64,000 nt of DNA, taken from contig OX439041.1 in assembly GCA_949317995.1 (NCBI GenBank), positions 43,509,269 through 43,573,268 on the forward strand, written 5' to 3'. Positions 1-64,000 of this stretch are shown piece after piece. This DNA comes from Acholoe squamosa (lineage: Eukaryota; Annelida; Polychaeta; Phyllodocida; Polynoidae). Each line of letters begins with the position of its first letter. Position 1 is the stretch's first letter. Both the position numbers and the translations under genes were made by a program. The notes beneath the pieces were generated by a model. It was given only the letters and a program-made list of their open reading frames with translations, was not told where the DNA came from and did not search any database.

Positions 1-903
1 CTCTGATATCCAGTCACATCCGGGTTCTAATATTATTTATGTTATATATAACAGCTACAAGACAGCCTGTGTCGACCGCCATCTTGTCCCCCGCCCTAAG
101 TTGGTGGATCCCACTTGCTGTGATTCTTTCAGCAATGTTGAAATAGGACTACGAGTGGCCAAAGGCCTATACATCAGTGTCATTCTGACTCCCTTCTTTA
201 GCAGTAGCACTGGACAATCCTTTATGGCACCACAATCAGCCTTTTACCTCCTTACAGGATAATACCCTCTAACATCTGTTTGTTAAAAGGGTGGCATTGG
301 TAATACGACGATAACCCCCTCCGAATCTTATCTCACCCAAACACTTCCAATAGAGATGTGTACATGTGTGGGTGTGTTAGTGTGTACATAATCCATCACT
401 GGATAATGACGGCAATCCCTTATGAGCTGGCTGTTGTTGTGACAGGTATTACAGGATGTTGTTTGTCAGGGAGCAGATGGTGCATCAAGCTTTATGGACA
501 TGACATGAAGATGAGCAATTCATAAGAACGTCCCAAGTGAAGGCCAATGGTCGCTTCATCATCTCTATACAAAGAACTGCTTTATATCATGGATACTAGT
601 ATCATTTATGGTTGTGGTATCAGGAGCAGCTCAGCTTAAAGTAAGCCTACTGTGGGCACCCTATAGTTTAATGTTGGAAGCAGTGGAATACCGAAGCCCT
701 ATAGGTGTAACCTAGGAGCTCCATATCCCACATCCCCTTGAGACAACCAACCCCTATTTCAGAGCCAGTAACTGCATTCATGCAATCTGCCTACAACCTA
801 CACGGCTGACAAATCCCTGAAGGATTGCCATAATGCAGCACTGACGACCTACTCAACAAGGCTCCATTGTTCCATCAAATGAACATATACTTCTATTCCC
901 AAA

Positions 904-905
<2 letters not shown>
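1..905. other. No gene recognised; left edge of window
   Basis: No convincing coding exon was found on either strand. I looked here for the last exon of the minus-strand GR-like gene (a seventh transmembrane helix) and did not find one, so that exon may lie before the window start. Confidence 0.4.

Positions 906-977
<72 letters not shown>
906..977. repeat. (TG)n microsatellite
   Basis: About 36 uninterrupted TG dinucleotides, directly visible. The minus-strand reading frame through it (poly Thr-His) is an artefact. Confidence 0.98.
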
Positions 978-979
<2 letters not shown>

Positions 980-1580
980 GCTGGAAGTGGAACTGGAGCT
1001 GGTTCTGGTAACATGCACTGAGAAGAACTGATAAGATGGGACCAGCATTTCCCTGGAAGTGGGTGTTACCCAGGCACAAGGTAGGCCTACCCATCATGGT
1101 ATGTCATATCAGTGGGTTTTATCTCAACCAGCGAAATTCAAACTGGAGGACCCAATGGGACTCCATACTAAGCCCTATATAATCTACACCTATGAGGCTA
1201 TATGAACTATTCAAAAGGGCAGGAACTTTGCCATGGCCCCACCTGGAGATGATTCCGTGCACGTGCCTGCACGTGCCAGTGCTAGGTAAGCACGTTACAT
1301 CTGGCCACGTGTATGGTTTAATAATTTTGGCATGTATAGGGTAAGAAATACTGCATACAAACTAGATAAGATCAAGTAACATCTAGTCCAACACTTTTAG
1401 AGAAGCATAATCCTAGAGGTGTCCTGTTCAATTGGTTGTGCAAGGCGCTAATGCAGAGTAGGCGAAGACCTATAGCCTGCACGTCATTGGTAAATCATAA
1501 TCCATCATTACCATGACAATGTTCTTGTTGTTTTTGGGTTGTTTTTTTTATAAAAGATGATAACCCTGAAATACTTATAG

Positions 1581-1660
1581 GGCCAAATAAAAAAAAAGGT
1601 TTGTTTCCAGTTACCCGACCGACCCTAGCAAAACAGGGCCAAAAAAATACCGGCAAACGG
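1581..1660 (+). mobile_element. Solo end of a GGCCAAATAAA-type MITE
   Basis: The stretch starting GGCCAAATAAAAAAA and continuing through GTTTGTTTCCAGT and ACCCGACCGACCCTAGC is nearly identical to the left end of the complete element at 32749-33102. No matching right end is present nearby, so this is a truncated or decayed copy. Confidence 0.6.
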
Positions 1661-1859
1661 AGCATTTTAGTGGAGGCATACATGCGGACTTTAGAGTGTT
1701 AAACTTTTCTTTTTACCGCAATGTGTACATGGTAAAATATAATATGTGTAAGGAATCCCGCCGAGGCCTGTAAAGAGTACTAAAGGTCTTACCACAGTGT
1801 TTAAGGGGTTAAAAGATCTTGCTACAGTACATAAAGAGTTACATAATAAAGGCTCTTAC

Positions 1860-2942
1860 CGCAGTGTGTAGGCAGGAGGCAGACATGATGAACGTGAAGA
1901 GGATGAAGGAGAAGACGGCGGTGATGCAAACCAAAGATACCCTGAGCAGCGTATCAGGTCCTGAGAACTCCCTAAAGAAGATGAGGCAGTAAATGAGGAA
2001 GACTAATATGGGGATGCACAGGCCTATCACCGCCAGCACGTACAGGCTGAGCATCTCATCTAGGCGCGACACCAGGTGGCACACTTGTTGGTGATGTCGC
2101 CGGTGCCGTTCGAGGTCCGGCACAGTGCCGCGGTGCGCTTGGTGGTCGCTGCGCAGCTGCTGGGTGATGAGGGTGAACTCCTTCTGGAGGAGGTAGCAGA
2201 GGATGCTTAATGTGGTCTGCATCATCAGCCAGGGGAAACTGTAGAAGAACGCTGTCAGGTCCGATATCGAGAGGATCCAACGAGGGCAGCCTGTTTGACA
2301 CCAAGGCGCGATGCTGGCTTTGGAGAGCGCCACCACCATGTGGTGTTGGCCGAAGGATTCCTTGACGGCGATGATGCTGACGAATAACAAGAGGGTGAAG
2401 ACCACGCTGAAGATGACCACCTTGCGCACAAAGCAGGCCATCCAGGAGACCGGCAGGCCACCAGCCTCTTTCTTGTACTCGGTCCACTTAGCTAGGAACT
2501 GGTGGAACTGTCTGGAGAAGGGGAACAAGAAGACGAGCATGCCGAGGGAGGTCTGGGTGCACACACTGTGCCACATGATATCAACAAACAATAGGACACC
2601 GAAGGGTTTGGGGTCCAAATGTAAGGTGAACAGGCGGAAGAACCCGAACCAAACAAATAGCAGCAGGCCGAACGGGTAGATGTTTCGCCAGTTAAAGGAA
2701 TGCCCAGGAAGTGGCGGAAACCGGAGGATTCCGATTGTTCTTAATGTGAATATGAGGGTGCCACAAGCCCGTTCCATATCATTGCTCTCTGATTGCGGAT
2801 CTTCCACCGTCGCCGTGGTCCCGGCCCGCGGAACCGACGAGGACTCCAAGATGGCGTCAACCTCGCTACTTGACATGCGTGGCCGACAAGGTCGATTTGA
2901 TATGAGTCTCTCCACTGTTGGAGAGTCATTACTGGTTTCCAT
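1860..2942 (-). CDS. Gustatory-receptor-like seven-helix receptor, main exon (3' exon missing)
   Basis: Predicted chemoreceptor-like membrane protein of the invertebrate gustatory receptor/GR-like superfamily, acting in the plasma membrane; the ligand cannot be predicted. The exon encodes 361 residues: an N-terminal cytoplasmic stretch of about 85 residues (fitting the inverted topology of the family), then six hydrophobic segments near residues 88-107, 114-142, 176-194, 229-254, 302-327 and 334-357. I chose the ATG at 2942-2940 because a good acceptor (TTTTTGCAG) lies just upstream at about 2970, implying a spliced 5' leader; the longer frame needs a non-ATG start inside that acceptor. After SCLHTA the exon meets a GTAAGA donor (1859-1858). 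Read-through adds only six residues before a stop, so helix 7 and the family's C-terminal TYhhhhhQF-type motif should come from a further exon not found in the window. Superfamily assignment rests on topology and general resemblance. Confidence 0.62.
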
Positions 2943-2999
2943 GGTTACTGAGGATAGCGAGCCCCTCCCCTGCAAAAATGAGCAAAAATTAACACCTAT

Positions 3000-5900
3000 T
3001 AGTAAAGCACATAAGCATATATCATTGTAGTAATGAAGGTTTTATATCGATTAACAGCTACATGATATATATCTCCATTATACAGGTTAGCCTAGTTTGT
3101 TTTTGTTGGTTTTTGTTTTTACTGAACTTGATGATCTATCATTTTAGAATGGATTACATCATTAACGACATTAATACATTAAAGAGAAAAGGCATGTACT
3201 TTGGGGCAGTTTGCAGGGTTGTTCTTCATTCAAAAGGGACAAGAAATCTCTCCAGTAAACAAGTAGCCATCATGTCATAAGCCGTTACGTTATTGTTACA
3301 GATTTCCCCTCTAAGAGCCTAATTAGATTCATTTTCATCCTTTCAGATTGTGTATTAAGCATTGGATAGAGTCCTTCAACAGGAAGAAGAAAATATCCAT
3401 GATAAAAGCCCAGAAAGCAATGTTGAGGACTACATAATGTTTCGTGGTTCATGATCGTTTCTGGTTTCTCGTCATGATGCACCAATGCAGTCCTAACTCT
3501 TCAATCCTTTATTGGTGCATCATGGCCCAAAGCTTCACCAGTCTAACATTAAAATGTAAAATAGACGTTGGTGATATCTGAGTCCTGTGCATCTGTGTGT
3601 TATACTTGGGGAGGGGTACCATTATTGAACAGATCAGACCAGATAAGGACTAAATAGGCAAAAGGAAAAGGGTTTTCACGGAGAATGCGTGAATGATCCT
3701 TTCCCCTTAGCTGCTCACAGAAGCCAAACTGAAAAAGCATCTAGGACAGGATCCATTGTTCAGCCAAACAAGAAAGTTTATTCGTGGGGCCCTGCATAGG
3801 ACACCCTTCTTCTAATGGTGGTTATATGGATGGATATTGCATTACTCCGCGCCTTATTGAGGTCGGAACTAAATGAAGAAATGGCCGAATCTTTGGAGTG
3901 TGATCCTCGTTTAGGGCCCACTCGTCTAATGAAAGTGGTGTCGGGTCACTGCTAATAAAGGGGAAGTGATTGCCTTTGGAATTGATATTGTTTGTTATGG
4001 AGCCTCTCTAAATGGCCACCAGTATGGTCTTGCCGTTGTAGACTAATATTGGGAGGGGCCATTAAGGATGATTCTCCCTTTCACATAGTAAATGAAGGTC
4101 GAGCTGATCTATTTAGAATTGGGGTATTTTCCTTTTAGAGATTGATAAAAAAAAAGAAGGAAAGAATGCTTGTTATTTTTACAATCTAGCAATGAGGAGT
4201 CTTCTGTATTATTTTGTGCACCAAAGAATAAGAATAATATATAGGTTATGCTGACCTTAGCTACATACATAATATCATAGTCTTAGGCCTATAACACAGT
4301 AGAGCCTGAAGACAAACAGCAACCCTTAATGCTTCATGTGAGAATAATTTCTGGTAACACAGCTGTGGTGCTGATAAAAGCTTGCCTTTGTTGACGATCT
4401 GATTGATGGCTTACATGTTACTTCATAATTTATAACATCTATTGACCACGCCCGATGTTCTGCAACGTGAGAGTTAAATAGAGTTATGTAAGAAGAAATA
4501 TGGCAACATTAGGACGACCTCCATAGTTGGTCAATCTCTTTAAGGGTTGCGTTGTGTGTTAATGTGCTATTTGTCATCATGTTGCATGAATGGATATATA
4601 GTCCCGGTTTCCAGTGATACATTAATGTATCAAACCGAAACCTACTCAATACAGCATATAGGGAGCGCAAAGTACTGATGTATTTTCCTTTTTAGACAAC
4701 ATCACACTACTAGAGGATTAAGCAGCTTCTCTTGTCGTCTATATACCACACCATTACAACTTCATACATAATTTATTATGATGAAGAAGAGTTGTTTCGT
4801 TATTATTGTAGCTCTTTGTCTCACTGGCTTTTGGAAGAAAAATAAGCCGATCATTAATCTCTACCATATGTACTGGAATATATTATGTATACATAATCAT
4901 ATACTTATTACATGAATACATGTACAACTATGTGAATGACAGGATACGATATAGTACGGGTATTATGGAGAAGGTTTGTTCCTCCCAAATCCAGATAATA
5001 CAAAACAAACAAAAATTCAACTACATGAAAATAATCCCTTTGGTTTTATCCCTGTATACTATAGACTAAATCTGATTTCACATCCGCACTTATTGAGCAA
5101 TTCTAGTGAATATAGGTATAGTTTATCAACGCTTATTGAAACCTAAGTATCGACAGGGTATGAAACCACACCAGACGTAGAAAGGTGCCCAAAATAGCTG
5201 TAAGTCACACCATATCTTGGTCTTTTTGTATCATAGCACACAGACATACATGACACGTCCATTGGCGCCTGGCCTGAGGCCAACGTCACCCGATAGGTGA
5301 ACAAATAAAACCACCTTAGACCAAGCTTCATACAAAGCTGCCAGCAGAAGAAGGGGTCTCACAAGACACATTAATCCTGGCAAATCTAGCGGCCGGACCA
5401 GCAGCGGTACAGGGGTAATACATGGCACCCAAACCGCCCATGGCGTATTTATGACGTATTTATCAAAGTAAAATGTCGTCTGCCGCACGACGCTGTGACG
5501 TCAGACGCAGACGCCAGCGTCTCTTGAGGCTAATCTGAATAAAGCAGTGAAAAATAGGAACGCTCCCCCTGCTGCACCCTAAGGCTATCGATGTTATACT
5601 TTTATACAGTGGAAATGAAATTATATATGAAATGTAAAAACTCATGTCTGGGATTACATCCACGTTGATGAATTATGTCTTCCCAGTATTCGCGACAAAC
5701 ACTGCAGATATTAATGCAAAGCACATATTAGCTGTAAATGACTCTTTGTCTGCCCCTGTGATTTATATTTAAGTGATAAGAGGACGCTAGTAATGATTTT
5801 TAACTTTGGGCCCTTTAAAGTTAACATTGCATATAAACCAATAGTGTTCAATTGTCAGTGATAAGAGCTTAGGATGCTAGTTAACCATTTGAACTTTGAG

Positions 5901-8900
5901 CCCTTTAATGACCACACGGCACATAGACGAATAATGTTATACTATATTATAGTAAACTACCTGGACCGAGGGGGGCACTTATATGTGCGAACAACAATTC
6001 ATCTAGTCAGAACCCCCCCCCCCCCTCTCACGTACATGATCCCTAGTATATTGGGGGAGCACTTGATATTGACGTGACCGGTCTGTTGCCGTCATCAAAG
6101 ATTTCTGCATTGCCAGTGTTTTATTCATGCGCCAAGTGCCTACTGAATGATTCATGATATTCGCTTCGAGAATTGTGTCATATTGAATAATGTTTCATGA
6201 CCAAAATCCAAAATTAAACAAATGGCATGATGCCGTCCATATCATTAGTTAATGAGTCTCATTATATTATGTGTTTCCCCTCTAACGATTATATCATAAT
6301 AAATGCCTTACCTTCAGGAACAAGACATGTGTGAAATGATTCATCTACCTGTTGCTAGGTGCAGGTATGTGTGTTATAATACCTGTTGTATTGTAACAAT
6401 GTATGTAAGCTTTATTGTTTTTGACCATAGCAATATTGATATCCACCAAGTTCCACCTAGCATCATATGACACCCTCCATTAAGCACCCTACAAAACCCA
6501 ATCCTTACCCACTGTATACGCTCCTCTTTTGTGTTGTTGGTTATTTTGTTATGATCAATGGCTGCAACCTGAGAAATGTAATTTATTATGGTCAATCAGT
6601 AATTTCGACTTCATACATTTAGATCGTTTTTCTGTCGTTGAACCCTGAACCAGCTTTTTTAAAGTAAACTTGGCCAATACAGCAATCATTATTGTATATT
6701 TCTCTTTATGAGGTCTAGTATAATAGACTTTTGCATGACATTGTTCAAATGCATGTTGGTATCATTTCATCTACAATTTAGACATAAACTCCTATGATAA
6801 AATATCGGTTATATGAACCATTCATGAAGAAGGGAAGTACCATGTAAGTGAACCATCTGACCTATAAATTAATTCATAAAATCGATGAAATAAACTCACT
6901 TAGGCTGCATAATAACCATAATAAACTAACCAAGGTTATGAATGTACATGTATCAGGGTGTGCGTTTCCGCGTGAAGAAAATGTTGAATAATGTCCAAAT
7001 CATTCACAGTTGACTGTATGAGCCTATCACATGAAATACACTTTTGACAAGACATAACTAACGTTGGGTGAAATCCACCGTGATTCTATCAGCTCTTCAA
7101 CATAGTATTTTCACAGGTGACCATGGCTGTGGTTGTGAGGTGGATTTCTAATAATCTATAGGTGTATGTGAACTTCTCATGATTGTATTTGCATAACTTA
7201 GTGTATGGTGCCCTACATTCCACAACAACGACATAAAGCTTTGAAGGTGTTGCTACTCTACATCCCCTCTAATAGGAAATATACTCACGAGAATCCGATT
7301 TACAGACATTTCAGAAGATTAATTTCCTGCGTAAACCATAATAAGTGTGATTAATACCTTGATATTTTTTATCACATTCTTTTTTCAAACTAGTTTAAGA
7401 CCCAATGTAAGGATGCTGCAAAATGCTGGCAATTCTCTTTTTATTGTATTTAGCCACATGAAGAAGGGAATTATTTAGAATTTAGCATATAATACTACAA
7501 ACGGACCAACTACCTTTTAGGGTTAGAAACAATTATGGAGACATTTTCCTGTTATGTAATCGATTTTAGCCATATTCCTACTCCACCCAGAGACATGGGA
7601 ACCAAACATTTATTGGGAGGACCTAAAGGTCAATATACTTTGATAGATTACATTTTACACGTGGCAGCTCCTTGATTCGGGCCCCGACCTAAGTAAATAG
7701 ATGAATATTTTCTGCGTGTGTCCCATAGCATAGTCAAAATGGCAGAGAACCTCAGCACTCTCAATACAGGTATGCCCTTGTTGATTACATACATGTTACG
7801 TGTCACCCTACATCCAAAGAATATACCACTTGTATCAAGTCTACCATGACTCTAGAGATTATAAATTGATCAAATTAAAAATAATCATGATAATCGAGAT
7901 AAGATCTGCAGGTTGTACATCTCTAATCACACCCATACCTGTGGCCCTAGCTATCCCATGGCTATTTCAGTCAACCCCTATCAAAACGCGATGGAGGTAT
8001 TTCGCGCCCACCTGTCCCATCTTTTCATATATGGGCATACCATGGCAATACCCCTATGGTCCACATTATGTACTGTGATAGAATCAACTCTCCCTTCACA
8101 TGTTGTATGTGCCCCTCATCTATAAAGACTGCACCAGATGTCCCCCGCGCCGCCCCCTCTTTTTGGACTCTAGTCAAGTGTTTATTTGCCTCTTTTAGGC
8201 CATAAAATCGGTTAGAATGGGGAGGTAAAAAGAAGGGGCGCACCATCTCCTTTTAAAAATCCTGTACTCCGCCACTGCTCCTTGAGAAAGTGTTAGCGAG
8301 TTTATAATTCATGTAAAAGTTAATAAGGGGAGAATAGCTTATCTCTTTAAACACTGTTTAATGCATCAAAGTTTACAATCATCAGTTGTCAAGATGCACC
8401 AATACAGATAACCCCGCACAACTCGCCAGTGCTGCATGTGTGTATTATATGTATATCAACCCGGTAGGGGCCTCAAGATGCATGGATGAACCCTAGCGAG
8501 GTACTTACATAAATACCAGGCTAATATTTCTTTTTATCTTCTAATCACACAGCAGGAAAGATCATTGTTTACAGAAAGATTAAAAAAGCAATGTAGGGAG
8601 TAGGGACCCTAAACCCCCGAACATCACAACGAAATAAAATGCATCACTGTAAAGAAAAATTCCTATAAAAATATGATAACGCATTATCGCCTGAATCCAG
8701 ACATTTTTCATATAACACAATTGTAAATAGAGAGTCCTATATGTAGGTTGCTGCATGGATCTCTTTCTAGTCTGAGCCATTCAATCTAAACGTGGAGAAT
8801 AAATAGCCTGCAGATACCAGCATAACCACGCGGTACACTTACTGGTTGGAAATCTGTAGCACATGCAAAGTAGTATAACCAAGTTGGCCTTATTTACAGG

Positions 8901-9190
8901 CACCTTAGTGCCGGAGAGCCGACTTAATCTAACTATGACATTAATTCAGTTTATTGTCCTGATATATGGGCCAATATTATGATGGGATTAAATTATCATA
9001 TTTCAACTTAAATAATGTAGGCCTTTTAATGGCGCTATGTTGGCATTATAATATATAGCGAATAGTCATACAAAATTGTCATAGGGAAATGGGAGTCTAT
9101 ATACTCTTTGCAAAATATGGTATTATTAGGAGGAGGATTATTGAACTAGATTAATGCCTACACGCTATCCCTTACTGTGGATGTACTTAA
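3000..9190. other. Gene-free intergenic DNA
   Basis: No exon, RNA gene or complete transposon could be supported on either strand. Contents are A/T-rich unique-looking DNA, a diverged two-copy tandem duplication at 5774-5945, a poly-C run near 6011-6025, and a stretch near 8010-8280 that looks like the decayed end of a mobile element. Open frames here are short and show no recognisable protein. Confidence 0.5.
5774..5945. repeat. Diverged tandem duplication, about 86 bp x 2
   Basis: Both halves begin GTGATAAGAG and share CTAGTTA/CTAGTAA, AACTTTG(G/A)GCCCTTTAA and AATA(G/A)TGTT blocks in the same order. The copies are clearly diverged. Confidence 0.5.
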
Positions 9191-9229
9191 TAGTCACATT
9201 AAATAATAAGTTCTGAGCCTTGTTATCAC

Positions 9230-9410
9230 GACCCATACATTATGTTCAAACACATACACCTTGTGATCATACGCCCATATATTACAGTCATATAACCACC
9301 TTCTACTCATACACCCATACAGTATAGTCATACATCCACACCATGTAAGAACACAATTATTATAATTTATAGTCATATACCTTGTAATCACACACCTGTA
9401 CTTCCTGACA
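9230..9410. repeat. Degenerate short tandem array (CATACACCCATA type)
   Basis: Repeated variants of CATACACCCATA and AGTCATA spaced about 25-35 bp apart. The array generates a 136-residue minus-strand frame rich in Tyr, Cys and Trp that should not be read as a gene. Confidence 0.5.
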
Positions 9411-9773
9411 CAATCATTCTTACAGGCCTTGTAATAAAACATGAACACGTACCCAGCTAACACGTACAGGTTTATATAGTGAGAGTCCCACAGGCCTGAC
9501 CGGGAGATAAAAAAAAATAGGTGTGCGTGCAAATACCATACCACAGGTATTGACTGGTCTGTGTCTCGCCCAAAAACAACCTTGGCTCCCCGGGCCCGAG
9601 TCATGAAACTCTAGTGCCGACCAGAGAGTCATTTATCTATAAGCAATAACCTTAGCTGAAGTAACTCGTGCTGAAGGCAGGGAACCATATCAACCCTCTA
9701 AAGGCCACATAACCCCTCAATGGTCACGTTTCGTGCCCATATGCAGTGTTGTCGAATAAGATCATGACTAGCA

Positions 9774-10315
9774 CAGGAGGTTAATTCAAAAGATCCTGGG
9801 ATTTCTACCCCTGCGTTTTTAGTGTATGCACATATTATAAGACCTGGTCAGTCTACCCTATCTTAGTGAAAGAATTGCATAGTGGTTTAACTTGAGTACA
9901 AGAGCACTTACAGGGAACACTCCTGATCGAAAGAGTGAACAGCCTGCTGCATACATACAGAGGGGAGGGAGGACGTTTGCTGAGTGTCCTTGAGGGCTCT
10001 TAGGGCTACTCATGCGTTAAGTGCACTGTGGTCTTTTGTTAGCCCATATGGGGATGGGGAACGATGGTATAAACACTGTTGTGAAGAAGAGTGACTCCAC
10101 AGCTATTCCTTTATTTTGGGACTCTTACCCCTGTGCCATGCAGTCAGTACTTCTTGGAATAGTGTAGGAGGGCTGAGGCTAAGATCGATGCAATCTTAGT
10201 GCTGGCTAGGAAAAATGAACACAGTCTAATCTTAAGATCGCTTAATAGGATAAGACAGAATAATTCCTAAGATCGCTGAGATTGCGATCCCAGGATCTTT
10301 TGAATTGACCTCCTG
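9774..10315. mobile_element. 542-bp inverted-repeat (MITE-like) element
   Basis: The left arm (9774-9802) starts CAGGAGGTTAATTCAAAAGA and continues into TCCTGGGAT. The right arm (10287-10315) is its reverse complement with one mismatch over 29 bp. Inside the right half, short AGATCG-containing inverted motifs recur (10180-10290). No clear target-site duplication was seen, so the exact ends are uncertain. Confidence 0.55.
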
Positions 10316-10416
10316 AATTGGTGTCCCTTCAGTGTTACATCGCAATATGTTGAATTACTAACCAGGGCCCTATTCATACACCATGCAATCAGATCCCAGA
10401 TGAAAACAGGAGTGTA

Positions 10417-12710
10417 CCCAGGTAGCAAAAATGGTGTGGCCCGAGTCTGGGCCAGAGCAGGCTCCTGATGTGGGCCACACTGGGTTAACACAGTGGGCGC
10501 CCGATGGGTTTTGTCCTCAGCAAAGGGTCTGGGCCACACTGGGCTAACCGATTCGGGCACAGATCTGTTTGAAATTGGGCTCACCGATTTGGGCTCAAAG
10601 TGAGTTTAACATGGGTTTTTGGTGTGGCCTAAAGTGGGCTGCCCGATTTGATGAAAAATTAGTGGTGACATGTTAAAAATTCTTTTTGAGAAATTTATCC
10701 AAAATCTTTTTTTTTTTTTTAAAGGTCAATAAGCAACAAATCCTTGAGCTAATCTAACCCCCCCCCCCCCATCACCAAAGCAGTAAATGCAATATCTACC
10801 CAAGTAGAAAGGCAGAGCAGTACCATTCATTTGAATCAAACTCATTCAGCCAACACAAGGCACTTTGATTCATTAAAGTGAAATTCTGGCCTCAATCTTC
10901 CCCTACTAATTCCCTATGTAGGAGTAGAGAAGAGAGCCTTCAAGTTCATAATTACTGTACCTCTGCATATCTGCTCTTGTTCCAAGTTCAGTGCAATAGA
11001 AATGGTGTTGCCATTCCACTACTACTCAGATGACCTTGATTTGCACTTTTGACTAGAAACATCTAAGTATTTCCAGATTATGAGAAAGTCTGCACATTAT
11101 TACTTCATATCTGATTTAGTAGTCTATTCCAGTTGTCCTATGTCTAAAAGAAATAAGTTTGGTATGGGTAGTAGAATTCTGCCTGGAGTGCTGTGAAACC
11201 ACTTTGTAGTGAGTCTGCCATGGACTGGCCTACAGGTGCAGGGGATATTTTTGGTTTCTCAATTGCCTCTATATATAGTCCTCTTATACCTGGCCAAGTG
11301 TGGGACCTGTTTGCCCCCACACCACAAATACACCTTGCAAGCCTACTAGTACAAAGAAAGACATGAAGCTCTTCTTTCCAGGACTAGTAAGTGTTGCCTT
11401 TTACATGAAATATCTGGATCCCTACTATGAACCTACCTGTGTATTAATGGTATAGGGAAAGTGTCCTACAGCAGTGGTGGAGGGAAGGGAGGGGGGGAGG
11501 GGAGGGCAGGGTGAGAGGAGGGCAGGGCAGGGTGAGAAGAGGGCAAGGCAGGGTGAGATGAGGGCAGGGCAGGGCAGGGTGAGAGCAGGGCAGGGCATGT
11601 GAGCAAAGGAGATTCCAGGGCAGTGCAGGGTGAGAGTAGGACAGGGCAGGGTGAGAGGGCAGGGCAGGGTGAAAGCAGGGCAGGGTAAGAGCAGGGCAGG
11701 GCAGGGTGAGAGCAGGGCAGGGCAGGGCATGTGAGCGAAGGAAATGCCAGGGCAGTGCAGGGTGAGAGTAGGGCATGGCAGGGTGAGAGCTGGGCATGGC
11801 AGGGCGAGAGCAGGTCAGGGCAGGGTGAGAGCAGGGCAGGGCAAGGGTGAGAGCAGGGCAGGGCAGGGTGAGAGGAGGGCAGGGCAGGATGAGAGTAGGG
11901 CAGGGCAGGGCGAGAGCAGGGCAGGGCAGGGCGGGAGCAGGGCAGGGCAGGGTGAGAGCAGGGCAGGGCAAGGCAGGGTGAGGGCTGGGAGTGAGAGTGA
12001 GCGAGTAATAGATGTTTAACACCATTTCGACAGCTAAGGTCATATTCATGATGAGATCCTCATTACACAAATTCACAGAGGAATGTGTCAGTGCCTGCGC
12101 ATATGTGCACCACACACATCCTGAGGGGATAGGAAAGAGGAGAAATAGACCCTTTTAAGTGGGCTAGGGAGGCCCAGGGAGGGCAGGGTGACAGAAGGGC
12201 AGGGCAGAGCGGGGTGAGAGGGGGAAAGGGCAGGGCAGGTTGAGTGGAATGAGGAGGAGATGGAAGGGGTAGGGGATGGATAGGGGAGGGATGAACAAAA
12301 AAGAGAGAGGGAGGGGGAACACTCATCACAGAGTTTAGAACAGTTCAGAAGATGAGGCTGCCCTGTCCAAACCCACTCTCACCCCAGACTGGGAAGACTT
12401 TATGCAGCTAAGTACCCATCTCGGGATGCCCATTTTGAAACAATCCTGGGCCCAATGTGGTTGCCCATTTTAAAGCTGACCAGTGCCCAAATCGGGCGGC
12501 CCAATGTGGCCCAGACCGTATGCTGAGGACAAAACCCGTTGGGAGCCCAACGGGCTCAAGTGGGTTTGCCCGATTTGGGCTGCCCTGTGTGGCCCTGACT
12601 GGAAACCCAGCATCTGCCGAACCTAAAACCCATGTACTGAATACTGCCCGCTTTGAACCACCTTATCCCGGGTAAAACCAATTTGGCCCCGAGCGGGCTT
12701 GCTACATGGG
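10417..12710 (+). mobile_element. Non-autonomous minisatellite-carrying DNA transposon, copy 1
   Basis: Ends are CCCAGGTAGCAAAAATGG at the left and, reading inward on the minus strand, CCCATGTAGCAAGCCCGC at the right. A TA dinucleotide sits directly outside both ends, as a 2-bp target-site duplication. The two terminal 250-bp zones are long imperfect inverted repeats built of GGGC/GCCC words; both contain GGGTTTTGTCCTCAGCA followed by GTCTGGGCCACA. The interior holds a G-rich minisatellite. Nothing inside looks like a transposase, so it would need one in trans. A near-identical 2.3-kb copy lies inverted at 28928-31226. Superfamily not assigned. Confidence 0.8.
11490..11985 (+). repeat. G-rich minisatellite (GGGCAGGGCAGGGTGAGAGCA, 20-21 bp type)
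   Basis: Irregular units made of GGGCA blocks separated by GTGAGAG spacers, strongly strand-asymmetric (G on plus). Runs of GGG spaced by two bases are a classical G-quadruplex pattern. Long open frames on both strands here are by-products of the repeat. Confidence 0.9.
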
Positions 12711-12712
12711 TA

Positions 12713-14131
12713 ATACTGCTAGAAGGACATGAAGCAGTATAGCATCAATGCAGTCTTTAAATTGTTAAGTAGACTAATGGCAATATTGTGTGGCGATACT
12801 CTATTACGTGATATTGTTCAATGTATCCACACATACAGTTATGCACCCCCAGACCCCGGTCAGCCCCATAGAGCCTGGTCTGATGCACCACTGTTTACAA
12901 GCACCTGTCCAGTACCAGCTCCAGACAATCACGTGCCGGTCATGTGATCTCACGCCATCCATACATGACACTACCATGGATACCAAACGCCATACCAGAC
13001 AATCACTCGTACCAAAGTGGAATTCTAGATGAGAACAGGAGATAAATATTACTATAAGGCATAAAGCTAACTCTCCCTTCTTTATCGTTTAGTGGGTAAT
13101 TCCTGTACCATTTTTATGTCTTATAGTTCTCAAAATTAAATTAAAAATATGCACAAGAATAAATTAATATGATGTTGGGTTACTGCAAACTCTAATGTTT
13201 AAAAGAGGAATCTCCTTTCGCCTTCAATATCGAAAGGTTAAAGTGGTATACAGATTTAATGTACTTTGCTTTGCTTTCTTTTTGGATCAGCTAATCCAGA
13301 AAACCTTTTATCATAATTATTCCCTTTGGTATTCACACAGAGTGATGACAAGTTGCCAAGTTCCCTGAACAGAAATCGATATTTCTATTCACTACACTAA
13401 ACTTGATCAAACTCTCCTTTAAAATCAATAATGTAGGTGTTGATATGTAAATAGGGGGTTCCCCAAGGTGGCACCACTGGACCCATCCTTTTTAAGTATT
13501 CACGAGGTGGTTGACTGCTGGGGATGAGTGTGGATTGGGGGCATGGGGAAGGAGACTTTGATGTGATCAAAGGTGATAGGTGGAAGTATCACGCTAAAGC
13601 TATACCAAAGGAGAAAGGAAAATCACCTTTATATACAAGTAGATATATAATAAAGATAGCTAATGTAAATATAGGGGTTACAACGAGAGAGGAAGAAAAT
13701 CTATGGAGACTGGGACCTTTTCGTAGGGGCATCTGTATTTATGAAAGGTCCATCCCCCCCAACCTTTTACTATGGAAATGGGCTAGGCAACTGATAACAT
13801 ATGCCAAATCATCTCACAGCAGACCAGTACACCACATGCTTTAAATATTCTTAGTACTATAATATGAGTACTATGTTGTTAAACTTCACTGTTAAATTTA
13901 TTGACCACACCCTCTACCTTTCATACAAATTCCTCTAACCTTAAAACGTGACTGGGCTCTATTTCACTAGGTGCTTTGTCAGCATAATGCAGGCCTAGTG
14001 AATATCTACCCAGACCTGCATTCATACCACTTACTGCCCTAGTGGGGTTGATACCTTACCAATGATGAGTCAGCACAATGCACTGGATGCTTTGGAAAAC
14101 AAAGAAGTATGACCTTGGAAGGACCATGGGG
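12713..14131. other. No gene recognised
   Basis: No exon with acceptable splice sites or recognisable protein was found. The 106-codon plus frame at 13524-13844 has no family resemblance and is treated as chance. Confidence 0.4.
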
Positions 14132-14488
14132 CCCTTAGATTGTTATATGCAGCCCTTAGATTGTTATATGCAGCCCTTAGATTGTTATATGAAGCCCTTA
14201 GATTGTTATATACAGCCCTTAGATTGTTATATACAGTCCTTAGATTGTTATATACAGTCCTTAGATTGTTATATACAGCCCTTAGATTGTTAGATGCAGC
14301 CCTTAGATTGTTATATGCAGCCCTTAGATTGTTATATACAGTCCTTAGATTGTTATATACAGTCCTTAGATTGTTATATACAGCCCTTAGATTGTTATAT
14401 GCAGCCCTTAGATTGTTATATACAGCCCTTAGATTGTTATATACAGCCCTTAGATTGTTATATACAGCCCTTAGATTGTTATATACAG
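14132..14488. repeat. 21-bp tandem array, 17 copies
   Basis: Seventeen near-perfect copies of CCCTTAGATTGTTATATRCAG, exactly 357 bp. Because 21 is a multiple of three, the plus strand stays open in two frames (one reads PLDCYIQ repeats). Variant units (GTCC for GCCC, TGCAG for TACAG) recur in blocks, suggesting expansion by multi-unit duplication. Confidence 0.95.
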
Positions 14489-16755
14489 AGGCATGTTATA
14501 TACCAGCATCATGCTATGAGCCCTATGATGGCGGTGCACACTAGGTACCAGCAGTATTTAACACTGATACCCATCCTATACATTGTTACCATGATTGCAG
14601 ATGCTGGTATATTCTGTTGTAAAGTGTATGTGTTCTCTAACTGCCATCAAGGGCAAATGGACATTCAATATAACTACAGACATTTTAAATGTTTAGCCAA
14701 ACTTGCTGATCCTGCAAATACATAGGGAGGATAAAAAAAACTGACTTTAGACGCTATTGATGCATAACTGTATCGATAAGTTAGTGTCTATAATATTGAC
14801 CATAGAAAGTCTACACTACAATCTATAGGCCCAATGAATTTAATCATCCAACTCCAATTTGACTTAATTTACAATATACCCTCCCCCCCCACACACACAC
14901 ATCCAACTATCCCCCCCACACACACACACACATCCAACTACCCACTGCCATGAAATAAATGAAGGATCATTCATTTTCCAATTATATAGCAACACGCGTG
15001 TATGCGGACAGAAATGAACTCCCTGACAGATATGGCCTACAGGGATGTGGGATGATAGGGCCCAGAGGCACTGGGAGGCCATATCGCCAATACACAGGGC
15101 TCCCATAATAGCACTTCAAAGCTTCACCACGGACGGTCCATGGGACCCAATGTTCTGGTCCAGGGGTGAATTAATATCTTGGGTGGTCACATTCTGGGAC
15201 ATCCTGTTATATTTTTATGTGCTCTTGTAAAGGATCTCATTTGAATTAAACCGTCGTTCTTCGTTATAGTTTTCTATAATATGCCGTCATACCTCGTGTA
15301 CGTGACCGCGGCTCAAACGCGAAATAATTCCTCAGTGTGCCTCAGTGTATGGGCCTCAAACCCATAGTCCACTTGGTCTCTGTCGCGCGATTGAGCCATA
15401 CATTTCAAATATATAATTATTTCTGCGACAGAGGATTAGTGTACTATCGGCGTTATATAGATCGAACCTCCCAAATGAGTATGTGCGCCTTATAAGCCAA
15501 AATCATGCACTTTTATAATTTAGCTGCATGGACTTTCAATATTACGTTGACAAGAAACAGAGGAACCCTCCATTCTGACAGAGTGATTACTGTTGTATTT
15601 TTTTCAGCTTCTAATACAATTTCAGTGGTGAAGAAACAGCGAAATGAAGATGGTCCATATACTCACATTCAGAAATGTGGAGGGGTAACGCGTCCCTATA
15701 GATAAGCCTACATAAAATCCTTGTGCTCCCACCCCAGAACATCCCTCCCCCGGGTTTCCTCCCTAAACGTCATATTCTCTGGATAACAAGTTAGGCCTAA
15801 ATGCATACATGTACCACCACTAGCTGTGTAATATATGCATGTACCATAAGGCATTGACGTGCCCAATCTGATAAACGAAATGCATGCAGAGCAACACCAT
15901 GCCGACATATATATGTAAAATTACACAATCGTCGATAAAATAATAACAACCGGGTCATTTATTACTAGTTGGGTGGGAGGGATATTTTATCAAATAATTA
16001 CATTTCTTTTTCTGACCCCCACCCCCATACGATTGCTTAATTTATCTTATTTATCCTAGCTATTGCGGGCCTAAGCCTGTATTTGTTCTAGCCTTTTACT
16101 AATAGATGACCATTCCCTTATCATGCAACATATGAGGCTTATCTTCAGATACACACCAGTCCACTGGGGATGTGTTAGAGGCGGGGGTGTCTTTTTCTTC
16201 TTTTAGAAATATCGAATTAGCCACTCTATGTTTTGAAATCTATTCATGCAGCTCAGATGATATGCCTCTTCCATAATTATACTAAAGAACCTCAGGGGAT
16301 TTCTGACGTTACCATACGATTGCACACAGCGATAATTTGTCTACAAATGCCTAATATTTTGGTCCGACTAGAGTGGCTGCAGTCGTAACACTCTGGGAAT
16401 TGATACCCTGTGGTAGCGGGGTATATTATAATCTACCATCATCCTACTTACTCCCCTACACAAATTGATTTACCTACAATCAGATAATCGACGGATACTA
16501 ATACAAGGTCTGTTCCTTACTAAGTTGTGTATCGACATCTGAACTAGACCTCTTTGGTTTGCTTCCAGAAGAACCCTGGAAGGTCTTGCCGAAGCAGGAA
16601 AGTATATTATGATATAGTTTTGTAGAAGCAGTACCTCGCCTACACTACGTTTCTTTTCTGTTCTCACTCGTATTCGTGTGGCCGAAAAGTAGTCAGCACG
16701 CAAGGTGTCAGAAAAGTGTAATGCAAGTAATCATGCAAAGTAGTCTTTTTTCTTC
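14489..16755. other. No gene recognised
   Basis: Only short frames, C-rich and CA-rich low-complexity tracts (14880-14940), and unique-looking A/T-rich DNA. Confidence 0.4.
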
Positions 16756-16758
16756 TTA

Positions 16759-16947
16759 GGCTTTGTGTCCACAGGGCGATAGAATTAGTACCGACAAAAT
16801 TTCCGACGACAAACCCACTTTTGTCGTCCATTGCTGACGATAATATCTAACATGTTTGATTTTTGTTGTCGGGAATGGACGACAAAAGCTGTTTTGTCGT
16901 CGGGAATTCTGTCGCTCACCAATTCTGCTGCCCTGTGGGCACACAGC
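16759..16947. mobile_element. 189-bp MITE, Harbinger-like (TTA duplication)
   Basis: Terminal inverted repeats GGCTTTGTGTCCACAGGGC (left) and GCTGTGTGCCCACAGGGC (right, reverse complement) are flanked by TTA on both sides (16756-16758 and 16948-16950). The interior has complementary GACGACAAA/TTTGTCGTC blocks that could fold into a hairpin. It lies 262 bp from the left end of the large Harbinger element but has different ends. Confidence 0.7.
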
Positions 16948-17209
16948 TTAAAAAAATGCTGGATGTTTTTTCACTCTAATCGGAGGAGTGGAAGTCGATG
17001 GGTGAAGTAGACTATGACTGTTTTTACTCGAGTCATGGGATTTGGGAGCTACGGGTCAGGGGGCTATGTGGTGAGGGCTCCATCATTGGGTCTGGTAACT
17101 ATTCAAAACTTAATGCAATTTTTACCTTTTCGGCAATAGCCCCGTGTCTGCCTATACTGGCAACCTAAAAACAGAGCATTAAGGCTAGAACAATGTAGGA
17201 CCAGCCCAG

Positions 17210-17226
17210 GAGGCCGTTTCACCGCG
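17210..17226 (+). repeat. Left terminal inverted repeat of the Harbinger element
   Basis: GAGGCCGTTTCACCGCG, identical to the reverse complement of 25890-25906. Confidence 0.95.
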
Positions 17227-17239
17227 AACTTTATTTTAT

Positions 17240-17400
17240 TTAAGAACACGGACTAAAAAGGCGGACCCTGACGCGGACTCCGCCTTATTTTATTTCATAA
17301 CTGTTTCTGTTCGTACTCCGTCACCCCTCCGTTAAAAAAAAAAAGAACACGGACCCTTTTATCAGAAGGCGGACTCTTGAACACGGACGTCCGCGTTTTA
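17240..17400 (+). promoter_or_regulatory. Left subterminal CGGAC motif cluster
   Basis: Six or more CGGAC words (ACACGGACT, GGCGGACCC, CGCGGACTC, ACACGGACC, GGCGGACTC, ACACGGACGTCCGCG) occur within 160 bp of the end, several with an AACAC or AAGGCG prefix. A matching cluster lies inside the right end. Their position makes them candidate binding sites for the transposase or Myb-like protein (inference). Confidence 0.6.
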
Positions 17401-17567
17401 CCCTCGCCTTCATTTAATTTATTATTTTTCATGTAAGGTACTTGCGCCTCATCCGTGATTTTTGGCGGGGTTTCTCCGGGAATCCCCTGTGACGTCATGA
17501 ATTATGGGATGTCAATGGCCGCCTCCACCTTCCGGGAGACGCCGTTTTCTTTCGACAATAAAATAAA

Positions 17568-18914
17568 ATGCCGAAAGCTGCTCAAAAGGTGAGTTAAAGT
17601 CAGCCAATTTTGTGTGCAAGATGTACCCTGACACGTAGTGTATGGTAATCTGTCGAACTAAGTGTGTCAGTCAGTTTATAGTGTATATAGAATGTGTTTT
17701 TTGGTCGGCGTTCAGCGTCTAGCATTTGTAGTGAATAAAGGGCTACAGTTTTCCAGATATGAGTTCAGCTTTTTTATTAATTATTTTTTTCAGTCGTCCC
17801 GCCAGGCGGAGGAGGATGAAGACCTGTACTATGACGAAGACGAGGAAGTAGATGAGTTCGAGGAAAACTACGATGAGGATCTACTAAAACCCGGTGACTT
17901 TCCCGGAATGGGTGCAGATCAGGACATCGCTTATATGGTATATAAATTCAAAAAATCACTCCTCCGCAAGAAAGCTCAAGGGGAAATCGGGGTAGAGGCA
18001 GACATTGATTACCTGGTGTATAAGTACCGCAGAAATCTTCTCCGCGAGCAGTCTCAAGGTGGAATATCTGAAAAAAGACAGAAAGGTAAAGCTCCTAGTT
18101 CAGAGCACCCATCTCATTTTGGTTTAAGACCCAGCAGACCTGTTGTGCCTCCTCTCAAGGAGGACGATGTTTTGTGTGACCCTGACTATGTCCCTACAGA
18201 CGATGAAGAATGTTTCTCTGCTCCTTCTGGTCGGGGACAATCTGTGAGAGGCCGTGGTGGGGCAACAAGGCCAAGGGGTAGGCCTCGAGGCTCTGGCAGT
18301 ACAGGGAGGGGAGCTACTCGAGGTGCAAGAGGAACCAGAGGAAGTAGAGGCTCACAAGGTGCTAGAGGAACCCGAGGTCGTGGACGTGGCGGTAACATTT
18401 CTGGAAATGTTTCTACTGCTTCTTCCACCGATTCCACAGTTAAGAAATGGAACAAACTTGAACTTAAGGCTCTTATCTGGGGAGCCAACCACCTGAAACC
18501 TATATTAAAAGGAAAGTTCAAGGCAAGCTCAGACGGAAGGACGATGAAGAAGTTAGCATGGGAGGAGTTAGCGGGTAACTATAATTTTTTATTTTCTGTT
18601 TTGACATGGGTATCCACTTATAAATCATATATTTTGTTTCATGTTTTATACTTCATAAAAAGAAAAGGTATTTATTGTCATTTAAGATTTGCCTTGTATA
18701 CAGTTGTGACTGTACATTTTTTTAGTGTATTCTTGACCATACAGTTTAACTTTATCAGACATTTTCTGTTACTGTAACAAATTTTTTTTTTCAGAATATG
18801 TCGAGTCCATAGGAAAACGTGAGTGGAAGGTCAAACAATGCAAAGATAAGCTGTTGTATTTCAGCCAAGACGCCAAAAGAAAGGTAGGTCTGCTTTGAAT
18901 TATATATATGTATG

Positions 18915-18963
<49 letters not shown>

Positions 18964-21900
18964 TTTACATTATACGTTATACCATAATAGCATATATTAA
19001 CCTGTTAACTCTTCTCCCCATTATATACTGTATGTCTTAACATGTATATATGTCATCTTCTTATATTTATGAAATTAAAAGGCACCATATCATCTAAACT
19101 TCTTCTTCTTTTTTGTTTCTGAGTCCCTAAATGCTATGCTATTTCTCTATTTTTTTTGGACAGAGGCAGTACGTCGACAATAAATACAGAAGTGGTAGTG
19201 GGCAACGAGAGGAAAAGGACTACTTAACCGATTTCGAAGAGGCTATACTGGATTGGGTAGGGGAGGATGTAGTACTAGGTAAGCTTATATCAAAGTACTT
19301 GGCCTTCTGGCATACATTTTTATTTTCCTATGGAAAAATCTATTAACTATATGTCCATATATTTATGAAAAAACAAATCCTAATTCCTCTGTCATCCGCC
19401 AACTCTCTTCATAAGAAAAACAAATTAAATGTACAATTCTTTTATGTTTCATATTTATATTGCGAAAATGGGTCTTTGTTGTTCTGACACTTCTTACATG
19501 TCCAATTACATGAAAAGATGATTCATTTATTTCAAGGGATACCCGGCATGCAGCCGCCTAACCTCAAAGGGGGAGGGAGGACCGACCAGGCGTGGTCATG
19601 TTACGATCCTGAGAGAGACAACCGGGAGGACTATGGGAATCTAGCCATGCCCAGTGATGCCATGAAGGCTGTGATGGAGGGCGATCTACTGGCCACGGAC
19701 GAGGAAGGCGGTGAGTAATTTTTTCTGTCCTATATCATAAAATGGGTCCACCTTCTGTATTTTATTTCTTCACAGAGAAGAATATGATATATTTTCATAC
19801 AGCCTATGATATAATACAATGTGTATATGTGTTGTAATAGAACATAGGAACATGGATTGCCATTTCTATGTAGATACTTGTTAGTCTGAGAAAATGTTAC
19901 ATGCTTTAAGTTAAAAACAAATAAATAAATACTGTTTGTCACTTTATTCCTTCAGATCCACTGATGGATGAGGAGGATTACAATGAACCTGTGGAGGAGG
20001 AGGACGTTTTCCAATCAGTGGATCATTACAGACATGAAGACGGGGAATCCCTTCTACCTCGGGTAGTCGTTGAGCAACCCAATACCTCGTTGGCAGATGA
20101 CGACGACCTCAGAACTCCCCCGCCCGCTAGTGTTACAAGACAAAAAATGCTTCTTTTCAACAAAAGAGAGAATGATAAGAAAAAGGGTATTCAGTCTAAG
20201 AAAAAGCCACCAGAGGAGGACCTGTCTCCCCATGCTAGAGAGAGAGTTGACAGACGAAATGAGCTTTTAAAGGAGGTGAAGAAAATAGTTACTAGAAATA
20301 CCCCAAAGAAACCACCTACTTCTTCTATACCAAAGAACATTGAGAAGCCTTCTTCCTCTGTATACAAACAGGTATTAGAAAAACCTCCACCTCGAAAAGA
20401 ACCTGAAAAAGTGGTCCCTATATCTGAGCCAAAGCCTGTTGACGATACCTCTGAACCCGCCACCAAAAGACAGCGTACTAGGCCACCGTCTTTCACTGAA
20501 CTTATGGCAGAAGGGGATATATCGGGGGTAGAAATGCAGATGTCTCCTGTCTTTAAGACCAGCACCCCAGCAGTCAAATACAAGGAAGGCATGGACAAAA
20601 GTCCTGGCAATAAAAGGAAAACAGATTCCATAGTAGACCTGACAGCGGAAACATCAGACAGTAAAAGGAGAAAACTTGATTATGGTAACCCAGATGATTC
20701 GCTCCCATCGTTAAATAACATGTCAAAAAATAGGTGTGATGCCATGTTCAGGTCTGATTTAAAAAATAAAATCCAGTTAGATATGGAGGAAACAAGGAAC
20801 CTTATCATGGACCACAACAAAAAACTGTGTGAAGCTCTTATGAAACATCAGGACGAGTTGGCACAAAATACCCAAGAAACTGCCTCTATTATGGTCAAGT
20901 CCCTCAAAGGAGTTACGAGTGGAATAACTGCGGCCCTCCGTGAGCATTCACATGAGACAGCACGCTGTGTGAGGGAACAAAGAGATTCTATGTTAAAGGC
21001 CCAAGAAAAATATATTGAGGAGCAGAGGAAAGAAGCTGAAGAAGATACCATTGCTTTAGGAAATGTGCACACTCAATTAACCAATGCCATTGTAACTAAA
21101 CAGGTTCAACTTGTAAAGGCCTTGGAAAAATTGAGTGAGAAAATGGTAGAAAATACAGAGAAGGTCGCTGAGTCTCAAGGAAAGATGAACGCTGAGGTGG
21201 TCCACATGCAGGGCTCCGTCGCCTCCCTCTCACAGTCTTTCAGTGGTTTAATAATTAATGTTGACCACTTGCAGCAAAGATGTTCCACAGGTATGAGAAC
21301 AGTACAGACTGTGGATGATATCCTGAAGGAAGTCACCACGACTGTTCACAAGTTGAACCAGGCTGTGACTTACTCTTTTGACCACAACCTAATACGAGGT
21401 GAGATAACATAATTTTCGTTGACTTTAACAGGTATACCTTTTTATTTCAAGAACATTTTAAAAACAGAAAATGAATTTAATTAATAGTTTCACTTTGAAT
21501 TAAATCGCCTTAAAACAATACAGAAAATAATTATTTGGTTAAATTATAGTTATGGTGGATATTAAGTGACTGTCTTTCTCTTTCAGCTCCGTCCGTCCGC
21601 AGTGTCGAAACCGAAACAGAGGAAGGAACATTGCAGACTCCAGGTCCCGTATCAGTGAAGTCGACTGATTTACCTCAGGAGGGGACCGATAAGCCTGGAC
21701 AGGGGACTGAAAACCATGAGGAGGGTACTGAAAGGCCCGAGGAAGATACTACTTCAGAGAATAACGGCGTGTCTGCCTTCCTGACTCACCCATACACAGG
21801 TAAAATTTAAGAACTATTTGATAACCCATGCCCACATTAAACATGTAACCAAAATAATTTACTGTAAGACTATCATAAAAAGTAATTGAATGATAAGTTT

Positions 21901-22943
21901 CCTACAGCTATGTGCTGGATATTATAATATGCTTTTATGTTGCAAAAAATAATCCGTCATAGCTTGCTGAATCCAAGTCATGAAAGACTGAAATTAATAA
22001 TTAAGTAAAGGCTGATACCACCATCACATAGACCATGATATAAATGCAAATGTCCATGAGCAGGGAACAAATTTCCCTCGTCTTCACCTAGGTGAGGCCT
22101 CTCTGCTTTCAACTCCGTCTATAAGGCCTTGTTGGATACGGACTACCTCACCTCGTTTGAATAGAATGGGAATTTATTTTCTTCTAATAGATATTTGGTA
22201 CTTTATCTGTAAAGCTATACTATGTTGTATCATCTGATATTGCAGAAGAGGGAGTCGCCAACTACCACACAACAGAGCAGGTGTTTGAAGAGACAGGTTC
22301 TATTTCAAGAAATATTTCCGCTCCTCTCATTATTCCAGGCGCAGGTGAGTCAATATATATAATTATCTGCACATGACACATAGTTAGATTCTTCTCTGTT
22401 TTACGTAGAACGTAGAACATAAAAAGATTTGAAAATAGTATGAGAATTTATTATTAAAATGTTCATCTACATTTGATGTCTTAAAAACAAACTGAAGATG
22501 CACATCTAGCCCTGCTGGACCCCTTTGTGATATTACTTTTCAATACAAGGATCATGTGTTCCTAATTGTTTTTATTTGCAGCTATATGTCAGGAGGCCAC
22601 AGAGAGCAACGACGGCCTTGGTCTACCCACGTTCACAGTTAAATCGAGCGATGACTTCGTTATAGTCCAAGACACCGCTATGGAACTAGAACAATTTGAG
22701 GGAAGGGACAAGGAACAGACTGAAACACGAGCAGAAGAACCTACAGAAGGAGGGGACACAAACACAAGAGGTCACACGAAAGCTGCAGGGGAAGGAAGTG
22801 GACACATAGAGGAAGATGCAAAGTCTGCAGGGGGAGTGGAATCTACGGATGATGCTGGGTCAGTTTCTGACCGGGACGAAATGCCTATGCGTAAGTCCAA
22901 AAGGCTCCGCATAAAAAAACAACTGCATGACTTCCAAATGTGA
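17568..22943 (+). CDS. Harbinger accessory protein: acidic, AT-hook/RG-rich, Myb/SANT-like, coiled coil
   Basis: Nine exons join in frame: 17568-17588, 17794-18574, 18795-18883, 19164-19278, 19537-19710, 19956-21398, 21587-21799, 22246-22344, 22582-22943, giving 1098 residues. Order: acidic stretch (about 12-45); two similar DIxYxVYKxxxxLLR repeats (about 50-100); an RG/GRP-rich, AT-hook-like region (about 153-209); a Myb/SANT-like DNA-binding domain (about 225-297) with spaced tryptophans in KWNKLELKALIWG, LAWEELA and REWKVKQCK; a segment with GIPGMQPPN as in NAIF1-type proteins; a basic linker; a helical, probably coiled-coil region (about 659-872); and an acidic E/T/G-rich tail ending in a basic KSKRLRIKK signal. 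In known Harbingers the Myb-like partner aids nuclear import and end recognition by the transposase. The length far exceeds the few hundred residues usual for that partner. The start is the first ATG of a seven-residue exon before a GTGAGT donor. Confidence 0.85.
18899..18960. repeat. (TA)n microsatellite in an intron of the accessory gene
   Basis: Alternating TA with a few TATG interruptions, inside intron 3. Confidence 0.95.
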
Positions 22944-23229
22944 ACATGGACATCCGCGATCATGTTATGAAGACTCATATTTGTTAAAGGTTTAACTGCT
23001 TTGCTACGTTAAGGTTCATATATGTTAAGCCAAAAAGGTGCTAATTCTTGTCTGTGCCAAAAAGTATTACGTTCGTTGACAATTTCAAAGAAAAAAAGGA
23101 TAACTGTAAGTCAATATTATACTCAGGTTTTATGTCCATGTCCTGAAATAAGGTTGTTCACCTCAGTGTGACGATGTAGTATTAGTAAAAGTGTATGTAT
23201 GATAGACAGAACATGTCACTTTTCTCCAG

Positions 23230-23235
23230 AATAAA
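23230..23235 (+). terminator. Poly(A) signal of the Harbinger accessory gene
   Basis: AATAAA lies 287 nt after the stop codon in the gap between the two convergent genes. Confidence 0.55.
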
Positions 23236-23538
23236 TAATGCTTAGTCTGTCAATAAGAAGATAACATTTTGTATTCTTATGCATGTGGGCGTTATTTTAA
23301 TGTAAGAAAAAGGTGAAGCTCTATCAGAGTTTACAGACGAGGAGAGATGGGATAGTCTAGAAATATATAGATAACAGGAACAGCCGACAAATAATTGATT
23401 ATTAAAAGTGCATTTAATTTTTATCTTGTTCCATTTAACCCAAACGTATGTAAAAGACCTAGGACATGGAGAAAATATGTACATATCATTTGTTAAGATG
23501 TTTCACGTCTAAGTGTACTAAAAACATATCCACATTAA

Positions 23539-23544
23539 TTTATT
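23539..23544 (-). terminator. Poly(A) signal of the Harbinger transposase gene
   Basis: AATAAA on the minus strand, about 150 nt downstream of the transposase stop codon. Confidence 0.5.
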
Positions 23545-23692
23545 ATATAGAATATAGACAAGGAGTATTTCATTCTTGGCTCGACATGCCTTAAATAAAT
23601 GGAGAATCTCTTTAAACAAAAACCAATCTATATAAGGTTATTGTTGTGCTTCTCAGTTCATTAAAACATTTCTAGGTTAAAAGGAAAATATT

Positions 23693-25488
23693 TCAGTGCC
23701 TCCCAAAATGATCCTGAATGTATTCCTCTCTCAAGTTTTTGAAGGTGACTCGTGGCTTGGGGCCTACGTTTTCAGGTTGATCTATGGGGGGAAACTTCCT
23801 CTTGAAGTTGTCCTTAGCCGGGAAGTCCCGCAGGAGTTTGATCTTGGCGATCCTGGCGACATTATGCAGGGCCACACACGATTCAATTATGCAGGCTGCC
23901 CGGAAAGGACAGTGCATCAGGTATCCCCCGCTCGAGTCCAGACACCTAGAAAAATTAATTTTTTTAAAGTATTGAGTCAGTTGCAAGAGGGAAAAAAGAA
24001 TTGTTTTTTGACCATAGCCTTCAATAAATTAGAAACTGATATGGTTAAATAAATAAAGGTACAGTGATATCTTACCTCCACCTCTGCTTAAGTTGGCCTA
24101 TTGTCCTCTCTACCTTGGAACGTGTCTTCTTGTGCCACTTATTGTATTTCACGTCCTCGTCTGTCACCTCTGGTTTGACGGGGGTGTAGAGGTAGTCTGT
24201 CAAAGTGTACCTTTGGAAAAAAGAAATAACATTAAGAGGATATCCCTAATAAGGAACAGAAATAAATATATTTCATTATAATATACACTGCATAAATTTC
24301 AGTCTTCTGTAGAATTTGTTTTTTATATTTACGACACAGTGCAAAGGTAAAGAAGAGCTTAATAATATCTTACCCTCCATCTCCCAGTAGGAAGAACCCA
24401 CTGAAGTCTCCCCTCTCACCCAGGTATTTGACTTGTGATCCATTCATGACATACACATCGTTGCACGACCCAGGGTTGCTCGCATTGACGTGCATTATAA
24501 TGCAGTCCCAGTCACAGATGATCTTCACAAAGAAAAGAACAACAAGATAGAGAAAAGGACTGTACATCATGCTATATCAGTTCATGGCTAAGTTCAAAAA
24601 CCCGAAGAAGAAAGTTTTTGTATACTCTCAGAAAGACTGTAACATGTTAAAATTAAATAAAATCTCACCATGGTATTTATGGAGTAGTACCCCTTGTAGC
24701 AGTAGTACTGATTTTCATCAGAAACCACTCCTTTAGGGCATTCGATAGGAACATGGGTACCATCCACCAACCCGAAGACCCCTGGCTTACTTTTCTCACG
24801 AAGGAAGAGAACAGACTTGTTGTTCTTGTCTAGGACTGTGTCAGGCCATACCACATAGTCCTCCAGGGCGTCATGGAAGTAATCCGTGATCTCCTGCACG
24901 GACCTGCACACGGTAGAACGGGAAACTCCGTGGCAGTCTCCTATGGTGCAATAGTTGGCCCCAGTAGCAAAATACCGAATTGCTATACAGAACTGAAAAA
25001 AAGAATTAACTTAAATAATTTCTGAATTTAAAAAATATAACAAGAAGAAGGGGTATAGAGCTATGAAATTGAAGAGGAAAATAAACATGAAATATTATAC
25101 TTGCTTCTTGAGGTTAACGGGAGAAAAAGACAGGGGGAAACCAGTTAGAAAGTTGGAGGTTAAACACATTTACATTAAAAATGTATTTCTTCTTAGAATG
25201 GCCTTAAGAAAAGAAGGGAAAGGAGGAGGGCTTTATTTTAAAGACATGAAAACAGTAGAAGTAAAACAATGTATGAGCACTCACTCGAATCCTATGTGGG
25301 ACAGCATGGACCCCTCTCAAGATCCTACGCTTTGGTGGAAGGTAGGCCACATAGTTCTTTATCAGTTGTCTGGTGACTGCTTTCGTGAGCCTATATCTCT
25401 GCAGGAATTTCTTTTCTGTGTAGAAGGAGAGTGGATCTCGCCTCTCGTAGAATTCCCGTTTGACACAAAGAACATAATACCTCCCCAT
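23693..25488 (-). CDS. PIF/Harbinger DDE transposase (DDE_Tnp_4 family)
   Basis: Five exons on the minus strand join in frame: 25488-25285, 24992-24669, 24522-24374, 24210-24076, 23945-23693, giving 354 residues, the usual size of this family. It would cut the element out and insert it at CWG/TWA triplets. An N-terminal helix-turn-helix region reads AIRYFATG, then GVSRSTVCR. The catalytic core is complete: first Asp in GLVDGTHVPIECP (about D145), second in ICDWDCIIMHVNASNPGS (about D180), the GDGGY block completed across an intron, and Glu in SKVERTIGQLKQRW (about E260). The C-terminal CVALHNVARIAK matches the family's ALHN region. All introns are GT-AG. The start is the first in-frame ATG after an upstream stop. 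No frameshift or nonsense codon was seen, so it may be functional. Confidence 0.93.
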
Positions 25489-25579
25489 GTTGTGACAGCC
25501 AGTTGAATGTTCTGCGACTAAGGGTCAGGGGTCAAAGGTCGGGTCAAGGTCGCTCCCATCAAGTTCAGGGAGGGTGGGT

Positions 25580-25885
25580 AAAATGTAAGGCGGACATAAA
25601 ATTAGATATTTTGGTTGTCACGGACATGAAAGTGGCTTAAATAGGGTCCGTCTTGGGTCACCTACTGGTACCTTACCCCTCCGCCTTTTTCTGTCATAAG
25701 ACGGACTGGAGGTGGACTTTGTTAGGGTCCGCGTTGTGAGCTGAAACGGTGAAAAGTCCGCGAAAAAAGACGGAGGTCCGTGGTTTTTCGCGGAGGTCCG
25801 TGTAGGGTAATATATTTAATTAAAATAATGAGCAGAAACGGTTTTTCAGAAGACGGACTCCGTCAAAGGAATGCGGACGTCCACC
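25580..25885 (-). promoter_or_regulatory. Right subterminal GTCCG/CGGAC motif cluster
   Basis: A dozen or so GTCCG or CGGAC words occur between the transposase start and the right end (for example AGACGGAGGTCCGTGG, CGCGGAGGTCCGTGTAGG, AGACGGACTCCGT, GCGGACGTCC). They mirror the left cluster and probably include the transposase promoter region. Confidence 0.6.
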
Positions 25886-25889
25886 TGGA

Positions 25890-25906
25890 CGCGGTGAAAC
25901 GGCCTC
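25890..25906 (-). repeat. Right terminal inverted repeat of the Harbinger element
   Basis: CGCGGTGAAACGGCCTC, the exact reverse complement of the left repeat, followed by the CAG duplication at 25907-25909. Confidence 0.95.
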
Positions 25907-26371
25907 CAGGGAGGTTTTCCTCACGCTATACATGCAGACCAAGACTACATTCGCAAAGGGCAACCATGAAGCATAAGTACAGTGCTGGTCAATTACTTGC
26001 TGTCGCATCATCAGTATCATGATGATAACGGAATATGAACTTACAATATTATGTGTAATGTAGTGCAAGGAGGGTTAACAAAGTAGCCTTGGCCACAGCA
26101 CGCATTAATCTGTCATATCTCATTAATACTCAGTATACAACCTTGCTGTGTAGCTTACACATGTATGTAATGTCTCCAATACCTCATCCGTATCACTTAC
26201 ACACCTAGTGGCCTCATGGGGTACCTTGCTGCTGAACCTGTTTCTCAATGTATCAACGAGTTAAAATAGTTTCCCTAGTCGCAAAAAAAATGTCCTTTTC
26301 TTATGTCGTTCGTCGACTAACTTTATGTGGTAATCTATTCGCACCTTTACATAAAAAAGTACACATAAAAG

Positions 26372-26802
26372 CCCGGGGGCACTCCCTATGTTGGACATAC
26401 ACATATGTGCGGCTGGCAAGGGTACTTTTTCAGCCAAATGTCCCTACCAAGCCTCTGGTTTCAGACCAAAATGTCCCTAGCAAGGGTATACTTTTGAGCA
26501 AAATGTCCCTAGCAAGGGTCAACTTTCAGCAAAATACCCCGATTCAGGTGGAAAATTCAGAAATTTTCATGAATATTTTCCTAGTTGTCATGAAAATAGC
26601 ATGAACAAAATTCAAGTTTTCTCCCAAACAAGGTCAATTTAAGATATTTTGAGCAAAATCTAAGACTGTTTTGTCAAAAGTTCCCTAGCAAGGGTAGGGT
26701 TTTGAAGAAAAAAACCTGCGATTGAGGGCCCTAGCAAGGGTAAGGTTAGTCGGGGGTTCAGCCACACACCCGTATCAAAAAAAAATTGAAGTGCCCCCCG
26801 GG
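26372..26802. mobile_element. 431-bp non-autonomous element with 8-bp target-site duplication
   Basis: Ends are CCCGGGGGCACT (left) and AGTGCCCCCCGGG (right), inverted repeats differing by one indel. They are flanked by the exact 8-bp duplication CATAAAAG (26364-26371 and 26803-26810). The interior has several copies of CCCTAGCAAGGGTA-like units separated by AAAATGT spacers. An 8-bp duplication is typical of hAT and P superfamilies, but this one does not fit the hAT nTnnnnAn preference, so the superfamily is left open. Confidence 0.8.
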
Positions 26803-26810
26803 CATAAAAG

Positions 26811-28925
26811 GCTAGTAATTATCAACTAAAATGGTATAGAGCAGATGTGATAAAGGTTATGAGGATTGTATAAGTATCTGTGGTTTTAAGAAGTTATTCA
26901 CTGGTTGGGCAACGCACCCTAAGACCCGCCTCTACCGTCTCATTAATACCAGGGCACGCTCAGGGCCGGTGTGGTTAGGGGTGTGTGCACGCAATTCACA
27001 AATTTGTATACAGGTGCACCACAGCCTACCTGCCCTTCAAGGGTGGCATGATGTTTTAATGCACTATAGCTTATAGACTCTTAAACACAATCCTGGCGGG
27101 TAACTCGCCAGTGCTGCATTCATGCATGATGCCGGCCAACTGGGCGGATGCATTCCCAAAAGGGTGAGATGATGCAGCGATGCAATGTTGATGAGTTAAT
27201 TGCTAGAATCATGAAAAGCCGAGAACAAGAGGTTAGATAGTATGCGTTCCCTGTCGTGTTAGCAGTAATGTATTGTAAATAGATTAATGACCTTGTTGTC
27301 TAAGTGCCGAATCATAAATGGATTTTCCTTGGGAAATAAATTGACGTGGTGATTTTGATACACAAAAGAAAGGAGACAAACCTCTTGTCTCGGATCTATT
27401 TTTTTTTTCATAACTGCCGGGGCTTTATCGATTGCTCTTTGATTGCACCTAGGCCTATTCTCATGACAATCGTCATACGGGATATCATTCAGAATAGAGG
27501 CGATATATGATGAGTCTCACGCATTCAAATGAATAAACGAGCAGTTCAATATTGTAGTGACTTCTACAGCACATGTAAAGTGAAACTTTAGTGCAATTGG
27601 AAATGAACAATGGCTGTTAGTTTTACCCAAACGAAAACCCAATGGTCTGCCCAAATATTGGAAAATAAATAAAACAATATGAGTGTGACTATTCTATAAT
27701 TTTAAACTTTGATATATGTCGGGGAGGGGTACGTGAACGTAATGTTTAGTATGACAATTATAATGATACATGTATATGAATGAATGACTGGTCAAGTTCC
27801 TGAACTGCATACATGCACCATAACTACAGATAAGAGATATCGTGAATTATATATTACTGTGTGGTCCTTAATGCTTAATGTGTATCCTGTGAGGAAATAT
27901 GGAATTCACACTTGGGTGATAGTATATTAACTACATTTAACACTTTTGAAAACAATATGATTAATAATGTCCCATAGTTCTACAACAAATTGTAAATCTC
28001 CATGGAAACACATAATGCACAAAATGTCAAGAAGGGTCACCTGCTCAGTTCTTAGAGGAAATAATTTCTTAATGAATCTCAGTATTTACTCTGTGACCAG
28101 ACAGGCAATTACAATATCCGGTGGTAAATAAACCCAAATCCAAATGTTATCGATTTTGTGAAATCATTTTTTTTATATATGGATAGAAAATGACACATAA
28201 GAACCACACAGGGTCTACTTCAACTAATAATGTATTTGACTATTACCTACTAATATATGATTTGATGGCATAAATATTTTTGAATTTAAATTCAAATTTC
28301 TGTATTTAAAGTTGTTGAGGAGATTCTTAGTGGTATGTTACAGTTATGTACAACAGCTTTGTTTCCATGGTATACAGGTAACGTCAATTATGACGACGGT
28401 TTATTTGAAGTAACCTTCTAGTTGCATTTTACCTACCTAAGGCTGACACAAAATACATTGACAGTTATAGATCCTACCTCTATTTATTGTTAGTAAAATA
28501 TACCATTCATTGTTTCTCGTTTTTATCACTGTGGACCCCATGTGGTCAACGGCATGAGAGATCTCCCACTGATGGACCACACCTACCTATACTTTCCGTG
28601 ACAATGCTCTGTTGTTCTACGGTATAGTTGATACAATTGCTGTAAAGCACTTTTGTACAGGTAGAAATGCCAGTGAAGACGGTAGAATAACTTTTTATGT
28701 TGTGGGCTTCATCATGCTGCCCATCCTCCTATAGGTGCTATTGGAAAAAATAAAATCTTGAACGTCCAAGTAACTCAACTTTTCCCTATCTAAATATTCT
28801 CCCTATTTGCACCATTGAACTGGCCCACGCCTTGTGTCCCCTTCTAATTGCAGGGTATATATCAAAGGGTTTATTGAAAACAGCAGTATTCATCTGCATC
28901 AATTAGTGGATTATTTCAAATCAAT
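26811..28925. other. No gene recognised
   Basis: No supported exon. Contains one instance of the dispersed word AACTCGCCAGTGCTGCAT (27106-27123) and otherwise unique-looking A/T-rich DNA. Confidence 0.4.
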
Positions 28926-28927
28926 AT

Positions 28928-31226
28928 CCCATGTAGCAAGCCCGCTCGGGGCCAAATTGGTTTTACCCGGGATAAGGTGGTTCAAAGCAGGCAGTATTCA
29001 GTACATGGGTTTTAGGTTCGGCAGATGCTGGGTTTCCAGTCAGGGCCACACAGGGGAGCCCAAATCGGGCAAACCCACTTGAGCCCCTTGGGCTCCCAAC
29101 GGGTTTTGTCCTCAGCATATGGTCTGGGCCACATTGGGCCGCCCGATTTGGGCACTGGTCAGCTTTAAAATGGGCAACCACATTGGGCCCAGGATGGTTT
29201 CAAAATGGGCATCCCAAGATGGGTACTTAGCTGCATAAAGTCTTCCCAGTCTGGGGTGAGAGTGGGTTTGGACAGGGCAGCCTCATCTTCTGAACTGTTC
29301 TAAACTCTGTGATGAGTGTTCCCCCTCCCTCTCTCTTTTTTGTTCGTCCCTCCCCTATCCATCCCCTACCCCTTCCATCTCCTCCTCATTCCACTCAACC
29401 TGCCCTGCCCTTTCCCCCTCTCACCCCGCTCTGCCCTGCCCTTCTGTCACCCTGCCTTCCCTGGGCCTCCCTAGCCCACTTAAAAGGGTCTATTTCTCCT
29501 CTTTCCTATCCCCTCAGGATGTGTGTGGTGCACATATGCGCAGGCACTGACACATTCCTCTGTGAATTTGTGTAATGAGGATCTCACCATGAATATGACC
29601 TTAGCTGTCGAAATGGTGTTAAACATCTATTACTCACTCACTCTCACTCCCAGCCCTCACCCTGCCTTGCCCTGCCCTGCTCTCACCCTGCCCTGCCCTG
29701 CTCTCGCCCTGCCCTGCCCTGCTCTTGCCCTGCCCTGCCCTACTCTCATCCTGCCCTGCCCTCCTCTCACCATGCCCTGCCCTGCTCTCACCCTTGCCCT
29801 GCCCTGCTCTCACCCTGCCCTGACCTGCTCTCGCCCTGCCATGCCCAGCTCTCACCCTGCCATGCCCTACTCTCACCCTGCACTGCCCTGGCATCTCCTT
29901 CGCTCACATGCCCTGCCCTGCCCTGCTCTCACCCTGCCCTGCCCTGCTCTTACCCTGCCCTGCTCTCACCCTGCCCTGCCCACTCACCCTGCCCTGTCCT
30001 ACTCTCACCCTGCACTGCCCTGGCATCTCCTTTGCTCACATGCCCTGCCTTGCTCTCACCCTGCCCTGCCCTGCCCTCATCTCACCCTGCCTTGCCCTCT
30101 TCTCACCCTGCCCTGCCCTTCTCTCACCCTGCCCTGCCCTCCTCTCACCCTGCCCTGCCCTCCCTTCCCTCCACCACTGCTGTAGGACACTTTCCCTATA
30201 CCATTAATACACAGGTAGGTTCATAGTAGGGATCCAGATATTTCATGTAAAAGGCAACACTGACTAGTCCTGGAAAGAACAGCTTCATGTCTTTCTTTGT
30301 ACTAGTAGGCTTGCAAGGTGTATTTGTTGTGTGGGGGCAAACAGGTCCCACACTTGGCCAGGTATAAGAGGACTATATATAGAGGCAATTGAGAAACCAA
30401 AAATATCCCCTGCCCCTGTAGGCCAGTCCATGGCAGACTCACTACAAAGTGGTTTCACAGCACTCCAGGCAGAATTCTACTACCCATACCAAACTTATTT
30501 CTTTTAGACATAGGACAACTGGAATAGACTACTAAATCAGATATGAAGTAATAATGTGCAGACTTTCTCATAGTCTGGAAATACTTAGATGTTTCTAGTC
30601 AAAAGTGCAAATCAAGGTCATCTGAGTAGTAGTGGAATGGCAACACCATTTCTATTGCACTGTACTTGGAACAAGAGCAGATATGCAGAGGTACAGTCAT
30701 TATGAACTTGAAGGCTCTCTTCTCTACTCCTACATAGGGAATTAGTAGGGGAAGATTGAGGCCAGAATGTCACTTTAATGAATCAAAGTGCCTTGTGTTG
30801 GCTGAATGAGTTTGATTCAAATGAATGGTACTGCTCTGCCTTTCCACTTGGGTAGATATTGCATTTACTGCTTTGGTGATGGGGGGGGGTTAGATTAGCT
30901 CAAGGATTTGTTGCTTATTGACCTTTAAAAAAAAGAAAAGATTTTGGATAAATTTCTCAAAAATTTTTAACATGTCACCACTAATTTTTCATCAAATCGG
31001 GCAGCCCACTTTAGGCCACACCAAAAACCCATGTTAAACTCACTTTGAGCCCAAATCGGTGAGCCCAATTTCAAACAGATCTGTGCCCGAATCGGTTAGC
31101 CCAGTGTGGCCCAGACCCTTTGCTGAGGACAAAACCCATCGGGCGCCCACTGTGTTAACCCAGTGTGGCCCACATCAGGAGCCCGCTCTGGCCCAGACTC
31201 GGGCCACACCATTTTTGCTACCTGGG
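28928..31226 (-). mobile_element. Non-autonomous minisatellite-carrying DNA transposon, copy 2 (inverted)
   Basis: Same family as 10417-12710 in the opposite orientation: it begins CCCATGTAGCAAGCCCGC and ends CCATTTTTGCTACCTGGG. Here AT lies directly outside both ends (28926-28927 and 31227-31228), so this copy also shows a 2-bp duplication. By eye it is nearly identical to copy 1 along its length, with scattered substitutions and different unit numbers in the minisatellite. Confidence 0.8.
29655..30170 (-). repeat. C-rich strand of the GGGCA minisatellite
   Basis: CCCTGCCCTGCTCTCACCC-type units, the reverse complement of the array at 11490-11985. The 220-codon plus frame here is low-complexity Pro/Leu/Cys and is not treated as a gene. 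Confidence 0.9.
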
Positions 31227-31269
31227 ATAATTGAGAGCAAATCATTTTAGTTGAGTCCATAAATAATTA

Positions 31270-31272
<3 letters not shown>

Positions 31273-31331
<59 letters not shown>

Positions 31332-31392
31332 GTATAACCCTGTCTGTCAGCTACATTCTGTAATCAGGGATCACTTCTCACATTCTCACAAG

Positions 31393-31448
<56 letters not shown>
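31273..31448. repeat. Two (AT)n microsatellites
   Basis: Pure AT runs at 31273-31328 and 31395-31448, separated by 66 bp of unique sequence. Confidence 0.95.
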
Positions 31449-31450
<2 letters not shown>

Positions 31451-32469
31451 CATTCACATACCCCAACATCCCTGATAGAAAGAGCCCACATTAATGTCTA
31501 TGTAACAGCACATTAACCCTACCAGCCACATAAACCCACACCACTTAGCTTGTTTCCTTCACTCTCTCATCCACCCCATTAATGCCACCTCGTCCTCCTC
31601 TACAGCAGCCCCCTCCATCCATCCTACCCCCACATCAATGTTATTGTTCTGAAGCCAACTCTCTCACAATTGCCCTGAGTCCATCGACCCCCACCCCCTG
31701 TTGTGTATCCAGTGAGCTTGTAGTCACCTTACCAATATGGGGAGTTCGTATAGGCCATAGTAGGATTGCATAGGGAGTTATAGATGGAATGATGGTAAAG
31801 GTAGGTAAGTATAAAGGCAGTGAGTATGGGTAGGTTCTAATGGCATTGTTAATGTATGGACTGGCATAGCATTAATTTTCACATAGGATTCATTGATAGT
31901 TTTAGGAGTGTATTGAGGTATAGGTAGGTATAGACGATTGATATTATATGTGTAGACCTCTCCCGCATTATCTAGTGGACGTACACATTCCTGTAGCTAG
32001 AGCTGGTGAGATGAGGCATGATAATAATAGCCATCGCGGTTCATAACTACTGCACCTATGCATTTATCAGCAAGTTAGGGGAATGATATCGTTGGTCTAA
32101 AATCTAGATCTAGCTGATCAGTTTGATGGGGTATGATCGTACAGGTAGGGATTCCATATGTATAGTCATTGGTATAGGCAATATTGCCTGCCCCCTCCCC
32201 AGATGGCTTTTTTGTAACATATTATAGGCAGGACATGCCTTTGAGTGTATTGGGGTTTTACATGAGATGGGGGTGGGATACATAATAGGAATGGGACCTA
32301 GGTGAGTTTCCCTAGTGATATAGACCGATGACGGTATGTTACAACCCCATTTGCCCACAGACTACCAGATTTGCATGCAGGCGTGATGGATGGTGAAAAC
32401 GAAGTGTGCTTTGTGGACATTTTGTAACACATGGGATACTTTGAGAGGAAACCTAATGAGCAATGGAGC

Positions 32470-32540
32470 ATTGGGCCATGCTTGTCCATGCTTGGCCCAT
32501 TATAAGCCGACATTGGCCCAATGTATTCTTGCTATCTGGG
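32470..32540 (-). mobile_element. Solo transposon end resembling the CCCAG-TAGCAA family
   Basis: Read on minus from 32540, it starts CCCAGATAGCAAGAATACAT and continues with GGGCCAATG-type words. This matches the terminal motif and GGGC style of the 2.3-kb elements. No partner end was found upstream. Confidence 0.45.
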
Positions 32541-32748
32541 AAGATATACCATAACCATCGTGCTGTGCTGACAGGGCTGTTTTACATAGTGTCTGTGTGT
32601 GTGGAGGGGGGTATATTAGATGAAATGCCTTTGTGGGTATACATTTATGTGGGGAACATCAGATAATGAGCGCAGTACATAGAGTGGTCCATATGTACAC
32701 ATGGCTGTACATTATCTGGCATGTCTATAGGGATCGGTACAATGATTA

Positions 32749-33102
32749 GGCCAAATAAAAAAAAAGTTTGTTTCCAGTAACCCGACCGACCCTAGCAAAA
32801 CAGGGGCAAAAAAAAATGTGATTTTGAAGAATTTTGTCTCATTTTTCATATTCTAAAGAAACTTTCCATTACTTTTTGAGGATTTTTCATGTATCCTTTT
32901 CGTGTTCTTCCCCTCTCTCACAGTTGTCATTTTCCCATTATTATTTTACAATGAAATCAAAGAATTTGATACATCCATTGATATGTGCCTAACATTTCCT
33001 ATATAAATGTAAAAAAAAAAACAGCCACAACAAAAAAATCAACCTACCGACCCTAGCTCTTTGAGCTTTGTTACTGGAAAAACACCTTTTATTTTTTTGG
33101 CC
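32749..33102. mobile_element. 354-bp MITE, Harbinger-like (TTA duplication)
   Basis: Starts GGCCAAATAAAAAAAAAG and ends TTTTATTTTTTTGGCC, flanked by TTA on both sides (32746-32748 and 33103-33105). Both arms also share CCAGTAAC/GTTACTGG and CCGACCCTAGC in inverted or direct form. The 3-bp TTA duplication is typical of Harbinger-type MITEs. Confidence 0.75.
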
Positions 33103-33493
33103 TTAACATGCCTATAACAGAATATAGGGAGCTGTATATTGGATAGCGTAATATAGGTACATGTATGGGGAGTTGAGCAATATGTGACATGCCAATAGGT
33201 GAAAGCAATTATCATGAGCTGTTCATTGTATGGGAAATATGGTGCTCATTAGATGAGGGCAAAAATATCCTTATTCCGCATAATAATTGTGTATATATAC
33301 AGAGGTATACAATATTAAGCCTACATGGCGTACATGTGAGAGTTAAGAAACATTGGATGAGAGCACCTGGGGACATGTCTATGGGGGTATATATTATAGT
33401 GGTTAGGTGTTCATAAGATGATAACGTCACCAGAATCAGAGAAGGGTGATGATGGTCTCTAGGCAACATTGCCTTATTGTGTATACATATTAC

Positions 33494-33774
33494 CTGTCTG
33501 CTGCTGCTGCTGCCTTGGCGGTGCTGGTAGTGGTGCTGGTGCTGGTGGCGGTGGTGCTGGTCGAGCTGCTCGTCCTGAAGCTGCTCCAGACCCCTGAACT
33601 GCTCCTCCTCCATCTCCACCACCCCCTCCTCTTCCTGCTCCTGCCCCACCCCACAGGTCCGCTCCTCCACCACACCTATACTGCTCCTGTGCAGGACATC
33701 GCCACCAGCCCCCACCACCACACCCCCTCTGTGTAGCACATCTGTGTAGGACGGTGGCCGAGACCTCATGAATC
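33494..33774 (-). CDS. Possible exon of an unknown protein with a PPSY motif and Gln/His-rich tail
   Basis: A 281-nt minus-strand segment lies between a TTTTAG acceptor and a CAG|GTAATA donor and is open throughout. It encodes about 93 residues: RSRPPSYTDVLHRGG near the start (PPxY is the WW-domain ligand motif common in tails of small membrane proteins), then Gly/Val-rich sequence, an acidic EQEEEGVVEMEEEQ stretch, and QH-rich sequence ending in a Ser run. The triplet-rich DNA can also keep frames open by chance. Frames at 34177-34443 with a Leu run might supply a membrane segment, but no joined gene could be built. No family is assigned. Confidence 0.3.
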
Positions 33775-33792
33775 CTAAAACTGTCACACTAT

Positions 33793-33795
<3 letters not shown>

Positions 33796-33866
<71 letters not shown>
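33796..33866. repeat. (TC)n microsatellite
   Basis: About 35 uninterrupted CT dinucleotides. Confidence 0.97.
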
Positions 33867-33869
<3 letters not shown>

Positions 33870-34689
33870 ATCCAAATCCCTGACTCTTGACGTGTGTATT
33901 TTTGGTGATCCCTTTTAGCCCTCAGCCTTTGCCGTTCCTGCAGAGAAGATTCCTGGTTTGAAGACTCCCTCCAGGCTGTATGTCCAGGAGCTTACTGAAA
34001 GACAGCAGTTGGGGGTGGGTGGTCGGTTGGCTTGGTGGGTAGGATGTGTTTGTGGTGGTTGGATGGGCTGCTGCCTTGATGACTAGGTTATTTGGGGTGG
34101 TACCACAGCAGTATTTGCTTGGTGTTGGTACTCAGTGAGATTAGCCTGGGTCTTAGTCCTGTTCCAGTTGTCCTGCTCAGGTATTTTCCTGGTCCGGGGA
34201 CCCAGGGGGAGCAGCTGCCAGGAGGAGGCTAGGGGAGGCTGTGGTATTAGGTCTGGTAGTCGTGTCTGGTAGGGTGGTCAGCAGGAGGAGAAAGGCAGCA
34301 GGGTAGATTGACATATACGCTGGAGGTAATGGTAGATGTAGCGGTTGCCGAAGTGGTAGTAGGAGTAGAAGTAGTAGTAGTAGTAGTAGACAGCAAAGGG
34401 GCACCTGAGTCCACAACATGCGGTTCTCACAGCTTATCCTCATGTTCCTCTAGCGTGGCCTTACGCTCTACTCCTCCTTCGCCTGCCCCACAGCAACCTC
34501 CTGGAGTCCGTTCCTCCTGTGCCTCCTCGTACTACTACTGCTTAATGCCTCCTGCTGGTCTGGCACTGCTCCCAATACCACAACCTACTCTCTGCCTCCC
34601 ATATCTCCCATTCTCTCCTATCTATCTATCTTACTCTTCCACTACCTCCCTCTCTTTTCACTGGGATAAGGCTCACTTGCAGTAGGCTC

Positions 34690-34910
34690 ATGCCTGCATT
34701 GTGAACTCCATGCTGGTAGGAGTAGAGATTAGTGCTGCCACTGCTGTGACTGCTGCTGCGGCTGCTGCTGGTGCTACAGCTGCTGGTACTGCTGCTCTGC
34801 CCCTACCATGTGTGTACTCCAATGCTTGCAACCCTGTCTATTGCTACTACTTCTACTGCTGCTGCTCCTGCTGCTGCTGCCGGTGCAAAACTGCCATCCT
34901 GCAGAGATGG
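34690..34910. repeat. GCTGCTG-rich triplet tract
   Basis: Clusters of GCT/CTG triplets with interruptions. Frames on plus read Ala-rich, then Cys/Tyr-rich; on minus they read Ser/Gln-rich. It may be degenerate trinucleotide repeat or part of a low-complexity coding region; no gene model is supported. Confidence 0.5.
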
Positions 34911-34959
34911 TTTCAGTCGGGCAGATAAATTATTCTTATTAGGCCCAGATCTGAACTAA

Positions 34960-36640
34960 CACAGAGAATCGTTTCTTGGTTATGTCAGCCTGCAGCAGGC
35001 AGACAAGTCCTGCCAGAAGGAGGAGGAGACAAGGGGACTGTTCTGTTGTCTGCCCAGCGAGCTGCTCTGTGAGGAGATGGTGAGCAGGTCACCAGCTGCA
35101 TAAAGGGATGGGGACATGGGGAGGGGTTACTCCTTTGTTTGTTTGAGGCCAAAAAAGGGTTGTTTTTGAATTAATTTTGGTCAGCAAAAGAGGGTCCATT
35201 TAATTGACCTTTCAAGGATCCTGAGGAAAGCCTTGCATTTCAGGAAAATTCGGAGGATTTTTAGAGTTGAAGCAAGACTCGTATTGTAATGCAAGCCATA
35301 TCTACTTGATACTCTCTCCTTAATTGGAGACACGTCTTCTCTTTGTGTCGGCCTGAGGTTCAAAATGTGTGTTATTTGATTATTTGAGTCAGTCATTGTG
35401 TTTATTATGAGCAATCATTTGTTGCTCAAACTGGCGGTGTCCTTTACTTCAAACCGAAATGATAATGGTATATTTAGTTAGAATATAACTACTTCATCTT
35501 GGTTTATTCCCTTTAGATTTGGTCTTGTGATATCTGTATTTTGCTCGTTCTTTCTGTTGTACATTTCCCCTTTGTCCCAATGATACACTCTCGGGGGAAT
35601 ATTTACCAGTTCAACACAAATGCTACTTACACTTATATTTGATGGCCCTTTGAATATTAAGCATTTTCAGTCCCATATAAAGTGTGTAGCAGGTAATTCC
35701 GGTTGGTTAGGGAACTATATGGCTCACCCTATATCCACCATTTCTAATGACTGGCTGATACACATTTTCAGGCTCATAGAGGATTCCTTTATTGAAATGG
35801 GTCTTTTCACTTATAGAAAAGTGGCCCTTCTTAGCAGGAATACTTAGTGCCGAAGAAGTAAGGTTTCTTTCCAACAATAACAAGAGGAGAAGTGGCCACT
35901 GCTCCTGGGGAGCGTCCCCTGTGGGCCCCTGTTTCAAATGTAGAGCAACACCTACTCCTGCCTGTCTTGTCCATGATCACCAAGCTGCTCATGAGCAAAT
36001 CCTATTGACTCGGACCGCTCTATGCCCTAACCAGGTCAACAGCATGGGGCGCTGCCAGCCAGTGACACCCCAGTAGGTCCATGCAATAACAACGGAGACT
36101 TCTCAAAATGGCTGTTAAGTTGAGTAGAGAGAGAAGTATTCATTTACCTAAATTGTCGAGTTAAAACAGAAAGAAAAGTCTAATCTAATCTTGTTCGAGT
36201 TCGAACGAACAGGGCATTTCAGATATAAATTCGGAAGCTTAGCACTGGTATATGTTATGAATTGATGGAAAGAAAGCATCTGAAATAAGAATGCTTAGAG
36301 ACTTCGCATGTTTATCATATCAGACGTTTGAAACGCACGATTCGCCCATCATCTTACATGTTTGGAATGTGGCATTTAATATGCTTAAGAATGAATATAA
36401 GCGGAGCAGAATCGGGAGCACAAACTGTTTGATATATCACCCATCACCCATCTCCGTCACTAACCACAAACGCTAGCTTCTCAAAAGGTCCCTCCTGACT
36501 ACAACCACTATGGAGCCCTTGCGACGTGGACAGCGCTGTATTAAAAGCCTGAAGCCATGCTCTCTTCTCCACAAGTACTCCCAGTCGAACTGTCATAATC
36601 CCGAGGAACAGTCTGGTGGAGTAGAGATAGTAGCCAGTTT
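34960..36640. other. No gene recognised
   Basis: Unique-looking DNA with only short open frames; no protein family recognised on either strand. Confidence 0.4.
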
Positions 36641-36645
36641 CATCA

Positions 36646-36736
<91 letters not shown>
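36646..36736. repeat. (GT)n(AT)n compound microsatellite
   Basis: Five GT dinucleotides followed by about 40 AT dinucleotides. Confidence 0.97.
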
Positions 36737-36739
<3 letters not shown>

Positions 36740-38150
36740 TATACAATAATATAGGTGTGTTATATTCTCTGACATTGAGGATTGGGGCCAAGGGAGGAGG
36801 AGGGGGGATGTGGCCCCAAGCAGTGCCAAGCGGGGGCGGATGCTTTAGAAAGCCATACGCTGCCAGGCCTGTACACTCCAACGTACTCTTACCACCTCTC
36901 CAACTGTAGGCCTTCAACCCCATCCCCTACACCCAAACACGTTCATACACCATATACTTCATTTTTCTATAAACCTTCAAGGTCAAGATGATAGATGCAC
37001 CCAGGTCCATGCTCCATGTCGCTGATAATCATCAAGGTAGCATTTTTAACATTACATAACAGGGCAACATGTCGGGAGTGTATCTAACCCGTGGGGTCGG
37101 CATGATGCTTGAGTATATAGCACATATATTGGCGAGTTACTCAACTGGGCTGCATCATAACGACAAATGGGCATTCAGTCTGAAGCCATAAGAGGCATCC
37201 AGTCAGCTCTAGCATTATAGACAGACTACCGTCCATGCATCACAATTATCTGGTATAGAAACACCATATTCTCTGTATATTTTTATAACAGCTTGGATTG
37301 TCTGGAGAAAGTTCAGCGTTCAGAATCAATAAGCGGATGGTATAGTGAGCTAAATCCCTGGAGGCTGGTCAATAAAGGGCTACCCATGTAAGGGTGAACA
37401 TTACCGACGTGGACGGGGGCAGGAAGGGGTAGTGTAGCATGAAGGCATTGCAGTGCAATGTAAAAAGTATTGAGCTTCAGTGGGAAAAGGCAATCGACAG
37501 GGCCAGAGAACGGCAGGGAAGAAAGTGGAACTTAAGAAAATGTTAATCACTGAGGAAGTCAAGGTGTCTTCCACTATATCCTATTTAATAGATAAATAGA
37601 TGGAGAAGCCCAGAAAACAAATATTTAAATTTGGAGATGCATTTAGCGGGCAGGTTTGAAGAAGAACCAGGAGGCTCATAATAAAAGGATCTATTTTACC
37701 TATCGATGGGACTGGGCAGAGTGGGGCTATGGTAAATTTAGACTGACGGGAAAAACCTCCGCGTCTCGAGGATCCAGGGGCTATTTTCAACCCAGCTACT
37801 TAATTTCTATGTTTGTCCCCTAAGGACTCCATGAATTTTCAAAGGGATATTTAAGGGACTAACCCGCAGTGAGTGTGGACAGGTCTAAAAGAGGTCTGTT
37901 TAGGAGTCGGGTGTGTGACTGAGTGGGCATTTGGTTTGGTTAGTTGGGATAGTAGGGGTGGTAGAGAGACAAGAAGCAGGGGCGTGTTGTTCCTTTGGTA
38001 AAAAGAGCTGTCAGTAGGTACCCTCTTTTCAAAAGAAGTCATGCTCTGCTTCACCATTCAACTTGCACTCACCACATTAGTCTGAAAAGTCACCTGCCTC
38101 GTTTAAAACAGAGAGAGCTGCACTATCAGGTACCTACTCATGTCAGACAC
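36740..38150. other. No gene recognised
   Basis: No supported exon or complete element. A GTAGGTACC/GGTACCTAC motif lies at 38014 and 38139, close to the foldback element. Confidence 0.35.
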
Positions 38151-38154
38151 TCTA

Positions 38155-39779
38155 CCCAGCAAATTGTCGTTATCTGTCGCCATGATTGGTCATCAATGGT
38201 GACTCCTTTCCGAGTGATAACTCACTGCGTCATCTTTCGCCACTGTGTGTCAGTCTCATATGGCATGACAATTTATCACAACAGTCACCAACATGATCTC
38301 ACTCACTGCGTGAGTATGTGCCACCCCTTGTCATCCCTCACAAAGCATGGTGACTTATCACCACCATCGCCAACATGGATCTAACTCACTGCGTGAGTAT
38401 GTGCCACTGCCTGTCAACTCTCACTCAGAATGGCGGCTTATCACAAGCATCGCCAACATGGATCTGACTCACTGTGTGATTATGTACCACTCCCGTGCCA
38501 CTGGCATCAACTCTCACACAAAATGGCGACTTATCACTACCATTGCCAACATTGGTCTCACTCAATGCGTGAACTTGTGTCACTCCATGTCAATGATCTC
38601 TAAGGATTGCATCATCTGTCACTCACTCTCACTCAGAATGGCAACTTATCACCACCATTGCCAGCCTTTGTCTCACTCAATGCGTGAATTTGTGTCACTC
38701 CAAGTCAATGCTCTCTGAGGATTGCATCATCCATTACTCACTCTCACTCACAGTGGCAACTTATCACCACCATTGCCAAAGTTGTTGAGACAGGACCACT
38801 GTTCAACATGTAGCCTATCTAGGAAGTGTGGGCATGAAGTATAAGTCCCATACGTATCAAATGTGCTTTGTTTCACACTGATTTCCATGTAATACTTCAG
38901 AGTTGAATCAAACAAGATTATATAGAGAGAATATCAATTGAATTTAGATAGAGGTATCTCTAAAATGAAAGCAACTATCCATAAACACCTTTTCTCTGGT
39001 TACAGGAAAAATACATAGGGAAATATCAACATGAACACCTTGTCTGTGGTTAGAGGGAAGATACATATGGCAATACCTTCTCTGGCAAAACATACTTTGA
39101 TCTGGCAGATGTGAGGCTGCATGATTACCAATGTCGATGATCATGAGCTTTTCATCTAACAAGGTGAGTGATCAACCGCCTTGCCATCCCTGGTGAGTGT
39201 GAGTCATCACGATCCTCGCCAACCGTGGTGAACATGCTCTATGGCATGGTGTGCGTTTCATCTAGCGAGGTGAGTGATCACTCGTGTCGCCATCCCTGGT
39301 GAGTGTGGGTGATCAAGATCCTCACCATCTGTGGTGAACCTGTGCTATCACGAGGTACGCGTTTTATCCAGCGAGGTGACTGATCACAATCCTTGCCATC
39401 CGTGGTGAATGTGCATTATGACGTGGTGTGCGTCTCATCTAGCGAAGTGAGTGATCACTCATGTCGCCATCCCTGGTGAGGATGAGTGATCACTCATGTC
39501 GCCATCCCTGGTGAGGATGAGTGATCACGATCCTCGCCATCCCTGGTGAACATGTGCTATGACGAGGTGCGTGTTTCTTCTAGCGAGGTGAGTGATCACC
39601 CCCGTCGCCATCCCTGGTGAGTCTGAGTGATCACCATCCTCGCCATCTGAGGTGAGGCCATGTGATCACCACCATTGCTATTCCTGGTGATCTTGTGCTA
39701 TAGCGACGTCGTGTTCCATCTAGCGACATGTGTGAGCCACTTCACACAGGTTGACGAGGAGTCACGACAATTTGCTGGG
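38155..39779. mobile_element. Foldback-type non-autonomous transposon with internal tandem arrays
   Basis: The 16-bp perfect terminal inverted repeat CCCAGCAAATTGTCGT occurs at 38155-38170 and 39764-39779, with TA directly outside both ends (38153-38154, 39780-39781). The left arm has tandem units with CACTCACTGCGTGAGTATGT and TTATCACCACCATTGCCAAC. The right arm has units with GCGAGGTGAGTGATCAC and TCGCCATCCCTGGTGA, recognisably diverged inverted relatives. No coding capacity is seen. CCCAG ends and TA duplications resemble those of the 2.3-kb elements. Confidence 0.78.
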
Positions 39780-40014
39780 TATAGTATATTATACTGATTC
39801 TCCCAACTAGGTACCTACTCAAATCCCCCTTTTTAGCACCGTACTTGAATGAACACTTGTGAGCAACAAAAGGGTCAAGTTATAGCTACATGTAAAGAAA
39901 GTACTGGGAACAAGGGCATTTTTAGCCAGCTCTTCCTTTTACTGTAGGAGCAACACCCTCCAGATCTAGTAAAGGCTGGACAGTCAAGTCTCACAGGACC
40001 AGGCTGACAGAGTA

Positions 40015-40720
40015 TCGGCTGACAGGTTGTCAGGCCTGGCTGTCCACCAGGTATAGACCAGTCACAGGGGAAGCTACCATAAACCTCCTGGTAATGGTAT
40101 CACCATGTACAGAGCAGTCTCGGGGAAGATATCGTAAACCACCTGATCACCAGGAACAGACTGGTCAGAGGCAAATCTCCACATTATGATCTCATCAGGT
40201 GTAGATCCTTCCAAAGGAAGCTACCATAAAACCACCTGATAATGACATCATCAGGTAAAGACCAGTTAAATGAGAAGCTACCATAAACCTGCGTGTAATA
40301 TAGTATCAACATGTATAGGCTGGTCACAAGGTAAGCTACCGTAATCCTACTGATCACCAGGAATAGACCAGTCATAGGTAAACCCCACATCATGATATCA
40401 TCAGGTGTAGGGCAGTCACAGGGGAAGCTACCATAAACCACCTCAAAATTGCATCATCAGGTAGGACCAGTTAAATGGGAAGCTACTGCAAACCTCTTCA
40501 TATGGTATCACCTGGTATAAGCCTTAGTATGGATTCCTAGTAGGGCCACCATTACTTGAACTGGTACATGAAGAGATATTCACTGATAACAGCCAGTTGT
40601 TGGGGACCCAAAAGAATCTGCGGGGTATAGAGGAAATTGTCTGATCGGTAGATAAAGCATTCTGCTTCTGCCCTATAGAGCAGTCACAAGGGAAGCTACC
40701 GCGAATCACCTGATAGTGGC
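40015..40720. repeat. Diverged tandem array, roughly 55-60 bp period
   Basis: About a dozen degenerate units containing GACCAGTCACAGGGGAAGCT, ACCATAAACCACCTGATAAT and CATCATCAGGT. Spacing and sequence vary and several units are partly deleted. Confidence 0.7.
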
Positions 40721-40799
40721 ATTGGCATGTAGGCATGAAGGCCATGGTAAGTGGAAACTCCCGTTTTGACCTCCCAATAAATAAATTACAGATTGGTCA

Positions 40800-42070
40800 C
40801 AGAGAGGATATGGTTTACCTTTAGATAAATGTATTGATCAATTATAGATGGGAGTCACAGGGGAGATCCTTGGCCTAGAAAGGTTGCTAACCTCCATTAA
40901 CGGTCCATTCATCTTTAAAACCGGAACCGGAAGTTAGGATTTGGACACGTCTCTAGGGATCGCATAATACACATAAGGCACATCCGGAAGCAGCACGGCT
41001 GCAATCTATTGACCTCTACTTCCATAAGCAGAAATGGTATAGATATAATTAAAAGTTACTCTTGGCAGTTAAAATATGTACACAGTTGCTACACCAAACT
41101 TAAAGAGGCGTCCTAAAGAATAGACAGTTGACAGCAGACCCTTTGGCATGGCTCCTCATATCTAAAGTTCAATGGTGTGTATCAATCCATAAGCACGTGT
41201 TCATTGTGTTTGACCACCTGTATTTTAGTGTCGATTAAAAGTGCAAATCAATCTATACACTCAATTCTGTAAAATCTAAACCTACATGAAATGGTTCTAC
41301 AAATATTCAATCCATCAATTCCTCTGATTATTTGAATAAAGGATGTCCTTGTGACATATTTGGAATCGTTCATTTAAACCTTTCAAATTCACAAGCCTTA
41401 AATTGTTATGCCCATCAGAAGGACATCAATAGCGTTCTTTCGGAAACACGCGAGGCGATTGGGAATACAGCGTAGGCCTCCTTTCCATGTACATACCTAC
41501 AGTTGTAACAAGTATTCCCTCATTTCTGCATTTAGATACTACATGTAGGAGGTATATATATACATTTTCTAAGTGTTATTATTTTGGGGACAGGGGGATC
41601 TCGGTAGGGGCCCCTATAATTCACATAGAGAACCTTCCCATTACCCCCCCCCCCTCCTTCCTACCCCCCCCCCCTCATCCCCAGTGCCTGGACCCCCCAC
41701 AGTCTGAGTAAGGCTCTAATGCAGCACCAGTGTGTAACTCGCAAGCACTGAATAAAAAGAGATAATACAGCACAAAAACTTTTCTTACTAAAATGAGTGT
41801 GTAGGACAGATTGAGGGCGTTGAATAATAAGGTGGGTGGATCTATAGTTGGGGTGACAGGCAGTCAGATAGAGTCGGCCCTGACAGGCAGTCAGCGATAC
41901 CTTGCAGTGACAGGTAGTCAAGGGTAGTCAGGCTTCATTGGCTAACTAACTGTAGAATAGCATGAACTCTATCACCTGAAGAAGGCTACAACTACTGCCG
42001 AAACGGTTATAATTATATTATGTTCATAAAGTTACCGTAGAATAGCCTGAACTCTTTCTCTTTCTTTCCT
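40800..42070. other. No gene recognised
   Basis: No supported exon. There are poly-C tracts at 41645-41680 and a partial relative of the dispersed GTAACTCGC motif near 41733. Confidence 0.35.
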
Positions 42071-42074
42071 TTAA

Positions 42075-42146
42075 AGGAGCTCTGAATTGGCTACGTCCGC
42101 CACAGTGCTAACGTCGGCGGACGTAGGTCCTCGATTCAGAGCGCCT
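42075..42146. mobile_element. 72-bp hairpin MITE flanked by TTAA
   Basis: The near-palindrome starts AGGAGCTCTGAATTGG and ends ATTCAGAGCGCCT, with inner arms ACGTCCGCC and GGCGGACGT. It is bounded by TTAA on both sides (42071-42074, 42147-42150). TTAA duplications are typical of piggyBac and Kolobok elements; AGG-type ends lean to Kolobok. Tiny size makes chance or a structured site possible. Confidence 0.5.
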
Positions 42147-42149
42147 TTA

Positions 42150-43655
42150 AGCAATGAGATATAAGAGAGGGGATACTATCACCAGTTAAGTTAAGTTTTC
42201 AGTAGACTTATGCATAGTAAAAAAAATATTTCAACCAAAAATACCAATCTGATGACTATCAGCTATTGCTTTGTTGCTTATTTAGACCGTGGAAATATCT
42301 AAAGGGGGGGTGTTCTCAGACTTGACCGAGGGATGCATGCTCAGTTAAATATGAAGCGACCTCTTGACCCCCGGCTAATTCGTAATTATTGAAATTGTGA
42401 TTAATAGTCTGTGGGTTGTTAACTCCAGAAGAGAAATCAATTATTACTGGGTCCTCGTGTGCGCGTGTGACGTGGCGCAAATCGAGGTGGATGTGTAACG
42501 TTTAATGGTGCTTTATTATATACCCCCTATTGCTATTCATCTACATGCCACAGCACACTAGACTCCTCTGTCTTTAGAAATTTGATCAAGATGAGCAGTA
42601 AGATGATTTGCCTGGACCCCATATAAGCAGTATGATGACACTCAACTACAGATATTTTATCATGATGGTCCCAGCAGGATATTCCCTAGTGCTGTGTTGC
42701 TACATCAAGATAACCAATAAAAATGACGCGCCTTGTAGCATAAACCCTCCTTTATGGGCTAGAAACACTGAAAAGTTGCTGAACTACAGGTATGTACAGT
42801 ACTTACACTGCCAAGGGGGGTAGTCCATCCACCAAGTGCTCCACCTATCGGCAGCTGAATCTCCCCTGCCCGAGCCAAAATATCATCACCATCACTACTC
42901 TATAGGCTTGTTACTTGCTGGGTTGAACTAGGGGATGGGTTGGAGGCACGGTGGGTGTTTGGGGGGGGGGGGGCGGAGTGTACAAGGCAGTTAGGCAGGT
43001 GGCCAGACAGTCAGGTCGTTAAGCAGAATAGCAAGTCATGGGGGAATTGAAAAATGGCCTCTGTATCTAAAGGCTCGTTGCCTGTGGCGATCATTATAAG
43101 GATGTACATAGGCTAGCAACTGCAGTGCTACAGTGATAACAGCGGTGGCACATGAGGGAACTACCTCCATCAGATTCTTCAACTCATCATATCACCTATA
43201 TAGGCCATCTAACAGCCTTAGCTATGGAGTGGGTGCACGATGGGCTGTGAGAATCAGCAAAGACTCCTAGGGGACAAGATGGCGGCCAACACAACATCAA
43301 CCCCTTGTACCTTGTAAGCTAACTGAGTTGCTCTATGAGCTGCTCCCCCTGTATAGGCAGGTAATCGGACAAGGGGAGGTAGTCAATATGTAGACCCCAT
43401 ACGCCAATCTGTCACACACTCACACAGAGATAAGGGCAGATGAGTGGGCAGCTTGCCTAGTGATAATCTGATGACAAAGTGTCAGTAGACATTATTGACA
43501 CAGACCTAATCTCATTGTTCCACCATCAGGCTCCTAGTGCACCATTTGCCAAATGGTGTGCAGATCGGTTATCAATCAGTCAAGAAGAGAACCTTCTAAC
43601 CCCAGACAATGTATAGGCCAAATATCATTAGTGCACTATTGGGGCTAGGTACATG

Positions 43656-43714
<59 letters not shown>

Positions 43715-44215
43715 TTCACAATAGTTTTTACGATATACTAAACTGTATGGATCAATAATCAATATTGTGTTATTCTGCGCTAGCTATATTATGACTTTGG
43801 GCACACGTTGGGTATACTTGCCCTCAATAAACATTTTAGATCTTATTTTGCATTCAAAAATAGAATGATATTTAGTTATTCTATTTTCGGGTCAGGTCTC
43901 TTGGGGGGATACCCTTGTGGACAGGTCGAAAAACAGCAAAACAATATTCTGTATAATGCGTTTGGTAACTATGCCAATTAAATAAACCCGTCCCTTCTGT
44001 TGTCACTGAAATCAATATCCCATTGATCTCTAGTAATGAGGCTGTCCTACCTTCACCAGCACCCCCACGGCACCCTCACCCCTTAATCCTGCACTCTAAA
44101 TGATTAATGTCGAGCAGAGGTTATAATCTCCCATGAGGCTTCACTCTGCACAATGTGTTATTTTTTTTCGTTTCAGTTATATATATGGTCTTCTCAAAAC
44201 GAAAGGGTCACTTTG
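42150..44215. other. No gene recognised
   Basis: No supported exon; contains poly-G runs (42960-42973) and the AT microsatellite listed separately. Confidence 0.35.
43659..43713. repeat. (TA)n microsatellite
   Basis: About 27 uninterrupted TA dinucleotides. Confidence 0.97.
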
Positions 44216-44220
44216 TGTTA

Positions 44221-44638
44221 GGGGCCGTTCAAGTATTACGTAACACCACAGGGGGGAGGGGGGTCATAAAGTTTGTTACAGTTTGTGACAGGGGGAGGGG
44301 GGGGGGGTCTGCCCAAGTGTTACATAACAAAAATGGTAAATACATTGAAATGAAAAAGGTGGACTATTTACAAGCACTGGAAGCATGTTCATCCATGGGT
44401 TTCCTGTCAAATTAAGAGGGGGGGGGTCATTTATATTTACAAGTAGGCCTTTTTATCAGAAAAGGCTGCATATATTGGCGATTTGAAAGCAAAGTTGTGT
44501 GGATCTTTATCGATGCATGAGGGGGGGGGTGACTGGTGTTACATATTTAGGTAGGGGGGATTGGTCATTTTGTTACAAAGTGTTACAAGGGGGGGCAAAA
44601 GTGGCCAAATTTGTGTTACGTAATATTTGAACGGCCCC
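44221..44638. mobile_element. 418-bp MITE, Harbinger-like (TTA duplication)
   Basis: The left end GGGGCCGTTCAAGTATTACG and right end CGTAATATTTGAACGGCCCC are inverted repeats, flanked by TTA at 44218-44220 and 44639-44641. The interior is G-run rich with repeated TGTTACA words. A related solo end lies at 61041. Confidence 0.82.
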
Positions 44639-44644
44639 TTACCA

Positions 44645-46190
44645 TATTTCTCTAAATGTGGTAATACTCGTCCATAGCCTATAGCGTTACTGTAGCATAT
44701 CTAGCTCTACGGTTCACACTAGCTTACAGACTAGCCTAGCTCTACAGTGTACAACAACCTTCATACTATATCAAACATATAGCTCCACAGAGTTTTATAA
44801 ATTGTGACTCCCAAATGCATGACCTCAGTGTGGGCAACCATAGCAGTTACTTCTGACAGTTGGGCCCCCTTGTCAGGATCCAGAGCTGTGATAATTGAGG
44901 TAGACTTAGAGACCTGTGTGACAGACAGGAGATCAGCAACGTGAGTAGCAGTGAGCAGCTCAGAGGACAGGTATTCAGGGAGTTAATCAATCACTCAGGT
45001 AATAGTTCCACTAGGCACTCAGCCATACAGGACTACCACCAGGGGGAGACAATCACAGCAGAGCTACTCCGTAAGTTAAACCCTGAAGGGCTGCATGGTG
45101 CTTCCAGTTTCACATGTGCAGCTTTGTTGAGTTACTCACCAGCCCAGCACCGGTGTTTTATACCGGCTCTTTGGCATTGCAGTAAGTCCATGGTCCACGG
45201 GAAGGGTTTTGCTGTAGATTGCTTCTATTTTTGGAAAACAGTGGTAGTTGCTGTCAATACAAATCCAATGCCCCGATGTGGGTTTTACTGTACCCAGTAC
45301 AGAGGTCTTTATAGCCCGTTTACTATTGGGACTGCGAGTGTAGGCGAGTTACTTGCTATTGCTACTTTCACACATTATGACAACACAAGGACATGGTGCC
45401 TTTATGCTCTATGCCCGGTTAGAGGGCTAACTAGGTGATCACTCACTGGCTATGACCTTCCAAGGGTAACTCCTTAGTGCCTATCAGCAGGAGCAGCGGG
45501 TCACTGCTGGCAATGGGTTGAGCCGCTCATCTTCCGAAAGGAGCCTGAGGAGAGCAGGCCAAGGGGGAGGTTAGAGCACAAAGGAACCCAGAGGGCAGGG
45601 ACATGATAAACAGTACGTACTGTGCAATTCTAGTCAAGGCCAAGAGGTAAAAATAGCCTCTGAGTGCAAATGAGAGAATACTGCAGTGACATTCGCTGAG
45701 GGTAACTTTTAGAGGCGGTAATAGATTGGTGTACAAAGAGGTGTGCCGTTCACTAATTAGCATTGGTATATATACCCATGTACCTAGCCCCATCAGAAAT
45801 CTCTGTCTCTCACGTTCCCTCCTTGCACACCGTTTCCTTGGAAAGGGTGTCAAGCGGTCAACAGAAAAGACTAACAGATACAAACAAGTGTTTGATAGAA
45901 GTTTTTATATCGTTGTAATGAGCACAGCAAATTATGAAAGGTAAGCATGCCAGACCTGGTTATTAGAGAACCACATCTGATAGAGCTATTCTGAAGCACC
46001 ATTATGAAGTTGGTAGACAGCAATTATTGGTGAAATCAAATTGAAAGGGATGTTCATTGACTCTTCAATTGGAAACTCAGAAATGTGAACAATTGAGAGT
46101 TCTTTTGATGCACGATGCCCTTTCCTCCCTAGTGAGTATCGTACCAATACTGCATTCATGTATCATAGACCTTAATTGTGTAGGGTTAAA
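44645..46190. other. No gene supported
   Basis: Two short frames (44819-44939 and 44941-45072) end at plausible GTGAGT or GTAAGT donors, but neither has a recognisable protein or an acceptor-defined start. Confidence 0.35.
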
Positions 46191-46191
46191 A

Positions 46192-46622
46192 CCTGATGAT
46201 GAACCAAACCCATGCAGGCACTAAAGAGTTACTGCACAACCTGATGATGAACCAAACCCATGCAGGCCCTAAAGAGTTACTAAACAACCTGATGATGAAC
46301 CAAACCCATGCAGGCCCTAAAGAGTTACTAAACAACCTGATGATGAACCAAACCCATGCAGGCCCTAAAGAGTTACTAAACAACCTGATGATGAACCAAA
46401 CCCATGCAGGCACTAAAGAGTTACTGCACAACCTGATGATGAACCAAACCCATGCAGGCCCTAAAGAGTTACTAAACAACCTGATGATGAACCAAACCCA
46501 TGCAGGCCCTAAAGAGTTACTAAACAACCTGATGATGAACCGAACCCATGCAGGCACTAAAGAGTTACTAAAACAACCTGATGATGAACAAAAACCATGC
46601 AGGCACTAAAGAGTTACTCAAC
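46192..46622. repeat. 48-bp tandem array, nine copies
   Basis: Units start CCTGATGATGAACCAAACCC and continue through ATGCAGGC(A/C)CTAAAGAG. Since 48 is a multiple of three, both strands stay open (plus reads MMNQTHAG(T/P)KELL(H/N)NL). The A/C variants alternate in a pattern suggesting three- or four-unit higher-order duplication. No flanking gene structure supports coding. Confidence 0.93.
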
Positions 46623-46624
46623 AT

Positions 46625-48330
46625 AAGTGCAGTCCAGACCATGAAAGGCAAAATACAACAGAACACATACAAAAGCAGTCTTAGAGCAGTAAGATCGGCA
46701 AAACCACAACTAGGTCGTTCAACATGCACGTGAAGGCAAAGCCTTCAACATCAAACTCCCTGCCCTGTGGCTTACAGTGTCAGCTAGCTTGCTTTATATG
46801 GATGTAGCAGCACTATGACAGTAGTAGTGATGGGGAGATGAACTAAATGCAACCCCTAATTTTATTTCTCCTTTTTCCACCCACCATAACCTACAGCTCT
46901 GTCTGGGTAAGGCCAGTTTGAGTCTTGCGGTCTGTGTTGCTAAAGTGGGTACAAGATGGCGGCCATAGGGGAGGACAAGATGGCTGCGTCCAAAGGGTGA
47001 CCTATCAGAGTGGTATTGAGACAAACAACGCACGGCTGAGACGTGTCTAGTGCTGATGGCACCACCTAACGCTGCTGTAAATACGCGGGGGCGGCTGGAG
47101 AGGTTAGGTGGGGGGGGGGGGCAGCGCAGGCCTGCAGCCAGCAACAGCAACTAGAGGCACAGCTCACCTGGTCATAACTACCCCACACCCCCTCTTCTGT
47201 TTCCTCCATCAAATCTCCTCCAGCAATTATAAGACAAGCAGCATTCAGCGTTTAGTCGTGTGCTTTCTGTTGTAGCTCAGAGTTCATGCCTATGGATTCG
47301 GATAGGCCTAGCGAATGATGCCGATAGAATATGAAGGCAATTACAAAAGCAACTCCAAGTCCCTAAGGACAACATCCATTGCCTCCTCCGATGGCCTTCA
47401 TGCTGTATACAGCATAAGCCTCATAAGCATCATACCCCACCATGCAGCAGAACCGTGGAGGAGGCAGCTAAACCAGTAGTATATTATTGACCCTATATAA
47501 TGCCTTGTAGCCAACCCTGTAACAGCCCCATACCCTGGGGATTTAAACAGACCCTATATAGACCTACGGTCATAGCTATATCACAGTACCTATATTCTAG
47601 AGCTAGACTGTAGTGCTAACATCAGGGGTCTATTACAGGATGGATAAAGACTAAGGTCTGGTTATTTCCTCCATGGCATAAAGCAGCCTTAATAGTAGCA
47701 CGTACCTCGTTGTTCACACCCACCTGCATCACGCTGTGGCTGCTACCTGCCGTTCCTCCTGGTGTCAGACATTCCAGCAACTCCAGCTCTGGTCAGCTTG
47801 TACACCGGCCTCTGCCGCCTCCAGCACATCCACTACTCCCTCCTCCCCTCCAACCGCCCTGTCGTCGGTAACGGGGTATGGTATTACTGGTACCCGATCC
47901 GTTCGGTGGTTCTCTTTGCTCCTCCGCCGGCGCCAGAGGCAGAGGCCCGGTCACCATCCCGTGGTTGCTTCCTTCTCCACGGTCTCCGATTTAGGGTGAG
48001 TGATGGAGGAACGGTTTTGGGTAGGCGTCTGTATATGGTGCACAGACTGACGCTCTGGCAGGGGAGAGGCAGGAAAGGCTCAGGGAAGCCAGCAGTGAGT
48101 GACTCCCTGGCCTGCCTGCCGTTAGGGATTGGCTGTTTCCTGTTCAGCTCACTAGGTGGCATATTAGTGGGGATTACATCATACTTCCGGTGCAGGTAGC
48201 ATTCAAGGCACAGGGGTGCGCGTTCCAAACGACTTCCTATAAGCATTCTTCTGTGATTTGAAAACATTTTCCTGGGGTATAATAGCCAATGATAGAATAT
48301 GACGATGCCTATATAGCTGAAAAGCAGACC
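46625..48330. other. No gene supported
   Basis: GC-richer DNA with several open frames around 47736-48381 on both strands but no recognisable protein or convincing splice sites. Confidence 0.35.
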
Positions 48331-48332
48331 TA

Positions 48333-49634
48333 CACTGTAAAAAATGTATGTTGCAGGAACACACTTAATCATAATACTCATAGATATTCAACCCACTTTT
48401 AACATTTTTACTCACATTCTGGACATTGACAGACATTTTCTAACACACTTACATACTTTTTCCTTAAATGTGTTTAGATCCTAAAAAATGTGTTCAATCA
48501 ACACACATTTTATTAATCCTTTGCAATACACAAATACCAGCTCAGCCTTAAGTGGCATTTTGTAACAGATTAATTACCCCTCACCTGACCAACGGTCAGT
48601 TTTAACAGTTATATACACACAGTCAGTTTGAATCTGCACCTGCTGGAGAGAGGAGTGTCTTCACTTATGTGCTGCATTTCTGGTAAGTATTGTTATATAT
48701 TATCCTTAGAATTACTGTTATACTAGCTATGGTACATTCCAAGTGAACAACAAACGTTTGAAAGCGTTTTTTTATATGTTCTAGATAAAAACGGGTCAAA
48801 TTTCTGGCACCATTCATATGAACTGAAAGGGCGAAATGGCTCTCTTAATCCATACATGTACATAGAGAATTCTGTTCTGTACTGTGCTGGATGTGGGCAA
48901 AGAATTTTAATGTCCTGTTTTAATAAGGCAGCACTCCTTCCCCCAAATAAATCAAGTTAAAAACATGGATATAGATCAATTCAAAACTCAGCAGTATATA
49001 ATCCAGATAAATATATATGGGGACGTTAGGAGGGCTGATTCAGGGTTCATTGGTATCAGATAAAAACATTATAAAATGTTTATAAACTTTCATAATAAGA
49101 CGTTTATTTATAACGTCTTTTACATTATTTAGAGGCCAAGTTTTTATGTTAATCAAACGTTTAATTTCCATTTTTAAAACGTTTTCCACCTTTCAGGGAA
49201 CATTATTTTGAGGCGATTTATCACTGTATCACATCATCTGTACCTGTATCAAGTCATCTGTACCTGTATCAAGTCATCTATACCTGTATCAACAAAATGA
49301 TGGATAATGGCAGAAAAATGATGAAAATAAAGGCTATTCACAGCTACCCCCTGCCCCCTCCCACCTCACCTCACCCACCCAAAATACCTATCCACACTGC
49401 CTTAAAGAATTAACACACTTAATTATTCAACACACTTTCAGTCTACACATTTTCCAGCACTACACACATTATCTTCAACACACTTTACATTATATTCACT
49501 TTTTATGCAACACACTTCTGACATTAACACACTTTTGACAAAAGCGTGTTGTGTGTTGAAAAAATAAGCAAATAATTCTGCTGCAAATAAGGGTGTTACA
49601 AAGTGTGTAAACTCAACACACATAATTTACAGTG
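48333..49634. mobile_element. 1.3-kb CACTG-ended non-autonomous transposon (TA duplication)
   Basis: Starts CACTGTAAAAAATGTATGTT and ends with its imperfect inverse (AACACACATAATTTACAGTG), with TA directly outside both ends (48331-48332, 49635-49636). Both arms are packed with AACACACTT/ACACATTTT words, densest at 49400-49560. No transposase frame is inside. CACTG ends recall CACTA/EnSpm or Chapaev elements, but a TA duplication does not settle the class. Confidence 0.72.
49230..49290. repeat. 23-bp tandem repeat, three copies
   Basis: Three copies of TCATCTGTACCTGTATCAAG-type units inside the CACTG-ended element. Confidence 0.75.
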
Positions 49635-50739
49635 TAGAGGCATTTCCAATCATTATGAGTAAAAGGAAAACCTCAGCGGCCCAATTAGAGTCCTAACCAT
49701 AATACGCCACCCATGCCTCTAGGCTAGCCTATATTCAATACACACCCCCCCCCCACTTTTTTTTTACAATGGTTGAAATAATTCCTTACATTTACGTAGG
49801 GCCTAAAAGTTCTCTTTGGTTTGATATTAAAGTATGAAGAGATGGGTATCTAGCCTAATCTAAATAATCTAATTGATGAGACACAATGGGGGGGGGGCTA
49901 GGCTACTATATATGACCTATAGGGCTAAAGAACAACATGTATTTCTTATAAATCTATTTCCCCACACCAAGAGAAAGTCTTGGATATAAACTGAGGGTGA
50001 TTTAGGCTATAGTATTTCCCAGGAGTATTTGTACTAGTTTGGCCTTAGTGGTCTTATCTGGTAGGCTCTAGCTATTAGGTCCTAATCTTCCAGTTGATGG
50101 GGTTCCTCCTCTCGGAAGAATCGCTGGGAAGCGGGCTGGGATAACCCCTGAATACTTGGGATTCCTTACACCGTCTGAACAGAGTAGGGCTAGCCAGACA
50201 TACCTCCATCCAATGATTCTTTTCAGAAGAATAGGATGGTGGGCAAGCTTATGATCACAAATGTCATCATTGATTAACTTATCTAGCCCTATTGGAATGT
50301 ACTATGATTTCTTTCGATTCAATATCTTTATTGTCCAACGTCCAGTACAAAGATAGGCTAGCCTACATATGGCTTGGATAGGCACCAACTGCACATTAGT
50401 CTAAAACTATTTAGCGGTAGCCTAAGTAATGAAACAATCACTGCACGACCTTACAGGGTTAAGTTAGACGAATTATGCTAAGATTGATGTAAACTAGACT
50501 AATAGGCCCTATTAGGTCTACTATTATACCGACAGTGGTACTAATGGATAAAACATAGCAACAAGATATGGGACACCAGCGACTGAATTTATTATAGAAG
50601 AATCAATTATTACTGTGTGGGAATGAATGATGGTTGGTACCATTATGCTATACGAGACCTACAGATGTTTATTTAATTTTATCTAATATAGCATAGTACA
50701 TGTATTCCAGTGTACCATATCACTCTATGTGATCCTTTA

Positions 50740-51760
50740 ATAGTAATGGAGTGCACGGTAATAGTGTGCTACGACGGGACCTTGGTCCAGGCGATTTATA
50801 ACGTCTCTTTATAGTGACACGATAGTAGTACATGACAGTGGGTCTATGGTCCAGGCGACTGCAGCGCCCAATGACAACAAGCTACAACATACACGTTAGT
50901 AGTAAAGAAAAATGGCCTACCGTTCGGGCAATTGAACCTACCAATATTCCGAAGTCACGTAATACATACTTCGCGTCTTAGGTCTAAGCGCAAGGATGGC
51001 CCCCAGATGCATCTCAAATGCCTAGAATGTAGCTGAAGACAGAGTGCAACTTATAGGCGAGGATGTTTTCCTTTAGAAATGTACTGTACTTAAAAACCCC
51101 AAGACAAAGCCCCTGGGTGCGCCGTGTAGTATTTCTTTCAACTCAGCGTGTCCCTTCTGCAAAAGATGCGCCTTATATGCGAGGTATAGTGGTAGTGTAG
51201 ATTACATCGCTTATGACACACGCCATTGAATCTACCAATAACACGGTGTACCATAGGCATAGTGGTAATGGGTAAATGTCCATAGACCCAGGTAATTAGA
51301 CCGCCCAATGACAAAATACACCCTAGTAGTAGTATAAGGCAAGGGTGCTATAGTTCATGCTATTGAGCCTGTCGAAAGTAGTATAGGGTAAGAGGCCTAT
51401 GACTAAGGCTATTTGATCTACCAATGACAAAGTGAACCACTTAGTAGTATAGGACAAGGAGCCTATGGCGCAGGCAATTGTACCTATTATTGAAGAGAAA
51501 CCATATACTAGTATACCACCACTGTCCTTTAGTTTATTTGATTTGACCTACCAATACATCCTAGTAGTATTAGAAAAACAGGCCTCAGCCTTCCATGAGA
51601 CCTCTTGTATATACCGAGCCCTTGTATAAATTGCACCCGTCTACAAGAAGTTCTACAGTAGGCGTGCTAGTGACAAAGTGCACAATAGTAAACTTAGGGC
51701 ATGACAACTGACCCATTCCATCTACCTTGGACAAAGTGCTGAATAGCACTTACCAGGTAT
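50740..51760. repeat. Old, diverged tandem array, roughly 60-75 bp period
   Basis: Recurrent blocks CCTACCAATGACAAAGTG, CCTAGTAGTAT, GGCCTATGG and CCAGGCAATTGAACCTACC appear in the same order with much divergence, across about a kilobase. Confidence 0.6.
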
Positions 51761-51799
51761 ACAATACAGGTCTACTTAAAAACTTTGTGAATGTCCTTC

Positions 51800-52400
51800 A
51801 ACTGAACCTGCCATTATCTCGAGTAGTCCAGACGGCATGGGCCATTCAACTAAGCCGATGTCAAAGTTACGTCGTAACACACTCCTCACTGGCCCCCTGC
51901 TCATAATATTCCTGCCTGCCCATTTGTTATGACACCAATCACAATGGACGTGAACACCCTCCTCCACTTTAAATGGTACTTAGGGTAATGCCACAGCATT
52001 GACAGTGTTGTGGCCTTTTGATGGTTACCAGTGTACATGTGGTCGCTAACGGCTTGAAGCTGATAGGCCCTATAGAATAGGCCTACTGAACTCATCTACT
52101 GGTTTTGGTCTGTTTTCCTGTAACTTGTGTGATAAATTGATCGCAAAACTGACCATGTAGATTTTAGAATTTGTTAGTTACAGTACTGTGTCAATGTTAA
52201 ATTCTGCTTTGGCCGGGTGATTGGGTCATGGGGTTACATTAGAATTGTCGATTCCGGGGGGGGGGGGCAGAGGAAAAATAAGAGAAAATAAAAGAATAGA
52301 AATGTTTTGACTCTCTTCTCGCAGGCTGTGTTGTGTGCATATGGTGTTGTAGATCATAGCGGAACTTCTACCACATAATTCTGCACCGTATTATATTCGC
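51800..52400. other. No gene recognised
   Basis: No supported exon on either strand; poly-G run at 52256-52267. Confidence 0.35.
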
Positions 52401-52407
52401 TTATGAT

Positions 52408-52680
52408 TTATTCACCTTCTTGTAGCATATCGTCTTTTATGTCTATGTATAGTCTCAGGTGGAAGACGACAGTGAACAGCACTGCCATCTGGTAGGGGTA
52501 AAGGGAGACAGGGACGCTGGGTGGTGTGTCAGGAATGTTGTTGGCCGTGTAGACGTCGCTTCGTGTCAGTCTTGTATTGATGTATGGGTCAGTACATAAG
52601 TATTGATTCCTCTTGTTGTTTTCCCAGCGAAAACAACGTTTCCGCCAGGCCACGACCGGCGCTGCTGAAGTAACCTGCAT
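52408..52680 (-). CDS. Hypothetical 90-residue protein or exon
   Basis: A minus-strand frame whose C-terminal half looks protein-like, with a hydrophobic segment in PYQMAVLFTVVFHLRLYIDI after a proline-rich stretch, ending DDMLQEGE. The stop codon overlaps an AATAAA. A second frame on the same strand (52566-52808, from MAKIKRKLL) overlaps it, and no splice-defined limits were found. I do not recognise the family; it could be a small single-span membrane protein, part of a longer gene, or chance. Confidence 0.22.
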   Translation of the reverse strand: MQVTSAAPVVAWRKRCFRWENNKRNQYLCTDPYINTRLTRSDVYTANNIPDTPPSVPVSLYPYQMAVLFTVVFHLRLYIDIKDDMLQEGE

Positions 52681-52814
52681 TTATATTTCACGTCCACGAA
52701 ACTTCTATTTTCTTTCAGGTTTAATAAAAAAGAAGTCAAATCTCTCAGCAACTTTCTTTTAATTTTCGCCATAGAAGGGGGGTTACATATTAATTTTGAT
52801 AGGTTCAAATTGTG

Positions 52815-54230
52815 ATAATCAGCCTATGCATTAGTGTCCGCATTTGGTCAAAATAAAAAAAAAATCGTTGGGGGCGAATCGGTAGGGACTAGGCAAATTT
52901 AAGGTAGTTACGAATTATAAAACTTTCAGTTGAGGAATGTGTTTGAGGTAGGCCTAATTGGCACACAAGGCTGAGTGGGGAAGGGAGGTTGTGCAAGTGG
53001 AAGTAGGTGGGGTGGAAAGTATGGGGCAGATTACTAAGACATGGTCTGATCAGGGCAGTGGGTATTGGGCGTCACGCGATATCCAGGCCTACAGGTCTGT
53101 GTACAAGCCAAGGAGGCAATTGCTTCGGCTTCCTCTAATTGACTCAGAGCTCCAAATTCTCACTCACACAGGCCTGTAAAATGTAACGTAGGCCCATTCT
53201 TTTGTGTAACTTTAGCAAAATTTTTTTTTTTTTATGCCTATAGGTATTGAATTCGTCAAGGTGACCTCCGAATTATATTTTGCTTTGAAGAATGGAAAAG
53301 AATTAATGAGGTCGGTTTTATTTTCCATGGTGGTATTGAATATGTTGAAATAACTTCTTTTGACCCTATCACAGGTAGGCCTAATTGTTTTGACAGTTCA
53401 CGGCGAAAATCATATTAGTTCTATCGTGTAACATATGAACTCAGATTATCCCCTTTCGGCACCGAAAATCACCAAAGGGGGACCATTACAATATTCCATG
53501 CAGGTCCTACATTGCAAATGACCCCCCCCCCTTGTTATGAGCTTTAATCTCGTACATTGAATGGGCCTGATGGTCATATATCTATTCAGTCTCAAACAAT
53601 GGTTAGACATCTTTTGGTGAAGCTACAGTACCCTATATTGGCTATAAAGTCGTGGAATGACAGGACCGGATTGCTTTGGTGACTCCCCCTGGACTGGGAG
53701 GGAGGAACTAGACCAACTAGTGTAGCTCAGTGGCGTCCTCTGGTGGATTGTTTATAAACGTGTGAACGACAATCCAATATGCGAGTGGAATACCCTACAG
53801 CGGAGGTGTTAGTTGAGTTGGCCCAACCTCTGAATATTTTAGGGTCTTCACGAGTACAAGGATTTCTCAACATGTGAAATTGCACTGAAGTCTAAATTTG
53901 AGGGGCCTATGAACCTCTGAAAACAGATGAACCTCTGCTGGTCTGACTTCTCGACTAGTCCCCCCGCCACTTATACACGACCCCAAGCCTTAAATATGGG
54001 TCAATATTAACTGTAATTTGATCAACTTAGTACATGTTTAAATGAGCTCTTCGTATTTTATAAGCTACATATTGTTGCGATGTTGGGAACACAATACATT
54101 TCTAGAAATTCTAAAAATTTTCTTCAGTCTTTTCATCTAAACCTGCCAACCACCTAAATCCATGACTTTATTCAATTCAAATGAAAGAAAAAGACAAACT
54201 AAGAAGGATTTTATTATATCGCTCTAGCTT
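52815..54230. other. No gene recognised
   Basis: No supported exon; poly-T and poly-C tracts and two of the TAGGCCTAATTG words (52949, 53376). Confidence 0.35.
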
Positions 54231-54234
54231 CCAG

Positions 54235-54240
54235 TTTATT
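54235..54240 (-). terminator. COX6A poly(A) signal
   Basis: AATAAA on the minus strand, about 132 nt after the COX6A stop codon. Confidence 0.65.
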
Positions 54241-54371
54241 TGCTGGTCCACAATGTCCATATAGCGGTATATTTCCAAGGTGTTTTAAGTGTAAGGTTTC
54301 CTATAAGATATGTTATAGCTATACCGCAGTTGTAAATGTCTTGCTTTCATCTTTAAGGAATCTGTTTGAGC

Positions 54372-57300
54372 TTAATGCTCCTCTTCGCCCTCCTCATATC
54401 CACTTGGTAGAGCGTTTGCTTCTGTATGGAAGAGAGAGTGGTTTCCATCTCCCCATGGGAATTTCTGAAAACAAGCACATATCCGTACATTTAATATTTC
54501 TTTTTTTTTATATATATCTATCTATATCCTTTTTTTTTGTAATTTGTTTCTCTGCCCAATTCACTGATAACCACTGCCTTTAACATTTTATCAATTCCAT
54601 CAACACATGTATTCAAGTAAATCAACACATTTATTCAAGTAAACCAACCTGATTTATAAGTAACGATTTGTAAATGCGTTTATCTTTGTTACATGTATTC
54701 AAAATTGCTCAAAATGCCAGTTTCTTTGTAAACAAATCGGTCAAGGTCACATGATATCAATGATTCATATCTCTATGTTTTTTAAAGGGCCGTAGTTATT
54801 TCAGGGGTTTCAATGTTATCTGCCCCTTCACATTAAACATTATTTTGAAGGTCTTCCTTTTTTTTGGCAGCCCAGTTTATTTTCACCTTGAATATCAAAG
54901 CAGAAACATTGGCACACAACAAAACATTACTATGGAATGCATGTTCATTAAGCGCTACACGTCCCGCATACAGGGCACATGTACTCTTTAAGGATCCACA
55001 ATCTGGTGCATCTGGGTTGTGGCCCAAAACTTTATTTCATTTTGAAATAGACTTATTTCAACATTTTGCCGTTCCATTAAGTGTGATTTCAATTTGAAAT
55101 TGTATGAAATATGTAAAATAATGGCCTATTTCTGCGTTGGTGGGCTCCTCCGACATAGGTGTTCACTTATGAAATATTCTATAATACCCTGCTAAATTGG
55201 TAGTGGATGGTCCATTTATAAGAGAAAGTGAAAAGTTACTTATCTAATCCTTATTTCTTATTTCACTCAATTCTTTATGGGTCGCACCCTTGGTGTTTGA
55301 TTTTGGGCAGTTTTGCTCAATGCTGTACTAAATTGTTAAATGCCGATGTATAAAGTGCCCTCTAAGTTCATGCCAATTCTTTTTGCTCGATGCACGTTTG
55401 GGTCTTACCTTGTATATGGTTATTAGCAGTAAGTATTTAGAACATCCTCTCATATCTTTACTTTAGGCATTTTAGGGAATGGTAAAATCCTGAATAAACG
55501 TGTAAAATAAGGCCCATATCCCCATCACTATTTTCCAATACATGTCCTATATACTGAGGATACATTAACATCTTGCATTGTGTGGAACTCACCTTGGACC
55601 TAAGACGGAGATGCTCATAGGGGACAAACTCTGGGCGCACATAATGTTCATGGTGTTCGGCTTCCTTCAGCTGGGCATTAATGTAACAGAGTGCGACACC
55701 GGGAATGGCTACGGTGAAGGACAGGATCTTCCACAATCTGGAACCACCTGCACACAGACAACACAGGCATTTATATCTGGTAACATGTCATATAGGGAAT
55801 GCCAAAATACTAACTAAGGGAAGCCTCCCCCCTCTCCAATCCCAGAGACGGGGGTCCTTGACATGCCCCTAAGCATAGGAATCCATGTACATACAGAGTT
55901 CCATCATGATTTGTCTTTTCAAGTTGTTTCTTCAAGCATGGATGTCATCAGTAACAGAAATTCAGGGGTGAAAGGGGAAAGCAAATGGCCTGTCTCGATC
56001 AGCTGACTGGGAAATCTGATCAGAGCATACTAAACATGTTTTATCCATCCTGACTCGATCAGATGGACGTTCCCGCACAGAGCTTCTCCTTGACTACTGA
56101 TCCAGTCAGATGACTGAAACATTCTCTTTGCGGTCAACTTAAAGGCCTAAAAAAACATGTTGTGTTTAGATAACAGGGTTGATTGAAAAAAAATGGGTAG
56201 GTAATTTCTTTTTTTAATGCTGGCTGTAAATTTTTGCACCTATGCGGCACGAAATTGGCATGCAGGATCATAAGAAAATTTCCATGTAGTCTACCCATAA
56301 GTACCGAAAAACTCAAAATGGGTAGAATATTGCTCTTCAGCGGGCGCTCATCTGGCTCATCGTTAAGAAGAAAACAAGACATAGCACGTTTCCTGACGCG
56401 CTCAGCGACGCATGAGATATCCCCCAGTAGAGCATTTCTGACGCCCTCCCATGTATGTTCACATGACAATGACCTACCGCGTACACGCGATGTGCTGTGT
56501 TTGTTTTCCACTTTAGGGTTAGGGTTAGCGTTAGGGTTTGTTTGTTTAGTTTTACATCCAGAGGCCATCGAGGAACTCAGACATTCAAGGTTTCTCGGAC
56601 ATTAAGTCCTTTCTATTCTGTTTGGACAGGTATTTATAAGCTGCTTGCCCGTATCTATGAATGACCGAATCTATGAGATGAATGACCGAATCTATGAGGA
56701 GGGTTGAGGGAGAAAACCGCTACTGGGCTTCATTCCCCTACTCTTCTCGAAGGATAGCAAGTGTTCTTTTTATTTGCCTGGTCCGATAGGCAGGGCCAGA
56801 CAAACCATGGCCTTTGATCAATCAGACGTGGTTCACTGAGAGGGAATCCCATGGCAAAAGACAAGCATGTAAGCCCAGGCCCGCGCTTATGGACACCAGG
56901 ACCCACATGCTCACCCCAAGACACAAGAAACCCAGAGTTTGTTGCCTTTTACGAATCTGGTATGCCCACTGTTGGTATGGAAGGAGATTTCTCCTTGTGG
57001 ACTCCCAATGAAGTTATTCTGCTCCTCCATGCCCTCACATGAAGGTCCCCAGTTAGGGTAGGTAAAGGGTTCGCTACACTGTCAAGTTCAAGATGTTTAT
57101 TTTTTCCTAGACAAACAAAGAACGACCTCATCATATACAGTATGTTGCTCTGCAGGTATGTGTTGTCTAGGGGGGGGGGGGTTAGGCATACAAAGCAGAC
57201 CCCGTATGAATCAGAAGAACATCTCAATACATATATAATAACAATTTGTATGCCATACTTAGTACTGAACACCTCTCCTGAAACATAGTACATAGGTTAG

Positions 57301-58933
57301 TGTATTGACCACTACAGTATAATTAATACTTGCTTTACAACCTACAAGGTGAATCACGACGATGGTAACATCTGTGGTTCAGTACCACATAGTCATAGTA
57401 ACACCAGAGGAGTATGCCACAGTAAAGGTAACAATGAGGAATTCTGCTCATATTAGATGACATGCTATGTACGTACAGTCAAGTTATATACTTCTTCCTT
57501 CATAAAGTATAACCATCCTATCTGTGTCCCAATGCTGCTGAAAGTACAGAATCAACTTGTTCTTAATTATCCGCTTGAACTCATCTTTATCTACCCTCCA
57601 TCTAAGATTCAGGCAAAGAAGGTTATTCCATTGCAGTTGTGCCTGGTATATGGGATCATTAACTCTAGCTGCCGTTCTGGGTCTAGCTTGCTCAATAAGG
57701 GGGGCATCAGAATGCCTGGTGCCCACCGAATCCAGTATATTTAATTGTCCAGAAAAGATCAACCTGTTACAGCGCCTGCTAAAGACAAGTGCATTAGTTC
57801 CACGTTATCCATTACCTGAACACCACACCTCTTACACTTTGCACAAAAAAATCCCTGAAATACACAATCAGAATCCATAGGTTTTGTATAAGATAAAAGA
57901 ATATACTAGATCTAGATCTATGGGCTTTTAAATCCTGAAATCAGCGAAACTATGAATACTGTATTTCAATATTTAGTGTATAGTATACACAAGACTTCCA
58001 TCCCTGTATTAAACTGGATCTGTCACCTGGTATGACCCTTTAGGGAGTGGTCATTATTTATCAACAGGGGGGCGTAAAATTTCGGGGGGGCTAACAAATT
58101 TTGCCCCCTCTTTTGGGGGGGCTAAAAAAATCACCCTCTTTTTAGCAAAAAACCCTGCGCGCTACTATAGATCAAAGAGGGGCGCAAAAACTCCGCGCCT
58201 CAGGCGCGGGGGGGCGCAAAAAATTTTGACTGCCATGGAGGGGGGGGGCGTAAAAAAATTTCTCGCGTCCGTGCGAAAACCCACCACTCCCCCTTGTTGA
58301 TAAATAATGACCACTCCCTTACAAGCTACGTCCTTAGCATACAATGTTCGAGGCCAACATCCGAGTATAGATCTAGCAGAAACCACTTTGGTTCCCTATT
58401 GAAATTGATTCAGTGACTGTGTAGGGCAGTAGGCGTATAGACTATATACCATGTAGCTCAGTGTGACACTCCTCTGACTCTGAGTGACACTGTCACTGTC
58501 AGTCACACTGACACTACTGACAGTTCCGGTGTTATCAAGGTCAATCTACGGGAATTGATTGACTAAGGTATGATATACTAACATAACATCATATCCACAC
58601 TCCTATGAATTAAAATTCATTAGCAAAAAGCCATCTCCCCAAGCTTTCCCAAGAAAAAAATGGCCCAAAATGACCTTCAAGCGTGTTGGCAACACTGGCA
58701 TTGCCATTGCTACTCCCGTTCACTCGCTGATCGCACGGACTACGGAGGGTTGATGAACGGTCACTGACACTGCGATAATTATGGTAGAAGATTCCCTCTT
58801 TGTTTCAAACCCTGTTATTTATATTTTATAACTAGTACATACCTCCATGACCGCCAGCAGTTGCCGATGGACCAGCAACTGAGGACATACGCCGGGCTCC
58901 TCGTAGAGCGATTTGTGAGAGTCTCGACGCCAT
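54372..58933 (-). CDS. COX6A: Cytochrome c oxidase subunit 6A, mitochondrial precursor
   Basis: Nuclear-encoded single-span subunit of respiratory complex IV in the mitochondrial inner membrane. Three exons join in frame: 58933-58843, 55747-55593, 54464-54372, giving 112 residues, the normal precursor length. Exon 1 is a basic, Arg/Ser-rich mitochondrial targeting peptide ([18 protein letters not shown]) followed by a Gly-rich junction. Exon 2 holds the membrane helix ([20 protein letters not shown]) and the family signature [15 protein letters not shown]. Exon 3 holds [12 protein letters not shown] and NALPSGYE, then an acidic end and the stop. Introns are 3095 bp and 1128 bp, all GT-AG. The start is the first ATG of the targeting peptide. 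The sequence just upstream is CpG-richer with no obvious TATA box, as in housekeeping genes. Tissue isoform cannot be told. Confidence 0.95.
56513..56536 (+). repeat. Short interstitial telomere-like tract in COX6A intron 1
   Basis: Four hexamers in register: TTAGGG, TTAGGG, TTAGCG, TTAGGG. Confidence 0.8.
56654..56698. repeat. 21-bp tandem duplication
   Basis: Two copies of ATGAATGACCGAATCTATGAG, in COX6A intron 1. Confidence 0.85.
58043..58318. mobile_element. 276-bp Harbinger-like MITE in COX6A intron 1 (family copy 1)
   Basis: Terminal inverted repeats GGGAGTGGTCATTATTTATC then AACAGGGG (and the reverse complement at the right), flanked by perfect TTA duplications (58040-58042, 58319-58321). 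The interior has complementary G-run and C-run blocks with CGCAAAAA/TTTTGCGCC words. Confidence 0.85.
58843..58933 (-). other. COX6A: COX6A exon 1 (mitochondrial targeting peptide)
   Basis: Encodes the first 30 residues plus one base of the next codon, ending at a GTATGT donor. It lies 3.1 kb from exon 2 and is easily missed by an ORF scan because a longer frame runs through it in another phase. Confidence 0.9.
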
Positions 58934-59212
58934 TTTCCCCTTTGCCGACTGACCCCACAGACCGAACTAACCGATCACTACACTGGTCTGGTCGCGGCAG
59001 GTTCCCGCGCAACGAAGCTGCTTCGTCGGGGAACAAGCGCTGTATTGCGGTGCGATATGTCAGTTGCAATGCCTTGCAAGTTGAAGCCCGTTGAGTTTTA
59101 TCCGGGTATTTCAATCAAATAAAATTTTTAAGATCCAAAAGTCGGCATACAATAGGGTATATTGATTGATCATTTAGGGAGTATGGGCCGGCCACTAGGC
59201 TAAGACCAGTAA

Positions 59213-59760
59213 GGGAGTGGTCATTTTTTTAACAACAGGGGGGTTGGTTGGTGGGGGTACAAAAAGATTTCAGACCCCTCTTAGGGGGAACAAGAAAATT
59301 TCAGACCCCTCTTAGGGGAGGGGACAACATTTTTTTTTGCCCCTTTGGAGCGAAAAAGCCAGCGTGCCACTAAAGAACAAAAGGGGGGAATGGAAAATTT
59401 CAGACAAACAGATTTCATATTCCTGAGGGGGACAGAAAGAATTTAACCCCATTTTAGTGAAAAGGCCAGTAGAATAAAAGAGGGAGGGCAGCCGCCTGGA
59501 CTAGTCTTTTAACAATGGGGGGGGGGGGGGGGCTGGTGGGTCTGCATGCAGTTGCGTGGACAATTTTGTCCCCCCTCAAGAAGGTCAAAAATGCTTTGCG
59601 AATGCGCCCTTTTAACCTACAGTAACATGCTGGCTTTTTCGCTGAAAACAGGTGAAATTATTTTGACCCCCTGGCCAAGGGATCGAAAAAATTCTGACCC
59701 CCCCCCCCCCAAACCCATCAGCCCACTCATGCGCCCTGTTGTTAAAAAATGATCACTCCC
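59213..59760. mobile_element. 548-bp Harbinger-like MITE (family copy 2, diverged)
   Basis: Starts GGGAGTGGTCATTTTTTTAA and ends with the matching inverse before CACTCCC. Flanking triplets are TAA and TTA, so the duplication has decayed or differs. It is longer than the other copies, with several ATTTCAGACCCCTCTT repeats and long poly-G and poly-C runs. Confidence 0.7.
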
Positions 59761-59820
59761 TTATTGAAAAATGATCTACCCCTGGAAACAAAATCTTGTG
59801 TTTAACACGTGTTTGGAACC

Positions 59821-60639
59821 TGTCATATTGGTGAAAATATGGTGTCGTTCACGAGTATGAAACACAAGTATTCTTGTGATTCTGTGACCTGCCAGACTAC
59901 TGAAATCACATGTTTTGAACACATGATTTATTCACATGAAATCACAAGATTTACACATGTTTTGGCATTGGTAATCAGCATAATTAATTAATACTATAGA
60001 TTTATATATGAGTGATATGTAGAAAAAAAAACAACTTTCATTTGATGGAGGGTCTGTGGTGGTGATGTATAAAGTGATAGCCACCTGATATAGGCATTGG
60101 TTATATATTGAGATTACCATTCTCTTATCTCAGAGAAAGGTAACCTCACAAATATAGGTACTCCAATGCATTGGTCATCAGCTTTTATTCATCACTTTTC
60201 TTAACAGTTCACTGAAAGTGCACCTGAGATGCACAAGCAATGGAGCCATGTGATTTACAGATGGTGTTGGTGCCCAGGCATATATGAGCAGATTTTACAC
60301 CCACAGAAATGGTGTCTGTGTCACCTTATTCATTGTTACTCTTTTTGTTTTAGCTGCTTTTATGGTCAATAACCAATGCATGAAGATAATATCAAAAAGG
60401 TTATATACATATACAGAAGTAACTACAGGTTAGAGTATCAGTGAAGTATTAGACTTAATAGATTAAGTTCTCAATGGTTTGAGGAAGATAAAACTGTCAA
60501 AACAGAATAGTGCTGCCACCTAGTGCAGAATGAATTTGACACAAGTATTTCTTGTGTTGATATCTTAAGACAAATTCACATGAAATTCTTGTGTTCTACA
60601 CATGAATTGTCATAACACCAGATTTTCACCAAACTGACA
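59821..60639. mobile_element. Candidate 0.8-kb inverted-repeat element with ACACAAG motifs
   Basis: The left end (59821-59845) starts TGTCATATTGGTGAAAATAT and matches the reverse complement of 60615-60639 at 22 of 25 positions. Palindromic ACACAAG/CTTGTGT words recur inside near both ends. No target-site duplication was recognised, so the limits are provisional. Confidence 0.5.
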
Positions 60640-60711
60640 CGTGTCAAAGTGGTGGCAATCACGTGCCTTGTTTCCTGGGACTCCATCAGATATTGTGGAG
60701 CTCTGAAGGTG

Positions 60712-60931
60712 AAAAAACGCCTGTCTACAGTAGAGCATATTAATCAATCCAGGACAATAAGGGGCATATACTAAGTCGACTCTGAAAAAATGCATGTCTA
60801 CAGTAGAGCCTATTAATCAATCTAGGACAATAAGAGGCCTATACTAAGTCGACTCTGAAAAAAATGCATGTCTACAGTAGAGCCTATTAATCAATCTAGG
60901 ACAATAAGGGGCCTATACTAAGTCGACTCTT
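60712..60931. repeat. 74-bp tandem repeat, three copies
   Basis: Three close copies of a unit containing GTCTACAGTAGAGCCTATTA, ATCTAGGACAATAAGGGGCC and TATACTAAGTCGACTCTGAA; the first copy is the most diverged. Confidence 0.9.
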
Positions 60932-61040
60932 TTCTTTCTTTTTTTTTTTTTTTTCGTTTTTTGTTGTTCTCATTTTTTAGACCATCGTATGAGAAAGCTG
61001 TAGATAGGCCCATGTGCTTAAAGTTTAACTCGCTTATAAA

Positions 61041-61110
61041 GGGGCCGTCCATAAATGACGTCATACAGCAGGGGGAGGGGGTCCAAAAAGGGGCAGAAAA
61101 GATGGGGTAC
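61041..61110 (+). mobile_element. Solo end of a GGGGCCGTCCATAAATGACGT-type MITE
   Basis: GGGGCCGTCCATAAATGACG followed by TCATAC and G-runs resembles the end of the complete element at 44221-44638. No opposite end was found. Confidence 0.5.
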
Positions 61111-61213
61111 ACAAACATCTATCACTTCAAACTTCAGGGTCGAGACTCCGTGGACCAGGTTTTTTTTCCTTATTCTATTTCATTCACCTTGCAAGGGAGA
61201 TTCTTTTCCGTTA

Positions 61214-61230
61214 ACACACACACACACACA

Positions 61231-61295
<65 letters not shown>
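61214..61295. repeat. (AC)n(TC)n compound microsatellite
   Basis: About nine AC then about 31 TC dinucleotides. Confidence 0.97.
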
Positions 61296-61297
<2 letters not shown>

Positions 61298-61466
61298 GCA
61301 TCCAGAGGTATTAAGTGTATATCTGGTTATATAATTATGCATCTTGCTACTGAACACTTTCAATAGATATCAGCAATTGTAACTGGCATGTCTGACCCAT
61401 TTTATACCGTGTATCCTTGGCCCTACATTTAAGTTACTAGTACATATTCACAGTGATGGAACCTAT

Positions 61467-63977
61467 CACTGTAATTCGAATTACGGTGTTTCTGGATGGT
61501 GGCAGTTGAGACCACCTCATTTTTATACTATTGAATTGTAAGATAGGTATGGCTATTTGAAGCATATACCTTGGACAGATTGAAGAATTGACGTTAATGC
61601 TGAAGACCCACCACTTAGGGAGTGGTCATTATTTATCAACAGGAGGGGGTGGTGGGTTTGAGGGGGGGGGCGTAAAATTTTCAGACCCCTCCCGAAGGGG
61701 GGGCCTAACAAAATTTTGACCCCTCTTGAAGGGGTGGCTAAAAAAGATCACCCTCTTTTTAGCAAAAAAGCCCACGGGCTACTATAGATCAAAGAGGGGC
61801 GCGAAAACTCGGGGGGCGCAAAAAATTTTGACTGCCATCGAGGGGCGGGCGTAAAAAATTTCCGCACATCTGCGCGAAAACCCACCACCCGCCCCCCTGT
61901 TGATAAATAATGACCACTCCCGTAGATCTACTTGATATGTACTGGTTTATGCAAGAATTGCCTTTTGAAAAATCACAGGTATCACCGTAATTCAGAAGTG
62001 GTATTACCGTTATTCTGTTATTGAAATTTTCAGATATCACCGTAATTCTGTGTAAATGTATCTCTGTAATTCTGTTCATATCTATCTTTGTAAATTATCC
62101 TGTCACCCCAGAATGCCTGATTTCTTTGTAACTTGCTCTAGTATCTCTTGTAGCTACAAGGTGAAAACACACCATCCTACAGACAAGTACAAGAATGGTA
62201 GTTTGCTGACATGAGGAATAACACCAAAATATACAGAATTACAGTCATACACTATTTGTGAGTTGGAATTACAGTGATACATAACCACATGGTTGAGCTT
62301 TTGTTACCTGGGGATGGGGCTGCCTGGGTGGTTGGAACCATGGAGACAGATGAATGGCCCTAGACCCATAAATTCGAATTGGTGACATGGCCATTTCTTA
62401 AAATCGACATGTGACATGGGGTCTGGAGAAGATCTCAGCTACACTTTAATAGAAATGTTCAGAATACACGTTTTGGCCTCCTAATTTTCAGAAATTTCCT
62501 GGGGGAATGCCCCAAACCCTCCCTGCTATTTCCTTTGTTCAAACAAGGATTGTTTTCTATAAAATTGTCACTTTTTTCATGTTTATACTTTTCATGCACA
62601 TAATTTTTGCATATTTCAGGGTCCAACTTTCCCAACCCAGTCCCCAGAATTGTTCTTTGTTATTGGTATTTATGCAGAGGACTATATAGACTTGAAATAT
62701 CATACATGTATGCCACTGTTAGCTTCAATTGAAAACTATGTATATTTTCTGTTAGATGGCCATATTACCCCATTACAATGAATCTGAGGCAAACGTTTTG
62801 TGCCCCAGTGAAAAATCTTAATGGTCTTAAAGAGTCCCCAGAGAGTGCCCATATACAATAAACTCTGCTCAATACATTACTACATATGAGATGCTTTTGT
62901 GACTTTGAGTGGTCACTTTGTGGCCCTGCTATGGTCGGTCATATGTAATATAGCCATGTCTGCGAAATTCTAAAACAAGAAGTTAGGAAAAATTATGAAT
63001 AGTTATGATTGCAAAAATCCTAATTCCTGGAAGGGATACGACAAGTGTTTCACTGTTTTTTGTTTAAATACCAGTTATGAAGTGTTTCCTTAATATGGGC
63101 ATATTAGGTAACCCTACCCTAATAGCGAACAAAAGCAAATGTATTAGGCTACAGATGATGTCAGAATCATTTTACTCAATTATAATGTAGACTACCAAGA
63201 AAGGTCACAATGAAAAAATGTCATAATGAAAATATGGTTCCCTTACATAAGTCCTGATGCATGTGTAATGGTTCGTATCGACTTATATGTTGGGTGGCTC
63301 TTTGGCTCGCTTACCACTAGATATACCAACACAACATGAGTAGTTCGGGTTGGGCAAAGCCCCAGAAACCCCTACCTCTCGGGTAGGACTTTATTCAATT
63401 TGGTCAGTAGCTTATGTTGAGCGTCTGGACTGGACCAGGTCCAGTCTCCTTCTGCCGCTCGCCCGGCTTCTTGGTAGAAGCTGGATGCGAGGCATGGTGC
63501 TGCCCCCTCTTGTACCAACGAGGTATAGCAAGGCGACACCTAGCTGGCATAGAAGGAACAAGCACCACACGAACACGTCTCTCGGATGAACGGCACTAAT
63601 ATATATACAACGATGCCGGCCCCTACACATGTAAGATTGTCCATAAATATCACCATACCCTTATCATGATAAGCCTCACATAGGCCTAATTGGTTTAGTG
63701 GTGTTAGTGACACTAGTGACATGGGTTTTTGCTAAGTGACATGGGACATGGCCATTTCTTAAAATCGACATGTGACAAAGGACCCCCCATCAAGGGCCCC
63801 AGATGACATCTAATTTCTCATAGGTACATGTCTTATTTATTTTGACACTGTACATGGCATCTTAAGGCCATAAATCTAAGTTCATCTGACTGGACACTCC
63901 AGAATTATAGTGATACATGTCATGAATTACAGTGATACCACGTTTTAACTGCCAACTGAATTACAGTGATACCAGCA
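61467..63977. repeat. Dispersed GAATTAC(A/G)GTGATAC motif, orientation-switching
   Basis: The word appears as TATCAC(C/T)GTAATTC at about 61464, 61980 and 62035 (with a hairpin CACTGTAATTCGAATTACGG at 61467-61486). It appears in the opposite sense at about 62236, 62268, 63901, 63925 and 63958. Orientation flips near 62.1-62.2 kb. A 32-bp direct repeat containing ACATGGCCATTTCTTAAAAT also occurs at 62384 and 63745. This may be the body of a larger inverted-arm element that runs past the window end. Confidence 0.5.
61618..61921. mobile_element. 304-bp Harbinger-like MITE (family copy 3)
   Basis: Starts GGGAGTGGTCATTATTTATC and ends with its inverse. Flanks are TTA at the left and GTA at the right, so the duplication has one mismatch. 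The interior is close to copy 1 at 58043-58318, including the AAAATTTTGACTGCCAT block. Confidence 0.82.
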
Positions 63978-64000
63978 AACACTTGCAAAGCTTGTCACAG
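62420..64000. other. No gene recognised; right edge of window
   Basis: Apart from the GAATTACAGTGATAC words and the direct repeat near 63745, no exon or complete element is supported. Frames at 63350-63630 on both strands overlap each other and show no recognisable protein. Confidence 0.35.

Follow-up and report, generated by a model that had tools for sequence, protein, structure and literature searches.

A probably recently mobile Harbinger-type transposon family of the annelid Acholoe squamosa, with target triplets that can differ at the centre base

A stretch of 64,000 nucleotides from the polychaete Acholoe squamosa (contig OX439041.1; hereafter the window) contains a Harbinger-type DNA transposon of 8,697 bp with two convergent genes, very probably an autonomous, recently mobile cut-and-paste element that falls, within the PIF/Harbinger-like PHIS superfamily, into the CWG-targeting NuwaI group. 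The kind of element is already known, since an intact Harbinger burst in an animal (PMC8437027) and an active Spy in an insect (PMC11304231) are in print; the new point is that the target triplets on the two sides differ at the centre in 11 of the 53 insertions compared, full-length copies and MITEs together.

Anatomy, copy number and age

The left end reads GAGGCCGTTTCACCGCG and recurs as its exact reverse complement at the right end, giving perfect 17-bp inverted repeats with CAG directly outside both (Table 1). The two gene frames are unbroken after exon joining, and intron ends are GT or GC/AG on check. The first-pass annotation had described perfect ends, a perfect CAG duplication and two genes, the nine-exon partner included, that splice without a break, and all three hold.

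Table 1. Features of the element, by position in the window
Feature	Position	Strand	Remark
Left target-site triplet CAG	17207..17209		directly outside left end
Left terminal inverted repeat, 17 bp	17210..17226	+	identical in 21/21 copies
Left subterminal CGGAC/GTCCG cluster, 7 motifs	17249..17393		candidate partner-protein binding sites
Partner gene, nine exons, 1,098 aa	17568..22943	+
Partner exons 1-5	17568-17588, 17794-18574, 18795-18883, 19164-19278, 19537-19710	+
Partner exons 6-9	19956-21398, 21587-21799, 22246-22344, 22582-22943	+
(TA)n run in partner intron	18918..18957		place of greatest length variation among copies
Transposase gene, five exons, 354 aa, DDE_Tnp_4	23693..25488	-
Transposase exons	25488-25285, 24992-24669, 24522-24374, 24210-24076, 23945-23693	-
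Right subterminal CGGAC/GTCCG cluster, 10 motifs	25591..25878
Right terminal inverted repeat, 17 bp	25890..25906	-	identical in 20/21 copies; L011 one change
Right target-site triplet CAG	25907..25909		directly outside right end

The assembly comprises 1.48 Gb in 63 contigs, and its COX1 frame has no stop when translated with the invertebrate mitochondrial code, the one mitochondrial code tried, in keeping with an invertebrate host. A genome-wide search for the ends, suggested by the first-pass annotation, was carried out on it: the 17-bp end occurs exactly 242 times, against 0 for the reversed control, and the left 791 bp have at least 41 matches (40 of 195 candidates scored). Thirty-eight places were noted, and the best-scoring 20 were compared whole together with the window copy, giving 21. 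None of the 20 further copies is truncated: they measure 8,676-8,705 bp and share 99.4-99.9% of their sequence with the window copy. Both genes and their splice sites are intact in 20 of the 21, the exception being L017 with one stop in the partner gene, and the transposase proteins fall into four variants, with 18 of 21 identical. Because they were chosen as best-scoring, the 21 whole copies stand for the younger members of the family; the remaining 18 places show 93-99% identity over the left end, and a one-base change in the terminal repeat is shared by 10 of the 14 further right ends in which the repeat can be read.

The comparison strongly supports very recent movement of the family, which may still be moving at present. 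It is conceivable, though rather less probable, that the element moved recently and is now silent, being intact only since the burst has just ended or is suppressed: private substitutions are present (mean 2.8 per copy of 8.7 kb, with 23 in L011) and one copy carries a stop, but five of the 21 copies have no private substitution at all and three coexisting subfamilies can be told apart by eye. Within the burst, the partner has accumulated 22 changes, at a ratio of nonsynonymous to synonymous change of 0.94 and with no indication of constraint, and the transposase 8, at a ratio of 0.45 and with a weak indication; both counts are too small for a judgement. The earlier description of the element as intact and young is thus strongly supported. 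Its claim that such features are rarely found together does not hold here, the element being one of a burst of intact, near-identical copies; the 269 fully intact Harbinger-Snek copies of one sea krait (PMC8437027) also speak against it.

Intronless copies with long frames (up to 610 aa) were considered as well and the idea dropped, the DNA of one supposed case, L057, keeping the introns and having no frame of that kind. As a separate observation, the young copies are rich in transversions (25 transitions, 52 transversions), with 35 and 16, respectively, in the MITEs and 24 and 26 in one older copy.

Ends, proteins and classification

CWG stands immediately before 228 of the 242 exact ends. 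Ten MITEs with both ends were examined and measure 221-285 bp. CGGAC/GTCCG motifs are concentrated near the termini, 17 of 22 lying no more than 400 bp from an end of the element, where 5,000 Markov resamplings gave a mean of 2.1 and at most 8, and their density in the remainder of the window is 0.36 per kb. The MITEs carry 7-9 each (three of the ten inspected), and a copy of a sibling family, L058, has six within its first 340 bp. In Harbinger3_DR the partner protein binds a subterminal 9-bp motif (PMC9710019); by analogy, the partner protein described here may bind the CGGAC/GTCCG sites.

The transposase matches Pfam DDE_Tnp_4 (E 5.6e-33). From family motifs, we take D145, D198 and E260 as candidates for its catalytic triad; they are identical in the sibling family and unchanged across the 21 copies. 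A search of the PDB with the transposase gave no match at E 1, and NCBIfam returned IS5-type and IS982-type matches, all below cut-off. The partner protein has an acidic N-terminus and an RG-rich stretch. Residues 224-298 give a weak Myb/SANT-like match (Myb_DNA-bind_5, 15.1-18.2 bits against a cut-off of 21.7, in both families) and residues 661-800 a weak apolipoprotein-type match, under the Pfam cut-off; YqaJ is absent among Pfam matches up to E 1. Harbinger partners usually have ~300-400 aa (PMC9710019), and with 1,098 aa the protein is roughly threefold longer.

The sibling family was read from the single copy L058, in which the last border of the partner model lacks the final stop letter. 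The same five transposase and nine partner exons are found there, with splice dinucleotides in place. Between the families the transposase is 84.5% identical, with 53, 32 and 200 differences at codon positions 1, 2 and 3, and the partner 53.8%, with 366, 285 and 678; synonymous sites are near saturation. The part of the partner best conserved (aa 215-400, 77% identical) surrounds the Myb/SANT-like match. The shared exon plan and the excess of third-position changes support both gene models and long-term constraint. Ten sibling places among the matches listed have one common exon-2 score, which suggests a second burst, in the sibling family.

The name Harbinger given at first pass stands in the sense of the PIF/Harbinger-like PHIS superfamily but not for PIF/Harbinger in the narrow sense, whose TWA duplication is absent: the duplication is CWG, which points to the NuwaI group (PMC4482050). 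This placement is by features (the CWG target, the pair of genes, the animal host) rather than by a transposase tree. Like NuwaI elements, the family has a CWG target (at 228 of the 242 ends, and as one 3-bp site in all 20 empty sites compared for the MITE L037 discussed below), a DDE transposase, a short terminal repeat and an animal host. The repeat of 17 bp lies within the NuwaI range of 12-61 bp and begins with GAG, not with the usual GGG; the element is 8,697 bp long against a NuwaI mean of ~4,462 bp, the second gene described there as Myb/SANT is matched here weakly and below cut-off, and the unlike centre bases in 11 of 53 insertions are a further difference (PMC4482050). The features of ISL2EU (AT duplication, YqaJ second gene) are absent, as are those of Spy (no target-site duplication, AAATTT target); Spy belongs to the same superfamily and a naturally active one is known in an insect, but it makes no target duplication, in contrast to the 3-bp duplication found here (PMC11304231, PMC4482050).

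Other two-gene systems are also close. Harbinger-Snek resembles the family in its recent burst, intact two-gene copies, short non-autonomous forms and animal host, but that host is a vertebrate, and the likeness is one of description (PMC8437027). Ping/Pong and mPing of rice likewise combine a two-protein system with MITEs (PMC2836001, PMC4561436), and mPing has a 3-bp triplet with a variable A/T centre and a 5'-overhang model (PMC4561436); their target is TWA, however, and the non-matching triplets described there were engineered (PMC4561436). Harbinger3_DR of zebrafish also has two genes, with a partner that binds a subterminal motif, but its activity comes from a reconstructed consensus, whereas the copies here are natural and intact, and known from sequence (PMC2836001, PMC9710019). 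With no fewer than 20 intact and near-identical copies occurring naturally in an animal, the family lends itself to testing how the two proteins work, and the element is a candidate gene-transfer tool.

Target triplets and empty sites

All triplets at the 21 whole copies are CWG (42 of 42 ends); they match in 17 copies and pair CTG with CAG in four (L023-L026). Among 14 further full-length pairs one is unlike (C15:11.36); the ends of one of these pairs lie 13.5 kb apart and were assumed to belong to a single element with an insertion, and three of the 15 further right ends examined had no pair. The 75 MITE-type ends yielded 18 pairs from 36 ends, 39 single ends being dropped, and triplets are unlike in six of the 18. 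Overall, 11 of 53 insertions have unlike triplets (95% confidence interval 11-34%), always with A against T at the centre. That no other changes occur is a result free of bias for the 21 whole copies alone, because the search pattern required C.G for the MITEs and CWG for most further left ends. Nine of the unlike pairs run CTG..CAG and two CAG..CTG (p 0.065), and the rates for full-length copies (5/35) and MITEs (6/18) are not significantly different (p 0.15). The centre base at 39 left ends is T in 20 and A in 19.

Natural Harbinger insertions with unlike triplets are not reported in the available portions of PMC4561436, PMC4482050, PMC8437027 or PMC2213677. A mining study in Medicago accepted no mismatch in the target-site duplication (PMC2213677), and pipelines of this sort would therefore discard unlike triplets. 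A survey of bivalves describes 58 curated PIF-Harbinger elements and, in the portion available, reports nothing on triplet mismatches (PMC10294476).

Paralogous empty sites bear on the origin of the unlike bases. Joined flanks were searched for ten of the 11 mismatched insertions, the MITE C18:2626667 being left out; spanning paralogues were obtained for three (L037, C15:11.36 and L024), and for the other seven there was none among the matches listed, most of which belong to one repeat, so that further paralogues may be hidden. L037 is a mismatched MITE in a high-copy repeat, and 35 of the 42 matches listed (thus at least 35) are to its joined flanks. In the 20 compared, the flanks are contiguous and a single triplet is present every time: CTG in 19, CCG in one and CAG in none. 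The mismatched full-length copy C15:11.36 lies in another repeat, with at least 40 matches to the joined flanks; the 20 compared hold no CAG but 13 CTG, three CT- and one each of CTT, CTA, TTG and C--, beside a G run, and with CAG substituted for CTG 18 of the 20 alignments get worse and none gets better. At L024 three paralogous sites of ~69% identity are contiguous, though too diverged for the centre base to be read. Since L037 and C15:11.36 each point to a single CTG-type target, the left triplet is the target's own and the centre base of the right triplet is foreign.

A possible donor origin of the foreign base

In the most likely mechanism, the partner protein would bind the terminal repeats and the subterminal CGGAC repeats and recruit the DDE transposase. 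This enzyme would then cut across CWG with a 3-nt stagger, excise the element and insert it at a new CWG, and MITEs, whose ends and motifs are those of the element, may have been moved in trans. For mPing, cutting is proposed to leave 3-nt 5' overhangs of the triplet (PMC4561436). The excised element would similarly retain the donor triplet as 3-nt 5' overhangs at both ends, and if these were ligated unfilled into a 3-nt target gap, one flanking triplet may keep the donor's centre base. We lean, by a little, towards the reading that NuwaI transposition involves such direct ligation and that a copy brings along a base of the site it left; this carry-over is read from the two mismatched insertions with informative empty sites, L037 and C15:11.36.

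The frequencies fit this scheme. Because A and T are about equally common, about half of all moves would be mispaired at the centre; with each end repaired independently, triplets would end up unlike in one quarter of copies. Gap filling predicts none. The 21% observed is compatible with 25% (p 0.53) and differs from 50% (p 2e-5). A point on the other side is that an mPing-type element flanked by TCA/TCA triplets inserted in TTA or TAA in 45 of 46 cases, which is read as target-site duplications having no large role in target choice (PMC4561436); the donor base accompanying an mPing insertion is not reported in the portion of that paper available. Unlike triplets give a sequence-only readout of end cutting and joining, processes that for mPing were proposed from engineered sites (PMC4561436), and if carry-over is true the triplets document the donor site in part.

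Ordinary point mutation after insertion is an improbable source of the mismatches. The MITEs and C15:11.36 predate the 21 young copies and L037 is also older, so that an A/T mutation is possible for either of these two singly. However, some 0.02 mismatches would be expected (a figure too low for older copies, since the rate was taken from young ones) against five seen in 35 full-length copies, four of them among the 21 young; moreover, the exchanges are between A and T only, with no C/G change at any of the 42 ends of the young copies. Recombination between distant copies, exchanging their flanks, is more improbable still, even though near-identical copies are many and L021 adjoins part of another copy missing its first 276 bp, a junction from which it follows that rearrangements occur; the contiguous flanks in the paralogous empty sites of L037, C15:11.36 and L024 contradict it for these three insertions.

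Least probable is a Spy-like process in which an 18-bp terminal repeat is inserted bluntly into CWWG with no 3-bp duplication. In its favour, centre mismatches would then be natural, the bases just outside the element (G on the left, C on the right) extend the palindrome, and a 4-bp site is the better fit in three of the 20 empty sites of C15:11.36. Against it, the other 17 of these sites and all 20 at L037 are better fitted by 3 bp (clearly for L037, less so for C15:11.36, where the G run blurs length), the pair types of the first 39 pairs (29/8/2) misfit the CWWG frequencies of the window (p 4e-5), and the site adjoining the left end of L021 is CTG, not CWWG, in 21 aligned copies.

Substitutions among copies

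At the variable sites of 21 aligned copies of the element, transversions outnumber transitions (52 vs. 25). The MITEs, short elements with the same ends as the Harbinger family, differ from these full-length copies in their spectrum, with 35 transitions and 16 transversions.

Family copies and their neighbors

Two full-length copies, L025 and L026, lie on the same contig (C3) in the same orientation, approximately 98 kb apart. They differ by a single substitution, and each is bounded by unlike triplets (CTG on one side, CAG on the other), which are opposite in the two copies. This pair suggests local hopping. Another full-length copy, L021 (C2:84166411-84176307), adjoins position 277 of a second family copy, the first 276 bp of which are absent on the far side; the junction likely arose by nested insertion and subsequent rearrangement. 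On its left side, the MITE L030 directly adjoins what appears, by eye, to be a degraded terminus left by a related but older element.

Sequences surrounding the transposon

The Harbinger transposon is flanked by two 2.3-kb arms, one per side and separated by 16 kb. Because both arms have a minisatellite at the core and TIR-like ends of their own, they look like two copies, in opposite orientation, of a different, non-autonomous element. The remaining features are listed with them.

Further features of the window
Feature	Position	Strand or orientation	Remarks
2.3-kb arm pair	10417-12710 and 28928-31226	opposite orientation	98-99% complementary
400-aa open frame	1839-3041	minus	resembles a multi-pass membrane receptor, by eye
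Tandem arrays	14063-14572 and 46186-46609	open on both strands	21-bp units in the first
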